Below, piece after piece: positions 1 through 58,360 of a stretch of DNA of 58,360 bases. The DNA comes from Comamonadaceae bacterium (lineage in GTDB: Bacteria; Pseudomonadota; Gammaproteobacteria; Burkholderiales; Burkholderiaceae_C). The translations under genes and the position numbers were made by a program. The notes beneath the pieces were generated by a model. That model did not search any database, was not told the origin of the DNA, and was given only the letters and a program-made list of their open reading frames with translations. Each line of letters starts with the position of its first letter. Within the stretch, counting starts at the first letter, position 1. The stretch covers positions 1 to 58,360 of the forward strand of contig JAIXWZ010000021.1 of the NCBI GenBank assembly GCA_027491035.1, written 5' to 3'.

Positions 1-342
1 CCCTACGGGTTTCTGGCGCTCTACATCGCCATCGTGCTGCTGCTGGGCATGATCCTCGACTCCAGCTCGATCTTGCTAATCATGACGCCAGTGGCCGCAC
101 CGATTGCGCAGGCCTTCGGCTTTGACCTGATCCACTTCGGCGTCATCACCGTGCTGGCCGTGGAGATGGGGCTGCTCACGCCGCCCTTTGGCATCTCGGT
201 GTTCACCGTCAAGTCCACACTCAACGACCCCAAGGTGTCGGTCGAGAGCATCTTCGCCGGCGCCCTGCCCTTTGTGGGCGCGATGTTCCTGGTGCTGCTG
301 CTTGTGTGCGCGTTTCCCTGGCTGAGCACCGCGCTGATCTAA
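1..342 (+). CDS. TRAP transporter large permease (DctM-type), 3' end only
   Basis: This is the last 113 residues of a multi-pass membrane protein whose start lies before the window. The reading frame is open from base 1 to the TAA at 340-342. The visible part has two or three hydrophobic segments and the DctM C-terminal pattern of a conserved membrane stretch (LLLGMILDSSSILLIMTP), a GVITVLAVEMGLLTPPFG loop and a final hydrophobic helix. DctM forms the proton- or sodium-driven channel of TRAP importers for organic acids. Its small permease and binding protein should lie upstream. Assignment is by family pattern only; the substrate cannot be inferred. Confidence 0.85.
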   Translation, partial: PYGFLALYIAIVLLLGMILDSSSILLIMTPVAAPIAQAFGFDLIHFGVITVLAVEMGLLTPPFGISVFTVKSTLNDPKVSVESIFAGALPFVGAMFLVLLLVCAFPWLSTALI

Positions 343-473
343 GGGTTGCGCCGCTGGTGGGGCGCAGAGGAGGCGCCGCCTGCTTTGCGATCACCGAACC
401 TCAACTCAGCTTGCAGGTGCGCCCTCAAAGCATCCGGTCACGCCGCTAGGTCGTACGACCGGTCAGCAGCCCA

Positions 474-908
474 TCACGCGAGGCGCGAGACAAAATGAAC
501 CTTGTGCCCGCCCAGCCGCCGCTTCGTGGCCCAGGCGGCCAGGCCCCTATCCATAGCAACCGTATGCTCTGGAAACCAGCGCGCCAGTTCGCGTGCCAGT
601 CTGCGCCCGACGGCACAATCGCCAGCCGCGACCCGTTCCTGCACTTCGCGAATGCTGGCCAGAACGGCCTGGTGTTCATCTAGATGACACTGGGCAGACG
701 CATAGTCCCCGCTCCTCATCAAGGTGTCTTCCTCGCCGAAGTGTTGCTCCGCATGCTCACGAAACATGCTGAGCGCACCCGGCAGCTCGGCATCAGTGGC
801 AGCCAGCAAAGAAGAAACGGTCTCAACAAAGTCGCGATGCGCAGCGTCCATGCTGGCATCTCCCACCTCGTACTCCGGCTTCCAGGTCAAGCCCGCTTGG
901 ATCTCCAT
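474..908 (-). CDS. Bacteriohemerythrin-like O2-binding protein
   Basis: A 144-residue protein starting at the ATG at 908. The frame is open further upstream, but the hemerythrin fold begins with LTWKPEYEVG directly after this Met. The diiron ligand pattern of the family is present in order: His in DAAHRDF, His and Glu in the HFGEEDTLM segment, His in CHLDEH, and the closing His and Asp in PEHTVAMD. Such proteins bind O2 reversibly in the cytoplasm and act in oxygen delivery, storage or sensing. It follows livF by 44 bp on the same strand, so it may be the last gene of the oxygenase/Liv operon. A short imperfect hairpin lies in that gap. An independent promoter cannot be excluded. Confidence 0.85.
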   Translation of the reverse strand: MEIQAGLTWKPEYEVGDASMDAAHRDFVETVSSLLAATDAELPGALSMFREHAEQHFGEEDTLMRSGDYASAQCHLDEHQAVLASIREVQERVAAGDCAVGRRLARELARWFPEHTVAMDRGLAAWATKRRLGGHKVHFVSRLA

Positions 909-933
909 CAACACTCCAAAAGTCTCTACAACG

Positions 934-951
934 GGTCGGTCACGACCGCCC
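934..951. promoter_or_regulatory. Imperfect dyad between livF and the hemerythrin gene
   Basis: The arms CGGTC and GACCG flank a 2-base centre, extended by two further pairs after one mismatch. It lies in the 44-bp gap after the livF stop and before the hemerythrin start. It could be an operator or a weak intercistronic hairpin. There is no T-run. Confidence 0.25.
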
Positions 952-952
952 G

Positions 953-1672
953 CTAGTGTGTCAAATCTGCACGGACATCCGTCAATGCCACGCCCACGAG
1001 GGCCTCGACCTCGGACTGACGGGCCCGCAAATCCTGTGCATCGCCCGAGTACACCAGGCGGCCGCGGTCTATGGCAATGCAATGGTCTGCCAGCGCAATG
1101 GCCACATCGAGCTGCTGTTCAACGAGCAGCACCGCCATGCCCTCGTTGACGATTTTCCGGATGGCCTGAAGCAAGCCCTCGACGATCAAGGGGGACAGAC
1201 CTTCTGTCGGCTCATCCATGAGCATCACGCGAGGATTGCCGACCAGCGCCCGGCCAATCGCCAGCATTTGCTGCTCGCCTCCGGAGAGAACGGCTCCGAG
1301 CGACTGTTTGCGTGCGGCAAGCCCTGGAAACAACTGGTACACCGCCGCCGCATCCCAAAAGCCAGGTCGGCGACCAATTTGCAGGTGCTCGGCCACGGTC
1401 AAGCTCTTGAAGACCTCTCGGTTCTGCGGCACGTAACCAAGACCCGCGCGGGCCTTCTCGAATGTTGTGGCCGGCGTCAAGTCCCTCTCACCCAGGATGA
1501 CCCTTCCCGAGTGGGTGGTCGCTCGGCCGGTTATCGCCTCGAACAAAGTCGTCTTGCCAACACCGTTTCGGCCAATGATCGACAGGCACTGGCCCTGCTT
1601 GACCGCAAATGAAAGGTCCTCGATGACAACGGTTTTGCCCCAGCCAGCGTAGAGCTTGTGAAGTTCAAACAT
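953..1672 (-). CDS. livF: Branched-chain-type ABC importer, ATPase LivF
   Basis: A 239-residue ABC ATPase, the usual LivF length. Walker A is GRNGVGKTT, the signature is LSGGEQQ and Walker B is RVMLMDEPTEGLSP. The ATG at 1672 was chosen because the preceding frame overlaps livG and the typical LivF start (MFELHKLYAGWGK) begins there. Start and livG stop overlap by 8 bases, implying translational coupling. It pairs with LivG to energise the LivHM channel on the inner membrane face. The family carries branched-chain amino acids, amides, urea or aromatic acids. The nearby Rieske oxygenase favours an aromatic or related substrate here, by inference only. Confidence 0.93.
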   Translation of the reverse strand: MFELHKLYAGWGKTVVIEDLSFAVKQGQCLSIIGRNGVGKTTLFEAITGRATTHSGRVILGERDLTPATTFEKARAGLGYVPQNREVFKSLTVAEHLQIGRRPGFWDAAAVYQLFPGLAARKQSLGAVLSGGEQQMLAIGRALVGNPRVMLMDEPTEGLSPLIVEGLLQAIRKIVNEGMAVLLVEQQLDVAIALADHCIAIDRGRLVYSGDAQDLRARQSEVEALVGVALTDVRADLTH

Positions 1673-2444
1673 GGGCAGATGCACCCGTAAAACGCGCCTG
1701 CGCGGCGCGACCCAAGTAGACATCGCGAACGGCGTCAGAGCGCATGACATCGGCCGTCGCGCCCGAGGCAAGCACACGGCCAGACACCAAAACCGTCGTC
1801 TCCGTACAGAACTCGCGCACCATCCGCATGTCGTGCTCAATCATGAGAATCGCGATTTCGGCAGGCAGTTTGCGCAGTGCATTGAGCAACAAGCCGGTCT
1901 CGGTCGATGGAATGCCCGCCGCAGGCTCATCCAAGAGCAGCACTCGGGGCTTGAGGGCCAGGACCAGCGCAATTTCCACCAGACGCTGCTCGCCGTAGGA
2001 CATGTCTTGGACCGGTATGTCGGCCTGATCCGAGATCTGAAGTTCCTCCATCACCTGCCGGCAGCGGTCGCGTTGCTCGCGCAAGGCATGCACGCTTTGC
2101 CAAAGACGGCCGGCCACGCCTTCATGCTCATTGACGGCAAGCAGCACGTTTTCAAAGGCGGTCAAGCGCGGAAACAAACTGGTGATCTGGAAGGACCGCA
2201 CCAGACCGGCCTTGACACGGGCAGGGATGGCAACGCGGGTCAGGTCTCGACCAAAGAGAAGGACTTGCCCGGCATCGGGCGCAATTGCGCCGCAAACCAG
2301 ACCCACAAGCGTTGACTTGCCGGCGCCATTGGGTCCGATCAATGCATGGCGAGCGCCCGCATTGAGTTGCAAATTGACGTTGTCGGTGACCACCAAGCCG
2401 CCGAAAGACTTGCGCAGTCCGAGAAGTTCAAGCGCCGCAGTCAT
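1665..2444 (-). CDS. livG: Branched-chain-type ABC importer, ATPase LivG
   Basis: A 259-residue ABC ATPase of normal LivG length. Walker A is GPNGAGKST, and the signature is degenerate (MSYGEQ in place of LSGGQ), as is common in LivG. Walker B is RVLLLDEPAAG, followed by the conserved switch His in MIEHDM. It starts 7 bases after the livM stop and overlaps livF downstream, so H, M, G and F are co-transcribed. It couples ATP hydrolysis to solute import by LivHM. Confidence 0.93.
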   Translation of the reverse strand: MTAALELLGLRKSFGGLVVTDNVNLQLNAGARHALIGPNGAGKSTLVGLVCGAIAPDAGQVLLFGRDLTRVAIPARVKAGLVRSFQITSLFPRLTAFENVLLAVNEHEGVAGRLWQSVHALREQRDRCRQVMEELQISDQADIPVQDMSYGEQRLVEIALVLALKPRVLLLDEPAAGIPSTETGLLLNALRKLPAEIAILMIEHDMRMVREFCTETTVLVSGRVLASGATADVMRSDAVRDVYLGRAAQARFTGASAHV

Positions 2445-2451
2445 GGCTGCC

Positions 2452-3402
2452 CTAGAGTCGGTGGCGGGACACGCGGGCCAGCCAGGCCGCGATTCCGCCC
2501 TTGAGGAAGAAGGTCACGCCCATCAAGAGCATGCCGATCACCAGCATCCAGTAAAACGGATTCCATTGCTGTGTGACGTATTTGACGATCATGTAAACCG
2601 GGGCCCCAAGCAGCGCACCGTAGATGCTAAAGACGCCGCCCAGTACCACCATCACCAGAACATCCACCGAGGTTTCCAGACTCAAGACCTGCAATCCCAC
2701 GAAGGCTGTGTTCTGAGTCAGAAGCGCCCCCGCAATCCCGGCAATCGCGGCACTGATCGAATACATCACCACAAGGCGGCCAAGCACCGGTGCGCCCAGC
2801 AATTGCATCCGCAATGCGTTCTCACGCACGCCAGTCATCGACAGTCCGTACGGGGAACCGATCACGCGAAGGGCCAGTATGAAAATCAGGGCCAACCATG
2901 CAAGCGTGTAGAGGTATTGAACCCTTCCATCGAGCGTCCAGTTAAAAAGCCCGAGCAAGGGCTGGAAACTCACGCCCACCAATCCATCGTCGCCCCCGGT
3001 GATGGCCGTGGCCTTGTTTGCAGCCTCAAAAACAATGACACACAAAGCCAGCGTCACCATCAACAGCGGCAGTCCACTCAAGCGAAGGATGGCCCAACCA
3101 ATACCCACGGCGACTACACCGGACAGGGATCCGGCCAGCAACACCACGCTGATGGGCTCCTGCCAGCCTGCCAAAGCCAGCCGCCCCGCTGCGTAGGCAC
3201 CGATACCGAAATAGACGGCATGTCCTAGCGAGATGATGCCCGCAAAGCCCAGAGCCATGCTCAGCGACAGCCCAAACAGCGCCATCACGAGCACCGAGGC
3301 ACCAAAGCTTCGGTAATCGGGGAAAACGAAGAAGCAGGCCAGCGCGGCAAGCCACCAGAGCAGGCCTGGGTGACGGAGCACTTTCAGCAAATAAGAGCTC
3401 AT
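2452..3402 (-). CDS. livM: Branched-chain-type ABC importer, permease LivM
   Basis: A 316-residue hydrophobic permease with about eight to ten membrane segments. The family signature GLSMTGVRENALRMQLLG (the EAA-like cytoplasmic loop) lies in the second half. The open frame runs far into livH, so the start was placed at the ATG at 3402, which gives MSSYLLKVLRHPG. An ATG at 3420 (MEVGDAM) overlapping the livH stop is the alternative. LivM pairs with LivH to form the translocation path. Confidence 0.9.
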   Translation of the reverse strand: MSSYLLKVLRHPGLLWWLAALACFFVFPDYRSFGASVLVMALFGLSLSMALGFAGIISLGHAVYFGIGAYAAGRLALAGWQEPISVVLLAGSLSGVVAVGIGWAILRLSGLPLLMVTLALCVIVFEAANKATAITGGDDGLVGVSFQPLLGLFNWTLDGRVQYLYTLAWLALIFILALRVIGSPYGLSMTGVRENALRMQLLGAPVLGRLVVMYSISAAIAGIAGALLTQNTAFVGLQVLSLETSVDVLVMVVLGGVFSIYGALLGAPVYMIVKYVTQQWNPFYWMLVIGMLLMGVTFFLKGGIAAWLARVSRHRL

Positions 3403-3410
3403 CGCGTCGC

Positions 3411-4286
3411 CTACTTCCATCGAGTGAGCAGACCATGGGGCCGCCACAGCACCAAAACCACCAACAGGGTGAAGACCGTGAAGGCACCGAGTTGCGGCAC
3501 CAGGTAGCGCCCGGCCGTGTCGACCACGCCCACCACAAGAGAGACCACGACGGACGCCTTGATATTGCCAAAGCCAGAAAGGGCGACGATGGTCAGGAAC
3601 AGCGGCAAATGCTTGAACGGATACAGCGGCTCGAGCGGAAGCATGCCGGCCCCAACAATACCGCCCAAGGCGGCGAGCCCGGCACCGATGGCGAACGTCA
3701 CCGAAAAATACCAATCGACATTGATACCAGAGGCCTTGGCCATGCTCTGGTTGTCGACACAGGCGCGCAAAGTGGCACCAAAGTCGGTGCGATCGAACAG
3801 CACCCACAAACCGACGAGTATCAGCAGCCCCGCGATCATGACAAAAACTCGGTACACCGGGAACGGACGACCCAGAAGGTTCACGTTACCGGCGAGCCAA
3901 TCAGGGTACTTGGTGGCCAGGACATTGGGCCCGAAAGCAAATGTGAGCAACCCGATGAAGGCAAAACACATGCCGATCGTGGCCAAAACCTGCTCGAGTT
4001 CTGTCATCCCAAAGAGGAAGCGAAAAAAAATCCGCTCCAAAACGACGCTCACCACCACCACCAGTGCGACCGCCAACAGTGCAGACCCGACGAACCCCAG
4101 CCCAAAAGCCGCAGGCAACTTGAACGCAAGGTAGCCCCCCAAGACGGCGAACACGCCATGGGCCAAGTTGGCAATTCGCATGAGCCCCAGCGTGAGCACC
4201 AGGCCAATCGAGATGACGAAAAGCACGAGGCCATAGCTGACCCCGTACAAGACAATGAAGGTTGCCGCTTGAGCGAGTTGATCCAT
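3411..4286 (-). CDS. livH: Branched-chain-type ABC importer, permease LivH
   Basis: A 291-residue integral membrane protein with the LivH N-terminus (hydrophobic helix, then GLMRIANLAHGVFAVLGGY) and the conserved cytoplasmic loop DFGATLRACVDNQSMAKASG. It is the first transporter gene after the binding protein, separated by a 41-base gap that holds a strong stem-loop (4300-4321). It is inner membrane and forms a heterodimer with LivM. Confidence 0.92.
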   Translation of the reverse strand: MDQLAQAATFIVLYGVSYGLVLFVISIGLVLTLGLMRIANLAHGVFAVLGGYLAFKLPAAFGLGFVGSALLAVALVVVVSVVLERIFFRFLFGMTELEQVLATIGMCFAFIGLLTFAFGPNVLATKYPDWLAGNVNLLGRPFPVYRVFVMIAGLLILVGLWVLFDRTDFGATLRACVDNQSMAKASGINVDWYFSVTFAIGAGLAALGGIVGAGMLPLEPLYPFKHLPLFLTIVALSGFGNIKASVVVSLVVGVVDTAGRYLVPQLGAFTVFTLLVVLVLWRPHGLLTRWK

Positions 4287-4299
4287 GTCGAAATCTGCC

Positions 4300-4321
4300 G
4301 CGGGGGACCGAAGTCCCCCGC
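4300..4321 (-). promoter_or_regulatory. Intercistronic stem-loop with UUCG tetraloop
   Basis: A perfect 9-bp GC-rich stem (GCGGGGGAC pairing with GTCCCCCGC) closes a four-base loop. In the minus-strand transcript the loop reads UUCG closed by C-G, the classic extra-stable tetraloop. It sits between the binding-protein stop (4328) and the livH start (4286), with no U-run after it. It is therefore more likely an RNA-stabilising or attenuating hairpin than a full terminator. Such hairpins often set a high binding-protein to permease ratio. Confidence 0.7.
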
Positions 4322-4327
4322 ATGGAT

Positions 4328-5506
4328 TTAGTTCGAAAGAACTGGGGCCCTGACCGCCTTGAAGGTGTCCACCACGACATTTCGCAGTTTGCCGTTGACC
4401 TTGTCGATCCGCCTGATGTGAATGTCCTGAACGGGTTCACGGGTCGCTGCATCGATCGTCAAACTGCCTCGCGGACTGTTGATGGTGATGCCCAGGACCG
4501 CTTGCTGCGCCGCCTTCGGATCAAACGGCTTACCCCTCTGCGACTCGATCATTCTGTAAATCAGCGCCATGCCGTCGTAAGCAGAAACTGCCGCAAAGGT
4601 CGGGACCCGGTCGTTGCCGAACTTCTTTTTCAGCGCCTCGGTAAACGCCTTGTTCTGGGGGTTGTCCAACGATTCGGCGTAGTACAGAGCCTGATGGAAG
4701 CCCAAGATGGAGTCATCGAACAAATGCAGGTCAGCGTCCTCTGCCTCGCCCATTCCAATCACAAGTTTTTGCTTCATCACGCCCTGGGCGGCGAGCGCCT
4801 TGCTAAAGCTGACAGCTGCGGCACCCGGCGGCACGAAGACATCGAGGACATCGACATCGGCGTTCCTGATGCGCTCTGCAATGGGCGCGTAATCCACCGT
4901 ATTGAGCGGGGCGCGCATCTCGTCGACGATTCGGCCGCCGCCCGCCTGGAAGGCTGCGCGGAAGAAGCGCTGCACATCGTGTCCCGGCGCGTAGTCCGAA
5001 ACAGCGACATAAGCCTTGCGTTTGCCACTCTTGATGGCGAACTGGGCAGCTGCCGTGGCCGATTGCCCGATGTTTTGGCCAGCGCGAACAAACATGGGCG
5101 ACTGCGCCAGCAAGGTGGGCGAAGCCGCCACGAAGAGAACCGACGGTGTGTTGGTTTGATTGATCACCGCTGCGGCCGCAGAGGCGTCAGAGGTCAGATA
5201 GAAGCCGCCAAGAATGGCCGCCTTGTCGCGGACCACCAATTCCTCGGCCAGACGACGCGCGTTGGCTGGGTTAGGACCGGCCATGTCGCGAAAGACGATC
5301 TCGACTTTGCGCCCGCCGACGGTGTCTCCGTGGATCTCTCGAAACACCTCAATGCCGGTTCGGATTTCACGCCCCGGCGTAGCAAACGGGCCGGTGTCAT
5401 GGTTGATGATGCCGACCCTGATCGTCTCCTGTGCCTGGGCGGACACTGAAACACCCAGCGCGGCCATCGCGGCCGCAAGCATGCCCTTAACGAATTGTCT
5501 CCTCAT
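4328..5506 (-). CDS. Periplasmic binding protein of the Liv-type ABC importer
   Basis: A 392-residue type I periplasmic binding protein. The start at 5506 is set by a good ribosome site (AGAAGGAGA) and a signal peptide from MRRQFVKGM to the AQAQ cleavage region. The mature part opens with the family pattern ETIRVGIINHDTGPFATPGREIRTG and continues with the two-lobe PBP1 fold (Peripla_BP_6/LivJ-like). It captures the solute for LivHMGF. It sits between a Rieske oxygenase and the permease genes on one strand, so the ligand is probably the oxygenase substrate or a relative. That is inference; the closest ligand class cannot be decided from sequence alone. Confidence 0.88.
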   Translation of the reverse strand: MRRQFVKGMLAAAMAALGVSVSAQAQETIRVGIINHDTGPFATPGREIRTGIEVFREIHGDTVGGRKVEIVFRDMAGPNPANARRLAEELVVRDKAAILGGFYLTSDASAAAAVINQTNTPSVLFVAASPTLLAQSPMFVRAGQNIGQSATAAAQFAIKSGKRKAYVAVSDYAPGHDVQRFFRAAFQAGGGRIVDEMRAPLNTVDYAPIAERIRNADVDVLDVFVPPGAAAVSFSKALAAQGVMKQKLVIGMGEAEDADLHLFDDSILGFHQALYYAESLDNPQNKAFTEALKKKFGNDRVPTFAAVSAYDGMALIYRMIESQRGKPFDPKAAQQAVLGITINSPRGSLTIDAATREPVQDIHIRRIDKVNGKLRNVVVDTFKAVRAPVLSN

Positions 5507-5606
5507 CGACTTCTCCTTCTTAGTGGGTTTGCGCAAAACGGATGAAAGGCCCGCAGCGAAAGCAGGCATCGTGGTTTCCTCAAGGCAGTCGTGTTGAACT
5601 GGCCCT

Positions 5607-6884
5607 TCAGGCGGGAACGCTCTCTCGATTGCTCTTGACCTGGTCACGCCAGTCGTCGGCCGAATCGATGACGGTATCAACCAGTGCCTTGACATGGCCC
5701 AGATCGGCAATTTGGTTGCCCAGCGGTTCCTGTCCCGCCTCGACCATGCGAACAGCCTCGAGCAAGCGCCTGCGAAGCCGAACGATTGCCACGTCGGCTG
5801 CCACAAGATGCTCCAAACTTCGATCGACGATGGGCCCCATGGACACCGCAAGGATCGCGTCCTCCTGTTCAATGCCGCTCAAACCGGTCCAGTTGTGCTT
5901 CATCGCTGCGCGATCCTGCCCCAGATGGTTTGCCCAATCGGCATGGAAGTCGCACGTCTTGGGGTTCCAGAAACGCTCATCGTCGAGCCCCATGATGCGC
6001 ACCACGTCGGCTCGGGCGATCGCCTTCGGGCCGTGGCACAACAAATAAGTGCTGGTCCACTCGTCGTCTTGGGGCACCTCAAACACGAAAAACTGGAAGG
6101 CAGGCGCGGGGATGATGCGGCAGGTCGGCAAAATGACGGGGGTCACCCGTATGCTGACGGCGTCGGGAGTGCCAGCTTTTCGCTTGGCCACATAGTGATA
6201 GCCGTAATCGGTGTCTTCGACTTCCAGCGAGGGGCAGTTGTCAGGAACGCTCAGAGCGCCCGGGTTGTAGTCTTCCTCCACCGCCGACGTGAATGTGTTG
6301 TGCATCCAGGTCGGATTGGCTCTGTTGCTGTGCAAGATGCCCACATGCGAGCTGTCAACCCCGCCTTCAAAAAGTTGCAGGTAGTTGGCATGGGTATTGA
6401 TGCGCAGCACCACGCGGTTCTGGTCTGGCCCATCGAAAAACGGGAATTTCTGAAAGACCGGCTCTTTGTCGCGAGGCCCGATGTAGGTCCAAATCAAGCC
6501 GCCCGCCTCGTGCACGGGATAGGACGGTGCCCGCAAGTTCTTGCGAAACCGCTCATCTGGATGGTTTGGAGTCTCCAGAATCGTCCCATCGATCGAGAAT
6601 TTCCACCCGTGATACAGGCAGCGTATGCCGCCCCCTTCAACCCGGCCAAGCGCCAAAGAAACGCGCCGGTGCATGCAGTACTCGTCGAGCACGCCCACCT
6701 TGCCCTGGCTGTCGCGGAAGACGACAAAGCTCTCGCCGAGCAATTTGGTGCGCAACGGATCGCAGTCGGGGTGCGGCAACTGCTCCGATGTACAGATCGG
6801 GTGCCAGTAGCGACGCATCGTCGCTCCCATCGGCGTTCCAGGACCGACGCGCGTCAAGGTTTCGTTATCGGACGTCTTCATCAT
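5607..6884 (-). CDS. Rieske non-heme iron oxygenase, alpha subunit
   Basis: A 425-residue oxygenase alpha subunit. The N-terminal Rieske domain has C70-x-H72 and C89-x2-H92 for the 2Fe-2S cluster. The catalytic domain has the mononuclear iron motif D177-x2-H180-x4-H185. The layout resembles the phthalate 4,5-dioxygenase and vanillate demethylase group of one-component alpha subunits. A GGGAGGAGG ribosome site precedes the ATG at 6884. It hydroxylates or O-demethylates an aromatic or other unsaturated ring in the cytoplasm. No reductase or ferredoxin gene is adjacent, so electrons must come from elsewhere. The divergent MarR regulator probably controls it. The substrate is unknown. Confidence 0.9.
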   Translation of the reverse strand: MMKTSDNETLTRVGPGTPMGATMRRYWHPICTSEQLPHPDCDPLRTKLLGESFVVFRDSQGKVGVLDEYCMHRRVSLALGRVEGGGIRCLYHGWKFSIDGTILETPNHPDERFRKNLRAPSYPVHEAGGLIWTYIGPRDKEPVFQKFPFFDGPDQNRVVLRINTHANYLQLFEGGVDSSHVGILHSNRANPTWMHNTFTSAVEEDYNPGALSVPDNCPSLEVEDTDYGYHYVAKRKAGTPDAVSIRVTPVILPTCRIIPAPAFQFFVFEVPQDDEWTSTYLLCHGPKAIARADVVRIMGLDDERFWNPKTCDFHADWANHLGQDRAAMKHNWTGLSGIEQEDAILAVSMGPIVDRSLEHLVAADVAIVRLRRRLLEAVRMVEAGQEPLGNQIADLGHVKALVDTVIDSADDWRDQVKSNRESVPA

Positions 6885-6943
6885 GCTGGCCTCCTCCCGG
6901 CGGTCAAACGCTTTCCACAGAAAACGATCGTAGTGGTCGGAAG

Positions 6944-6955
6944 GTGCGGCCGCAC
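6944..6955. promoter_or_regulatory. Palindrome between Rieske and marR genes, candidate MarR operator
   Basis: GTGCGGCCGCAC is a perfect 12-bp palindrome in the 139-bp divergent gap. It lies 60 bp from the oxygenase start and 69 bp from the MarR start. MarR dimers bind such dyads and usually control the divergent gene and themselves. Confidence 0.4.
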
Positions 6956-7023
6956 TAGGGAAACTACCGATCCCTCGACAAGTGACCGTACGGCACCCTC
7001 AACGCTTGCCAGCGGGAGCATTC

Positions 7024-7557
7024 ATGAGCAGCAGCAGACCGGAAGAGACCACAGACATCCGCGCCACATTCAAGCAATGGGACCAGGAGCGACCCGACCT
7101 GGAGCTTTCGACACTTTACTTCTCCATCACCGTGCTTCGCCTTGCGAAGATCATCGAGGACGATTTCGAAAAGCGTTGCCGAGCCGGGCACGATCTCGGC
7201 GCCAACGATGTGCGCGTGCTGCTGGCGCTTCGGCGCTCTGGCCAGCAGTACATGCTGCGCCCCACGGATATCTTTCAGTCTCTCCTGATCACAGCTGGCG
7301 CGGTCACCAAGCAGGTGGACCGCCTGTCGGCACGTGGACTGGTTCGCCGCAGACCGGATCCGACTCATGCGGGCGGGACGCTGGTCCAGCTCACAGCCAA
7401 GGGCAGAGCCATGGCCGACGATATCGTCAACATGGTGGCCTCGGAAGGCCGTATCTTTGAAGCGTTCACCGATCTGCCCCAAGCGCAAAGAGACAAATCA
7501 CTGAGCCTGCTCCTCAGGCTGCTCGACAGCCTGAGCCAACCCATCAAAACCCCTTGA
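7024..7557 (+). CDS. MarR-family transcriptional regulator
   Basis: A 177-residue winged-helix regulator. The helix-turn-helix region is around LRPTDIFQSLLITAGAVTKQVDRLSARGLVRRRPDPTHAG, where the recognition helix and the wing with the basic-acidic R-P-D pattern are typical of MarR. The ATG at 7024 is preceded by GGGAG; an upstream GTG (6982) is in frame but lacks a good site. It is divergent from the Rieske/Liv operon and probably represses it until an aromatic ligand is bound. Confidence 0.88.
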   Translation: MSSSRPEETTDIRATFKQWDQERPDLELSTLYFSITVLRLAKIIEDDFEKRCRAGHDLGANDVRVLLALRRSGQQYMLRPTDIFQSLLITAGAVTKQVDRLSARGLVRRRPDPTHAGGTLVQLTAKGRAMADDIVNMVASEGRIFEAFTDLPQAQRDKSLSLLLRLLDSLSQPIKTP

Positions 7558-7590
7558 AATACCCTCGTTAGCCCCTGCCCTTCAAACATC

Positions 7591-8481
7591 ATGAACGCCC
7601 CCTTGCACCCCTACCCAGAACGTCCCATCGCACACGGTCTCTCGCGCGCCCACCTGGCCAGCGACTACGACGTCGAGGCGAGCGTGCCGGACCTACCCGG
7701 CTACATGCGCCAGTTCATCAGCCTGAGCGACGAAGCCCGCCTGGCATTCGACGGCCATTGCCGGCTGGATGTGCCCTACGGCCCCCTGCCTGCACAAAAG
7801 CTCGACATCTTCATGCCCAGCAGCCAAGGCAACGCCCCCATCCTGGTTTTTTTTCACGGTGGCGCATGGAAAGGCTCCAACAAGGAATGCCGCGCATTTC
7901 CAGCTCTGACGGTGTGTCCACGCGGCGCCGTCTGGATTTCGGTCGAATATCCGCTCGCGCCCGACTCTTCGCTGGAGACGCAAACCGAATCTGCACAGCG
8001 GGCCATTGCCTGGATCGTCGACAACGCCTCGAGCTTCGGCGGCGACGCGAGGCGCGTCCTCGTGATGGGACACTCAGCTGGCGGTCACTTGGCCACCATG
8101 GGGCTGTTTCGGATGCTCCACGCGCAACCTGATCTTGCCAAGAATTTTGAGCTCCTGACGATCAGCGCCGTATTCGACCTGGAGCCCATGATGTTTACCA
8201 AGGTCAACGACTGGCTTAAGCTCGATCCGCCCCGTGTTCTTCAGCACAGCCCGATCAGTCAGATCCCGCCGCAATCGCCGGCCTTGCATGCATTGGCTGG
8301 CGGCAGTGAGCCGGGCGTTTTCATTCGTCAATCGCTGGACATGGTCGGCGCGTATGCATCGCGCGGCTTCCCCAGCCGTTTTACCGCCTTGCCGCATCGC
8401 AACCACTTCAGCGTTCTTGAGGAGTTCAGCCGCCAGGACAGCCCCCTGCATCAGGCCTTGATGGCGTTCATCAAGCCATGA
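7591..8481 (+). CDS. Alpha/beta hydrolase (HSL/arylformamidase-like esterase)
   Basis: A 296-residue alpha/beta hydrolase. It has the oxyanion-hole motif HGGAW near residue 90, the nucleophile elbow GHSAGG near 155, and a C-terminal His in LPHRNHFSVLEEF. This HGG arrangement is shared by hormone-sensitive-lipase-like esterases and kynurenine formamidase-like enzymes. It hydrolyses a small ester or arylamide in the cytoplasm. It follows marR by 33 bp on the same strand and may act on the same pathway as the Rieske oxygenase. No clear ribosome site is seen before the ATG. Confidence 0.82.
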   Translation: MNAPLHPYPERPIAHGLSRAHLASDYDVEASVPDLPGYMRQFISLSDEARLAFDGHCRLDVPYGPLPAQKLDIFMPSSQGNAPILVFFHGGAWKGSNKECRAFPALTVCPRGAVWISVEYPLAPDSSLETQTESAQRAIAWIVDNASSFGGDARRVLVMGHSAGGHLATMGLFRMLHAQPDLAKNFELLTISAVFDLEPMMFTKVNDWLKLDPPRVLQHSPISQIPPQSPALHALAGGSEPGVFIRQSLDMVGAYASRGFPSRFTALPHRNHFSVLEEFSRQDSPLHQALMAFIKP

Positions 8482-8541
8482 ACATACCGTCAAGCCCAGG
8501 GCGTCACCTGGCGCTTGCCTCGACAGTGCTGGAACCATCAC

Positions 8542-8589
8542 GCCTTGAGGCCGCACGCACCGGCCAGCCTAGGCGCTACGACTCAAGGC
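8542..8589. terminator. Inverted repeat between convergent genes
   Basis: The 8-bp arms GCCTTGAG and CTCAAGGC are separated by 32 bases, between the convergent hydrolase (ends 8481) and DUF3047 gene (ends 8597). There is no T-run, so a role as terminator is only suggested by position. Confidence 0.25.
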
Positions 8590-8596
8590 CCCGCCC

Positions 8597-9370
8597 TTAA
8601 CTTTCCTCGCAAGACCGCTCGGCTGCCACGAAATGAAAATCGGCAAAGCCTGAACGGGCAGACGACTGGGTGTTGTCGGTGTCGGCCGTGATCGCGAGTT
8701 GAACGGCCTCGGCACCCGGGCCAAACAGGCGCGTCACGTCACGGCGCACGTCCACCCGCTCCCAGACCCAGCGACCGGCGTCGCCATCACCGCTGCGCAG
8801 CACGATCATCTGGGCCCGATCGGTGTAGGCGTTGGGGCGGGTGGTTCCGACAGGTTGGCGGTTGTCCCAAACGTAGTTGATCGCCGCATCGGGCACGTCT
8901 GGGCCCCACATCGCACGCGCAAGCGCCAATTGCGCACGCAAACCCAGCCCCAGCGCAGACGCCGGCAGGCGCAAGCTGACGTAAACCCGCGCGGCGTAGT
9001 CATCGCCCTCGCGCCGCAGCATGTCGGCCTGGCTCAAGGTCGCGCCGATGCGCCAACGCCAGCACAGCACCGGTGTCGCGTTAAGGTCCACGGTGATGGG
9101 CCGCGCCAGCAGCGACATGCTGGCCTGCGACGTGACCTCGACCGCTTTGACACCGTCCCAGAGGGCATACCGGAAGGTGTTGGGCCGCTGGCCGGATTTG
9201 AGCCGGATCTCTTGCCAGGGCGCCAAGGTGGCATCGAATCGACCAACCCATCGCAGACCCGTGCCATCGCTTGGGGCGACAGTACCCTGGGCACTTGCCG
9301 AGGCCAGCGCCAAGCCCAGCAGAGCGGCCGCTCGAACCCAGCCGGATCGAGCAAGCGCTAGCGGGTCCAT
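8597..9370 (-). CDS. DUF3047 domain protein, exported
   Basis: A 257-residue protein with an N-terminal signal sequence (hydrophobic AAALLGLALASASAQG). The body matches the DUF3047 pattern: the WRWRIG segment, an acidic GDDYAARVYVSL stretch, NYVWDNRQPVG, and a final beta-rich ITADTDNT with FADFHF region. The family is periplasmic and of unknown function. The ATG at 9370 overlaps the stop of the upstream lipoprotein gene, so the two are coupled. Confidence 0.8.
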   Translation of the reverse strand: MDPLALARSGWVRAAALLGLALASASAQGTVAPSDGTGLRWVGRFDATLAPWQEIRLKSGQRPNTFRYALWDGVKAVEVTSQASMSLLARPITVDLNATPVLCWRWRIGATLSQADMLRREGDDYAARVYVSLRLPASALGLGLRAQLALARAMWGPDVPDAAINYVWDNRQPVGTTRPNAYTDRAQMIVLRSGDGDAGRWVWERVDVRRDVTRLFGPGAEAVQLAITADTDNTQSSARSGFADFHFVAAERSCEES

Positions 9371-10833
9371 GTGAAGCGGCGCTCCAGCAGATCGGGGTCG
9401 TCGAAGTGCCTCTGCCCCACAAAGGCTGTGGCGTGATGGCCCCATTGGCGCATGGCGCCGGCACTGGCAATGCCCATGGGCCAAAACAACCAGCGCTCGC
9501 CGCGCTGCGTCCCCGGCACCAGACCGTCTGGGCGGTAGAGACTGCGCCGCGGCTGATCGGCATTTGCAGCAACCACGGGCAGCGAGCGCAAGACGTGCTC
9601 GCTGTCCACGCCGTAGCTTGATGCGCCGATCACGCTGATGCCCGCCTGGCTGGGATCGCTTACCGCCAGGCCCATCACCTGATGGTCGCCACTCGAGACC
9701 TGCACCACCAGGCGCTGGCCTGGCTTGAGCGCAGGCAAGTCAGCGGGCGCGAACAGCCACTCTTGGTTGGCGGGGGCATCGGGCTTGGGCTTGAGCTGCG
9801 GGCCGGCAAAAAACAGGTGGTAGCAGCCGCAAGCATGCATGGTGTCGAGCAACAGCACCTCGCCCCGCTCGTCCAGGGTCAGCCGCACCACCAGGCCGTC
9901 TAGGTTGCCCGCCAGCAGATCCAAGGGTCCACTGGCGGGCCGCTGAGGAAACCACAGCGTGTAGACCAGTTGCGGCAGCCAGCGGCCGTTCAGGCGTGTC
10001 GCCGTGACCCGCTGGTAGACCACCGGCTGGGCCCGATCGATCGCAGGCGCGTCGGCCGCGCTTGCGGCCCAAAACAAGCGGCCAAACTGATCAAAGGAGC
10101 CGCGGGTTTCGATGGCAAAGTCCGGCGCGTGCCAGGCCAGCCAGGCTTGCGCCTGGGCATCGCTCCATTGCGGCAAACCCAGCGCGTCGCGCGCGGTGGG
10201 CATGGAGCCCGGATCTTGGCGGGCGGGCGCCTGCCAAAGCGTCAGCGGCGGCGGTTTGAGCTGCCATGCTTTCATCGCCGACACCTGTTGGTCTTGCCAG
10301 CGCTGCACGCCAGCAAAGAACGGCCAGCGGGTCAGCGGGTACAGCCCCACCGCGCGCTGCCATGGGCTGTAGCGCGCAGGAAACTGCGCGCGAGCCAGCA
10401 GACGCTCTTGCAAGGCGCCCTGCGATCGCAAGGCCTCAAGACCTTGCTCGCGGCATTGATCGGTACGCTGCACAGCCGCGGCGCGACTGCCCACGCCCAA
10501 ACTGGCCAACGCAGCAGCGGGCAAATTGTCGATCTCGGCGCTGCGAGCCAGCCGGTCTTCTTGCGCCGCCCTCTCAAGCCACACCTCAAAGGCCTGCTGC
10601 GAGCGAGCCGCATCGGAGCGCAAATCACTGAGCATCCGCGTGGTGCGCAAGCCAGCAAATCCGTCAATCGCCGCAGCCTCGGCATCGCCAACGCCGGCCT
10701 CGCCTGTGACCCGGTCCAAGGATTGCCACCAGGCACTGCACTGCGGCGTGTGCGACGGCAGCGAAGGGGCCTGCAAACTGGCGCAAGCCTGCAGCAGCGC
10801 CACCAGAAAGAGCAAGCCCCCCAAACGACCCAT
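9358..10833 (-). CDS. Lipoprotein of unknown function
   Basis: A 491-residue protein that I do not recognise. With the ATG at 10833 it has a lipoprotein signal (GLLFLVALLQAC, modified Cys at residue 17). An upstream start at 10905 would put 24 residues before the signal. The first half is helical and polar with many Arg and Gln residues. The second half is richer in beta-like segments and contains a Cys-Gly-Cys-Tyr-His motif in HACGCYHLFFAG. Such a cluster could bind a metal or form a disulfide in the periplasm. It is coupled to the DUF3047 gene (13-base overlap) and divergent from the VWA gene, so the three may work together at the envelope. Confidence 0.65.
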   Translation of the reverse strand: MGRLGGLLFLVALLQACASLQAPSLPSHTPQCSAWWQSLDRVTGEAGVGDAEAAAIDGFAGLRTTRMLSDLRSDAARSQQAFEVWLERAAQEDRLARSAEIDNLPAAALASLGVGSRAAAVQRTDQCREQGLEALRSQGALQERLLARAQFPARYSPWQRAVGLYPLTRWPFFAGVQRWQDQQVSAMKAWQLKPPPLTLWQAPARQDPGSMPTARDALGLPQWSDAQAQAWLAWHAPDFAIETRGSFDQFGRLFWAASAADAPAIDRAQPVVYQRVTATRLNGRWLPQLVYTLWFPQRPASGPLDLLAGNLDGLVVRLTLDERGEVLLLDTMHACGCYHLFFAGPQLKPKPDAPANQEWLFAPADLPALKPGQRLVVQVSSGDHQVMGLAVSDPSQAGISVIGASSYGVDSEHVLRSLPVVAANADQPRRSLYRPDGLVPGTQRGERWLFWPMGIASAGAMRQWGHHATAFVGQRHFDDPDLLERRFTWTR

Positions 10834-10980
10834 GCTCACGCACCAAGCGCCCAGCAGGCCAGCGCCATGCCCAACCTCAAGCTTGAAAGGGCGCAACGCA
10901 ATCATCCTGCGACTTTAAGCCAAACCGCTCAGATCAGCTGCGCAAGCGGCTTTGGCCGGCGTGCATTAGGATTTGCGCTT

Positions 10981-12024
10981 ATGGATTTCCTGGCGCCGCA
11001 ATTTCTTTGGCTGCTGACCCTCGTGCCGGCCCTGGTGCTGCTTTACCTGTGGCTGATGCGGCGCAAGAAGAAGCTGGCCCTGCGCTACGCGAGCCTGGAC
11101 ATCGTCCGGCAAGCCCTGGCCGGCGGCCCGGGCTGGCGGCGCCATATCCCGCCGGCGCTGCTTCTGACGGCCATAGCCCTGGCGCTGCTGGCAGCGTCCA
11201 GGCCCATGGCCACCATCCCACTGCCGACATCCAGCGCCACCATCATCTTGGCCATGGACGTGTCGCTGAGCATGCGCGCCACCGATGTCAAGCCCAACCG
11301 TCTGGTGGCAGCGCAAGAGGCCGCCAAGGCCTTCCTGGCAGAGCTGCCGCCTGACATCAAGGTGGGCATCGTGACTTTCGCCGGCACCACGCAACTGGTA
11401 CAGGCCCCCACGCACAACCGCGAGAACCTGGTGGCGGCAATCGACCGCTTCCAGATGCAGCGTGGCACGGCCGTCGGCAATGCCATCGTGGTGTCACTGG
11501 CCACGATCTTTCCGGATGAGGGCATCGACTTGGGCGAGCTGACTTTTGGCAGCCCCACGCGCGGCAAGAGCCTGGACGACAAAAGCAAGCCCAGCAAGAA
11601 AGAAGTGACCCCCGTCGCCCCCGGCTCCTATGAGTCGGCCGCGATCATCTTGCTGACCGACGGGCGGCGCACCACGGGCATCGATACCGAAGAGGCGGCC
11701 AAGATGGCAGCCGACCGCGGCGTGCGCGTCTACGCCATCGGGTTGGGCACGGTCGACGGCGCCGTGCCCGCTTATGACAGCTGGACCGCGATCTACATGA
11801 AGCTCGACGAACCGAGCCTGCGCGCGGTGGCCCAAAAGACGCAGGCCGAGTACTACTACGCCGGCGATGCCGAGGCGCTCAAAAACGTCTACACCCAGCT
11901 CACCACCCGGGTGCAGGTGGAGAAAAAAGAAACCGAACTGTCGGCGCTGCTGGCGCTGATGTCTGCCGCGCTGTCCATTGCAGCCGCGGCACTGTCGCTG
12001 CTGTGGTTCAGCCGGATCGCGTGA
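10981..12024 (+). CDS. VWA-domain membrane protein, BatA-like
   Basis: A 347-residue protein. It has two N-terminal membrane helices (about residues 5-26 and 57-75), a von Willebrand A domain from about residue 88, and a C-terminal helix near 325-345. The MIDAS metal site is complete at its first element, D93-V-S95-L-S97, followed by the T and D elements in FAGTTQ and ILLTDGRRTT. The topology (two helices, VWA, one helix) is that of BatA/Aerotolerance proteins, which usually sit with MoxR ATPases. None is in this window. The frame is open far upstream, but MDFLAPQFLWLL is the normal start for this family. Confidence 0.85.
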   Translation: MDFLAPQFLWLLTLVPALVLLYLWLMRRKKKLALRYASLDIVRQALAGGPGWRRHIPPALLLTAIALALLAASRPMATIPLPTSSATIILAMDVSLSMRATDVKPNRLVAAQEAAKAFLAELPPDIKVGIVTFAGTTQLVQAPTHNRENLVAAIDRFQMQRGTAVGNAIVVSLATIFPDEGIDLGELTFGSPTRGKSLDDKSKPSKKEVTPVAPGSYESAAIILLTDGRRTTGIDTEEAAKMAADRGVRVYAIGLGTVDGAVPAYDSWTAIYMKLDEPSLRAVAQKTQAEYYYAGDAEALKNVYTQLTTRVQVEKKETELSALLALMSAALSIAAAALSLLWFSRIA

Positions 12025-12118
12025 AATCGGGCGGCACTCGCCGGCATGGGCGTCAAGTTACGAAATGGGTTGAGCTTTTCGCCATGACAGCGCGACGGGT
12101 CAGATTGCGTGTTGATCC

Positions 12119-12151
12119 TTGACACCAGATTTGATCTAGGACATCATATCT
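12119..12151 (+). promoter_or_regulatory. Promoter and operator of the toxin-antitoxin pair
   Basis: TTGACA (12119-12124) and CATCAT (12142-12147) are spaced by 17 bases. An imperfect 9-bp inverted repeat, AGATTTGAT and ATCATATCT (12127-12135 and 12143-12151), covers the spacer and the -10. It is well placed for autorepression. The first ATG follows the -10 by only 10 bases, so the mRNA would be nearly leaderless. Confidence 0.5.
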
Positions 12152-12157
12152 GACACG

Positions 12158-12487
12158 ATGAAGCCTCCCAAGACACAGGAAGTCTACGCTCCAAAGGACG
12201 TGGCCATTCCTGCCAGACTGGGCGGCGGCGTACTGAAAGAAAAAGTGATACGAGAGCTGCCGTCGAAGAAGGTCATTGGATATGCCTTGGCCTACATCAA
12301 CCCGCTGATTTTCAGTGGAGACAATGGCCGGGTGCTAGGTTATGACAACAGCCACGGCTACTCGCACCGGCACTACCTGGGGAGCATCACCCCGGAGTCA
12401 TTCGACGGCTACGAGCAGCTCTATAACCGTTTCGAGCAAGAGTGGCAGACGATAGCCTTGAGATTCGTCAATGGAGAACCGATATGA
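12158..12487 (+). CDS. TumE-like toxin (DUF6516 family)
   Basis: A 109-residue protein whose second half carries the TumE/DUF6516 pattern: a hydrophobic strand (IGYALAYINPLIF), then NGRVLGYDNSHGYSHRHYLG with paired His residues, then an acidic tail. In this family the toxin gene is followed by a winged-helix antitoxin gene, as here. The stop overlaps the next start as ATGA. No Shine-Dalgarno site is visible before the ATG, consistent with a leaderless message from the promoter just upstream. The cellular target of TumE toxins is not evident from the sequence. Confidence 0.7.
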   Translation: MKPPKTQEVYAPKDVAIPARLGGGVLKEKVIRELPSKKVIGYALAYINPLIFSGDNGRVLGYDNSHGYSHRHYLGSITPESFDGYEQLYNRFEQEWQTIALRFVNGEPI

Positions 12488-12885
12488 CGAGGCAAAAGAT
12501 CACATTGGCAGACTTTGCAAAAACCCCCGCGTTAAAGTCGCATTCCCAGCGCAGCAAAGCTGTCGCGCGCGCGTTAGATGAGAAGGCGGATGCCCTGCCC
12601 TATGCCAAGACCTTCAACAGCTTCGAGTTTGAGGACTTTCTGAGCCAACTCACGCCCAAGCGGTTTGAACTGCTGCGGCTGGCCAGCAAGGGGCGGCGCT
12701 CCATTTCTGACTTGGCGACGGCTGCACACCGAGACCAAAGCGCGGTTTCGCGGGACGTTGCGAAGCTGAGCAAACTGGGGCTGGTCAGGATAGAGGTCGT
12801 GACGAACCAGGGACACGGACAAAAAAAGATCGTGATGCCCGTTGCCACCACGATCTCGATCAACGCATCCATTGCTGCGCTCTGA
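12484..12885 (+). CDS. TumA-like antitoxin, MarR-type winged helix
   Basis: A 133-residue protein with a central winged helix (LTPKRFELLRLASKGRRSIS, then ATAAHRDQSAVSRDVAKLSKLGLV). The phrase FEDFLSQLTPKRFELL is typical of the DNA-binding partners of TumE-like toxins. The ATG at 12484 overlaps the toxin stop, so translation is coupled. It probably neutralises the toxin and represses the operon through the dyad at 12127-12151. Confidence 0.72.
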   Translation: MTRQKITLADFAKTPALKSHSQRSKAVARALDEKADALPYAKTFNSFEFEDFLSQLTPKRFELLRLASKGRRSISDLATAAHRDQSAVSRDVAKLSKLGLVRIEVVTNQGHGQKKIVMPVATTISINASIAAL

Positions 12886-12986
12886 AAGACGTCGGCTTGA
12901 CTGCGCACAGGCTGGGCACACTCAAGCCAGAGTGATCGTGGCGCAGCGCGTGGCCGGGGGTGTCCGGCACCCGTGTCTTAGAGCAA

Positions 12987-13715
12987 TCAGCGCGACGCGT
13001 TGAGCTGGTAGCGAAACCGGTCGCCGCGCGCCACGAACTCGTTGTACATGATCGGAGTGCCTTGACCGTCGTAGGATGTGATGTGAATGCGCAGCAAAGC
13101 GGCGTCCACTCTTGTATGAAGTTGCTTGGCCATCGCATCTGAAGCATTGATGGCTTCAAAGTCGATGTGAGAGCGCACCACTCGATACCCCAGGCGCTGA
13201 CGCAGGACAGTGAGCAAATCGTTGACACCTAGATCTTCTCGGCACATGGCTTGAAGCAGACCCTGGCTGCCATAACAGAGCTGGAAAGCATGCACTTCGC
13301 CGTCGACCAAACGAGTGATGGAGACCCTGCTCACCGGTGCGTCCACCGGCAAGCGCAGAGCGGTTGCAACGGTGGGGTCTGCCTTGACGCGCTTGATGGC
13401 AGACACGATCCCCGCTGCCACATGCCCACGCCGACGCATGGTCTCGTAAAAGCCCGTCAGCGGGCCCATCTCCGACGGATGCCGCGAGGTGCGGCGAACG
13501 AAGCTGCCCTTGCCGTTGACCTTCTCGATCATGTCCATAGCCTGCAGCTCCGAGAGCGCCTGACGGATGGTGACACGACTCACACCGAACCGCCTCTCGA
13601 GCGCCTCCTCAGAAGGCAGCTTATCGCCGGGCGCCAAGCTGCCGTCGGCAATGCTGGCCTTCAACGCATCGCGCACCTGAGCAAAAAGCGGGGTTGCTGA
13701 TTCGACCTTGTCCAT
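12987..13715 (-). CDS. GntR/HutC-family transcriptional regulator
   Basis: A 242-residue regulator. The N-terminal winged helix is ATPLFAQVRDALKASIADGSL, then GDKLPSEEALERRFGVSRVTIRQALSEL. The C-terminal half is a UTRA ligand domain (LTGFYETMRRRGH onward, ending YDGQGTPIMYNEFVARGDRF). I chose the ATG at 13715; a TTG at 13724 is possible. It lies two codons after the GST-like gene on the same strand, so it is co-transcribed with it. It probably controls the divergent CoA-ligase operon and responds to a pathway intermediate. Confidence 0.9.
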   Translation of the reverse strand: MDKVESATPLFAQVRDALKASIADGSLAPGDKLPSEEALERRFGVSRVTIRQALSELQAMDMIEKVNGKGSFVRRTSRHPSEMGPLTGFYETMRRRGHVAAGIVSAIKRVKADPTVATALRLPVDAPVSRVSITRLVDGEVHAFQLCYGSQGLLQAMCREDLGVNDLLTVLRQRLGYRVVRSHIDFEAINASDAMAKQLHTRVDAALLRIHITSYDGQGTPIMYNEFVARGDRFRYQLNASR

Positions 13716-13726
13716 GACGCTCAAGT

Positions 13727-14797
13727 CTAACGGGGCGCCATATCCGGCACAGGCCTGCTACTTGGCAGCACAGGGGTCAGATTCTCTAGGCACGCTGTTT
13801 CCTGCAGGAGAGGCTGAACCTTGGCCTTGTCCTCAGCGGCCAAAGCGGCCCACTCGCGCTGCAGCCATACGAGGCATTTGTGCTTGTAGCTTTCAACTTT
13901 TCCTTTCCAAACCAATCCATCCATCACGACCTCGAAGGACTCGGCACCCGTTTCAACCGCGTGATGATGAGCGCGCAGCAAGGGCAAGTAGAAGCGGCCA
14001 GCCAGCACCAGCATCTCGCGCACGCTGGCCTGCCAGGTGGACTGAGGCGCCCAGTCGCCTTCTACACCCGAGGCATCGTCAAGTGACTGGGTCCATTGGA
14101 AGGTGCGGGGCGCGCGAGCGCGCATGATGGAACTGGCTGACGGGTCCAGGGCGCACTGGCACAACTGAGCGTAGAGACCAAAATCGGCCAGTGAAGGCCG
14201 CCCGCCAAACAGATAGGCGGTGCGATCGAGCATGGACTCGACGGCCGCCAGAGTGGCAAGATAGAACGACGCCAGCAACTGATGCCCCTCCTCGGTGGTC
14301 ACCATCGCCTCGCGCTTAGAGGTCTGTCGCAGCGTGAATTTGGCCACCAGGGCCTCTAAATCGGGCCGAGCAATGGCCCCGAGCCAGCCTGAAAGCTGCC
14401 GCGTTGCACAGAAGGTCCGATCAAACTCGGAACCCCAACGCATGTCGAACATGGCAGCGACCAAAAGCTCATCGGCCATGTCTTCGATCAGGTGGCTCAG
14501 GAAGGCGGCGGCCGGGTCATCCGGCACCACCGAGCGTTGCTTTGGATGACGCGTCTCAAGATCGTAGATGAGCGGCGTGCTGTCGGCGTGATAACTGCCA
14601 TCGGGATACTGCAGCACTGGGATCATGCCCTTGCCGGCCTGCCTCAATTCACCCTGGCTGCCAAGGTAGCCGCTCGGGACGATCCACAGGTGCGCAAGTC
14701 GGCGATACCGAAGCAAGGCTCGCATTTTTAGCGAATAGGGGGAACCTGGGCCCCCGAGTAGGCGGTAGGTCTGAGGCTGTAGCAGATCGGTTTGCAT
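13727..14797 (-). CDS. Glutathione S-transferase family protein, extended
   Basis: A 356-residue protein with an N-terminal thioredoxin-like GST domain (LLGGPGSPYSLKMRALLRYR, then GKGMIPVLQYPDGSYHADST, then ETRHP). The GST helical domain contains FGGRPSLADFGLYAQL, the N-capping box of the GST fold. It is over 100 residues longer than a standard GST; the extra C-terminal part has no motif I know. Glutathione-dependent conjugation, isomerisation or ring opening is possible. It is divergent from the CoA ligase. Confidence 0.8.
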   Translation of the reverse strand: MQTDLLQPQTYRLLGGPGSPYSLKMRALLRYRRLAHLWIVPSGYLGSQGELRQAGKGMIPVLQYPDGSYHADSTPLIYDLETRHPKQRSVVPDDPAAAFLSHLIEDMADELLVAAMFDMRWGSEFDRTFCATRQLSGWLGAIARPDLEALVAKFTLRQTSKREAMVTTEEGHQLLASFYLATLAAVESMLDRTAYLFGGRPSLADFGLYAQLCQCALDPSASSIMRARAPRTFQWTQSLDDASGVEGDWAPQSTWQASVREMLVLAGRFYLPLLRAHHHAVETGAESFEVVMDGLVWKGKVESYKHKCLVWLQREWAALAAEDKAKVQPLLQETACLENLTPVLPSSRPVPDMAPR

Positions 14798-14842
14798 GAG
14801 GTGTTCTCGGTGTGCCGATGACCAGAAGATCGACAGGCTGTA

Positions 14843-14870
14843 TTGACCTATTATGATAGTCCCCTATACA
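14843..14870 (+). promoter_or_regulatory. Promoter of the CoA-ligase operon with internal dyad
   Basis: TTGACC (14843-14848) and TATACA (14865-14870) are spaced by 16 bases. Inside the spacer is the dyad CTAT-TATG-ATAG (14848-14859). In the divergent gap next to a GntR/HutC-GST unit this is a natural place for the GntR operator. Confidence 0.5.
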
Positions 14871-14902
14871 CTGAAATAGAACTTTTCCATCGACCGCCCA
14901 AG

Positions 14903-16993
14903 ATGCCCGAATCCAGCGCCTCGCCTGTCTCTGCATTGATGCGTCCTCGCTCAATCGCGGTGATAGGCGCATCGACGCAGCCCCACAAAGCCGGCGGGAT
15001 GCCGGTGCGCCTGCTGCTCGAGCACGGATACACCGGCCGGGTTGTCCCGGTTCACCCCAGCGCCGCCGAGATCCAGGGTTTACCGGCCATCGCCTCGCTG
15101 CGTGAGGCCTCGCAGGCGATCGATATGGCCATCGTTTGTGTCCCGCAACCGGCAGTGCGCCAGGCGATCTCCGACTGCGTGGCGCAAGGCGTCAAAGCGG
15201 CGGTGGTTTTTACCGGAGGGTTCGCTGAAGCTGGCGACCCAGGCTTGGCCGAGCAAGACCAAATCGTGCAACTGGCCGCTGATGGTGGGATGGCATTGCT
15301 TGGACCCAACTGCCTGGGGGCAATCAACCTGCGCGAACGCATGTTCGCCACCTTTTCGCCCGCCACTTTGAGGGGCATGCCCCCGGTCGGAGGCATCGGG
15401 CTGGTCAGCCAGAGCGGCGCCTTCGGGGCCTATGCCTATGTGTTGGCGCGCCGTCACCGCCTTGGGCTATCGCACTGGGTGACGACTGGCAACGAGGCGG
15501 GCATTCAGGTCGCCGATGTGATCGAGTGGCTGGCCAAAGATCCCGACACCCGGGTGATCCTGGCTTACCTGGAGGGGTGCAAAGATGGACCCCGCCTGGT
15601 CCAAGCGTTGCGGGCTGCGCTGGCAGCGGGCAAGCCGGTGGTCATTACCAAGGTTGGCCGCACCGACGCGGGCGCCAGGGCGGCCATGTCCCACACGGCC
15701 GCCATTGCGGGGGAAGACGCGGTCTTTGACGCGGTGTTCGAGGAATGTGGGGCCATCCGCGCGAACACCATTGAAGACTTCTTTCGCTACGGCCAGCTGT
15801 TTGCGACGGCACCCGTGCCTCATAACGACGCCGTGGCCATCATCACAGGGTCGGGCGGCGTGGGCACCCTGATGGCAGACCGTGCTGACGATCTGGGGCT
15901 GCAGCTGCCGCCCTTCACCGAGGCCGAGTCGCTGCGAGTCACTGAGCAGGCGTCCCTGGCCACCACCGGCAACCCGATCGATGTGACAGGACAAGTTGTC
16001 GGCAACCCACGGGTCCTCGAAGTGGCCTGCGAGATCGCGGCAGAAAACGGCCGCTACGGCAGCATCGCCTTGTTCACGGCCGCCGGAGCGCTTTCACCGG
16101 CCTTCTGGCCCACCCTGGAACAGTGCGCGCGCCAGATCACCAGCCGGCCGGGCATCACCGCCACCATTGCCGGCATCATGGATGAGAGCCAACGCCAGAC
16201 ACTGACTGACCTTGGCTGCCTGGTGTATGAAGAGCCCACGCATGCGATCGAGGCGATCGCGCAATTGCGAAAGTACGCGCTTGGGCGGCAAAGAACCCAA
16301 CCCCTGGCCGATCCACCCTCCCCTGCCAATCGGCCCTTGCCCGTGGGCACCTTGGATGAGGCCAGCGCGCTGCAGGTTCTTGCCGAGCACGGTATCGGCG
16401 TGGTCCCCCACGGTGTCGCCATGACGGCCGACGAGGCCGTGGCCGCAGCCCAGCGCCTAGGTGGCGCGGTCGCGGTCAAGGTGCTCTCGCCAGACATTGT
16501 TCACAAGAGCGATGTGGGCGGGGTGCGGCTCAATGTGTCGGGGGACGAGGCCGTGCGCAAAGCCTTCGACACGCTGCTGGCCGAGGTCTCGGTCAAGGCA
16601 CCCGCCGCCCGTATCCGCGGCGTTCTGGTTGCGCGTATGGTGCGGCCCGTTCTGGAGTGCGTGGTCGCAAGCCGCCGTGACCCGATCTTCGGTCCGGTTC
16701 TCACCTTTGGCTTAGGGGGCACCGAGGTCGAATGGCTGGGCCGCGTCGCCATGGCCACAGCGCCGGTGACCCCGCAGCGGGTCATGCAATTGCTGCAACG
16801 GCTCGACCTTCTGCGCCGGCTCGATGGTTGGCGTGGCGGACCCAAGGTGCCGCCTCAAGCCCTGGTGGACGCCATTTGCGCGGTGGGCCGAATCGCTTGC
16901 ACGAACCGGGGACTTGTGCACCTGGAAATCAACCCCCTGCTGGTGAACGCCGACGGTGTGTTTGCTGCAGACGCGCTGATGCAAATTCAATAA
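14903..16993 (+). CDS. CoA ligase (NDP-forming), CoA-binding plus ATP-grasp fusion
   Basis: A 696-residue fusion of the two halves of ADP-forming acyl-CoA synthetases. Residues from about 10 are the CoA-binding Rossmann domain (RPRSIAVIGASTQPHKAGG). The succinyl-CoA-ligase-like part follows, with SQSGAFGAYAY, a TTGNEAGIQVADVI segment and a phosphohistidine-type region MSHTAAIAGED. From about residue 490 comes the ATP-grasp domain (GGAVAVKVLSPDIVHKSDVGGVRL). It forms an acyl-CoA from a carboxylic acid. The ATG at 14903 fits best; 14936 is an alternative. It leads an operon with a Bug protein and a DUF1254 protein. Confidence 0.88.
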   Translation: MPESSASPVSALMRPRSIAVIGASTQPHKAGGMPVRLLLEHGYTGRVVPVHPSAAEIQGLPAIASLREASQAIDMAIVCVPQPAVRQAISDCVAQGVKAAVVFTGGFAEAGDPGLAEQDQIVQLAADGGMALLGPNCLGAINLRERMFATFSPATLRGMPPVGGIGLVSQSGAFGAYAYVLARRHRLGLSHWVTTGNEAGIQVADVIEWLAKDPDTRVILAYLEGCKDGPRLVQALRAALAAGKPVVITKVGRTDAGARAAMSHTAAIAGEDAVFDAVFEECGAIRANTIEDFFRYGQLFATAPVPHNDAVAIITGSGGVGTLMADRADDLGLQLPPFTEAESLRVTEQASLATTGNPIDVTGQVVGNPRVLEVACEIAAENGRYGSIALFTAAGALSPAFWPTLEQCARQITSRPGITATIAGIMDESQRQTLTDLGCLVYEEPTHAIEAIAQLRKYALGRQRTQPLADPPSPANRPLPVGTLDEASALQVLAEHGIGVVPHGVAMTADEAVAAAQRLGGAVAVKVLSPDIVHKSDVGGVRLNVSGDEAVRKAFDTLLAEVSVKAPAARIRGVLVARMVRPVLECVVASRRDPIFGPVLTFGLGGTEVEWLGRVAMATAPVTPQRVMQLLQRLDLLRRLDGWRGGPKVPPQALVDAICAVGRIACTNRGLVHLEINPLLVNADGVFAADALMQIQ

Positions 16994-17004
16994 GGAGACA
17001 CGCA

Positions 17005-18000
17005 ATGACACACCCACAGACAACCAGCCCGGTACGCCGAGAGATCCTATTGGCAGCAGTGGCCGCCACGCTGACGCCTTGGGCACAGGCCCAAGGCGCA
17101 CCCTGGCCCAACCGTCCGGTCAAAGTCGTCGTCAGCTCTGCCGCAGGCGGCCCCACCGACCTGTTCGCACGCCTGTTTGCAGAACAAATGTCCAAGACCT
17201 TCGGCCAGCCCTTTGTTGTGGAGAACAGGGTCGGGGCCAACGGCCTCATCGGTAACGACGCCGTCGCCAAGTCGGCGCCCGATGGCTACACCCTGCTGTT
17301 CACCTTCGCGGCTGCGGTGGCCATGAACCATGCACTGTTGCCCAAGCTGCCCTACGACACCTTTAAGGATCTGCAACCCGTGGCGCAGATCGGCGCGACA
17401 GGGACCTTGCTGGCGGTCACCCCCAGCTTTCCGGCGAACAACATTCGAGAGTTCATCGACCATGTGAAAGCCAACCCAGGCAAGTTCAACTATGGCTCTT
17501 GGGGCCAGGGCTCAGGCGGGCATCTGTCCATGGAGGCACTGAGCCACGCCGCCGGCTTGAAGCTCAATCACGTGCCGTACAAGTCCATCCCTCAGGTCAT
17601 TACTGACATGCTCAACGGCAACCTGCAGGTGGCCTTCGTCGACCCCTTCACGCCCATGCAGCACATTCGATCAGGCAAGATCCGGCCGCTGATGATCTCA
17701 GGGACACGGCGAGGGCCGGCTCTTCCTGATGTACCCACAATGACCGAAGTGGGTTACCGATTCGATGCCGACGCCTGGTTCGGACTTTTCTTTCCGGGGG
17801 GCACGCCAGGGGCCATCACCCAGCGCGTCAACGAAGAGGTGGCCCGCTTCCTGCGCCTGCCAGATACGGCGGCAAGGTTTACGGCGCTGAACATGCCCTT
17901 TAGCCCGATCAAGACGGTGGAGCAGTTCACGCAAACCGTCAAAGACGATATCGCCACATGGTCGGCCATCATCAAGACGGCCAACATCAAGCCTGAGTGA
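17005..18000 (+). CDS. Bug/TctC periplasmic solute-binding protein
   Basis: A 331-residue protein. An AAGGAG site precedes the ATG, and a Tat-like signal (VRREILLAAVAATLTPWAQAQG) is followed by the Bug fold: WPNRPVKVVVSSAAGGPTDL, VENRVGANG, SAPDGYTLL, then a HVPYKS loop. It binds a carboxylic acid or related small solute in the periplasm. It starts 11 bases after the CoA-ligase stop, so its ligand may be the ligase substrate. No TctA/TctB membrane genes are present. Confidence 0.9.
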   Translation: MTHPQTTSPVRREILLAAVAATLTPWAQAQGAPWPNRPVKVVVSSAAGGPTDLFARLFAEQMSKTFGQPFVVENRVGANGLIGNDAVAKSAPDGYTLLFTFAAAVAMNHALLPKLPYDTFKDLQPVAQIGATGTLLAVTPSFPANNIREFIDHVKANPGKFNYGSWGQGSGGHLSMEALSHAAGLKLNHVPYKSIPQVITDMLNGNLQVAFVDPFTPMQHIRSGKIRPLMISGTRRGPALPDVPTMTEVGYRFDADAWFGLFFPGGTPGAITQRVNEEVARFLRLPDTAARFTALNMPFSPIKTVEQFTQTVKDDIATWSAIIKTANIKPE

Positions 18001-18041
18001 GCGGCAGGCACTGCGGCTGACTCGACACATTCACAACCCGC

Positions 18042-19427
18042 ATGGACCCGGCAAGCCACCCAGAGCTCCCCTACTGGCGCGCTCTCGCAGTACAGGCCAT
18101 GGTGTGGGCATGGCCCTTGTACGAGATGCAGCGCATGCGGGCCGCCACGGCGCCAAGACGCACCCAGGCCGATGGCTTCGCCGGTGACGACCCGAAGAGC
18201 CCATGGCGCTGGTTCAACACCTTCAGCCACGCCCGGCAGCGCCTGCGACCCGGCGGCAGCCGAGTGGTGCTGCCCAACAACGACACGCTTTACAGCAACG
18301 CCTGGCTGGACCTGACTGACAACCAGGGCCTCGTCATCGACCTGCCAGAGATGGGGGATCGTTACCACGTGCTCGGGCTGATGGACTTCTACACCAACCC
18401 TTTTGCACATCTCGGTACTCGACTCCATGGCAACGGGGGCGGCTCCTTTCTGATCACGCCCCCTGGTTGGCAAGGGTCTGTGCCAGAACCCTTCGAGCAG
18501 GCCGGCCGCCATGTACCGGCACCCACACCCTGGGTCTGGCTGATCGGTCGCCTGCTGGTGGACAACGACGAAGACCTGCCCGCAGTGACGGCCCTGCAGG
18601 ACCGCATGTTGATCCGCACCCTGCCCGACTGGCTGGCCGACAGGCCCACTGGCCCGATGCGCGCAGCAGTGGCGCAAGGGTTTAACCAGCCCTTTTCATG
18701 GCGTCACTTCCTGCAAGTGGTGGGCGATGCCATGGCGCATTGCCCGCCCGAGCCCCAGGAAGCGCTGCTCACAAAGCCTTGGCAAGCACTTGGCCTGGGC
18801 CCAGACAGTGCCGCCCCACCGCTGAGGCCGGTCATCGAGTCGGCCTGGGATGAGGCGACAGCTGAGGTGCTGCGGATGCTAGACATGCCCTTCGACCAGC
18901 TCGATTCTGATCAAGCCCACCGCGGATGGGCGCCGTCGATCATGCCCCTGAGCGGAAGGTTCGATGGCGATTTTCTGCGCCGCGCCGTCATCGCCCGGCA
19001 GGCCATCGGCGCCGTTGCACCGCAAGAGGCGCTGTACCTGCGCTGTGAGTCCGACTCGGATGGACAGGCGCTCAACGGTCAGCATGCCTACCAAATACGA
19101 TTTGCGCCGGGACAACTTCCCCCGGTACAAGCATTCTGGTCCATCACGATGTATGACGCCACAGATGGCATGCTCGTGGCCAACCCCATCGACCGCTTTT
19201 CAATCGGTGACCGCACACCCGGCCTGCAGCCCGATGAAGATGGCGCGCTCACGCTCTACCTTCAGCACCAAGAGCCCGCCAGCCCAGCCGAGCGCGCAAA
19301 CTGGCTACCGAGTCCAGCGGGCGGTTTCACCCTGTGCCTGCGCGCTTACCTGCCGCACCCCAGTTTGGTCGAAGGTCTCTTTGTCCTTGCGCCGCCGGTT
19401 CGCTGTATCGAGACTGCCCGCCGCTGA
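18042..19427 (+). CDS. DUF1254/DUF1214 domain protein
   Basis: A 461-residue protein with the N-terminal DUF1254 pattern (NNDTLYSNAWLDLTDNQGLVIDLPEMGDRYHVLGLMDFYTNPF read in parts) and a C-terminal DUF1214 domain (FWSITMYDATDGMLVANPIDRFSIGDRTPGL). The family is widespread and poorly characterised. No signal peptide is evident, which is unusual because many members are exported. It is 41 bp after the Bug gene on the same strand. Confidence 0.85.
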   Translation: MDPASHPELPYWRALAVQAMVWAWPLYEMQRMRAATAPRRTQADGFAGDDPKSPWRWFNTFSHARQRLRPGGSRVVLPNNDTLYSNAWLDLTDNQGLVIDLPEMGDRYHVLGLMDFYTNPFAHLGTRLHGNGGGSFLITPPGWQGSVPEPFEQAGRHVPAPTPWVWLIGRLLVDNDEDLPAVTALQDRMLIRTLPDWLADRPTGPMRAAVAQGFNQPFSWRHFLQVVGDAMAHCPPEPQEALLTKPWQALGLGPDSAAPPLRPVIESAWDEATAEVLRMLDMPFDQLDSDQAHRGWAPSIMPLSGRFDGDFLRRAVIARQAIGAVAPQEALYLRCESDSDGQALNGQHAYQIRFAPGQLPPVQAFWSITMYDATDGMLVANPIDRFSIGDRTPGLQPDEDGALTLYLQHQEPASPAERANWLPSPAGGFTLCLRAYLPHPSLVEGLFVLAPPVRCIETARR

Positions 19428-19448
19428 GCCGGCAATGTGATCAACAGC

Positions 19449-20240
19449 TCAGATCATGGGCACCAGCGAGCCGTCCATCATCAAGTTAACGCCATTGATG
19501 TAGCTGGCCCGGCTGGAGGCCAGGAACACCACCGCGTTGGCCACCTCCTGCGGCTGGGCGATCCGGCCCAACGGCAACTTTTCCACCATGCGCGCCAAGG
19601 CGGTTTCCTTGGCGATATTGCTGTTGCGCGCGTCAGTTTCGATGGCTTGATCCAGGCGCTCGGTCAGCGTGCTGCCCGGATTGACGCCGTTGACCCGCAC
19701 CCCCTGTCCCGCGTAGGCATTGGCCAGGCCGGCGGTGGCCAGCATCAGCGCTGCATTGGCAGATCCACCGGGCAGGTGCATCGGGCTGGCCACCTTGCCG
19801 CCATTGCCAATCACATTGACGATGGCCCCCTGCCCACGCGCCGCCATCGCCTTGATGGTTGGATCCATCATGTGGATGTAGCTGAAGAATTTGGAGAGCA
19901 TCGCATCTCTCCAGGCATCGGGCGTCAGCTCCGGCGCGGGTGTGCGCTTGGCCGCACCTGCGGAGTTGACCAGCACATCAACGGGTCCATTGAGGCTTAG
20001 CGCCTGCGCCAGCGCCCCAGCGGCCTGGCCTGCATCGGTCAGGTCGGCCGCGCACACATGGACCACCGCCGAAGGTGTTTGCTCCAGGAGCTTGCGCATG
20101 GCTGAGTCCAGCGTTTGGGCCTGCCGAGCCACCAGGGTGACACGGGCGCCCTCCTGCAAGAACGCAGCTGCGCAGGCCAGACCGATGCCCTTGCTGCCGC
20201 CGGTGATCAGGACATGCTTGTCTTTCAGATTCAAATCCAT
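19449..20240 (-). CDS. SDR-family protein lacking the catalytic Tyr and Lys
   Basis: A 263-residue short-chain dehydrogenase fold with a good NAD(P) site (TGGSKGIG at 13-20) and the NSAG motif near residue 92-95. Where SDR enzymes have YxxxK, this protein reads GGSANAALML; by alignment with the following helix the Tyr position is Gly158 and the Lys position is Asn162. The C-terminal GRIAQPQEVANAVVFLAS and DGS motifs are intact. It may therefore bind nucleotide without standard redox chemistry, or use another mechanism. It is the last gene of the Bug-PrpD-SDR unit, 22 bases after the MmgE/PrpD gene. Confidence 0.85.
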   Translation of the reverse strand: MDLNLKDKHVLITGGSKGIGLACAAAFLQEGARVTLVARQAQTLDSAMRKLLEQTPSAVVHVCAADLTDAGQAAGALAQALSLNGPVDVLVNSAGAAKRTPAPELTPDAWRDAMLSKFFSYIHMMDPTIKAMAARGQGAIVNVIGNGGKVASPMHLPGGSANAALMLATAGLANAYAGQGVRVNGVNPGSTLTERLDQAIETDARNSNIAKETALARMVEKLPLGRIAQPQEVANAVVFLASSRASYINGVNLMMDGSLVPMI

Positions 20241-20262
20241 GGTGTATCCAAAGTAGGGGGGT

Positions 20263-21609
20263 TCAAGAAAGGGTCAGGTCGACCAGAACGCGTACATCGG
20301 CCAGCTGCTCCGTGGCGCGCAGCCGCTCGAGTAAACCGTCGGCCGCGCAATGAGGCGCGCCATGGGCGAGCAGGTCGTGAAACTTCAAGGCCAGCCCCGC
20401 ATCGTCCAGGCTGGGATGCTCCTGACCGGGTGCAGGGTGATGGCGGGCGTGTAGTGGCGCGCCCTGGTGCAGAAGGACTTCCACGGCGGCCTCCTGCTGG
20501 CCCAAGCGGTCATCAGAGAGCACCTGCACCTTCGCGCGCAGGGCCTGGCTCAGCTCCACTGCTTCGTCGGTGAAGCGACTCACCCCAGCCTGGCCCTCAA
20601 GCAGCATGATGGCCACCGCATGCTGCAAGCTGAGTTTGGCCGCCATGCCGTCAGCCGGCTGCGGGCGGTTGGCACGGGTGGCAGCCAGAGGCGCAACGCG
20701 CAGTCGGATCTGCGCCACCGCATCGGACGCAAGCACGCCGTGCGCTTGCACCAGCGCCTGGCAGGCCTGAAGCGTCGGGTGCAAAAGAAAGCCACAGGGG
20801 AAGGGCTTGAAGCGGTTCTCCTCGACCTGCCAAGGTGAGTTGGCAGCCGGCAGCGGGCCGAGCGCAAAACCCTCATCGCCCATCAGCGCACCAAAGCCAA
20901 AGCGATCCTCCAGCACCACGGTGCTGGCGCTCAGCCCGGCACACGCATACTGGGCAGCCAGCAGGCCATTGCGCGCCGCGTGGGCAATGTTCAGGCTCTT
21001 GGCGCTGCTACCCAGGCTGGCCACCAGGCCGCTGGCCTGGGTCGCGGCATGGCCCAGGGCCCAGACCATCTTGGTTGGGTCAAGCCGCATCAGCCGACCC
21101 ACCGCGGCGGCCGCACCGAACACGCCACAGCTTGCGGTGATGTGCCAGCCCTTGGCGTAATGCGCAGGCGAGACGGCAAGACCCACCGCGCATTCGATCT
21201 CCATGCCCACCAAAAAGGCCAGCAGCGCATCGGCACCGGTACAGGGGTGCGCAGCAGCCCAAGCCACCACAGCAGAAGCCACCGGGCCGGCCGGATGAAT
21301 GGCGGTGGCCCAATGGGTGTCGTCGTAGTCCAGGATGTTGGAGGCAAACGCGTGAACCAGCGCCGCCGAAGGCACATCAAGCCGCTCCCTGCGCCCCAAA
21401 AGCGGTGCCGAACCGGCTGCCCCGAGCGCAAGCAGCGCGGCCACCAAGCGATCCACCTGCGGGTCGGCCGCGCCACCCAGGGCGCAGCCCCACCAATTGA
21501 GCCACGAACGCCGCGCAGCCTGACGCGCCGCCTCCGGCACATCTGCCCACTGGGTTTGCACCGCCCATCGGGCCAGAACCAGCGTGGGGGATTCAGACAG
21601 AGCGGCCAT
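20263..21609 (-). CDS. MmgE/PrpD family protein
   Basis: A 448-residue member of the MmgE/PrpD family (2-methylcitrate dehydratase and iminodisuccinate-epimerase-like proteins). The N-terminal all-alpha domain shows the family motif DYDDTHWATAIHPAGPV, then a GWHITASCGVFGAAAAVGRL region and AATQASGL. The open frame extends into the upstream gene, so the ATG at 21609 was chosen, 5 bases after the Bug stop. It probably dehydrates, hydrates or epimerises a carboxylic acid delivered by the adjacent Bug protein. Confidence 0.85.
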   Translation of the reverse strand: MAALSESPTLVLARWAVQTQWADVPEAARQAARRSWLNWWGCALGGAADPQVDRLVAALLALGAAGSAPLLGRRERLDVPSAALVHAFASNILDYDDTHWATAIHPAGPVASAVVAWAAAHPCTGADALLAFLVGMEIECAVGLAVSPAHYAKGWHITASCGVFGAAAAVGRLMRLDPTKMVWALGHAATQASGLVASLGSSAKSLNIAHAARNGLLAAQYACAGLSASTVVLEDRFGFGALMGDEGFALGPLPAANSPWQVEENRFKPFPCGFLLHPTLQACQALVQAHGVLASDAVAQIRLRVAPLAATRANRPQPADGMAAKLSLQHAVAIMLLEGQAGVSRFTDEAVELSQALRAKVQVLSDDRLGQQEAAVEVLLHQGAPLHARHHPAPGQEHPSLDDAGLALKFHDLLAHGAPHCAADGLLERLRATEQLADVRVLVDLTLS

Positions 21610-21614
21610 CCAGG

Positions 21615-22598
21615 TCAGTTGGCAACGACACCCGCGCGCTTGACCACCGGCCCCCAGCGATCGAGCTCCTGCTTGACGTAGGCAGCGGCCTGCTCCGGGC
21701 TGCCGCCCAGAGGCTCGGTCCCCTGGGCCGCAAACCGCTCCACCACATCGGGCGACTTGAGCGCCTGATTGACCTCTCGGTTGATGCGAGCAATGATCTC
21801 TGGCGGTGTTCCGGCCGGTGCCATCAACCCGTACCACAGGGCGATGTTGACGGTCGGAAGGCCCAGCTCAGCAAAGGTCGGCACCTGCGGCAGCAAGGGG
21901 TTGCGCCGAGGGCTGGCCGCTGCCAGCGTGCGGATCTTGCCCGAGGTGATGTGCGGCAGCAGCGAGGGTGCGCCGTCGAACATGACCTGAACCTGCCCGC
22001 CAACCAGATCGGTCACTGCAGGCCCGCTGCCCCGATACGGGGCATGCAGCATATCGACCGACGCGGCCGCCTTGAGCAGCTCGCCGGCCATGTGCGGGGC
22101 CCCGCCATTGCCCGAGGAAGCGAAAGCCAGCTTGCCCGGCCGCTCGCGGGCCAGGGCCAGAAACTCGGCCAAGGTGTTGACCTTGAGATCGGCATTGACC
22201 GTCATGATCAAGGGCAAGCTGGCCAGCATGGTCACCGGAGTGAATGAGGCCACCGGGTCATAGGGCAGCTTGGTCATCAGGTGCGGTCCGATGCCATGGG
22301 TGGTGATGGAGCTTTGCAGCAGGGTGTAGCCGTCGGGCGCCGACTTGGCCACAAAGTCGGCGGCCAGCGCGCCACTGGCTCCGGCCTTGTTCTCGACGAC
22401 CACTGTCTGGCCCATGGAGGCCGACAGCTTGCTGGCCAGCAGACGGGCAATGAAGTCAGCGGCGCCGCCCGGCGGCACGGTCACGATCAGCTTGATCGGG
22501 CGGTTGGGGTAGCCAGCGGCCTGCGGCTGGGCCTGCGCACAGACTGTCGCGAGACCCAAAGCGAGAACAGTCAGGGATTTGACCCACGAAGCAGCCAT
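21615..22598 (-). CDS. Bug/TctC periplasmic solute-binding protein
   Basis: A 327-residue protein. The ATG at 22598 follows an AAGGAC site and begins a clear signal peptide (SLTVLALGLATVCAQAQ). Family motifs: YPNRPIKLIVTVPPGGAADF, VENKAGASGALAADFVAKSAPDGYTLL, and a HAPYRGSGPAVTDL loop. It is first in the minus-strand unit with MmgE/PrpD and the SDR. The 290-bp gap to the divergent Bug gene at 22889 presumably holds both promoters; I found no strong motif there. Confidence 0.9.
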   Translation of the reverse strand: MAASWVKSLTVLALGLATVCAQAQPQAAGYPNRPIKLIVTVPPGGAADFIARLLASKLSASMGQTVVVENKAGASGALAADFVAKSAPDGYTLLQSSITTHGIGPHLMTKLPYDPVASFTPVTMLASLPLIMTVNADLKVNTLAEFLALARERPGKLAFASSGNGGAPHMAGELLKAAASVDMLHAPYRGSGPAVTDLVGGQVQVMFDGAPSLLPHITSGKIRTLAAASPRRNPLLPQVPTFAELGLPTVNIALWYGLMAPAGTPPEIIARINREVNQALKSPDVVERFAAQGTEPLGGSPEQAAAYVKQELDRWGPVVKRAGVVAN

Positions 22599-22888
22599 AG
22601 ATGTGTCCTTGTTGATGAATGCCACCTGCGGGCCCATCCTATGCATGCACATGAGACGCCCACCCATGCGGCGGCATTAGATCAAAACTCAAGCACACGC
22701 TCGGGAGTGCGCTCGGGTATCCGACAAGTCCACCGCGCTTTTGATCACCAGCTCAGCGGCATTTTTCAAAATACGCAGCACGCGATCCCTACAATGAGTC
22801 ATGGCCGGTGCGAAGCGGCGGGCTATCCGGTCTGAGGCCCACTGATCGTTGTATCTGCCAGCATTCCACGAACGACAAGGAGACACGC

Positions 22889-23875
22889 ATGAGGACAGCC
22901 TTTTTGCAATTGACGGTCGCATTCACGATGGCCGTCTGTGCCCTCGCACCGACTGCAAGTCAGGCTCAGACCGGCGACGGTGGCTATCCGCAGCGAGCAC
23001 TCAAGCTTGTGGTGCCCTTTCCGGCCGGAGGCGGTGTCGATGCAGTGGGCCGATTGCTCGCGGAGCGCCTATCGGCCAATTTGCGCCAGCCTGTTTTGGT
23101 GGACAACCGCCCCGGAGCCGGTGGCGCTTTAGGAACGCTGGCCGTGGCGCGTTCACCTGCCGATGGCTACACGCTGCTGCTCAACACCAACGGCCACGCG
23201 ATTCTTCCCCACCTGCAAAAGACCGAGTGGGATGCGGTCGCGGACTTCGTTCCCATCTCCCAGGTCCTGGTGCTTCCCATGATGGTGTTTACCAACGTCA
23301 ACTCACCGATCAAATCGCTGGGCGATCTGATCACCGCGGCCAAGGCCAACCCGGGCAAGGTGTCTTACGGCTCATCGGGGATCGGTGGGCCGATCCACTT
23401 GGGCATGGAGATGTTTGCCAGCCGAGCGGGGATCAAGCTGCTGCATGTTCCTTATCGGGGTAACGCTCCCATGGTCACGGCCTTGCTTGGCGGTGAAGTG
23501 GCGGTCACACTGGACACACTGGCTGTCTCTTATCCCCAGGTGCGCGCTGGCAAGTTTCGCGCAATTGCCACCACCAGCCCAACCCGACTGAAGATCGCAC
23601 CCGATGTGCCGACCATACACGAAGCGGGCGTATCCGGGTTTGACTATCTGGGCTGGCAAGGCATCCTGGCACCGGCCGGAACGCCCCCTTCTGTGGTCGC
23701 CCGCTTAAGTGCCGAGCTGCGCAAGATCCTCGAGATGCCCAGTGTGCGTCAGAAGCTCGAAGAGCTGGGCTATGAACCGCGTAACGCCACGCCAGAGGAG
23801 TTTCTTGCCATCATCAAGGACGACTCGGTTCGGTATCGCAAGGTCATCCTGGACGCTCAAATCAAGGCCGAATGA
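22889..23875 (+). CDS. Bug/TctC periplasmic solute-binding protein
   Basis: A 328-residue protein starting at an ATG with an AAGGAGA site and a signal peptide (FTMAVCALAPTASQAQ). Motifs: YPQRALKLVVPFPAGGGVDAV, DNRPGAGGALGTLAVAR, DGYTLLL, LLHVPYRGNAP. It stands alone on the plus strand, divergent from another Bug gene and convergent with the minus-strand racemase cluster. Confidence 0.9.
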   Translation: MRTAFLQLTVAFTMAVCALAPTASQAQTGDGGYPQRALKLVVPFPAGGGVDAVGRLLAERLSANLRQPVLVDNRPGAGGALGTLAVARSPADGYTLLLNTNGHAILPHLQKTEWDAVADFVPISQVLVLPMMVFTNVNSPIKSLGDLITAAKANPGKVSYGSSGIGGPIHLGMEMFASRAGIKLLHVPYRGNAPMVTALLGGEVAVTLDTLAVSYPQVRAGKFRAIATTSPTRLKIAPDVPTIHEAGVSGFDYLGWQGILAPAGTPPSVVARLSAELRKILEMPSVRQKLEELGYEPRNATPEEFLAIIKDDSVRYRKVILDAQIKAE

Positions 23876-23951
23876 GGCAGCTCAGCAGGAGTTAAACGGG
23901 GGCTGACCACGGTCGGCCGCCAGACCCACACGGCTGGGCTCGACGCCCGAT

Positions 23952-24734
23952 TCAAAGCCGCGCAGCCCGCTCCACCCACCCGCCCAACAAGGCCTCACCG
24001 AGTTCCTTGCGCGCAGCCGGCGGCTCGACCCCCGCCAGCTTGAGCATCGCCCAAGCCAGACACAGGTTCGACGACAGGACCGGGCGGCCCGTGCGCTGGG
24101 CCAGCTGCGACATCACGCGCAGCGTCGGCATGCCGGTGCCGGACAACAAGACGGCATCCGCGTTATCGACATTGAGCGCCGCCGCAGCCTCCAGCACCAT
24201 CGGCGCCCGAATCCGGTACACCGCACGCGTATCGGTGGGGTCCATCTCCTTGCGCGCAAAGCTCACCACGTCCAGCCCGCAGGCCGTCCAGTACTGCAGG
24301 CTCGCATCCACGAGGAAGGCGGGGTACGGCGCCAACAGTGCGATGCGTTTGACGCCCAGCCACTGGCAGGCCGACAAGATCGCCTGCGAGGAGGTGACGA
24401 TGGGAAAACCAAACCGCTGCTCGTACGCTTCGATGCGCTTGCGCTCCTCGTGCTGCCCGATCAGGTAGCTGGTGCCAGTGCAGGCAAAGCCCAGCACATC
24501 AGGGCGTGCGGTGTCAAAGGCCTCAATGCTGGTGCCCAGGTTGTCCAGGTACTGCACCAGCCGGTTGCCAGAATCGGTGCGACTGCCCTGCAGCCGGGTT
24601 GCGATGACGCCCACGCCGTCGGGCGCCAGAGCACCGAACTCGGGCTCCACGACCGGGTTGGCCTGCGGCACGGCGATGGCCAGAAGGGCACTGGCGCTGT
24701 ACTCGCGCTCGGGATGGGCGGGTGTTGGGGTCAT
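23952..24734 (-). CDS. Asp/Glu racemase-superfamily protein, maleate isomerase/AMDase-like
   Basis: A 260-residue protein of the fold shared by maleate isomerase and arylmalonate decarboxylase (AMDase). The first half keeps a Cys in FACTGTS (Cys85). The second half, where these enzymes have a Cys after LS, reads LLSGTGMPTL (Gly199). So only the first catalytic Cys is present, the reverse of natural AMDase, which has Gly in the first site and Cys in the second. A Tyr in LLAPYPAF (137) is also in the usual place. It follows the CMD-family gene by 7 bases. Decarboxylation or isomerisation of a dicarboxylic acid is likely; the substrate is unknown. Confidence 0.8.
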   Translation of the reverse strand: MTPTPAHPEREYSASALLAIAVPQANPVVEPEFGALAPDGVGVIATRLQGSRTDSGNRLVQYLDNLGTSIEAFDTARPDVLGFACTGTSYLIGQHEERKRIEAYEQRFGFPIVTSSQAILSACQWLGVKRIALLAPYPAFLVDASLQYWTACGLDVVSFARKEMDPTDTRAVYRIRAPMVLEAAAALNVDNADAVLLSGTGMPTLRVMSQLAQRTGRPVLSSNLCLAWAMLKLAGVEPPAARKELGEALLGGWVERAARL

Positions 24735-24741
24735 GGTGAGA

Positions 24742-25491
24742 TCAATCTTTCGAAGCAGTTGGGGTGCGCGGCGCCAGCTGAAAGCCGTCCTGTCCCGGCG
24801 TGTCGGCCCAGGCCTGGAAAGGCGCAGAGGGCTTGACCTTGCCGGAGCGCAGGACCTTCAGCCAAGCACTGCTGGCCTCTAGGAAACGATTCACACCGCA
24901 CGGCCACAGCACCAGGCTCAGCGCTTCGGCGATCTTGTATTCGGACACCCCGTTGGCATAACACTCCTCCAGCTCCACCTCCAGCGCCCAGTGCTGGTCG
25001 CGCGAAGCGTAGGCCGCCAGCAGGGCCAGGTGCGCCAGTTCGCGCGGCAGTTCGGGGAACTGCGCCAACAGCGCGTTCTTGCCGGCGATGTAAGCGGGCC
25101 GCGGCCCCGGCACCGGGAAGTACGCTTGCCAATGTGTCTCCAGGAACTGGTAGGTCTCCACGCCGCGCGACCACGCCACCAACCGGAACGCCGCTTCGGC
25201 CAGGCGGTCGGTGCCGCCGGTCTGGAAAAACAGGTGGATGTGGTGTGTGCCAATGGCCTCGTCGGCGGCGCCCAGGAGGGCGAGCCAGACGAACTCGCGT
25301 TCAAACTCACTGAGGTGGTGCAGGTCGAGCGTGAGGGTCTTGTAGACCAGGGGATAGACGTCCTGCAGCGCGGGCAGCGCCGCGGCCATGGCGCCCTGGT
25401 GGGCCATCACGTAGCCGCGCCGCGCGCGAAACGCCTCCAGGCGCTCGCGCACCTCGGCGGCCGACGGAGAGCTGGGGGGCGGCGGGCTCAC
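24742..25491 (-). CDS. Carboxymuconolactone decarboxylase (AhpD-fold) family protein
   Basis: A 249-residue protein with two helical CMD-like repeats (LHHLSEFEREFVWLALLGAAD then HHIHLFF; and ELAHLALLAAYASRD then KIAEALSLVLWPCGVN). The AhpD CxxC is absent, so a peroxidase role is unlikely and a decarboxylase or isomerase role fits better. The start is taken as the GTG at 25491, which overlaps the upstream Bug stop as GTGA; an internal ATG (MAHQGAM) would give a shorter protein. It lies between a Bug gene and the AMDase-like gene in one operon. Confidence 0.72.
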   Translation of the reverse strand: MSPPPPSSPSAAEVRERLEAFRARRGYVMAHQGAMAAALPALQDVYPLVYKTLTLDLHHLSEFEREFVWLALLGAADEAIGTHHIHLFFQTGGTDRLAEAAFRLVAWSRGVETYQFLETHWQAYFPVPGPRPAYIAGKNALLAQFPELPRELAHLALLAAYASRDQHWALEVELEECYANGVSEYKIAEALSLVLWPCGVNRFLEASSAWLKVLRSGKVKPSAPFQAWADTPGQDGFQLAPRTPTASKD

Positions 25492-26507
25492 TCGACCCTG
25501 ATGTTGGCATTGCGGATCACATCGCCCCAGCGCTTGCGTTCCGACTCGATCAGGCGCACGAACTGCGGCTGCGTGTTGGGCAGCGGCTCGGCCCCCAGGT
25601 CCGTCAGCCGCTGCATGACGGCGGGATCGGCCAGCGCCACCTGCATCGCGCGTGAGATGGAAGCGGTGACGTTGTCCGGCAGGCCAGCCGGGCCGACCAG
25701 CGCGAACCAGTTGTTCATGCTGAAGTCGGGCAGCGTGCGGTTGATCAGCGGCAGCCCCGGCAGTTGCGGCGAGCCACGCTCTCCGCCGAACGCGATACCG
25801 CGCAGGGAGCCGGCCTTGACCTGCTGCAGGTAGTCGGACATATTGCCCAACAGCAGGTGCACACGGCCGGCCTGCAGGTCGATCATGGCTTGCGAGCCGC
25901 CCTTGTACGGCACATGAACCATGTCGACGCCGGCCTGGCGCCGGAACAACTCGCCGGCCAGGTGGCCGATGGAGCCGGTGCCGGCGGAGGCGTAGGTCAC
26001 CTTGCCAGGGTTGGCCTTGGCATAGGCCACCAGCTCTGGCACGGTCTTGAAGGGTGCGTCTGGCGCCGACACCATCAAGGAAAAGATGTTGGCGATGGTC
26101 CCGATGGGCGTCAGCTCCTTCTGAACATCGATGGGGATCTTCATGCCGGGCATCTGCGGCGCCACAGCAAACATGCTCATGGTGGCAAAGCCTATGGTGT
26201 GGCCATCGGGGGCCGAGCGCGCCACCGCCTCGGCGGCGATGAACCCGCTGGCGCCGGCGCGGGTGTCGACCACCACGGGCTGGCCCAGGACGTTCTTCAG
26301 ACCGTCGGCGATGATGCGCGAGACCAGGTCGCCCGAGCCGCCGGCGGCAAAGCCGTTGAGCAGCCGAATGGGCCGGTTGGGCCGCCATTCGGCCTGGGCG
26401 TGCAGGGGCAGTGTGGTGGCGGCCACACCGGCGGCCAGCGCGCTCAGCACGGTGCGGCGACGCAGTTCAACAGGGTTTGAAGGGTGCATAGGGTTCACAG
26501 GGTTCAT
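25488..26507 (-). CDS. Bug/TctC periplasmic solute-binding protein
   Basis: A 339-residue protein starting at the ATG at 26507 behind an AGGAG site. The N-terminus has a twin-Arg-like signal (ELRRRTVLSALAAGVAATTLPLHAQA). Motifs: RPNRPIRLLNGFAAGGSGDL, DTRAGASGFIAAEAVARSAPDGHT, VHVPYKGGSQAMIDL. It follows another Bug gene by 16 bases and overlaps the CMD-family gene, so two binding proteins are co-transcribed. Confidence 0.9.
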   Translation of the reverse strand: MNPVNPMHPSNPVELRRRTVLSALAAGVAATTLPLHAQAEWRPNRPIRLLNGFAAGGSGDLVSRIIADGLKNVLGQPVVVDTRAGASGFIAAEAVARSAPDGHTIGFATMSMFAVAPQMPGMKIPIDVQKELTPIGTIANIFSLMVSAPDAPFKTVPELVAYAKANPGKVTYASAGTGSIGHLAGELFRRQAGVDMVHVPYKGGSQAMIDLQAGRVHLLLGNMSDYLQQVKAGSLRGIAFGGERGSPQLPGLPLINRTLPDFSMNNWFALVGPAGLPDNVTASISRAMQVALADPAVMQRLTDLGAEPLPNTQPQFVRLIESERKRWGDVIRNANIRVE

Positions 26508-26523
26508 TGGCTGGGCTCCTTGA

Positions 26524-27516
26524 TCAATCGGCCTGGGCATTGGAAGACTTCACCACCTTGCCCCAACGGACGATCTCCTCATCCAAGAAGGCGTTGGCCT
26601 GCGCGCGGGTGGTGGTGATGGGCTCGGCGCCCATCTCCAAGAGGCGCGTGCGCATGGTCGGGGACGCACCTGCCGCCAGAATTTCGCTGTTGAGGCGGTC
26701 CAGGATGGCAGTCGGTGTCTTGGCCGGTGCGGCGATGCCCCACCAAACTGAAACCTGCTGCTCCGGGTAGCCCTGCTCGGCAAACGTCGGCACGTTGGGC
26801 ACCAGCGCGGACCGCTGGTTGGAGGCCACGCCCAGCACCTTCACCCTGTTGCCCTTGATCTGGCCAATGACATTGGCCTGGTTGGTAAAGAAAACCTGGA
26901 TCTGTCCGGCAAGGATGTCGTTGATCACGGCCGCGCCACCTTTATAAGGCACGTGGGTCATGTCGATGCCTGCAAGGGTCTTGAACATCTCGCCGGCCAA
27001 GTGCTCCGAACTGCCCGGGCCGCCAGAGCCAAAGTTCAGCTTGCCGGGCTCTTTCTTGGCCATGGCCACCAGTTCCTTGACATTGTTGGCCGGGAAGTCT
27101 GGGCGCACCAGCAAGATGCCCGGCGCGCGGCCGACCACGGCCACCTGCGTCAGCTCGGTCTTGACGTCGTAGGGCATCTGCTTGAACAGCGTCACGTTGA
27201 CCGCGTTACCGGGCGAGGTGAGCAGCAGCGTGTAGCCGTCGGGCGGCGCCTTGGCCACGAAGGTAGAGCCAACATTGCTGCCAGCGCCCACGCGGTTCTC
27301 CACCACGACCGGCTGGCCCAGGCGGCTGCTCAGTTCCTGCGCCAGCGTGCGGCCGATGGCATCGACGCTGCCGCCGGCACCATAGGGCACGACGATCCGG
27401 ATCGGGCGCTCGGGCCAGGTGCCCTGCTGGGCAAGGGCTGCCGTCAAGGGCAACAGCCCTGCGGTGACAGCGGCGGTGATCGCGGTGATGGCATGGCGGC
27501 GCAGCAGGCGGGACAT
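26524..27516 (-). CDS. Bug/TctC periplasmic solute-binding protein
   Basis: A 330-residue protein with a signal peptide (HAITAITAAVTAGLLPLTAALAQ read in parts) and a GGAG site. Motifs: WPERPIRIVVPYGAGGSVDAI, VENRVGAGSNVGSTFVAKAPPDGYTLL, THVPYKGGAAVINDI. It is the first of two tandem Bug genes, 33 bases after the racemase-fold gene at 27550. It differs enough from its neighbour to suggest a different ligand. Confidence 0.9.
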   Translation of the reverse strand: MSRLLRRHAITAITAAVTAGLLPLTAALAQQGTWPERPIRIVVPYGAGGSVDAIGRTLAQELSSRLGQPVVVENRVGAGSNVGSTFVAKAPPDGYTLLLTSPGNAVNVTLFKQMPYDVKTELTQVAVVGRAPGILLVRPDFPANNVKELVAMAKKEPGKLNFGSGGPGSSEHLAGEMFKTLAGIDMTHVPYKGGAAVINDILAGQIQVFFTNQANVIGQIKGNRVKVLGVASNQRSALVPNVPTFAEQGYPEQQVSVWWGIAAPAKTPTAILDRLNSEILAAGASPTMRTRLLEMGAEPITTTRAQANAFLDEEIVRWGKVVKSSNAQAD

Positions 27517-27549
27517 GGCGGGGCTCCGGTAGGTTGATGGAACGTGGGT

Positions 27550-28365
27550 TCAGGGTTTCGGATCGGGCAGCGTGCTGAAGACCGGCCCGTAATGGTGGCG
27601 AATTTCTGCCAGCAGGCTGGCAGGCGGCTGCTGATAGGTACAGCGGCGCGAGGTCCACACGCCGCCCATGGCGGCGCGCAGTCTCACGGCGGTTTCGCCC
27701 ATCTTGACCAGGGCCTTGACGCCGTTGACCACCGGCAGGCCGCAGGGCGTGGCATGGATCCCTGCCTTGGCCAGCAGCACCATCAGCACGCCGACGGCCG
27801 GAACGATGGCCTCGGCGCCTTCGGCACCCGCGGCTTCGCACTGGGCAAAAAAGTTGTCGATGAGCGTGCGGCCCGCGCCGGAATCGGAGAAGCCGTCATC
27901 GAGGTCCACCAGCCGCACCATCTGCATGGAGCGCGCACTGTGCAGCATGTGGGTGTGGCCGTAGCGGCGAAAGTTCTCGGTGATGCGTGGAACATGCTTG
28001 GGCGAGCCGGTGACCAGCGCAAAGTTGCCGGCCATCAAACTGGCGAAGTGGCCGGAAGTCTCACCCAGGCCAAGCACCGGCATATCGGTGATCTCGCGGG
28101 CCTCGCGCAGCCCGGGATCGGCGATGTTGCCGATGAGGAAAGCGTCGAAACCCTCCCGGGTGGCGCGCTCCACGTTGGCCAGCACCTCCTGCGTCTCGAT
28201 GAACTCCAGGTAGCGGTACTGGTCACCCACGCCGCCAGCGCCCTCGATGCCGTGCACCTCAAACTCGGTGCCGGCGTCGCACACGCTGGAGATCACGTTC
28301 CACAATGCCACGTTGTAGGCCGGCCAAGCGCTGGCCTTGGTCATGCTCTGGTACCAGATCTTCAT
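27550..28365 (-). CDS. Asp/Glu/hydantoin racemase-superfamily protein lacking both Cys
   Basis: A 271-residue protein with the hydantoin-racemase layout: MKIWYQSMTK start, then an ADPGLREARE motif near residue 82-90, then GAEAIVPAVGVLM near 183-195. Hydantoin racemases have a catalytic Cys just before the first motif and a second one in the latter. Here these positions read Asn80 and about Ala190, so two-base racemisation is not possible. It may be a lyase or an isomerase. The ATG at 28365 was preferred over an in-frame TTG at 28383. It heads the five-gene minus-strand unit. Confidence 0.75.
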   Translation of the reverse strand: MKIWYQSMTKASAWPAYNVALWNVISSVCDAGTEFEVHGIEGAGGVGDQYRYLEFIETQEVLANVERATREGFDAFLIGNIADPGLREAREITDMPVLGLGETSGHFASLMAGNFALVTGSPKHVPRITENFRRYGHTHMLHSARSMQMVRLVDLDDGFSDSGAGRTLIDNFFAQCEAAGAEGAEAIVPAVGVLMVLLAKAGIHATPCGLPVVNGVKALVKMGETAVRLRAAMGGVWTSRRCTYQQPPASLLAEIRHHYGPVFSTLPDPKP

Positions 28366-28412
28366 TGCCTGATTGTGATTCAAATATAACTAAGCAAGGT
28401 CTGCAAAACCCC

Positions 28413-28486
28413 GTCATCGCGAGGAGCGGCCTTTGGCCGCAAGGAGCCTGCTATCTTGACGGGAAGCAGGTCAGGCTGGCAATGAC
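28413..28486. repeat. REP-like palindromic element with two internal hairpins
   Basis: The outer imperfect arms GTCATCGC (28413-28420) and GCAATGAC (28479-28486) enclose two hairpins. One is GCGGCC-ttt-GGCCGC (28426-28440). The other is CCTGCT with AGCAGG around a 12-base loop (28447-28470). The GTCATYGCGAGGAGCG opening is a common dispersed-repeat signature in proteobacterial genomes. It lies in the 258-bp gap between frmA (ends 28624) and the racemase gene start at 28365; nothing else was recognised in the gap. Confidence 0.6.
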
Positions 28487-28623
28487 AAAACGGACTTGTC
28501 CAGCCTGTCCCTCACGAAGCTGAACGCCCAGTCTACTACCGAAAAACGAGGGTCGATTGCGGTCGGCACCGAGACCGCCAAAGCTGGCGTGTTGCTCAAC
28601 ACGCTCTATGCCTGACCCTGCCT

Positions 28624-29754
<1,131 letters not shown>

Positions 29755-29799
29755 CTACGGGAACGCACTGGTTTGACTGACTGCGCGATGAAGAAGCCC

Positions 29800-29815
29800 G
29801 CAGGCTGCAGCCTGC
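29800..29815. promoter_or_regulatory. 16-bp perfect palindrome upstream of frmA
   Basis: GCAGGCTGCAGCCTGC is a perfect palindrome 67 bp upstream of the frmA start, in a 254-bp gap with no other feature seen. It is a candidate operator for a formaldehyde- or pathway-responsive regulator. Confidence 0.35.
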
Positions 29816-29987
29816 AGCCAGTGTAAGGCCATCTTTTACGGCTTAGCCAGGAGGCACAAAGGACAGGCCGGGTACAGATTGCATGAACCCTGCCCTGCGG
29901 ATCACTGGACCGCACGTGGCCCTGTCGGATTGAGTTGCGTTGCCAGATGCGGCTCGGCAAATCTGAACAGATCAGATAAAGCAGCCT

Positions 29988-31766
29988 CTACGCGGACATC
30001 CATGCAGGCAAAAGCTTGGCTGCCAATTGCACGCGCTCTTTGCCGTAATCACGCTCGGCTGCCGCCCGTGTCAACTTTTCGGACATCAAGTCTTCGGCCA
30101 AGGCCTCAAGGCTGCGCAGTTGCGCTGGCCCAAAACCACCTCCACCGGGAGTTTCAACCCGCATGCGCTGACCAGCGCTGAGTTGTCGGCCTGGCTGATT
30201 AGCAGGAAGGATACGCTGGTCCGGCAGGTCTTTATCCAGCATGATGCTGCCGAAGCCCCCTGTCTGCCCGCCGTTCTGTCCTTGGGCTGGAATGCGAGTG
30301 CCTTCGGTCGTCGCGAAGAAGAAGGTGTCGTCATCAAGGGTTCTGATCTGCCGCGATATGCCCAGACCGCCTCGATACTGCCCAACGCCTCCGCTGTCTG
30401 GGACAAGTGCGTATTCCTCTACGAGCAGGGGATACTCGTTCTCCAGAGCTTCAGCGGGCAGGTTTGAGGAATTGGTGATGTGTACATGGGTGCCGTCGGC
30501 GCCATCTTCATTGAAATGGGCGCCGACGCCACCACCGATGGTTTCGACATATACGTAGGTGCCAGGTCGGCGGCGTGATTGCCCTGAAACCACCAGAGCC
30601 GGCATCGCATCATTGCTGGAGGCCATGGCCTTTTCGATGGGCAATATCTGACTGAAGGCACCCACGATGGCGCCAGCAACACGTTGAGATGTACTGGCGC
30701 GCATTCCGACGGCAGCTGGAAAACGCGGCCGCGTGATCGTGCCTACGGGCGAACGAATGTCGATGCAGCCGAAAAGCCCTTCGTTAGCGATCAACTCGGG
30801 ATCGAGCATGGTTTTCACGCAGTAGTAGACGCAAGCATTCAGTGCGCTCTCGGGCATGTTGTAACCGCCAGGCGACTGTGCTCCAGAGCCGGTGAAATCA
30901 ACAACCAGGCGGTCGCCCTCCGTACTGATACTGGCCGTGATAGCAATCTTCGGACCGCCAAGCCCGTCGTCATCCAGGGCAGTTGTAAAGCTTCCCGTGC
31001 GCCCCTCAATGGTCTGGATGCGCTGCTTGATGCGGCGCTCGGTATAGGCCAGCAAATCCTCAATGGAGCTCAACACTGAGCTCAATCCCATCTGCCTGAC
31101 CAATTCAAGCATCAGCCTTTTGCCGCGCGCATTGACAGCGATCTGGACTTTCAGATCAACGACACGATCATCAGGTTCGCGGCTGTTGGCGGCGATGAAG
31201 CGCAGGATGTCTTCATCCTCCTGATTGTTCTGCATGATCCGAATGACCGGGATGCGGATTCCCTCTTCGAACACGGTTTTGGCACCCGGCGAGACTGAAC
31301 CGGGCACGCTTCCACCGACGTCCGAGTGATGCCCGATATTGGCGGCAAAAAAGCGCAATTGGCCATCACAAAAAACTGGCGTCACGATGGTGATGTCTGG
31401 CGCGTGCGTCCCTCCCGCCAGATAGGCATCATTGCAAATAAAGGCATCGCCTTCCTTGATTGCCCCAACACCATATTGTTCGATTGCAGCGATCACGCCT
31501 CCGGCAAGAGACCCGAGATGCATCGGAATATGAGCCGCTTGGGCGATCAGTCGGCCGCGCGCATCAAAAAGCGCCACCGAGCAATCCTTGCGCTCCTTGA
31601 TATTGGGGGAAAACGACGCACGCACCAGGGTGTTGCCCATTTCTTCCGTGATCGTCAACAGGCGATTGGAAAACACCTCCATCGCGATCGGATCAAACAA
31701 GCTTGGTGGGGCTGAAGGGGTCGAAGGGGTCATATCGGATGGCAGTCCATGGATGTTCATTGGCAT
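29988..31766 (-). CDS. Hydantoinase/oxoprolinase subunit B (HyuB-like)
   Basis: A 592-residue HyuB-family protein. Family blocks are DPIAMEVFSNRLLTITEEMG near the start, GTHAPDITIVTPVF, SAQSPGGYNMPESALNAC-like VDFTGSGAQSPGGYN, and the Gly-rich ending GQRMRVETPGGGGFG. With subunit A it makes an ATP-dependent cyclic amide hydrolase or acetone/acetophenone-carboxylase-like enzyme. The ATG at 31766 follows the subunit A stop directly (TAAATG), so the two are coupled; 31760 is an alternative. No gamma subunit of acetone carboxylase type is seen, which favours a hydantoinase-like reaction. Confidence 0.9.
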   Translation of the reverse strand: MPMNIHGLPSDMTPSTPSAPPSLFDPIAMEVFSNRLLTITEEMGNTLVRASFSPNIKERKDCSVALFDARGRLIAQAAHIPMHLGSLAGGVIAAIEQYGVGAIKEGDAFICNDAYLAGGTHAPDITIVTPVFCDGQLRFFAANIGHHSDVGGSVPGSVSPGAKTVFEEGIRIPVIRIMQNNQEDEDILRFIAANSREPDDRVVDLKVQIAVNARGKRLMLELVRQMGLSSVLSSIEDLLAYTERRIKQRIQTIEGRTGSFTTALDDDGLGGPKIAITASISTEGDRLVVDFTGSGAQSPGGYNMPESALNACVYYCVKTMLDPELIANEGLFGCIDIRSPVGTITRPRFPAAVGMRASTSQRVAGAIVGAFSQILPIEKAMASSNDAMPALVVSGQSRRRPGTYVYVETIGGGVGAHFNEDGADGTHVHITNSSNLPAEALENEYPLLVEEYALVPDSGGVGQYRGGLGISRQIRTLDDDTFFFATTEGTRIPAQGQNGGQTGGFGSIMLDKDLPDQRILPANQPGRQLSAGQRMRVETPGGGGFGPAQLRSLEALAEDLMSEKLTRAAAERDYGKERVQLAAKLLPAWMSA

Positions 31767-33803
31767 TTAAACGGCGATGATCAGGCTACCCAAGGAATCA
31801 ACCTGAAGCGTTTGATCAGGGAGCAGTATGGTGGTCGAGCTCATCTCTTCCACGATGGCTGGCCCTTCAATCGCATACCCTTGCGCAAGGGTACTGCGCT
31901 CATAGACGGGCGTCGGCAGACGTCCATGCACGGCGCCAAAGTAAACAGAGCGCTCAGATTTGATAATCGGCGAGTGACTGCCGGACAAAAAACGCTGGGC
32001 GGTCTTGGGGACCTGACCAACGGCTTGGACACGACAATTGACGATCTCGGTCTCACGTCCTTCAATGTCATAGCCGTACTCCTGCAGGTGTCGGGTCCGA
32101 AAACTGGCAAGAAAAGCCGACAGTCCGTTCGGATCGATGCCCTCAAGAGGCACGATGACTTCATAGTTCTGACCATCGAAGCGTGTCTCAATGGACAGAC
32201 GCAACTGCCTTCGCTCGGGCGCAACACCTTCACGTTCAAGCCATGCCATCGCTGTTTTCTGCATGTCGGCGAGCGTTGTGCACACTCTTTGCCATGCGGT
32301 CGCGTTGGCCACAGAAAGTTCGCTGCGCACGAAGTCCATCGTGATGTCAGACAACAGGATTCCTCGTGCACAGAAGGTGCCCGGCTCAAGCGGAACGATG
32401 ACCGTCTGAATGCCACAGTCTTTGGCCAGTTCAGTGGCATGCAAGGGGCCTGCGCCTCCAAAGGCCATCAAGGCGAATTCGCGAATGTCATAGCCTCTTT
32501 CGGTAGAGACCGATTGAATCGCGCGGTTCATGTTCGCGTTCGCGATCCGAACAATGCCATGCGCCGCCTCATCAATGGAAATGCCAAGGGGCTGCGCGAC
32601 CTTGCGCTCAATGACATTTCTGGCTGCTTCGAAATCGACGGCCAGTTTCCCGTTCAGCAGGAAATGTGGATCCAGACGACCCAAAACAATGTTTGCGTCG
32701 GTGATCGTGGCCTCGAGGCCCCCTCGCCCATAGGCGGCCGGTCCTGGGTCGGCCCCGGCACTGTGGGGTCCCACCTTCAGAGCGCCAGCATCATCGATCC
32801 GGGCGATGCTGCCACCCCCGGCGCCAATGACATGAATGTCCAGCATTGGCGTCTTGACAGGGTAGTCGGCCACCAGCCGATTGGATGCATACAGCGCACG
32901 CCCCTTGACAATGACCGACACATCGGTTGACGTGCCACCCACATCGAAGGTCACCAGGTTTTCGTATCCGGCCATGCTGCCCACGACCGACGTACCGATC
33001 ACACCGGCGGCGGGGCCCGATACGCAGGTTCGCACGGGTACCTCACGCACGGTCTGCACGGACATCAAGCCACCATTGGAATGCACGGTATTGATCTCAG
33101 CAGCAATTCCGATCGCCTCCACCCGCTTCAGTAGGCGCTCCATATAGGTACCCATGCGCGGCCCCATATAGGCATTGAGCACCGTGGTCGACATGCGCTC
33201 GAACTCCCTAAACTCGGGAAGCACATCCGAGCTCAGCGTGATGTAAGCCTCAGGCAGCATCTGCCTCAAGGCCTCACCGGCTCGGCGTTCATGCGCAGGC
33301 TCTCGGTAACTGTGCAAAAAACAGATGGCGATTGCCGTGACACCGGCCTTTCGAAACAGCTCTCCAGCTTTTTCAAGATCCGCCATGTTCAGTGGCGTCA
33401 GGATGCTGCCATCGGCCATCACGCGTTCTTCCACTTCAAGGCGCAGCTCGCGAGGAACGAGAGGGGTTGGTCGATGTATCCGATAGTTGTAGAGATGGGG
33501 GCGCGTCTGACGGCCAATCTCCAGAACATCACGAAAGCCGCGGGTCGTCACCAGACCGACTCGGGCTCCCTTGCGCTCGATCACCAGATTCGTGGCCACT
33601 GTGGTGCCGTGTCCGAGCAGCGTGATGGCAGAAGGATCCAGACGATGCATTCGGATCAAGTCCTCAAGCCCTTGAGCGATCGCCTCCGAGGGGTCGTGCG
33701 GCGTCGAGGAAACCTTGTGATAGGCGACGGTACCGCTGAGTTCATCGAGCATCGTGAAGTCGGTAAAAGTGCCTCCGACATCAAAAGAAATCTTGTATGT
33801 CAA
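31767..33803 (-). CDS. Hydantoinase/oxoprolinase subunit A (HyuA-like)
   Basis: A 678-residue HyuA-family protein with the actin-like ATPase signatures FDVGGTFTDF at the N-terminus, LGHGTTVATNLVIERKGA, SSDVLPEFREFERMSTTVLNAY, and VTFDVGGTSTDVSV. It phosphorylates or activates a cyclic amide or ketone at the expense of ATP, acting with subunit B. The start is a TTG at 33803, supported by a G-rich ribosome site (AGGGGGG) and by the conserved start of the family falling right there. It follows the RraA-like gene by 11 bases. Confidence 0.9.
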   Translation of the reverse strand: MTYKISFDVGGTFTDFTMLDELSGTVAYHKVSSTPHDPSEAIAQGLEDLIRMHRLDPSAITLLGHGTTVATNLVIERKGARVGLVTTRGFRDVLEIGRQTRPHLYNYRIHRPTPLVPRELRLEVEERVMADGSILTPLNMADLEKAGELFRKAGVTAIAICFLHSYREPAHERRAGEALRQMLPEAYITLSSDVLPEFREFERMSTTVLNAYMGPRMGTYMERLLKRVEAIGIAAEINTVHSNGGLMSVQTVREVPVRTCVSGPAAGVIGTSVVGSMAGYENLVTFDVGGTSTDVSVIVKGRALYASNRLVADYPVKTPMLDIHVIGAGGGSIARIDDAGALKVGPHSAGADPGPAAYGRGGLEATITDANIVLGRLDPHFLLNGKLAVDFEAARNVIERKVAQPLGISIDEAAHGIVRIANANMNRAIQSVSTERGYDIREFALMAFGGAGPLHATELAKDCGIQTVIVPLEPGTFCARGILLSDITMDFVRSELSVANATAWQRVCTTLADMQKTAMAWLEREGVAPERRQLRLSIETRFDGQNYEVIVPLEGIDPNGLSAFLASFRTRHLQEYGYDIEGRETEIVNCRVQAVGQVPKTAQRFLSGSHSPIIKSERSVYFGAVHGRLPTPVYERSTLAQGYAIEGPAIVEEMSSTTILLPDQTLQVDSLGSLIIAV

Positions 33804-33814
33804 CGTCTACCCCC

Positions 33815-34507
33815 CTAGCCCAGATTCTTTTCAACGATGGCGGAGGCACCGGTGAAATCCGGGTAGCACAAACGGGGATTTTTCCGAAGCGTTTGAAGAA
33901 ACGCCTTTTCACTGCGCATCCAGAACTGAGACTGGCTGATCACTTCATCGAGTTGGCTTGGATCAATCACAACAATGCCGTTTTCATCGGCCAAAATCGC
34001 ATCACCAGGCTTGACGGCCACGCCCCCGCAGGTAATCGGAATATTCATCTCGCCCCCCAGCCCGCGGTATTTGGTGGTCACTGGGCTCAGACCCCGAGAC
34101 CAGACCGGCAGGCCGGCGGCATTGGAGTCTGCAACATCGCTGGTCGCGCCATCGATGATCACGCCGCTCAGGCCAGTTGCAGCAGCCGCGTATGCGGTTG
34201 CTGCTCCCCAGCAGGCCGTCCGTTGGTCCTGCCCTCGATCAATGACCAAGATATCGCCCGGCCGCGCAAACTTCAAGGCATAGTGGCCCATCACGGAATC
34301 AGGCAATGTGCATCGGACAGTGATGGCAGTTCCCGCCAGCTTTCGCCCTGGCATTTGTTGCTGCAAACCCTGATCCATGAAACCCGCGTCGAGCACATGA
34401 CCTATGGTGCCAGTATCGAGTTTGAGCAAGGCTTTGACCTGTGCCTTGGTAATCTGCACAGGCATGGGATTGACCACATAGCGTGGTGGAGAGGCAATCA
34501 AGGGCAT
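33815..34507 (-). CDS. RraA-like / HMG-aldolase-family protein with altered Arg
   Basis: A 230-residue RraA fold protein related to 4-hydroxy-4-methyl-2-oxoglutarate aldolase and oxaloacetate decarboxylases. The family phrases GDILVIDRG, WGAATAYAA and GLSGVIIDG are present. The enzyme motif is usually Arg-Asp after DGA-x; here it reads Thr-Ser-Asp, so the pyruvate-binding Arg is Ser123 while the metal-binding Asp124 remains. It may act on a substrate without a pyruvate-type carboxylate. It lies between the TRAP genes and hyuA in one minus-strand operon, 8 bases after dctP. Confidence 0.82.
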   Translation of the reverse strand: MPLIASPPRYVVNPMPVQITKAQVKALLKLDTGTIGHVLDAGFMDQGLQQQMPGRKLAGTAITVRCTLPDSVMGHYALKFARPGDILVIDRGQDQRTACWGAATAYAAAATGLSGVIIDGATSDVADSNAAGLPVWSRGLSPVTTKYRGLGGEMNIPITCGGVAVKPGDAILADENGIVVIDPSQLDEVISQSQFWMRSEKAFLQTLRKNPRLCYPDFTGASAIVEKNLG

Positions 34508-34515
34508 GGTGATGC

Positions 34516-35547
34516 TCAGGCTTTCCGCGAGGTTTCGACAATCTGTTCAATCGCGGAGACAAGTGCCGGGTTGATCTGGCTTTTCCATTTGTTGTAAGAG
34601 CGGCGCGTCGACTGCTGAAACGTCGACAACTCTGCGGAGCTGGGCTCGTAGACCTCCACGCCAACCTCTTTGGCTCTGCTGAGGTCCTCGGCGTAAAACT
34701 TCCTGACCTCGGCGATATTGGACTTGGCGGCATCCTGCGCTGCATCGCGAACCGCCTTCTGATCGGCAGCCGACCAGGACTCCCATGTCGAACGTGAGAC
34801 CGCGAACAGCAAAATCTCGTTCATGTAATTCCATCGTGTCACATACTTCTGCCCCAGCGTATGCATCTTGGCGGCAAAAAACAGCTCCATTGGATTTTCG
34901 CAACCATCGACTGCACCGGAGGACAAGGCTGGCTGGGTATCGGCCCAACTCATGACGGTGGGATTGGCACCCAATTCGGTGAAGACATCACTCATCATCG
35001 GCGATGGGACGATGCGCAGCTTCAATCCTCTGAGGTCAGCCACAGTTCGGATCGGCAGCTTGCTATTGCATAGTTGCCGAAAGCCTGTTTCTCCAACCGC
35101 CAGAGGTTCCGCGCCAGCTTTGCGCACTGCATCAAAGTACTGAGCCATGAAGGCCCTGTTTTGTAGCACCGCATCAAGCGCTTTGTGGTCAGGAAACAAG
35201 AAGGGCAAGGAGAAGCAGCCCAGCTCGCGGGCTGATCCGCTCCAGTTGCCAGGCGCCCCGCAAACCAGATCAATCGAACCCTGACGAATGCCGGTCAGCT
35301 CACGGGTGGCGTCACCTTGCACCAGTGAGGCGCCAGGATAAACCTTGGCATTGATGCGCCCGCCTGAGTTGTCTCTTATCAGCTTGGACCAGAGCTCTGA
35401 GGCCCGCCCCCAAGCAAAGGCTGGGGGCAGCACCGAGGACATGCGGTACTCGGCTTTCAGGTTCTGGGCAAGCGCTGCACCGGGGATGGCCGTTATCGGC
35501 ATGGCGGCTATCGCACAAGTTTGGGTCAAAAGGGTACGTCGTTTCAT
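34516..35547 (-). CDS. TRAP transporter periplasmic binding protein (DctP)
   Basis: A 343-residue DctP-family protein. An AAGGAGATGAA site precedes the ATG and a signal peptide covers MKRRTLLTQTCAIAAMPITA through ALAQ. The body has the DctP features GRINAKVYPGASLVQGD, LRGLKLRIVPSPMMSDVFTELGANPTVMSWAD (in parts), and AVDGCENPMELFFAAKMH, which carry the carboxylate-binding Arg. It delivers a carboxylate to the DctQM permease encoded just upstream. In context the ligand may be a hydantoin-like or oxoacid compound handled by HyuAB. Confidence 0.9.
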   Translation of the reverse strand: MKRRTLLTQTCAIAAMPITAIPGAALAQNLKAEYRMSSVLPPAFAWGRASELWSKLIRDNSGGRINAKVYPGASLVQGDATRELTGIRQGSIDLVCGAPGNWSGSARELGCFSLPFLFPDHKALDAVLQNRAFMAQYFDAVRKAGAEPLAVGETGFRQLCNSKLPIRTVADLRGLKLRIVPSPMMSDVFTELGANPTVMSWADTQPALSSGAVDGCENPMELFFAAKMHTLGQKYVTRWNYMNEILLFAVSRSTWESWSAADQKAVRDAAQDAAKSNIAEVRKFYAEDLSRAKEVGVEVYEPSSAELSTFQQSTRRSYNKWKSQINPALVSAIEQIVETSRKA

Positions 35548-35573
35548 TTCATCTCCTTGATAAATGGCTCACT

Positions 35574-36875
35574 TCAAAACTTCAGGCTCCGTGGCAACCA
35601 GAGCGCAAGCTCTGGAAACAACATCACCGACAAGGTCGCTACAGAGAAGGCCAGCACCAGCCAGCCGACCCAAGGAATCGTTGATTCCATGCTGATACCC
35701 GCCATCCGACAGGCCACCAGTAAATTGACGGCCATGGGCGGCGTGAAGCCGCCCATGGCAATGGCCATCGTCAGCAACACCCCGAACCAGACCGGATCCC
35801 AGCCAAAGGCCTTCATCATGGGCACCAGCAGGGGCAGAAACACCAGAAAGATCGAGACGCCGTCGAGGATCATGCCGACCAGCAACAGCAGCAGCATGAC
35901 CAGGCACAAGGTTTCGAATGAGCTCAGCCCTAGGTTCCTGATGCCCGCAATCATCGGATCGGCCAGTCCGATGGCGTTGACACTGAGCGCAAAGATGCTG
36001 GCCAGTGCCATGACGATCATGATGATGGCCGATGACAAAGCAGCATCTCGAAAAATTTCCGGCAGTTGGCGCCAGGTCATGCTCCGATGAATAAATAGAC
36101 CCACGAACAAACCGTAGAAGACAGCCACCACTGCAGCCTCGGTCGGAGTGAACCATCCTGAGCGCATACCGCCAAGGATCACGACGGGTGCCACGAGACC
36201 CCATATGGCTTCACGCAAGCTAGGCCAGAAAGGTGGTCGTGGCATGGTGCTTTCATCACGACCAAATCCCTTGATCCGGCTGATCAGTACGGCGGGGATG
36301 ATCAGAGCCAATCCTGCCAAGACACCAGGGACCATGCCGGCAGCAAACAAAGCGGGGACACTGGCGTTAGGCACACTGATGCTGTAGACGACAAAGGCGA
36401 TCGAAGGCGGGATGAGGATGTCTGTAGCGGCCGCTGCGCCAACAATGCTGGCCGAAAACGGAGCCGGGTAACCTGCACGCGACATGGCTGCGATCATGAC
36501 CCCGCCAACTGCTGCTGCATTGGCAACCGCAGATCCGCTGATTCCTCCCAGGACCATCGCCACCGTGATTGCCACCAGGGGCAGCATGCCCGGACCGCGG
36601 CCCACACAGGCGACCGCAAAGTCAACCAGGCGACGCGCAATGCCAGATCGGTCGAAGATGGTGCCGACCAATACGAACATTGGCAAAGCCATCAAGGGAT
36701 ACGATGAAATCGACGCGACTGCATTCTGAGCAGCCGGCAGCAATCCAAACCAGGGCTGGTCTCCATTGATCAAAATCAGAGTGGCCATCCCTGCCGCAGC
36801 CATCGCCACCGCAACAGGCACGCCCAGCGCTGTACCCAGGATGAACAGACCGAATAACAGCCACCCGGCCAACAT
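35574..36875 (-). CDS. TRAP transporter large permease (DctM)
   Basis: A 433-residue protein with about twelve hydrophobic helices. Motifs include ALPMFVLVGTIFDRSGIARRLVDFA, GGISGSAVANAAAVGGVMI, and the C-terminal LVGMILDGVSIFLVFLPLLVPMMKAFG. The longer open frame overlaps dctQ; the ATG at 36875 overlaps the dctQ stop as TGATG and gives the normal family start. It is the ion-coupled translocation subunit in the inner membrane. Confidence 0.92.
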   Translation of the reverse strand: MLAGWLLFGLFILGTALGVPVAVAMAAAGMATLILINGDQPWFGLLPAAQNAVASISSYPLMALPMFVLVGTIFDRSGIARRLVDFAVACVGRGPGMLPLVAITVAMVLGGISGSAVANAAAVGGVMIAAMSRAGYPAPFSASIVGAAAATDILIPPSIAFVVYSISVPNASVPALFAAGMVPGVLAGLALIIPAVLISRIKGFGRDESTMPRPPFWPSLREAIWGLVAPVVILGGMRSGWFTPTEAAVVAVFYGLFVGLFIHRSMTWRQLPEIFRDAALSSAIIMIVMALASIFALSVNAIGLADPMIAGIRNLGLSSFETLCLVMLLLLLVGMILDGVSIFLVFLPLLVPMMKAFGWDPVWFGVLLTMAIAMGGFTPPMAVNLLVACRMAGISMESTIPWVGWLVLAFSVATLSVMLFPELALWLPRSLKF

Positions 36876-37384
36876 CAATCCTGCCCTCTTCTGCGCCAGC
36901 CGCCCCAGGCCGCACGCCAGGCCCCCAATGCGCATAAAAGTGCGACCGGTAGAGTCAGCCACCAGCGGGGAATATCGAGGCTGGACACCTTTTCCTGGTA
37001 CTCATATTCGCCCAGCGCTGTCTTCATCAAAAGCAACGCCAGAGTGGTCAGCACCACGGTGGTCAGCCACACCGACAGCTGTCGCAGTCGGCGCCTCGTT
37101 GCAGCGTCCTTGCTGCCATACAAGAATTCAACCCGGATGTGCTGGTCATGGAATGCCGCCGCCGCCGCACCCGCAAAAACCATCAGCAACATCAAAAAAA
37201 CCGAAACTTCTTCAGTCCATCCAATCGACACGTCGGAAACGTAGCGCAAGACGACGTTGGCGAAAGTGATCAAGGTCATCAGCGCAATCGCTGCCGTTGC
37301 CAGCACCTCCTCCAGCCGCCATGGACGCGCTTTGACCTCTGCGTCCTCAGCGGGCGTACGCTGGGAATCGTTCGACGAAATCAT
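36875..37384 (-). CDS. TRAP transporter small permease (DctQ)
   Basis: A 169-residue protein with four hydrophobic helices and the DctQ motif FANVVLRYVSDVSIGWTEEVSVFLM followed by DQHIRVEFL. It is the first gene of the TRAP-RraA-Hyu operon. The 155-bp gap to the LysR gene upstream presumably carries the operon promoter; I see no convincing -35/-10 pair there. Confidence 0.9.
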   Translation of the reverse strand: MISSNDSQRTPAEDAEVKARPWRLEEVLATAAIALMTLITFANVVLRYVSDVSIGWTEEVSVFLMLLMVFAGAAAAAFHDQHIRVEFLYGSKDAATRRRLRQLSVWLTTVVLTTLALLLMKTALGEYEYQEKVSSLDIPRWWLTLPVALLCALGAWRAAWGGWRRRGQD

Positions 37385-37539
37385 GAATTTCCAGATGGTG
37401 TCCTTGCATAGGTGGCCGGCCGTTGCCGTCCTCGCCCAAAGGAAGAATCCGGAGTATTCGAAGCCTACAGCTCCAAGTCAAATGAGAAATATTGGCTGGT
37501 TCAGTCCATTTTTTTTTGATAAACGGTCGCATTCCCCAT

Positions 37540-38472
37540 CTAAAAGCCAGATCGATCCTGCCATACAAGTTCCGGCGATGACTCCTGACAAAACTGCGCG
37601 CCCACCTCGATCAAAAGTTCAGACAGCAGGCGTTGGAGCCGATTCTGCGGATCGGACAGATACGACACCTGCAATTCGAGTGGCGGGAAGGCTGCATCGA
37701 CAGGGACCATCCTGAGGTTGCCCGCACGCAAATCTTCTTGCACCAGCACCGCAGGAATAATGGCCACGCCCAGACCATCCTTGGCCAGCCGAATCACGGT
37801 TGACAAAGAGGTTCCACAATACATCCTCCGCGGCCCACCGTGTGGCGCGAACAATGCTTCTGTGTGCGCGTGTGGCGTGGATCCCTGACTGAAGGTGAGG
37901 ATGGGGTACTGTGCCAACCCCGCCAAAGTCATGGTCCGATGACTCGAAATCAGTTGCGGCGAAGCCACCCAATGACAAGCCATCTGAAAAAGCCGTCGAT
38001 GGACCGCACCGGGTGTTGTCTGACCGACCAACGAGACGGCAAGGTCGATACCCCCCAAGGCCAGGCGCTGCATCAGGTTATGACTGGTGTCGGCCTGTAG
38101 ATCGAGTTCAATTTTGGGGTGTCGCGCTTGAATGGTGCGAAGAAAGGCAGAGAGAACGGCATTGGCCGCCGTATCGATGATGCCCAGCCTGACCCTGCCA
38201 CTGAAGGCATCAGTTCCTCGAATGGTGGATTCGAAATCACCTTCGAGTTGGAGCAGGCGTTCAGCGATCGGCAGGGCATCACGCCCCTGCTGGGTCAGCC
38301 GAATGCTGCGACCCTGGCGCTCCAAAAGACGCACACCCAGTTCGCTTTCAAGAGCCTGCATGCGGGCCGAAACCGCCGACAGGGTTGAATTCAAGCGCTC
38401 AGCTGTCTTGCTGAAACTCCCCAAGCGTGCAATCCAGACAAAAGTCTCAAGAAATCTGAGGTTCACAGGCAT
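37540..38472 (-). CDS. LysR-family transcriptional regulator
   Basis: A 310-residue LysR protein. The N-terminal helix-turn-helix is LRFLETFVWIARLGSFSKTAERLNSTLSAVSARMQALE (in parts), followed by the linker RLLERQGRSIRLTQQGRDAL. The C-terminal effector domain carries typical LysR blocks (GRVRLGIIDTAANAVL, TFSQGSTPH). It is encoded upstream of the TRAP/hydantoinase operon on the same strand, not divergent as is usual, and probably regulates it. Confidence 0.9.
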   Translation of the reverse strand: MPVNLRFLETFVWIARLGSFSKTAERLNSTLSAVSARMQALESELGVRLLERQGRSIRLTQQGRDALPIAERLLQLEGDFESTIRGTDAFSGRVRLGIIDTAANAVLSAFLRTIQARHPKIELDLQADTSHNLMQRLALGGIDLAVSLVGQTTPGAVHRRLFQMACHWVASPQLISSHRTMTLAGLAQYPILTFSQGSTPHAHTEALFAPHGGPRRMYCGTSLSTVIRLAKDGLGVAIIPAVLVQEDLRAGNLRMVPVDAAFPPLELQVSYLSDPQNRLQRLLSELLIEVGAQFCQESSPELVWQDRSGF

Positions 38473-38538
38473 CGGTCCAGGGTCGACGAAGGCAAAGTCT
38501 AACCTTTCAATGTCCCAGAAAGCGGGTAAAAACGCTCA

Positions 38539-38552
38539 TCACACGGGTGTGA
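38539..38552. promoter_or_regulatory. Dyad upstream of the LysR gene
   Basis: TCACAC-gg-GTGTGA is a near-perfect dyad 67 bp upstream of the LysR start in a 202-bp gap. It fits a regulator-binding site, possibly autoregulatory. Confidence 0.3.
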
Positions 38553-38674
38553 CCTGGCCCCCTATGCGCATCGGCTGTCAACGTACGCCCATAGCCGTTT
38601 GACCTGACCGGCAGTCTATCGGTAAACAATGCATGTTCCTTGCCCGGATAAAGCCTGACTGCGCAGCAAAGAGG

Positions 38675-39331
38675 TCACAACCCGAGCAAAGCCAAAGCCC
38701 GCTGGTACGAACCGGCCGGTTGGGTTACGTCGAACTGCACGGTCTGCCAGCCCAGATCAATGGCCCCCAGCACATTGCGGCTCTGGTCGTCCACAAACAC
38801 GCAGTCTGCAGGCGCGACCCCCAGCGCCTCGGTACACATTTCGTAGGCCCGGCGATCGGGTTTGAGGATGCCGGTGTAGCTTGCGTCGATGATCACGTCA
38901 AAATGTTGCAGCAAAGGCAGCCGATGGCGAAAGCTGGCCCCGTAAAACAGGTCCAATTCGTTGGACAGCACAGCCAGCTTGCAACCTGCCGCCTTGGCCT
39001 GCTGCACCGCCTCAATGGCTTCAGGGCGAATGACCGCCGCGACATCCGCACCTCGAGCGCGCTGCACAAAGGTCTGCATGTCCTGCCAGTCCTCGCCCAC
39101 CAGCGCCCCCACGCTGCGTGTGCGGGCCATCCAGTACTCACGCTCGCTGATGCGGTCAGCCTGCATGTCCTGCCACAAGGCATCAGTCTCTGGCGCAAAG
39201 GGCCCGCGCCAGGTCAGTGTGCCAGGGGGCAGGCCCAGCGCAGCCTCACTCAAGTCGTGTGTTTCAAACAGGGTGCGGCTGATGACACCGCCAAAGTCGA
39301 GCACCAGCGCTTTGGAAGATGGACCGGTCAT
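38675..39331 (-). CDS. HAD-superfamily hydrolase (subfamily IA)
   Basis: A 218-residue HAD hydrolase. Motif I is VLDFGGVISRT (nucleophile Asp12, with Gly in place of the second Asp), motif II is AVLSNEL, motif III is the Lys in ILKPDRRAYE, and motif IV is VFVDDQSRN. It is probably a phosphatase or dehalogenase on a small molecule. Its ATG overlaps the Tm-1-like gene stop as ATGA, so it is the last gene of the P450 operon. The substrate is unknown. Confidence 0.87.
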   Translation of the reverse strand: MTGPSSKALVLDFGGVISRTLFETHDLSEAALGLPPGTLTWRGPFAPETDALWQDMQADRISEREYWMARTRSVGALVGEDWQDMQTFVQRARGADVAAVIRPEAIEAVQQAKAAGCKLAVLSNELDLFYGASFRHRLPLLQHFDVIIDASYTGILKPDRRAYEMCTEALGVAPADCVFVDDQSRNVLGAIDLGWQTVQFDVTQPAGSYQRALALLGL

Positions 39332-40569
39332 GGGGCCGCTTTCTTCACCCACCCCCGCGCCAACCAGTCGTCAAAGACCTCGAGCACCTGCTCCACAAAG
39401 GCCGCATCATTGATGTGGGCGTCGATGCGCGAGACCTGGGCGGCGCCCCAGTCGCACTGGGCACATTCGTCCATCAAGGCAGCCAAGCCCTCGGGGTCGT
39501 GTAGCGGCGCACCGGGCCGGTCCCATTCTTCGATACCTTGAAGCGGCAGCAGCAGGTGCACCGGGCCACGCGCCTGACGCAGGCGCTGGGCCAACTCCCG
39601 GGCGAACTCGCGCCGCATGTTCGCGTCTATGCCCACCGAGGCGATCAGGCGGTTGTGGTCGTGCGAGGGCCGACCGGCAAAGCGCTCGGGCATCTGTCCC
39701 CAGGCGGGGTAGTCCACCAAATCAGTGGCGCCGGTGGCGACGATCATCGGCACGCCCTGGCGGCCCGCGCCCATCAGGCGATCTGGCCCGGCGCTGACCA
39801 CCGAGCCGCCCATCTGGTTGACCATCTCTTGCAGGCTGAAGTCCATCACGCAGGCGAACTGGCCTTGCGCGGCCAGCGATTCAAATGCCCGGCCTCCCAT
39901 GCCCGTGGTGTGGAAGACGGCCAGGTCAAACCCGCGCTTGTCCAATTCGGGCTGCAACTGCACCATGTATTTGAGGCAACTCGAGCCCAAAGACGTCATG
40001 CCCACCACGGGCCGCTCAAAACGCGGCACGCGCGCTACGCGGCAAGCCCCCACCACCGCGCCTGCGGCTTGGGCCAGGGCCGACTGGCACAGGCTGTTGA
40101 GGCCATACAGACCCCCGGCCCAGAGCACCATCATCAGATCGGGCGGCATGCGCTCGGGGGGCAGAAGGGGCGAAAACGCGACCGTCGACAGCACCACTTT
40201 GGGCACCCCCAGCGGTAAGCTGCTGGCCACGTCCAGCGCCAGATCGGTGCCCATCGTGCCACCCAGGACCAGCAAACCGTTGATCTGGCCTTCGCGGTGC
40301 ATCTGGGCAGTCAGCGCGCTGGCGCCTTGGGCCATCAAGGCCATGGCACTGTTTTCGTCGCCGCTGTCCATGACCTGCTGCAGCGTCACACCAGCCGCCT
40401 GCGCCACATCGGTGTTGGCGATATCCGGGATCAGACGCCCTTTGGCCAGCACGCCCACGTCCATGACCAGGGCCCGACCGCCAGCGGCCTGCACCTGCTC
40501 GCGCATGAAACCGATCTCGTCGCTCTTGGTGTCGACGGTGCCAACGATCAGGATGACAGGGCTCTTCAT
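39328..40569 (-). CDS. Tm-1-like ATP-binding / UPF0261 family protein
   Basis: A 413-residue protein of the UPF0261/Tm-1-like family. The N-terminal ATP-binding domain shows ILIVGTVDTKSDEIGFMREQ (in parts), an INGLLVLGGTMGTDLAL Gly-rich loop, and the second domain has RPVVGMTSLGSSCLKYM and FHTTGMGGRAFESLA. The family is widespread in bacteria, and the tomato Tm-1 protein shares the N-terminal domain. The biochemical role of bacterial members is not established to my knowledge. It overlaps the aminotransferase upstream and the HAD gene downstream by four bases each. Confidence 0.85.
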   Translation of the reverse strand: MKSPVILIVGTVDTKSDEIGFMREQVQAAGGRALVMDVGVLAKGRLIPDIANTDVAQAAGVTLQQVMDSGDENSAMALMAQGASALTAQMHREGQINGLLVLGGTMGTDLALDVASSLPLGVPKVVLSTVAFSPLLPPERMPPDLMMVLWAGGLYGLNSLCQSALAQAAGAVVGACRVARVPRFERPVVGMTSLGSSCLKYMVQLQPELDKRGFDLAVFHTTGMGGRAFESLAAQGQFACVMDFSLQEMVNQMGGSVVSAGPDRLMGAGRQGVPMIVATGATDLVDYPAWGQMPERFAGRPSHDHNRLIASVGIDANMRREFARELAQRLRQARGPVHLLLPLQGIEEWDRPGAPLHDPEGLAALMDECAQCDWGAAQVSRIDAHINDAAFVEQVLEVFDDWLARGWVKKAAP

Positions 40570-41930
40570 GCGCGGCCCTCCTGGACGGCGGCAAAGGCGG
40601 CTTCGAGTACACCACACATAAGATCGATCTCTTCGCGGGTGATGATCAGGGGCGGCGACAAGATCAGGTTGGGGCCGGAGATGCGCACCATCAAACCCGC
40701 CTTGTAGGCAGCCTTGGCGACCCGCGCGGGCACGTCGCTGCTGCGGGTCATGGGGGTGCGCTGGGCCTTGTCGCTCACCATCTCGATGCCCAGCATCAGG
40801 CCCACGCCACGCACATCACCCACAAAGCTGCAGGTATCGGCCAGCTTGCGCAAGCGGGTCTGCAGGTGCGCGCCCACACGGGCGGCGTTGCCCGGAATGT
40901 CCAGCGCCTCGATCTGGTCGAGCGTGGCCAGCGCCGCCGCTGCTGCGACAGGGTGAGCGCTGTAGGTGTAACCGTGCGAGACCGAGGCCGTGCCGGTGGT
41001 GTCGGCATCGAACACATCGGCAATGCGGCGGTTGATGGCTGTGGCCCCCAGCGGGATGTAACCCGACGAAATGCCCTTGGCCAGGCACCACATGTCGGCA
41101 TTCACACCCCACAGGCGCGTGCCGAACAGTTCGCCGCTGCGGCCAAAGCCGGTCACCACCTCATCGGCGATCAAGAGCACACCGTACTTGTCACAAATCT
41201 GGCGCACCAGCGGCCAGTAATTGGGCGGCGGCACGATCACCCCGCCCGCGCCCTGCACGGGCTCGGCGATGAAGGCCGCCACCGTGTCCGGCCCCTGGAA
41301 CACGATTTCGCGCTCCAGCATTTCGGCGCAAATCTCGCCCAAGCGAACCGGGTCATCGGTGTAGGGGTTGTGGTACGCCCAGGGCGTGTCGATGTGAAAG
41401 CAGCCGGGCAGCAGCGGCTCGTAGGCACGGCGGAAATTGGTGTTGCCGTTGACGCTCATGCCGCCAAAGTGCACGCCGTGGTAGCCCTGGCGCAGGCTGA
41501 TGAACTTGAAGCGGTCGGCCTGGCCCTTGAGTTTCCAATACTGGCGAGCCACCTTCAACGCGCCTTCCACCGCGTCAGAGCCGCCGTTGGAAAACATCAC
41601 GGTGGCCACGTCTTCAGGCTGCATCATCTGTACCAAGCGTTTGGACAACTCGATCGCCCGCACATGGGTGGTGCCGCGAAACACGTTGTAAAACGGCAGC
41701 TCGTCCATCTGCGCCACGATGGCGTCGCGCACGGGACGGTTGCTGTGGCCCAGGTTGCAGGCCCACAACCCCCCCACGCCGTCGAGCATCTTGTGGCCGT
41801 CCACGTCCCAGATCCAGCAACCCTCGCCTTTGGCGATGATGTCGGGCGTGGATTTCTTCATCGCCCCCGGGTGGGCCATGGGGTGCCACAGGTACTGCGC
41901 GTTGTCGGCCTTGAGTTGCTCGTTGGTCAT
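40566..41930 (-). CDS. Class III (omega-amino acid) aminotransferase
   Basis: A 454-residue fold type I PLP enzyme. Visible are the FSNGGSDAVEGALKVARQYW phosphate-site region, D256-E257 in LLIADEVVTGFGRSG, and the PLP Lys285 in CLAKGISSGY. The family includes omega-amino acid:pyruvate, GABA and taurine transaminases. I chose the ATG at 41930 (MTNEQLKADN); a GTG at 41951 would overlap the ALDH stop as GTGA. It would convert an omega-amino acid, such as that released from a gamma-glutamyl conjugate, into an aldehyde or keto acid. Confidence 0.9.
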   Translation of the reverse strand: MTNEQLKADNAQYLWHPMAHPGAMKKSTPDIIAKGEGCWIWDVDGHKMLDGVGGLWACNLGHSNRPVRDAIVAQMDELPFYNVFRGTTHVRAIELSKRLVQMMQPEDVATVMFSNGGSDAVEGALKVARQYWKLKGQADRFKFISLRQGYHGVHFGGMSVNGNTNFRRAYEPLLPGCFHIDTPWAYHNPYTDDPVRLGEICAEMLEREIVFQGPDTVAAFIAEPVQGAGGVIVPPPNYWPLVRQICDKYGVLLIADEVVTGFGRSGELFGTRLWGVNADMWCLAKGISSGYIPLGATAINRRIADVFDADTTGTASVSHGYTYSAHPVAAAAALATLDQIEALDIPGNAARVGAHLQTRLRKLADTCSFVGDVRGVGLMLGIEMVSDKAQRTPMTRSSDVPARVAKAAYKAGLMVRISGPNLILSPPLIITREEIDLMCGVLEAAFAAVQEGRA

Positions 41931-41947
41931 GTCGCGTGCTTTCAAAA

Positions 41948-43432
41948 TCACAACTGAATCCAGGCCGTTTTCAGGTCCAGGTATTTATCCAGGGCGTGCA
42001 TCGACTTGTCGTGCCCGTTTCCCGACTGGCGCACCCCGCCCAATGGCACGGTGATGTCGGGCCCGCCATAGGTGTTGACGTGCACCACCCCGGCCTTGAT
42101 GGCACGTACCATGCGGTGGGCGCGCGAGAGGTTGCCCGTCCACACCGCCGACGCCAGGCCATAAGTCGAATCGTTGGCCAGACGCACCGCCTGTGCTTCA
42201 TCGTCAAAGGGCAGCACGGCCAGCACAGGACCAAAAATCTCGTCACGGGCCAGCTGCATGTCGGGCGTCACACCATCAAACAAGGCCGGCGCCATGTAGC
42301 TGCCACCCGCCACTGGCTGCAGCGCCTGGCCACCCACGCGCAAGCGGGCGCCCTGCTGCTGCGCGGCCTGAACCGCCGCCAGGTTTTTAGCCAGTTGCCT
42401 GGCGCTGCTGACCGCGCCAATTTCAGTCGTCACATCGAGCGGGTCGCCCACACGCAGCTTGGCCGCGATCTCTTGCAGGCGGTCGACAAATTCGTCATGT
42501 ACCGAGCGTTGCACCAGAAGGCGCGAGCCCGCCACGCACACCTGACCACTGTTGCGGTAAATGCCCATGGCCGAGACTTTGGCCGCCTGGGCCAGGTCGG
42601 GCGCATCGTCAAACACGATGTTGGGCGACTTGCCGCCGAGCTCGAGGTAGACCCGTTTGAGGTTGGACTCGGCCGAGGCCTTGAGCAGCAGCCGCCCCAC
42701 CGGGCCGGAGCCGGTAAAGGTCAAGATATCCACATCCATGTGCCGCGCCAACGCCTCGCCCGTGTGGGCACCGGTGCCGGTGACCACATTGAGCACCCCG
42801 GGTGGCAAGCCCGCCTCCAGGCACAGCTGGGCCAAGCGCAGCAAAGACAGCGAGGCGTCTTCGGACGGTTTGAGCACGACCGAGTTGCCCGCAGCCAAAG
42901 CAGGCGCAATCTTCCAGGCGCCGATCATCAACGGAAAGTTCCAGGGTACGATGACCGCGACCACGCCGACCGGCTCTTTGTGCACCAGGCCCAGGGTGCC
43001 CTCAGGCGTGGGGGCGATCTCGCCGTTGACCTTGTCCACGCACTCGGCGTAGTAGCGGAAAGTGCCCGCTGCGCTGCCCGGCTCGGCCTTCCAGGCCATG
43101 GCGATTTCGGTGCCGTTGTCACGCACCCCCAGCACCGCCAGCTCGGCATGGTGCGCCTCGATTCGGTCGGCAATGCGGTGCAGCACCTTCTTGCGCTCGG
43201 CCGGTGCCATGCGTGACCACACACCCTGCTCGAAACTGCGACGGGCCGCCTGCACGGCGCGCTCCACATCCACGGCGCCGGCAGAGGCCATGCTGCACAG
43301 CGTCTGGCCGTCGATGGGCGAGACCACGGGCAGCGTCTGGCCCGAGGCAGCAGCAATCCACTGTCCGCCGATCAGCAGCCCCTGGTCGGGAATGGGCAGG
43401 TGGCGCAGGGCGTCTATCTGCTCTTGTTTCAT
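41948..43432 (-). CDS. NAD(P)-dependent aldehyde dehydrogenase (PuuC-like)
   Basis: A 494-residue aldehyde dehydrogenase of normal length. It has PWNFP (Asn165), the general base Glu264 in LELGGKSP, and the nucleophile Cys299 in NSGQVCVAG. The TFTGSGPVG nucleotide loop is near residue 240. It resembles the gamma-glutamyl-gamma-aminobutyraldehyde and betaine aldehyde dehydrogenase group. It should oxidise the aldehyde formed after amine oxidation by the operon P450. It follows the ferredoxin gene by 9 bases. Confidence 0.92.
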   Translation of the reverse strand: MKQEQIDALRHLPIPDQGLLIGGQWIAAASGQTLPVVSPIDGQTLCSMASAGAVDVERAVQAARRSFEQGVWSRMAPAERKKVLHRIADRIEAHHAELAVLGVRDNGTEIAMAWKAEPGSAAGTFRYYAECVDKVNGEIAPTPEGTLGLVHKEPVGVVAVIVPWNFPLMIGAWKIAPALAAGNSVVLKPSEDASLSLLRLAQLCLEAGLPPGVLNVVTGTGAHTGEALARHMDVDILTFTGSGPVGRLLLKASAESNLKRVYLELGGKSPNIVFDDAPDLAQAAKVSAMGIYRNSGQVCVAGSRLLVQRSVHDEFVDRLQEIAAKLRVGDPLDVTTEIGAVSSARQLAKNLAAVQAAQQQGARLRVGGQALQPVAGGSYMAPALFDGVTPDMQLARDEIFGPVLAVLPFDDEAQAVRLANDSTYGLASAVWTGNLSRAHRMVRAIKAGVVHVNTYGGPDITVPLGGVRQSGNGHDKSMHALDKYLDLKTAWIQL

Positions 43433-43441
43433 GGGCCGCTT

Positions 43442-43756
43442 TCAGTTGGGCACATGCAACACGATGCCGTCCAGCGCAGCACAGGCGACCAGTTGGCAGC
43501 TCAGGCGGCTGCCACTTTTGCGAGGGGCACTGACGATGTCGAGCATGGCGTTTTCGACCTCGTCCTTCGGCGGGCAGGCGGCCAGCCAGGCTTCGTCGAC
43601 GTAAACATGACAGGTGGCACAGGACAGGCAGCCACCGCATTCGCCTGCGATGCCGGCAATGCCGTTCATCTGGGCGGCGTCCATCAGGTTGGTGCCGTCG
43701 TTCACGTCATCGCTCACGCGATCGCCGTTGCTCATGAGCCAGTGAACTCGGGGCAT
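43442..43756 (-). CDS. 2Fe-2S ferredoxin, putidaredoxin type
   Basis: A 104-residue ferredoxin with the C-x5-C-x2-C...C cluster ligands at Cys40, Cys46, Cys49 and Cys87 (one extra Cys at 43). This is the adrenodoxin/putidaredoxin class that feeds electrons to bacterial cytochromes P450. A P450 gene lies two genes upstream in the same operon, so it is the likely redox partner. No ferredoxin reductase is encoded in the window. It lies 20 bases after the glutamine-synthetase-like gene. Confidence 0.93.
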   Translation of the reverse strand: MPRVHWLMSNGDRVSDDVNDGTNLMDAAQMNGIAGIAGECGGCLSCATCHVYVDEAWLAACPPKDEVENAMLDIVSAPRKSGSRLSCQLVACAALDGIVLHVPN

Positions 43757-43776
43757 GGTTCGGTCTTTCAGGAATC

Positions 43777-45069
43777 TCAGATGAATCGGATGTAGTAATC
43801 GCGCAGCGCGTCGCCTTCCAGACCTGCGGTGCGTCCGATCTCGTGGCGCTTGATGCCCACATGGTTGGCCACCAGGCCTTCGCCCAACGCTTGCGTGAGC
43901 GCCGTATCGGCCTCGAGCGCGTCCAGCGCACCTGCCAAGGTGTCCGGCACGCTGTGGGTGGCGTCCTTGTTTTCCAGGCAGTCACCGGTCTCTGCGGGCT
44001 GCAGCGTGTACCCGTTGATCACGCCCAATCGCGCGGCCTGCAGCACGGCGGCGGTGTGGGTGTAGGGGTTAGCAGCGGCATCGCCCATGCGGTGCTCGAT
44101 GCGCGCGCCCGGGCCGCCTTCAGCCGATAGGCGCACCGTGACGCCCCGGTGGTCTACAGCCCAGTTTTGCCAAAAGCCCGAGAGGCTGGCCGGTTGCAGG
44201 CGCTGGTAGGAATTGGCGCTGGGCGCCAGCAGGCCCGCTAGCGCCCGGTGGTGCTCCATCAAGCCGGCGGTGCAGGCCAGCGTCAAAGGATTGAACTGGC
44301 TGGCGTCGTGCCCACCCGAGATCGCGTTGTGACCCTGTGCGTCGCGCAGGCTGAAGTTGATGTGCACCCCGCTGCCTCCCACCGTCAGGATGGGCTTGGG
44401 CATGAAGGTCAGCACGATGCCGTGCTGGAAAGCGACCTCACGTGCCAAGAGGCGGAATAAAAAGATGTCGTCCACGGCCTTGACGGCGCGGTCATAGGTC
44501 AATGTGAACTCGAACTGCGGCGCATCGTATTCGGTATTCATGCTGTCGATGCGAAAGCCCGCGGCCGTGGCTTTTTCCCAAAGCGCGTCGGTGAAGCCCC
44601 TCGGGTCGGAGAATGGACCGGTTGAATACACATGGGCCGCAGGCGTGTCATAGGGCTTGAGCGAGCCATCGGGCTCGATCTGGAAGGCAAAGGCTTCGAG
44701 CTCAATGCCCACCATCGGGTCGTAGCCCATGGCCTGCCAGTCGGCCACTGCGCGCTTCAAGGCGCTGCGCCCGCACATGGGCAGGGGCGTGCCATCGTTG
44801 GCCTTGAGGTCGCCAATAGCCACCTGGGTGAACGGCTGCCAGCCGGGACGGATGTCTTCGGCGGTGTAGGCCGCTTCCATGTCGGGCAGGCCTTCCATGA
44901 CCATGGCGCCAGGCACGGGGATCAGCTCTTTCTCATAGGTCACGCCAAAGGTGCCGCGGCAAAAGCGGGCACCGCCGCCTTGCCCGGGTTGGAGCGTGAC
45001 GTATTTGCCTCGCGCAATGGCCAGGTGGTCGCAAAACAGCACCCGCAGGCGTTCTTGGACATTCGACAT
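43777..45069 (-). CDS. Glutamine synthetase-like gamma-glutamyl amine ligase
   Basis: A 430-residue member of the glutamine synthetase family. The ATG at 45069 has an AAGGGA site. The catalytic barrel shows VGIELEAFAF, NTEYDAPQFEF, GSGVHINFSLRD and RIEHRMGDAAANPY, covering the metal-binding Glu and His residues. The length and the changed glutamate loop resemble PuuA-type and anilide-type ligases more than housekeeping GlnA. It would join glutamate through its gamma-carboxyl to an amine using ATP. Neighbours are a class I amidotransferase, a P450, a ferredoxin, an ALDH and an aminotransferase, as in an amine-degradation route. Confidence 0.85.
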   Translation of the reverse strand: MSNVQERLRVLFCDHLAIARGKYVTLQPGQGGGARFCRGTFGVTYEKELIPVPGAMVMEGLPDMEAAYTAEDIRPGWQPFTQVAIGDLKANDGTPLPMCGRSALKRAVADWQAMGYDPMVGIELEAFAFQIEPDGSLKPYDTPAAHVYSTGPFSDPRGFTDALWEKATAAGFRIDSMNTEYDAPQFEFTLTYDRAVKAVDDIFLFRLLAREVAFQHGIVLTFMPKPILTVGGSGVHINFSLRDAQGHNAISGGHDASQFNPLTLACTAGLMEHHRALAGLLAPSANSYQRLQPASLSGFWQNWAVDHRGVTVRLSAEGGPGARIEHRMGDAAANPYTHTAAVLQAARLGVINGYTLQPAETGDCLENKDATHSVPDTLAGALDALEADTALTQALGEGLVANHVGIKRHEIGRTAGLEGDALRDYYIRFI

Positions 45070-45080
45070 GGTGATTCCCT

Positions 45081-46346
45081 TCAGATGAGGTGCATGCGCA
45101 CTGGCAGGCGTTTGATGCCACACACAAAATTCGAGCGCAAAAAGGCATGTTCACCCGTCTGCTCGATGCGATCGACCCGCCGGATCAGCTCTTGCAGCAG
45201 GACGCGCAACTCCAGCCGCGCCAGCCACATGCCCAGGCAGGCGTGCGCGCCGCCCTGCCCAAACGACAGGTGGCGGTTCACGCCTCGGCTGAGGTTGACG
45301 ATGAAAGGCTGATCGAAGGCTCGCTCGTCACGGTTGCCCGAGATGAACCAGAGCAGCACCTTGTCGCCTGCCTTGACGTGCTTGCCGTGGTATTGAAAGT
45401 CCTCGGTGGCGGTGCGGCGAAAGTGGGTGGCGGGTGAGGCCCAGCGGATGAACTCGTCGGCCACGCCCTCCCAGGCGGCCTCACCCTGCACCGCCTTGAG
45501 TTGGGCCATCAGGCCCGGCTGATGGGCCAGCGCGTGCAAGGCTGCAGCGATCGAATACCGGGTGGTGTCGTTGCCCGCCGCCACCAGCAGGCAAAAGAAG
45601 TTGCGGAACTCGGTGTCGCTGATCACGTTGCCCTGCGCATCGGGCTGGGTGATCAGGTGCAGCACGCCGCTCGTGTCGCCAGCAAGCCGCTTGCGTTCCA
45701 TCATCTGGGCGGCGTAGTCGTACAGATCTGCCCCCGCAGGCGAGCGAAAGGGCATGAAGCGGTAGGCCTCGGTGTCCATCTTGTCGACCACATGGCTGGT
45801 GAAATCGCTGTCGGTGTTGGCCATGAGCGCGTCGCCCTTGTCCACCAGCCAGTCCAGATCCTCCTCGGGCAGGCCTGCGATGCGCCCGAGCATGCGCATG
45901 GGCAACTGGCGGGCGATCTGCTGTATGGCGTCAAACTCGCCTTGAGGTAACGCTTGGTCGAGAATGCCCACGCACAATTCCCGAATCTGGTCTTCGTACA
46001 GCGCCATCATGGGCTTGGAAAAGGCCTTGGCCACCAGCATGCGGGTGCGGGTGTGTTCGGGCGGGTCGGTCTCCTGGAAGGTGCGCCGCGCCATGTACTC
46101 CTCGTGCGTCTGGTCTTCCATGCGGATGCCCTGGGCTGAACTCAAGCGCTGGTGGTTGCGATTGAGCTCCAGGATGTCGGCGTGGCGCGTGACCGACCAA
46201 AAGCCCTTGCCCTCCGACCAGTCGCACCAGGCCATCGGGTCCTCGTCGCGCAAGCGTTTGAAGGTGTTGTGCGGCGCACCATTCACATAGCTGTCGTGAT
46301 TAGACAGGTCAGCGTGTCCATCGTCGGTGGGGATCCAGACAGTCAT
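45081..46346 (-). CDS. Cytochrome P450, class I bacterial type
   Basis: A 421-residue soluble P450. The haem-binding motif is FGQGGAHACLG with the axial Cys370, the I-helix is AAGNDTTR (Asp260-Thr261-Thr262), and the K-helix ExxR is Glu298 to Arg301. It hydroxylates a C-H bond with O2 and electrons from a ferredoxin, here probably the one at 43442. The ATG at 46346 overlaps the amidotransferase stop as ATGA. In this operon it occupies the place of the amine oxidase of the Puu pathway, so alpha-carbon hydroxylation of an amine or gamma-glutamyl amine, giving an aldehyde, is a reasonable inference. Confidence 0.93.
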   Translation of the reverse strand: MTVWIPTDDGHADLSNHDSYVNGAPHNTFKRLRDEDPMAWCDWSEGKGFWSVTRHADILELNRNHQRLSSAQGIRMEDQTHEEYMARRTFQETDPPEHTRTRMLVAKAFSKPMMALYEDQIRELCVGILDQALPQGEFDAIQQIARQLPMRMLGRIAGLPEEDLDWLVDKGDALMANTDSDFTSHVVDKMDTEAYRFMPFRSPAGADLYDYAAQMMERKRLAGDTSGVLHLITQPDAQGNVISDTEFRNFFCLLVAAGNDTTRYSIAAALHALAHQPGLMAQLKAVQGEAAWEGVADEFIRWASPATHFRRTATEDFQYHGKHVKAGDKVLLWFISGNRDERAFDQPFIVNLSRGVNRHLSFGQGGAHACLGMWLARLELRVLLQELIRRVDRIEQTGEHAFLRSNFVCGIKRLPVRMHLI

Positions 46347-47071
46347 GGGCGGGTATTTCTCGCGTGTTCTATAAACTGCACCATCCACCGGCCAAACAGC
46401 GGCACGTCGGCGGCCTGGGCCAGACTGGCATGAGCGCGCTCGAGCGTGGCAGCATCGAGCTTGTCGGCCAGGTAGCCCAGCAGGGCCTGCATGAACACCA
46501 GGGGCATTTCAGGGTGGTACTGCGTGGTCCAGATGTGCTGGCCGATCTGCATCGAGCCGATGGGGCAAAAATCGCTGCCGCCCAGGCATTCGGCGCCCTC
46601 GGGCATGCGGGAGACCTGTTCGTTGTGGGCAGCCATCAAGGTAGTCAGGGACCGGACCGGTTCCATCCATGGGCGATCGCCCTGCCAGTGCGTGGCCGCG
46701 GTACCCAAGCCCCAACCTGCCGCGTTGCGCACCACCTGCCCGCCCAGCGCCCGGGCCACGGCCTGATGGCCAAAACACAGACCAATCAGCGGTTGGCGGG
46801 CCGCATCAACGGCGCGGATGAAGTCCATGAGCGGGCCCACCCAGGGCAGCCGATCGTCGTTGACCGAGGCCGGGCTGCCGGTGATGACATAGCCGTCGAA
46901 CGCCTTCGCGCTGCTGGGCAACACGCCATCCTTGACTGGCACGACCTCAAAATGCCAAGCCGGGCGCAGGGGCCGCAGCAACTGGACCACCTTTTGCCCA
47001 TCGTTCGGGAACTGCGCGGCAAACGCCGAGGTGTCGTCGTTGGTCAGCAAAACGGCCAGGCGCAAGGTCAT
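46343..47071 (-). CDS. Class I glutamine amidotransferase-like hydrolase
   Basis: A 242-residue class I glutaminase domain with the triad Cys99 (GLCFGHQ), His186 and Glu188 (YHPE). It has no synthetase domain, so it is a free-standing amidase, as are PuuD and the gamma-glutamylanilide hydrolase of aniline degraders. Its likely role is to split a gamma-glutamyl conjugate at the end of the route. It is the first gene of the eight-gene operon, divergent from the AraC regulator across a 150-bp gap. The ATG at 47071 is preceded by a GGAAACC site. Confidence 0.88.
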   Translation of the reverse strand: MTLRLAVLLTNDDTSAFAAQFPNDGQKVVQLLRPLRPAWHFEVVPVKDGVLPSSAKAFDGYVITGSPASVNDDRLPWVGPLMDFIRAVDAARQPLIGLCFGHQAVARALGGQVVRNAAGWGLGTAATHWQGDRPWMEPVRSLTTLMAAHNEQVSRMPEGAECLGGSDFCPIGSMQIGQHIWTTQYHPEMPLVFMQALLGYLADKLDAATLERAHASLAQAADVPLFGRWMVQFIEHARNTRP

Positions 47072-47115
47072 TTGAAGGTTTCCAAAGATGATCCATCCTA
47101 GGCAAACGGCCCCTG

Positions 47116-47149
47116 CCGCAGTATCAAGTTTGGGCACCAATCACTGCGG
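47116..47149. promoter_or_regulatory. Inverted repeat in the araC/amidotransferase divergent gap
   Basis: CCGCAGT (47116-47122) and ACTGCGG (47143-47149) are perfect 7-bp inverted arms with a 20-base spacer, near the middle of the divergent promoter region. A regulator site is plausible, though AraC proteins often bind direct repeats. Confidence 0.35.
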
Positions 47150-47221
47150 GTTTTCACGAAAAGAGGGTGGTTGCGGCGCAGGCACACTTGGGCTCATGAT
47201 CCGGCCTTATCGTTTTCCGTC

Positions 47222-48181
47222 ATGAAGTCCTCCGACGCCCAAGCCAGCTGGGTTCAGGTGCTCGACACCTCGGACATGGATCAACACGCCCAGGCCCAAC
47301 AGAGCTGGGCGCTCCAATACGAGCAGCTCTCGCCCGGCCAGTTCAGTGGGCGCCTCCATCAGGTGCAGTTGCCCGAGGTCACACTGCTGCGCGAGGATAC
47401 GAGCATCGCGCTGCGTCAGAAAGGAAAACTCGATGACAGCGTGTACGGCTTTGCCATGGCACTGCAGGACTCGCCCAACCTGTTTTTCAACGGCCAGCGG
47501 GTACCTGCGCACGCCATCATGTGCGGCAAAGGCGACGAGGTGGACCTGACCACGCCACCCCACTTCACCTTGATCGCGGTGGTGGCACGGCGCAGCCTGC
47601 TTAACCCGCTTTGGGAGCGCATGTACCAAAAGCCCCTGGCGCATTGGCTTGAAAAACAACTGGTTCTTCAGACCACCGACATCAAGGCGCAGAACCTGCG
47701 TGACCTGCAACTCACCGTGCTGGACCAGGCCAGCGCCATGGCCTACCGCCAGCACGATCCGCAGGCCTTGCGCCAGTTGCGCGACGAGATCTTGATGGAA
47801 TGGCTAGAAGCCCTGCCCGCGCAGGTCGATACCTCTGAACTGCCCAATCTGGAGCGGCGCAAAAAGCTGGTCGACCGGGCCTGCGAGCTGATGATGGGCC
47901 ATGCCGACGAGCCCCTATCCATCCTGGAGGTGTGCAGCCGCGTGGGCACAAGCCGGCGCAAGCTCAACTACTGTTTCCAAGACGTGCTGGGCACCACGCC
48001 CATCAAGTACTTGCGCTCGCTTCGGCTCAACGGTGTGCGCCGCGCCCTGCGCCAGGCGCCGCCCGGCGTCACCATCCAGGACATCGCCTCACACTGGGGC
48101 TTTTGGCACCTGAGCCAGTTCGCACAGGACTACAAGCACCTGTTTGGCGAACTGCCCTCGGACACTTTGCGACAGCGATGA
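47222..48181 (+). CDS. AraC-family transcriptional regulator
   Basis: A 319-residue regulator. The C-terminal AraC domain has both helix-turn-helix units: ILEVCSRVGTSRRKLNYCFQDVLGTTPIKYLRSLRLN (in parts) and ITIQDIASHWGFWHLSQFAQDYKHLFGELPSDTLR (in parts). The N-terminal sensing domain is of the type seen in EutR-like proteins. The ATG at 47222 was chosen; the upstream frame lies in the intergenic gap. It is divergent from the P450 operon and leads a plus-strand run, with its stop overlapping the next start as ATGA, so it probably controls both. Confidence 0.9.
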   Translation: MKSSDAQASWVQVLDTSDMDQHAQAQQSWALQYEQLSPGQFSGRLHQVQLPEVTLLREDTSIALRQKGKLDDSVYGFAMALQDSPNLFFNGQRVPAHAIMCGKGDEVDLTTPPHFTLIAVVARRSLLNPLWERMYQKPLAHWLEKQLVLQTTDIKAQNLRDLQLTVLDQASAMAYRQHDPQALRQLRDEILMEWLEALPAQVDTSELPNLERRKKLVDRACELMMGHADEPLSILEVCSRVGTSRRKLNYCFQDVLGTTPIKYLRSLRLNGVRRALRQAPPGVTIQDIASHWGFWHLSQFAQDYKHLFGELPSDTLRQR

Positions 48182-49053
48182 GCAGCCTCCAGGCCACGCG
48201 CCTGTCCGCCATATTGACCATGGTGGCGGCCATGGCCTGCCTGTCCACGCAAGATACGCTGAGCAAAAAGCTGATGCTCAGCCTGGCTCCGGTCATGATC
48301 ATCTGGACTCGCTATGGCTTGCAAACTGCACTGGTGAGTGTCAGCCTGTGGCGCAGACGCTCACCTGAGTTGTGGCGCTCCCGGCAGTGGCGACTGCAGC
48401 TGTTGCGTGGCGTGCTGGTGGTGGGCGGCAGTGTCTGCGGCTACGGGGCCTTGCAGCGCATGCCCGTGGCCGAATTCACCGCTGTTTATTGCTTGGTGCC
48501 CTTGGCCGTGACCCTGGCGGCCCGTTTCGTGATGAAGGAACAGGTGTCCTGGTCGGGCTGGCTTTGCGTGGCCGGCGGTCTCATGGGCGCACTGCTGGTG
48601 GTCCGCCCGGGAGGCGATGTCGATCCGGTCGGGGCACTGCTGGCCTTGGCTGGGGTGGCCTGCCACACGGCTTTCCAGATCCTGACCAGCTACCTGGCCC
48701 GGCAGGACTCGCCCCTGACCATCCAATTGTTCACCAGCGTATTCGGTTTTGCGAGCCTGTCGCTGGCAGTTCCTTTCTTCTGGCCTGCGGCTTTGCCCTG
48801 GCCAGACCTGGCGATGCTGTTCCTGGTGGCACTGGCTGGCGCCTACGGGCAGTACTTCATGGTGCTGGCTTTCGCCAAAGCCCCGGCCTCGGTGCTGTCT
48901 CCGTACCTTTATTCGGCCATCGGTTTTTCAGCATTGGGCGGCTGGTGGATGTTTGGCCACCTGCCCGACGCCACGGCCATCTGCGGCATGCTGATGATCG
49001 GGGGCTTTGGCGTGGCCGCAGGCTGGTTCAGCCAACGCAAGGCCCCTGCATGA
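48178..49053 (+). CDS. DMT-superfamily (EamA) transporter
   Basis: A 291-residue protein with about ten membrane helices in two EamA repeats (first at 15-130, second at 150-285). It includes the RYGLQTALV stretch and the PVAEFTAVYCLVPL repeat end. EamA proteins export or import small metabolites such as amino acids and amines. Its ATG overlaps the araC stop and its stop overlaps the DUF2817 start, both as ATGA, so the three are co-translated. Export of a toxic amine or uptake of a substrate is possible. Confidence 0.88.
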   Translation: MSSLQATRLSAILTMVAAMACLSTQDTLSKKLMLSLAPVMIIWTRYGLQTALVSVSLWRRRSPELWRSRQWRLQLLRGVLVVGGSVCGYGALQRMPVAEFTAVYCLVPLAVTLAARFVMKEQVSWSGWLCVAGGLMGALLVVRPGGDVDPVGALLALAGVACHTAFQILTSYLARQDSPLTIQLFTSVFGFASLSLAVPFFWPAALPWPDLAMLFLVALAGAYGQYFMVLAFAKAPASVLSPYLYSAIGFSALGGWWMFGHLPDATAICGMLMIGGFGVAAGWFSQRKAPA

Positions 49054-50120
49054 ACACACCACTTTTCAGCCCCAGCTACCGAAACGCTCGGGCCCATTTT
49101 CTAGCGGCGGCCAGCGCCTGTGGCGCCCGTGTGTACACCCAGGCCTTGCACTTGTTCGGTGCACAGGGCGAACTGCTGGCCATGGATGTGGCGGTGCAGG
49201 GTCCACCCGATGCGTCCAAAGTGCTGATGACCACCAGTGCCGTGCATGGCATCGAGGGGTTTTGCGGTTCGGCCATCCAGACCGGCCTGATGCAACACCT
49301 GGCTTTGCCTGCGGATGTGGCGGTGGTGCATGTCCACGCGGTCAATCCGCACGGCTTTTCGCATAGGCGTCGCGTCAACGAAGACAACATCGACCTCAAC
49401 CGCAATTTCATTGATTTCAACCGGCCATTGCCGGTCAACGCCGACTACGCCGAAGTCCATCGCCTGCTGCTGCCTGCGCAATGGCCACCGAGCACAGCAG
49501 ACCAGGCCGAGCTGGAGGCGCTGGCCCAAGTCTGGGGCGAGCGGCGCTTGCAAATAGCCATCACCAGCGGGCAATACCAATTTCCCGAGGGGGTCTGGTT
49601 CGGGGGGCTGACCCCGACTTGGAGTCACCTGACCTTCCGCAAGGTGCTGCAGGCACATCTGGGACAGGCGCGGCATATCGCGTGGATCGACCTGCACACG
49701 GGCCTGGGACCATACGGCCACGGAGAGCGGATTTTTGCCTGCACCGACACCGGCACCGCTTTGCAGCGAGCCCGCCAGTGGTGGGGGCCTGAGATCACCT
49801 CGGTGCAGACGGGCACTTCAAAAAGCGTGCCGCTTTCCGGACCGATCCAGATGGCGATTGACCAAGAGTGTCCCGCTGCACAGTACACCGGCATATGCCT
49901 GGAATTCGGTACCGTGCCGCTTGCGCAGATGATTCTGGCCATGCGGGCGGAGCATTGGCTGGCTTTGCACCCAGAGGCACCACCCGAACTGTGCACCAGC
50001 ATCCGAGAGGGCATGCAGCAGGCCTTTAATCCCCCCTCAGCCGACTGGCAGGCGCAGGTCTGGGCGCAGGGGCTGGAGGCCGCCCGGCAGGCGGTACAAG
50101 GTCTTTGCGCCCCAGCCTGA
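49050..50120 (+). CDS. DUF2817 (M14-like zinc carboxypeptidase fold) protein
   Basis: A 356-residue DUF2817 protein. It has the M14-like zinc motif HGIEGFCGS (His and Glu), then NPHGFSHRRRVNEDNIDLNRNF with the conserved Asn-Arg, a third ligand His in WIDLHTGLGPYG, and a late Glu in CLEFGTVP. These are the metal-binding and catalytic positions of the succinylglutamate desuccinylase/carboxypeptidase fold. It may hydrolyse an N-acyl or gamma-glutamyl amide. It is coupled to the transporter before it. Confidence 0.85.
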   Translation: MNTPLFSPSYRNARAHFLAAASACGARVYTQALHLFGAQGELLAMDVAVQGPPDASKVLMTTSAVHGIEGFCGSAIQTGLMQHLALPADVAVVHVHAVNPHGFSHRRRVNEDNIDLNRNFIDFNRPLPVNADYAEVHRLLLPAQWPPSTADQAELEALAQVWGERRLQIAITSGQYQFPEGVWFGGLTPTWSHLTFRKVLQAHLGQARHIAWIDLHTGLGPYGHGERIFACTDTGTALQRARQWWGPEITSVQTGTSKSVPLSGPIQMAIDQECPAAQYTGICLEFGTVPLAQMILAMRAEHWLALHPEAPPELCTSIREGMQQAFNPPSADWQAQVWAQGLEAARQAVQGLCAPA

Positions 50121-50269
50121 AACCGATCGAGCGAAGTCTTTCCGGGAAAACCCCGCCCGGCATTTGCAGTTTTTCGATACCTACCCGGTGCTGCCTTGTC
50201 CAGACTGTGGCCCTGCGACGTGGCGATGACCGCCAGCGACCATCACAACCCTCTTCAAGGACGACAACC

Positions 50270-51247
50270 ATGATTTCGTGCCGATCGATTCCCCGACTGC
50301 TCGCGGGCCTGCTGGCCAGCCTCGCGGTACTCAGCGCCAACGCACAAGGCTTTCCAAACAAAATGGTCACCGTGATGGTGCCCTACGCGGCGGGCGGACC
50401 TTCGGATGCGGTGGGACGCCTGGTGCAGGTCGAATACGAGAGGCAACTGGGCCAGAAAATGATGATCGAAAACCTGGGGGGCGTCAGTGGCGCGCTGGGC
50501 GTTCAGAAAGTGCTGGCCGCCCCGGCCGACGGCTACTACCAGCTACTGAGCACGCCCATGGAACTGGTCATGGCACCACTGGCCCTGTCGGCCGTCAAGT
50601 TCAAACCCGAAGAAGTGCGGATGGCCAGCCTGATGGGGCGCACTTCCATCGGTCTGGCGGTGCGCAAGGACCTGCCAGTTAACAATCTGCAGGAATTTCT
50701 GGCCTGGGCCAAGGGCAAGAAGGTCAGCTACGCCAGCGTGGGCCAGGGCTCGCTTTACCACATCATGGGTGAACGCTTGAAGGCGCTGACTGGACTGGAC
50801 CTGCTGCACGTGCCCTACAAGGCCGCGGTGCAGATTTACACCGACCTGGGTGGCAACAGCGTGGACATGGCTTTCGTGCCGGTCGCGGGCCCCATCATCG
50901 GCATGGTCAGGGACAACCGCTTCAAGATCATCGGCATCTCGTCCACCACGCCCCACCCGCAACTGCCCAATGCCGCGCCCATCAGCGCCCAGCAGGGCAT
51001 GTCTGACTTCGTGTTCGACATCTGGATCGGCCTGCTGGTGGCCAAGAGCACGCCCGATGCCGTGGTGCAGAGACTGAACCAGGCCATGAACGAAGCCATC
51101 AAGTCCGAAGCCTTTGTCAAGGGGATGACCAGCACCGGCAGCCAGGTGCCCGCAGGAATGAGTGTGGCCGAACTCGACAAGTTCTATACGCACGAAGTCA
51201 CCCGCTACCGAGCCCTCTTCAAGGCCGCGAACGTCGAACCGCAATGA
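50270..51247 (+). CDS. Bug/TctC periplasmic solute-binding protein
   Basis: A 325-residue protein with an AAGGAC site, a signal peptide (IPRLLAGLLASLAVLSANAQ), and the Bug motifs FPNKMVTVMVPYAAGGPSDAV, IENLGGVSGALGV, and LLHVPYKAAVQIY. The DGYTLL motif is altered to DGYYQLL. It is between the DUF2817 gene and two amidases and is likely the binding component for their substrate. The 149-bp gap before it shows no strong promoter. Confidence 0.9.
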   Translation: MISCRSIPRLLAGLLASLAVLSANAQGFPNKMVTVMVPYAAGGPSDAVGRLVQVEYERQLGQKMMIENLGGVSGALGVQKVLAAPADGYYQLLSTPMELVMAPLALSAVKFKPEEVRMASLMGRTSIGLAVRKDLPVNNLQEFLAWAKGKKVSYASVGQGSLYHIMGERLKALTGLDLLHVPYKAAVQIYTDLGGNSVDMAFVPVAGPIIGMVRDNRFKIIGISSTTPHPQLPNAAPISAQQGMSDFVFDIWIGLLVAKSTPDAVVQRLNQAMNEAIKSEAFVKGMTSTGSQVPAGMSVAELDKFYTHEVTRYRALFKAANVEPQ

Positions 51248-51283
51248 ACCATCATGCGCAGCGCCCTTGCGCTGCGCCAGGCG

Positions 51284-51320
51284 CCCGGGACAGGCACCTC
51301 GCTTGCATCCCGGGTTTTTT
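51284..51320 (+). terminator. Probable rho-independent terminator after the Bug gene
   Basis: The arms CCCGGGA and TCCCGGG around a 17-base loop are followed by TTTTTT. It lies between the Bug stop (51247) and the amidase start (51332), so it may limit readthrough from the Bug gene into the amidases. Confidence 0.55.
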
Positions 51321-51331
51321 CCAGGACTGGC

Positions 51332-52792
51332 ATGGGCGATCTGAACTACAGCACGGCCACCGAGCAGCTCCAACGCCTGAGCAGGGGCGAGATCACCAGT
51401 GCACAACTGCTAGAGCGGCACATTGAGCGCGTCGAGCAGATTGACGGGCGCATCAACGCTGTGGTGGTGCGCACCTTCGACGCCGCCCGCAAGCGCGCAG
51501 CAGCTGCCGATGCAGCTCGGCAGCGAGGCGATAACTGGGGACCGCTGCACGGTTTGCCCATGACCGTCAAGGAGTCCTTCGATCTGCCAGGCACACCCAC
51601 CTGCTGGGGTTTTCCGCAGTACAGAGAAAACATCGCCCGACAGCCCGCGGTCGCCGTCCAGCGCCTGCTCGATGCGGGTGCTGTGCTGTTTGGCAAGACC
51701 AATGTGCCCGTGGCACTGGGCGACTGGCAATCCTTCAACCCGGTCTATGGAACCACCCACAACCCTTGGGATCTCACGCGCACACCGGGCGGCTCGTCGG
51801 GCGGCGCCAGCGCGGCGCTTGCCGCGGGCATGACCCCGCTGGAATTGGGCAGTGACATTGGCGCCTCCATCCGCAACCCCGCACATTACTGCGGCGTATA
51901 CGGACACAAACCCACCTGGGGCGTGGTGCCCATGGCCGGCCACCAGCTGCCGGGCGTGCGCTGCATTGACAGCCTGGACATCGCCGTGGCTGGACCGCTG
52001 GCACGCAGCGCACTTGACCTGCAACTGGCCATGCGGGTGCTGACCACACCGTTGCAGCAGTTTGGCCCGCTGGGCTGGACACCGGCACAGTGGCGCACCA
52101 GCCACAAGACCCCGCAACAGTGCCGCGTGGCCATCGTCTACGACGACGCCGAGGCCCGCGTGGACCACGGCATCCAAAACGGCCTGCATGAGCTGGCCGA
52201 TTTTCTGCGCGCCGAGGGGGTGACCGTGCTCGACGACCACCGTCCCGTGGACAGCGCCCAGTCACACCGTGTGTATTCGCACCTGCTGCGTGCCGCCACA
52301 GGCGCCTGGCTGGACGACGCGACCTATGCCCGTTTTCAGGCGCTGTCGCAAGCCAGCGATCCGGCGCTGGACACCATGCGCGAGCGTGTCTGGCGGGGCA
52401 GCACCCTCACGCACCGCGAATGGGTCGAATTCGACCAGCAAAGAGCCGTGCTGCGCCAGCAGTGGCGCACCTACTTTGAATCCGTGGACCTGCTGATCAC
52501 CCCTGTTGCCACCTCACCGGCCTTTTTGCATAACCAGCAAGGCGAGCGCTGGGAGCGGATGCTCAAGGTCAACGGCCAGGACCAGCCCCACACCGACAGC
52601 TTGTTCTGGGCGGGTTACCCGGGTGTGGTGGGCCTGCCCGCCACCGCCATCCCCATGGGACAAGGCCCGGATGGCCTGCCCGTGGGCGCGCAGATCATTG
52701 GTGACAGCTTCGCAGACCCCTTGTGCCTTCAAATGGCGCAATGGCTGGAAACCGCGTGGCGCGGCTTCACCCCACCCCCAGACTTTTCCTGA
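51332..52792 (+). CDS. Amidase-signature hydrolase
   Basis: A 486-residue amidase-signature enzyme. The Ser-cisSer-Lys triad is Lys80 (TVKESFD), Ser155 (GGSSGG) and nucleophile Ser179 (GSDIGASIR, with Ala where Gly is common). The 24-residue spacing between the Ser residues is canonical. The long upstream frame starts in the terminator region, so the ATG at 51332 was chosen. It hydrolyses a carboxamide or releases an amine. It overlaps nothing but is 7 bases before a second amidase. Confidence 0.9.
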   Translation: MGDLNYSTATEQLQRLSRGEITSAQLLERHIERVEQIDGRINAVVVRTFDAARKRAAAADAARQRGDNWGPLHGLPMTVKESFDLPGTPTCWGFPQYRENIARQPAVAVQRLLDAGAVLFGKTNVPVALGDWQSFNPVYGTTHNPWDLTRTPGGSSGGASAALAAGMTPLELGSDIGASIRNPAHYCGVYGHKPTWGVVPMAGHQLPGVRCIDSLDIAVAGPLARSALDLQLAMRVLTTPLQQFGPLGWTPAQWRTSHKTPQQCRVAIVYDDAEARVDHGIQNGLHELADFLRAEGVTVLDDHRPVDSAQSHRVYSHLLRAATGAWLDDATYARFQALSQASDPALDTMRERVWRGSTLTHREWVEFDQQRAVLRQQWRTYFESVDLLITPVATSPAFLHNQQGERWERMLKVNGQDQPHTDSLFWAGYPGVVGLPATAIPMGQGPDGLPVGAQIIGDSFADPLCLQMAQWLETAWRGFTPPPDFS

Positions 52793-52799
52793 CCTGCAA

Positions 52800-54236
52800 A
52801 TGAGCACAACCATCACCGATTGGACCGCCAGCGAACTGTCTGAAAAAATCCATGCACGCCAAGTTTCCTGCAGCGAGGTGATGCAGTCGTACCTAGATCG
52901 CATTGGCAGCCTTAACCCGGTCTACAACGCCATTGTCAACCTGGCCCCGGCTGAGGTATTGATGTCCCAAGCAGGTCAATGCGATGAGGAACTGGCGCGT
53001 GGTCAATCGCGTGGTTGGCTGCACGGCATCCCCCAGGCGATCAAGGACACCGCCCACGCCTTGGGATTTCCCAGTACCCTGGGCAGCACATTGTTGGCCC
53101 AGCACATGCCTCGCAGCGACAGCAGCATGACCGAGCGCATGAAGGCCGCCGGCTGCATCGTGATCGGTAAGTCCAACATGCCCGAACTCGGCCTGGGCTC
53201 CCACACCTTTAACACCCTGTTCGGCACCACGCCCAACGCCTGGGATACGGCGGTCAGCGCGGGAGGATCTAGTGGCGGTGCGGCAGTGGCACTCGCCCAG
53301 CGACTGCTGCCGGTGGCCGATGGTTCGGACTTCATGGGCAGTCTGCGCAACCCGGCGGGCTGGAACCACATCTTCGGCATGCGCCCCTCGCAGGGCCGGG
53401 TGCCCTTCGGACCGGGTGCCGATGTCTGGGTGGACCAACTGGGCACAGAGGGTCCGATGGCCCGCAGTGTGCGCGACCTGGCGCGACTGCTGGCCACCCA
53501 GTCAGGGCATGACCCACGCCAGCCTCTGTCCATCCAGGCAACGGTCGACATCGCCGGCTTGCAATACACGCCCGATGCACTGCAGGGTTTGCGGGTGGGC
53601 TGGCTGGGCGATCTGAGCGGCCATCTGGCCATGGAAGATGGCATCCTGAATGTCTGTGAGGATGCGCTGCGCACCCTGCAAAACGCAGGCGCGGTCGTCG
53701 AACCGATGGCGCTGGGCTACGACGCCCAAAGCCTGTGGGACACCTGGCTGGTGTGGCGGCGTGCCTTGGTCGGTCCCAAGGTGGCGGCTTTGCTGCAACT
53801 GCCCGGTGCCCGCGAACAGATCAAGCCGGAAGCGCTGTGGGAACATGAGCATTCAATGGCGCTGTCTTGGATCGACTTCCACCAAGCCAGCCAGCGACGC
53901 AGCAGCTTCTACCACCACCTGCTCAAGGTGTTCGAGAAAGTGGATGTGCTGGCGCTGCCAGTGGCACAGGTCTGGCCCTTCTCCAACGCACAGCGCTGGC
54001 CGCAGCAGATCGGCGAGCGGACCATGGACACTTACCACCGCTGGATGGAGTGCACCCTGTACGCCACGCTGGCAGGTCTGCCCGCCATCAGCCTGCCGGC
54101 AGGCTTTCACCCACACAAGACCTGGCCTATGGGCGTCCAGCTCATTGGCAAGCCGCAGGGCGATGTGGCCTTGCTGCAGGTGGCAGCCAGCTACGAGGCC
54201 GTTCGCCACGATTGGCTGCAGCGCCGACCAAGCTGA
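52800..54236 (+). CDS. Amidase-signature hydrolase
   Basis: A 478-residue amidase. The triad is Lys82 (AIKDTAH), Ser157 (GGSSGG) and nucleophile Ser181 (SDFMGSLRNP). The substrate-binding half and the C-terminal WMECTLYATLAGLPAISLPAG block match the family. It is not a close copy of the amidase at 51332, so the pair is not a recent duplication. The two may act on successive or related amides. It ends the plus-strand run. Confidence 0.9.
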   Translation: MSTTITDWTASELSEKIHARQVSCSEVMQSYLDRIGSLNPVYNAIVNLAPAEVLMSQAGQCDEELARGQSRGWLHGIPQAIKDTAHALGFPSTLGSTLLAQHMPRSDSSMTERMKAAGCIVIGKSNMPELGLGSHTFNTLFGTTPNAWDTAVSAGGSSGGAAVALAQRLLPVADGSDFMGSLRNPAGWNHIFGMRPSQGRVPFGPGADVWVDQLGTEGPMARSVRDLARLLATQSGHDPRQPLSIQATVDIAGLQYTPDALQGLRVGWLGDLSGHLAMEDGILNVCEDALRTLQNAGAVVEPMALGYDAQSLWDTWLVWRRALVGPKVAALLQLPGAREQIKPEALWEHEHSMALSWIDFHQASQRRSSFYHHLLKVFEKVDVLALPVAQVWPFSNAQRWPQQIGERTMDTYHRWMECTLYATLAGLPAISLPAGFHPHKTWPMGVQLIGKPQGDVALLQVAASYEAVRHDWLQRRPS

Positions 54237-54301
54237 AGACCGGCCTGTCTCAGGCAGCCGCCAGTGACACGGTCACGTTTGCCGCCATACGCAATCAAAA
54301 G

Positions 54302-54502
54302 CTACTCAGTAACGCCCATCCGGGTAGCCATGTCACGCCGCCACTCTTGCCTGGGCCTGAATCCTTCTAGGGTTCGGGCGTGCATTTCAGCCCATGTCAT
54401 CAACTCTTCAGGGGGTAACTCGATCGGCGCCGGCACCCTGCAGGGCTGGCTGACATACCATGGCGTGTCAACATAAAGCTCGACGCGGTTGCCCTGCGGA
54501 TG
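54302..54502 (-). pseudogene. Truncated C-terminus of an extradiol-dioxygenase-like VOC gene
   Basis: A 66-residue open frame ending at TAG (54302-54304). It reads like the C-terminal end of catechol 2,3-dioxygenase/biphenyldiol-dioxygenase VOC proteins: GNRVELYVDTPWYV holds the C-terminal iron-ligand Glu, and ARTLEGFRPRQEWRRDM is the usual tail. In the same frame there is a stop just upstream and no usable start, and the UxaA small subunit begins to end in a different frame at 54522. So this is the remnant of a gene cut by a rearrangement. 54237-54301 shows no feature. Confidence 0.65.
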
Positions 54503-54521
54503 ACGGCGCGCGCAACAGCGC

Positions 54522-54806
54522 TCAGCCTCGGGCGCGCTGGCTCACGAGGTTGTGGATGTGGACATGCGAGCCCTGCCGGATCGCCGTTCTGGCCACCCCG
54601 ATGGCTTCGCCGTACTTGTGGACCACGGTTCCGGCGGGCAGGTCGCGCAGGGCGATCTTGTGATGCGCCGGCACGTGCTCGGCAACCCTCAGCACCTGCG
54701 CGTCTCCCGAGGCGGCGACCGAACATTCGAGGCCCGGACTCAGGGCCTGCAGCGCGACGGCGACGTCGTCGCGCGGATGCAGGCGCAATGCGTGGCGTGC
54801 GCTCAC
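54522..54806 (-). CDS. UxaA-family small subunit (SAF domain)
   Basis: A 94-residue SAF-domain protein as in altronate/galactarate dehydratase N-termini (HKIALRDLPAGTVVHKYGEAIG is read in parts). The start is a GTG at 54806 that overlaps the large-subunit stop as GTGA. In UxaA-type dehydratases the small domain and large domain are often split as here. Together they dehydrate a sugar acid. The final residues HVHIHNLVSQR lie just inside the suspected junction at about 54.5 kb. Confidence 0.85.
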   Translation of the reverse strand: MSARHALRLHPRDDVAVALQALSPGLECSVAASGDAQVLRVAEHVPAHHKIALRDLPAGTVVHKYGEAIGVARTAIRQGSHVHIHNLVSQRARG

Positions 54807-55984
54807 AGGGCTTCTCCGATGCGGCTGACCACCTCGTCGCCTTCGTCCAGCACCTCGCCCCAGGTGAGGCTGCCCGAGGCCACCTCCAGAAGTACCTCCA
54901 TCAGGGCCCGGGCCGCCTGCGGGGGCTCGAGGGTACCGAGCAGGACGCCGCTGGCATCGTAGTCCAGCTGCTGCCTGAGCACCGCGGCCGCCGCCGGGTT
55001 CGCCGACAGCTTGACGGTGGGGGCCAGCTGGCTGACGTAGCTGTTGCCGACCCCGGTGGAGAACAGGACGATCTGCGCACCCGAGGCGACGAGCCCCGAC
55101 AGGGACTCGGGGGAATAGGCCGGGCCGTCCATGGCGAAGAGTCCCGGGCGGTCGATGCGTGCCCCCATCGGGACGATACCGTCGATGAGCCTGGACCCGC
55201 TCTTGGCAACCGAGCCCAGGGACTTCTCCTCAATGGTCGAGATGCCCGCGGCGACGTTCGTGGGATTGGGGTTGTCGCCCACCAGATCAACGCCATTGAG
55301 CACCGCCAGCTCCTCACGACGACGGACCGCGCCGACCAGCGAAGCGCCAACTTCCGACGAGATGGCACGGCGCGCCAGCAGGTGCTCGGCCCCCAACCAC
55401 TCCATGGTCTCCCCGAACACCACACGGCCGCCGGCATCAACCAGGGCGTCCGCGACGTGGCCGATCAGGGGGTTGGACGCGATGCCAGAACTCGGGTCGG
55501 AGCGTCCGCACTTGACCCCCAGGAACAGCGCCGAGAGCGGCACCGGGACGCGGCGCTGGCGCGAGATGTCGCGCAGAATGCCTGCGCCCATGCGCAGTGC
55601 CCGGTCCGACAGGACGAGCGCGTCGTGCTCGCAGTCGTCCAGGCACAGTGCCTGGGCCAGCCTGCCTGCGGCCGTCACCCGCGCGAGCAGTTCCTGCAGC
55701 CTAGGCCCGTCGCTTCCGATCAGCAATGCAGCGCCGACATTGGGGTGTGTGCAGAAGCCCTCGATGTGGCGTATTGACAGTTCGCGATCAGCACCCACCA
55801 TGCCGCCCCAGTAGGGAAGCATGACGAGACGCGCCAGCGGCAGAGCCCGCGCCACCCGACGCGCCGACGGACCGGTCAGGTGTCCCACAGAGAGGATGAG
55901 GAGGTAGTTGCGTACCCCCACGCTGCCGTCTGCACGGACGTAGCCGAGAAAGCCGTCAGGGGTCGCGGACCCGTTCGCGGTCAT
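54803..55984 (-). CDS. UxaA-family dehydratase large subunit
   Basis: A 393-residue protein with the UxaA/GarD C-terminal domain: GYVRADGSVGVRNYLLI, the CLDDCEHDAL Cys cluster, VKCGRSDPSSGIASNPLIG and GETMEWLGAEHLLARRA. Enzymes of this family dehydrate hexonates or aldarates such as altronate and galactarate, using a metal. The ATG at 55984 follows a Bug stop by 12 bases, so the binding protein, large and small subunits form one unit. Confidence 0.9.
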   Translation of the reverse strand: MTANGSATPDGFLGYVRADGSVGVRNYLLILSVGHLTGPSARRVARALPLARLVMLPYWGGMVGADRELSIRHIEGFCTHPNVGAALLIGSDGPRLQELLARVTAAGRLAQALCLDDCEHDALVLSDRALRMGAGILRDISRQRRVPVPLSALFLGVKCGRSDPSSGIASNPLIGHVADALVDAGGRVVFGETMEWLGAEHLLARRAISSEVGASLVGAVRRREELAVLNGVDLVGDNPNPTNVAAGISTIEEKSLGSVAKSGSRLIDGIVPMGARIDRPGLFAMDGPAYSPESLSGLVASGAQIVLFSTGVGNSYVSQLAPTVKLSANPAAAAVLRQQLDYDASGVLLGTLEPPQAARALMEVLLEVASGSLTWGEVLDEGDEVVSRIGEAL

Positions 55985-55996
55985 GCGCAGAAGGCC

Positions 55997-56974
55997 TCAG
56001 TCGAGCTTGATATTCGCTTCCGAGACCACCTTGCCCCACTTTGCGGCACTCCTGTCGAGCGCGGCCCTGAACTGCTCGGGCGCTAGGGTGCGGCCACGGT
56101 CCGCGCCGAGATCCGTCCAGCGCTTGCGCACGTCCGGCAGGTTGATCACCTGCGTGATCTCCCGATGCAGCATCGCCACGATCTGCGAAGGCGTGCCGGC
56201 GGGCAGAAAAATGGCGTCCTCGGACGTGGCGGTGAGCCCGGACGCGACCGACTCGGCCAGCGTGGGGGCATCGGGCAGGCTCGCCACGCGTCGGGCAGAA
56301 GTGACGGCGAGCACGCGGATGCGACCGTCGGCGATCGCCGGCATCGCGGGCGGTGTACCGATAAACATCATGTCCACCTGACCGCCCATCACATCGACCA
56401 GAGCAGCGCCACCGCCGCGGTAGGGAACGTGCTGAAGCCGTGTGCCGGCCGATTCGTTGAGCAGCATGATCGCCAGGTGCGTGAGCGAGCCCGCGCCAGC
56501 CGAAGCCATGCTCAGTGCGCCGGGCCGCTGCTTCTCACGCGAGATCACGTCCTGGATCGACTTCACCGAGGACCCTGAGGCAGTGACCATCAGCAGCGGC
56601 GACGACGCGATCTCGACGACCGGTATCAGATCCGACGCCTTGTACGGAAGCTTCGGATACAGGGCCGGCGACAGGTCGTAGATGCCGACACTGGCCAGCA
56701 GCAGCGTGTGCCCGTCCGGCGCCGACTTGGCGACATGGTCCGCGCCGATGATGCCGCCGGCGCCCACGCGGTTCTCGACGACCACGGGCTGGCTCAGCCG
56801 CTCGGAGAGCTTTTGCGCTATCACCCGGGCGAAAATATCTGACCCACCGCCGGTCGCGTAGGGCACGACGATGCGTATCGGCTTGGTCGGAAAGTCCGTG
56901 GCGCTGGCGGTCAGGGTGCCGGCGAGCAAGGTCAAGCCTGCGACGAGCCGCCGGACGAGCTTTCTGCGATGCAT
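55997..56974 (-). CDS. Bug/TctC periplasmic solute-binding protein
   Basis: A 325-residue protein. The ATG at 56974 follows an AGGGGA site, and a signal peptide (LVRRLVAGLTLLAGTLTASA) precedes the Bug fold: FPTKPIRIVVPYATGGGSDI, VENRVGAGGIIGADHVAKSAPDGHTLL, QHVPYRGGGAALVDV. It is the first gene of the UxaA unit and may bind a sugar acid. Divergent from the LysR gene at 57172. Confidence 0.9.
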   Translation of the reverse strand: MHRRKLVRRLVAGLTLLAGTLTASATDFPTKPIRIVVPYATGGGSDIFARVIAQKLSERLSQPVVVENRVGAGGIIGADHVAKSAPDGHTLLLASVGIYDLSPALYPKLPYKASDLIPVVEIASSPLLMVTASGSSVKSIQDVISREKQRPGALSMASAGAGSLTHLAIMLLNESAGTRLQHVPYRGGGAALVDVMGGQVDMMFIGTPPAMPAIADGRIRVLAVTSARRVASLPDAPTLAESVASGLTATSEDAIFLPAGTPSQIVAMLHREITQVINLPDVRKRWTDLGADRGRTLAPEQFRAALDRSAAKWGKVVSEANIKLD

Positions 56975-57067
56975 GAGTGAATCCCCTAAAGATGCGAGTG
57001 GACGGACCTGCGGGTCCATAGCCTGCCGCTCAGCGCCGCCTTTGCGATACAGTGGACAGTAGGCTCG

Positions 57068-57078
57068 CCTATCATAGG
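57068..57078. promoter_or_regulatory. Dyad in the lysR/Bug divergent gap
   Basis: CCTAT-c-ATAGG is a perfect dyad in the 197-bp gap between the divergent Bug (56974) and LysR (57172) genes, a usual place for a LysR operator. Confidence 0.35.
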
Positions 57079-57171
57079 AACTGCATCGGAGGCCGCGCTA
57101 TTCGGATTTTCTTTGCACCTGATTAGCACCCTTTATTGCGCCATGCGAACCGAGATCGGGGATGCCCATCC

Positions 57172-58152
57172 ATGAACGCCGCCTTGCTCCAGCTTCGCCT
57201 TAAGCACTTGCGGCTGCTCGATCTGATCCACGCGACGGGATCGTTGCGCCGCGTTGCGTCCGAACTCTGCGTGACGCAACCGGCCGTCAGCGCCATGCTC
57301 AAGGACCTGGAGCACGCGTTCAACAACCAGCTCGTGATCCGCGACAGTCATGGTGCCCGGCTGTCGGAAGCCGGACATACGCTGCGCGTGCGGCTCGGCG
57401 CCCTGCTCGACGAGTTGCGGATCGCGTCGGGCGACATGGAGAGCCATGCGCCGCTTCGCCTGCGGGTCGGGGCGATGATGGCCTCGATGTTCGACCTGAT
57501 CCCGCGCGCGATCCTCCGGATGTACGAATCGCATCCGAATTCCGAGGTGCGGATCAAGGGTGGGTCCATAGAGCAGGTCGTGCAGGCACTGCTGCACAAC
57601 GAGGTGGATTGCGTGGTCGGTCGACTCGACGGCCTCGACCTAGACGCTGATACGCGCGAGACGCTGGTAGAGGAGACGCTGCTGCCCATGCCCCTGGGGA
57701 TCGCGTGCGCGCCCGCGCATCCCCTGACCGCGCAAGGTGGTGCCGTTTCATGCGCGAGCCTTCTGGACTACGGATGGGTGCTAATGCCGCCCGGCAGTCA
57801 GGCACGCACAGCGCTCGTGTCGGCCCTCGGGGAACGCGGTCATCACGGGCTGCGGCCGATGGTGGAGTCCGAGTCGCTGGTCGCCAACTTCCACATGGTG
57901 GCCAATTCGACGTGGCTGACCGTGGCGCCGCGATCGGCTATCACCCTCTACCGCGGCATGGGCGTCGTGACCGAACTCGCCATCGACTTCCCGCTGGCGG
58001 TGTCTCCAATCGCCTTCCTATGTCACCGCGTCAAACATTCGCAACCCGGAGTGCGGCTGTTCAGGCAGTCGGTACAGGGCGTAGCCAGTGAAATGGCCGA
58101 CCTGCATGGCTGGTCGTCCGCGCACGAGAGTGTGCGGGCAGCGAAGGAGTGA
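57172..58152 (+). CDS. LysR-family transcriptional regulator
   Basis: A 326-residue LysR protein. The helix-turn-helix is LKHLRLLDLIHATGSLRRVASELCVTQPAVSAMLKDLE (in parts) and the linker NNQLVIRDSHGARLSEAGHTL follows. The effector domain has typical LysR blocks (LRLRVGAMMASMFDLIPRAI). The ATG at 57172 was chosen; the TTG-initiated upstream frame adds a non-conserved peptide. It is divergent from the Bug/UxaA operon and probably activates it. Confidence 0.9.
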   Translation: MNAALLQLRLKHLRLLDLIHATGSLRRVASELCVTQPAVSAMLKDLEHAFNNQLVIRDSHGARLSEAGHTLRVRLGALLDELRIASGDMESHAPLRLRVGAMMASMFDLIPRAILRMYESHPNSEVRIKGGSIEQVVQALLHNEVDCVVGRLDGLDLDADTRETLVEETLLPMPLGIACAPAHPLTAQGGAVSCASLLDYGWVLMPPGSQARTALVSALGERGHHGLRPMVESESLVANFHMVANSTWLTVAPRSAITLYRGMGVVTELAIDFPLAVSPIAFLCHRVKHSQPGVRLFRQSVQGVASEMADLHGWSSAHESVRAAKE

Positions 58153-58211
58153 GCCGCTGACCTGTTTCGAAACATGTCAGCACCCTTCCAATTGAGAAGC
58201 CAAAGGCCGCC

Positions 58212-58238
58212 AGGTGGCAGGTCAATGACCTGCCACCT
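58212..58238. terminator. Strong hairpin between convergent genes
   Basis: A perfect 12-bp stem (AGGTGGCAGGTC with GACCTGCCACCT) and a 3-base loop lie between the LysR stop (58152) and a minus-strand frame ending at 58252. There is no T-run on either strand, so termination would rest on the stem alone. Confidence 0.4.
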
Positions 58239-58251
58239 TCCGGCGCACCCA

Positions 58252-58360
58252 TCAAAAGGAAGGAAGTCCACGTTGAAGGTTAATCGATTTCATTGCTTGT
58301 GACAGATCGATCAGCATCACCGTCGCGAAGAACCCAACAGTCCTGCCAATAGCGGCGAAG
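58252..58360 (-). CDS. Possible C-terminal fragment of a gene continuing past the window
   Basis: On the minus strand a frame is open from the window edge to TGA at 58252-58254, giving 35 residues with a hydrophobic stretch (TVGFFATVMLI) and the ending NLQRGLPSF. I do not recognise a family, and the length is too short to be sure it is coding. The strong hairpin just downstream is consistent with a gene end. Confidence 0.3.
   Translation of the reverse strand, partial: FAAIGRTVGFFATVMLIDLSQAMKSINLQRGLPSF

Follow-up and report, generated by a model that had tools for sequence, protein, structure and literature searches.

What does an operon do in which a glutamine-synthetase-like gene stands between the genes for a cytochrome P450 and a ferredoxin? 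Such an operon lies on the minus strand at positions 38675-47071 of the window, the 58,360-nucleotide stretch of Comamonadaceae DNA analysed here. The eight co-directional genes that an earlier note had described, with 4-base overlaps or gaps of at most 20 bases, are all present on that strand and free of internal stops, with spacings in transcription order of -4, 11, 20, 9, 17, -4 and -4 bases, the last between the Tm-1-like and HAD genes. Their top Pfam families, in the same order, are GATase, p450, Gln-synt_C, Fer2, Aldedh, Aminotran_3, UPF0261 (N and C) and HAD hydrolase, each above cut-off. A divergent AraC-family gene on the plus strand (47171..48181) is possibly the local regulator; it scores 162.1 bits with the EutR model (cut-off 319) and 94.6 with AndR (cut-off 350), and a homologue was found in 26 of the 33 loci L013-L045.

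The operon is more than a chance arrangement, because the same genes recur across 42 Burkholderiales-type loci: the P450 in 42, the amidotransferase in 38, the ferredoxin in 33, the aldehyde dehydrogenase (ALDH) in 32, the aminotransferase in 38, the Tm-1-like gene in 37 and the HAD gene in 36, with presence counted by identity limits and some loci ending at contig edges. The locus set was built by retrieving the best 80 of 429 relatives, and 83 nearest loci were counted, 42 labelled Burkholderiales-type from record titles and likeness and 41 other. L011 and L012 were left out of the counts as they come from the same genomes as L013 and L048, and L083 and L084, two records sharing a contig name and length, were both counted. 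No ferredoxin reductase gene was found in the window's operon; one lies between ligase and ferredoxin in 4 of the 42 Burkholderiales-type loci. The ligase gene occurs in 34 of 90 genomes of the genus Limnohabitans and in 58 of 295 genomes of the family of Shimia.

The glutamine-synthetase-like ligase (430 aa, 43777..45069, minus strand; PF00120, 239.5 bits), a proposed gamma-glutamyl arylalkylamine synthetase, falls far below every NCBIfam glutamine synthetase cut-off (182 against 469.6 and 156 against 429 bits) and also below that of the PuuA equivalog NF045547 (180.6 bits, cut-off 650). In the alignment it is missing the DGSS segment of GlnA, presumably the ammonia site of that enzyme, and one of three further glutamine-synthetase-family genes in the same genome has the segment. 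It thus has the trait of GoaS-type proteins (glutamyl organic amide synthetases), a glutamine synthetase fold without the GlnA DGSS segment. On these scores and the alignment a plain glutamine synthetase was rejected, one of the outcomes that the earlier note had named as fatal to its own proposal. In the tree, the ligase belongs to a deep clade of its own (support 100/100) whose sister side includes IpuC and PuuA (97/80), DcaQ grouping with GlnA; the branches are long. If the pathway proposed below is right, the window ligase and its relatives would form a new family of amine-glutamate ligases. The P450 gene is almost always directly upstream of the ligase gene in the 83 nearest loci, and a class I amidotransferase is present in 66 of the 83. 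Given this adjacency, the amidotransferase count and the distance of the ligase from true glutamine synthetases, glutamylation and the P450 probably cooperate on an amine, as the earlier note had proposed.

The remaining proteins of the operon are likewise encoded on the minus strand. The class I glutamine-amidotransferase-like protein (242 aa, 46343..47071), a proposed gamma-glutamyl amide hydrolase, matches PF00117 only (54.1 bits); its best PDB match is gamma-glutamyl peptidase 1 (55.5 bits), and a cysteine motif (LCFGHQ) and an HPE motif are visible by eye. Inspection of the P450 (421 aa, 45081..46346; PF00067) likewise revealed the heme motif FGQGGAHACLG, AGNDTT and ExxR, and its best PDB chains are labelled CYP125MRCA, CYP268A2, CYP126 and CYP124A1, relatives that we take to hydroxylate sp3 carbons. 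The 2Fe-2S ferredoxin (104 aa, 43442..43756; PF00111) is of the putidaredoxin type, putidaredoxin being its nearest PDB entry. The ALDH (494 aa, 41948..43432; PF00171) is nearest to KauB in the PDB and to PuuC among NCBIfam models, at 561.6 bits, below the equivalog cut-off of 850; KauB and PuuC are aliphatic-aldehyde enzymes. The class III aminotransferase (454 aa, 40566..41930) belongs to the PRK07481 subfamily (NF005683, 712.4 bits, cut-off 575), with omega-transaminase 5lh9 as its nearest PDB entry. A Tm-1-like UPF0261 protein (413 aa, 39328..40569; NF002676, 583.4 bits, cut-off 556; PF06792 and PF23189) and a HAD hydrolase (218 aa, 38675..39331, ATG at 39331; PF00702; weak PDB matches to YihX and an epoxide-hydrolase N-domain) complete the set.

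Starting from the observed gene content, the ligase clade, the genes linked to or co-occurring with the operon in relatives and the scarcity of clear HpaB, we infer every substrate and every reaction of the following scheme. We tentatively suggest, with a chance of being right that falls a little short of even, that the operon encodes an upper pathway for the catabolism of an arylethylamine, with tyramine or a near relative as the likeliest substrate and with the logic of the Ipu isopropylamine pathway. The GS-like ligase would use ATP to couple the amine with the gamma-carboxyl group of glutamate. The P450, receiving electrons from the putidaredoxin-type ferredoxin and a reductase encoded elsewhere, would then add a hydroxyl group to the resulting gamma-glutamyl amide, the likeliest site being the ring position beside the phenol hydroxyl. 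The amidotransferase-like hydrolase would free glutamate and a hydroxylated amine of the dopamine type, which the class III aminotransferase would convert to an arylacetaldehyde and the ALDH to the arylacetate, homoprotocatechuate (HPC). Cleavage of HPC would fall to hpa genes located elsewhere in the genome, the Tm-1-like and HAD proteins being accessory. The host of the operon is a freshwater bacterium, to which the amine would serve as food.

The case for an aromatic substrate comes from relatives. At least one hpa-type gene is present in 22 of the 41 non-Burkholderiales loci, or 22 of the 34 with at least 9 kb upstream, the other 12 of these full loci having no hpa-type gene nearby. In the 22 loci, an HpaD-type dioxygenase is encoded in 13, only HpaI and a decarboxylase in 8 and only an HpaG-type gene in 1, and 11 of them also carry a DOPA/tyrosine-decarboxylase-like gene. 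The decarboxylases near the core have DOPA decarboxylase as their best PDB match (390 and 662 bits), and the HpaD proteins are of two kinds, a VOC type above cut-off (409.8) and a LigB type below it (144 against 316). In L055 and L063, HpaE-, HpaD-, HpaG- and ADC-like genes, a decarboxylase, the P450, the ligase, the ferredoxin and a reductase run in one direction, and a complete hpa set is recognised by models in L122. Among genomes of the family to which Shimia thalassica belongs, HpaH (E<=1e-90) is encoded in 54 of 58 ligase-bearing genomes (E<=1e-100, query L069) against 57 of 237 others (Fisher p 4.8e-23, in a test that ignores shared ancestry), and the two genes lie no more than 20 kb apart in 11 genomes. 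The aminotransferase, ALDH, Tm-1-like and HAD genes are also grouped with hpa genes in a single stretch of Gellertiella (L148) and of Rhizobium (L139), the core being on a different contig in the former and missing from the latter; in Shinella (L141) the four genes share a stretch with the DOPA/tyrosine-type decarboxylase gene.

Closer to the window, and against the proposal, none of the 42 Burkholderiales-type flanks contains an hpa-type gene or the DOPA/tyrosine-type decarboxylase gene, and no PF00282 gene was found in nine Comamonadaceae genomes or in the window's own MAG (G000). HpaH is above cut-off in each of nine operon-bearing genomes, eight of Limnohabitans and one a Hydrogenophaga MAG, and hence in 9 of 11 operon-bearing Burkholderiales genomes overall; it was not found above cut-off in G000 or in the Burkholderiales MAG of L048. 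Within Limnohabitans, 31 of the 34 genomes with the ligase gene encode HpaH above cut-off, as do 49 of the 56 without it, so hpa is a background of the genus and shows no co-occurrence specific to the ligase there. The window contig may have entered its MAG by misbinning or transfer; its G+C of 62.8%, against 63.3-66.5% for other G000 pieces, does not discriminate on provenance. Homogentisate was rejected as the end point of the window operon, as a search of 11 genomes, every one from Burkholderiales, found no HgmA; among the 83 loci, fumarylacetoacetase adjoins the core in 6 and an MhpA-like hydroxylase in 8.

A route to HPC by way of tyramine also calls for a ring hydroxylase, and HpaB was considered and set aside, since a clear HpaB is missing from most genomes searched. 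It is above cut-off in none of the eight Limnohabitans genomes and the Hydrogenophaga MAG with the operon. Ten of 34 genomes, together with 2 plasmid records, have a PF11794 match above cut-off; nine of the ten genomic matches were inspected in 17-18 kb stretches, G586 being left out. Gellertiella, whose genome also has the core, encodes a true HpaB, 91% identical to that of Rhizobium and within an hpa cluster. The Lentibacter protein, 49% identical and with 37% HpaH-like and 31% HpaI-like neighbours, may be a true HpaB, and the seven others are 22-31% identical with no clear hpa genes near. A more speculative extension of our proposal, which we regard as possible but rather doubtful, is an undescribed tyramine-type route in which gamma-glutamyl masking lets a soluble P450 make the catechol, replacing HpaBC as the entry to HPC.

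Other readings of the same genes were weighed. With the same class of substrates, the P450 could hydroxylate the carbon beside the amide nitrogen, giving arylacetaldehyde and glutamine, so that ligase and P450 together act as a deaminase, the P450 taking the place of the amine oxidase as in the title of the earlier note. That would suit the sp3-carbon chemistry of the PDB relatives of the P450, as well as the Dongia-type loci and Novosphingobium L009, where P450, ligase and ferredoxin genes accompany HPC-type genes with neither the amidotransferase nor a close aminotransferase in the flank (that of L063 is 30% identical). The Dongia-type amine may already be a catechol, because the decarboxylase is closest to a DOPA decarboxylase, which, like the missing genes, tells against our main proposal. 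We consider a deaminase unlikely, as the hydrolase and the aminotransferase, each kept in 38 of 42 Burkholderiales-type loci, would be needless and, where HpaB is missing, no enzyme would be left for ring hydroxylation. The reading favoured in the earlier note, in which the P450 oxidises a glutamylated cyclic or alkyl amine, and the PuuC-like ALDH and hydrolysis yield an omega-amino acid degraded by the aminotransferase, now seems improbable. Many relatives have HPC-type genes and aromatic-amino-acid decarboxylases as neighbours, next to P450s 59-70% identical to that of the window, the aminotransferase-ALDH module accompanies hpa genes apart from the core in Rhizobium and Gellertiella, and the P450 is distant from that of Ipu. 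The nearest described logic is nevertheless that of isopropylamine, the ALDH is nearest to KauB and PuuC, the Burkholderiales-type flanks are free of hpa-type genes, and 13 of these 42 loci have a downstream gene for malonyl-CoA decarboxylase, which would fit a beta-alanine-like product. A different arylalkylamine, or an amine carrying a methoxy or N-methyl group, would make the P450 a demethylase or a benzylic hydroxylase; octopamine, synephrine, 3-methoxytyramine and amines of plants or algae are examples, and we consider such a substrate quite improbable. In roseobacters and rhizobia the module is accompanied by genes for an APH-type kinase and a further class III enzyme, which might suit a beta-hydroxy amine processed by kinase and phospho-lyase, but both are missing from the window operon, and there is no sign of a methyl group. 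That an ordinary glutamine synthetase stands here beside a P450 for an unrelated terpene or lipid, as the Pfam family of the ligase and the CYP125/268/126/124 chains might suggest, is very improbable given the model scores, the missing DGSS segment, the three other glutamine-synthetase-family genes and the joint travel of the P450 and ligase genes.

If the arylethylamine route exists, it would give a function to widespread genes whose only annotation is "glutamine synthetase family" or "cytochrome P450", adding a new amine-glutamate ligase family and a P450 whose substrate may be a glutamyl conjugate. The combination of P450 and glutamyl masking would extend from alkylamines to biogenic aromatic amines, and bacteria of fresh and marine waters that lack HpaB would have a possible way to HPC, one common in Limnohabitans and the family of Shimia.

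Several known systems share parts of this design. The PipA piperidine and morpholine system, as described for Gulosibacter, has a P450, a ferredoxin and a reductase near a glutamine-synthetase gene (PMC9477822); its likeness is in the described gene set, and its substrate class differs from the proposed arylethylamine. Aniline and dichloroaniline dioxygenase clusters (pDCA-1) likewise combine a GS-like ligase, an amidotransferase and an oxygenase, but the oxygenase is a Rieske dioxygenase, of which there is no gene among the eight here, and the pDCA-1 ligase is 26% identical to that of the window and elsewhere in the tree. Escherichia coli Puu shares a ligase (29% identical over 333 aa), a PuuC-like ALDH, a class III aminotransferase and a hydrolase, whereas the eight genes include no PuuB-type flavin oxidase and PuuD belongs to a Pfam family other than that of the window hydrolase. 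The hpa meta-cleavage pathway, encoded in the Limnohabitans relatives and linked to the core in part of the others, would be the lower pathway, outside the operon and entered here by bypassing HpaBC.

The claim that no described operon has this gene set was too strong, as the Ipu pathway has a ligase, a P450, a ferredoxin and an amidotransferase as its core (PMC6776027); papers citing the original work place the pathway in Pseudomonas sp. KIE171. On pTC1 and pTC2 of Paenarthrobacter aurescens TC1 the GS-like ligase, P450, ferredoxin and amidotransferase genes are clustered, with genes for ALDHs and an amino acid permease close by. The window ligase is 30% (pTC1) and 27% (pTC2) identical to these and in a separate clade. 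Compared with pTC1, orthology was rejected for the P450 (27% over 368 aa) and the ferredoxin (BLAST at E 1e-3 found no match with the 68-aa protein). The amidotransferase is 27% identical to AAur_pTC10062; AAur_pTC10065, which adjoins the Ipu P450, gave no match at the same threshold. The window operon has no alcohol dehydrogenase or SDR and adds the class III aminotransferase, Tm-1-like and HAD genes, and the HPC-type neighbours of its relatives set it further apart. Both systems would follow the same logic of glutamylation, hydroxylation and hydrolysis; the likely substrate and the gene family appear to be new, while the chemistry has its precedent in Ipu.

The operon lies on the minus strand, begins with an ATG at 47071 and ends with a stop at 38675. 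It comprises eight genes in the order amidotransferase-like protein, P450, glutamine synthetase (GS)-like ligase, putidaredoxin-type ferredoxin, KauB/PuuC-like aldehyde dehydrogenase (ALDH), class III aminotransferase, Tm-1-like UPF0261 protein and HAD hydrolase. Neighboring genes overlap by 4 bases or are separated by at most 20, and the arrangement read from the sequence in an earlier note, including shared direction and spacing, was borne out. The operon is real and conserved, and looks amine-catabolic. Divergent from it upstream is an AraC-family gene, weakly EutR-like. Downstream on the same strand (31767-38472), translations were named by eye as hydantoinase-A-like, RraA-like, a TRAP-type transporter set and a LysR regulator. 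Upstream on the plus strand (48172-52792) are an EamA-like transporter, a DUF2817-like peptidase and a TctC receptor, all named by eye, and an amidase over the PRK06170 cut-off; this set recurs in part of the Limnohabitans loci.

The ligase falls far under every NCBIfam glutamine synthetase and PuuA cut-off among the models it matched. In an alignment with two IpuC, PuuA, DcaQ and the three further GS-family proteins of its genome, the ligase shows no counterpart of the GlnA DGSS segment, which we take to be part of the ammonia site. In a tree of 35 sequences, the ligase and its relatives form one clade (support 100/100, branch 3.25) apart from IpuC, PuuA, DcaQ and GlnA, a clade that on this phylogeny is new. 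As the outside branches are long, its nearest outside neighbor is unsure.

Scanning one genome per species gave 429 ligase relatives, and the best 80 together with three plasmid records made up 83 loci. The P450 is directly upstream of the ligase at the standard spacing in 77 of them. In four more, the start of the contig truncates it; L053 retains a mere stump, and the gene is absent from L081. The ferredoxin is found in 68 of the 83 and the amidotransferase in 66. Pairwise distances of P450 and ligase correlate (r 0.88, 27 chosen loci), for which shared ancestry alone could be sufficient. The second half of the operon is also common in the 42 Burkholderiales-type loci (aminotransferase 38, Tm-1 37, HAD 36, ALDH 32), some of which add a ferredoxin reductase and an amino acid permease. 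L030, for example, reads amidotransferase, P450, ligase, reductase, ferredoxin, permease, ALDH, aminotransferase, Tm-1, HAD. A malonyl-CoA decarboxylase gene lies 3' of the HAD gene in 13 of the 42 (e.g. L013 from Limnohabitans, 15.7-21 kb), at times with a GntR-like gene, TctC and an AMP-forming ligase; none is directly downstream of the operon in the window.

Outside the Burkholderiales-type loci, the core is often flanked by genes of the homoprotocatechuate (HPC) cleavage type. At least one hpa-type gene is present in 22 of 41 such loci, or 22 of the 34 with at least 9 kb upstream: an HpaD-type dioxygenase in 13, HpaI with a decarboxylase only in eight, and an HpaG-type gene only in one. 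L071, one of the eight, carries HpaE, D, G and H on a separate contig. Within 21 kb, the Shimia thalassica locus (L069) encodes HpaD (409.8 bits; cut-off 321.4), HpaG-like, HpaH (380.4 bits; cut-off 351.5), HpaI-like, GntR, amidotransferase, P450, ligase, ferredoxin, aminotransferase, IclR, TctA, ALDH and Tm-1. In L055 and L063, HpaE-, HpaD-, HpaG- and ADC-like genes are followed in turn by decarboxylase, P450, ligase, ferredoxin and reductase, an order that L059 shares. A decarboxylase gene is found in 11 of the 83 loci, and the two tested best matched DOPA, tyrosine and aromatic-amino-acid decarboxylases. Neither an hpa-type gene nor a DOPA/tyrosine-type decarboxylase flanks any of the 42 Burkholderiales-type loci.

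In 295 genomes sampled from the family of S. thalassica, HpaH (E at most 1e-90) is encoded in 54 of 58 ligase-bearing versus 57 of 237 ligase-free genomes (Fisher p 4.8e-23, odds ratio 43, by a test that ignores ancestry), and the two genes are within 20 kb in 11 genomes. In Limnohabitans, HpaH over cut-off did not discriminate (31 of 34 ligase-bearing versus 49 of 56 ligase-free, counted by eye); since ligase-free members also have hpa genes, the genus must have some other source of HPC. L122 holds a full hpa set, with HpaR, HpaE, HpaD, HpaH and HpaG-C scoring above the cut-off, HpaG-N and HpaI below it, and HpaF assigned by eye; BLAST also found the set in L123, L124 and L126. Among 11 Burkholderiales operon carriers searched, HpaH passed the cut-off in nine (8 Limnohabitans, 1 Hydrogenophaga MAG) but in neither the window's own MAG nor that of L048.

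HpaB, the usual hydroxylase, exceeded its cut-off in none of those nine HpaH-bearing carriers. PF11794 gave ten matches over cut-off in 34 genomes and two plasmid records. Of nine inspected, the Gellertiella protein is a genuine HpaB encoded within an hpa cluster, the Lentibacter one perhaps another HpaB, and seven have 22-31% identity to HpaB and no clear hpa genes nearby; the PF11794 protein of the window's assembly is not a close HpaB. By these results, most carriers searched are without the usual catechol-making enzyme, and a P450 acting on a glutamylated amine could take its place.

The second half also occurs apart from the core. In Rhizobium acidisoli, aminotransferase, ALDH, Tm-1 and HAD genes (51%, 70%, 56% and 61% identity) are bounded by hpaB on one side and, some 6 kb away, by hpaF and hpaE on the other, with the core absent from the 25 kb read. 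In Gellertiella, on a contig other than the core's, HpaI, H, G, D, E, a weak HpaF and HpaB precede the same four genes, which in Shinella adjoin a decarboxylase sharing 69% identity with the roseobacter enzyme. The sets of Ruegeria pomeroyi, which lacks the HAD gene, and of Variovorax, whose ALDH reaches just 34%, are without obvious aromatic genes. Taken together, these gene sets suggest a route from decarboxylase to amine, core, aminotransferase, ALDH and hpa enzymes. The window's ALDH, nearest to enzymes that act on aliphatic aldehydes, counts against this aromatic reading, as does the finding of no HpaH over cut-off and no close HpaB in the window's own assembly. Alternatively, the P450 may cut the C-N bond of the glutamylated amine, as favored by Dongia-type loci, near which neither hydrolase nor close aminotransferase was found; their LigB-type HpaD-like gene scores 144 bits, under the cut-off of 316. 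No paper on P450-mediated catabolism of gamma-glutamyl tyramine or dopamine was found in a literature largely outside subscription journals.

The Tm-1/aminotransferase module is accompanied in L139 (15256-17552), L141 (13265-15542), L140 (9765-12004) and L069 (about 18.6-20.8 kb) by another class III aminotransferase-like gene and one resembling a kinase, of APH type in L069. The two may encode a kinase and a phospho-lyase that act together on a hydroxylated amine. In Sagittula stellata (L142), a related class III aminotransferase (55%) lies beside maleylacetate reductase, intradiol dioxygenase, TctCBA and paa genes, which may mark a further route for aromatic amines.

The ligase is encoded in one of 87 genomes of the window's genus, its own MAG alone, and the window is collinear with Limnohabitans L013 at 78-96% protein identity. 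On this evidence, the contig may have been placed in the wrong bin or acquired by transfer. Labels of some public MAGs are unfitting: an 'Akkermansia muciniphila' contig (L026) bears a Limnohabitans-type operon, and a contig of a 'Flavobacteriia' MAG (L083) shares its name and length with one from a Roseobacter MAG.

The earlier note knew of no described operon of exactly this composition, a claim that goes too far. According to PMC6776027, Paenarthrobacter aurescens TC1 uses IpuC to glutamylate isopropylamine, which a P450 system then hydroxylates and an amidotransferase frees, and the annotation of both plasmid clusters agrees with this logic. Compared with the pTC1 cluster, the window's ligase is 30% and its P450 27% identical; its amidotransferase matches one of the two Ipu copies (27%) and not the one beside the P450, and its ferredoxin has no match. 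By analogy, the operon would work like Ipu with a P450 and ferredoxin that, judged by sequence, are not of Ipu descent. The catabolic logic was thus already known, while the substrate class is likely new.
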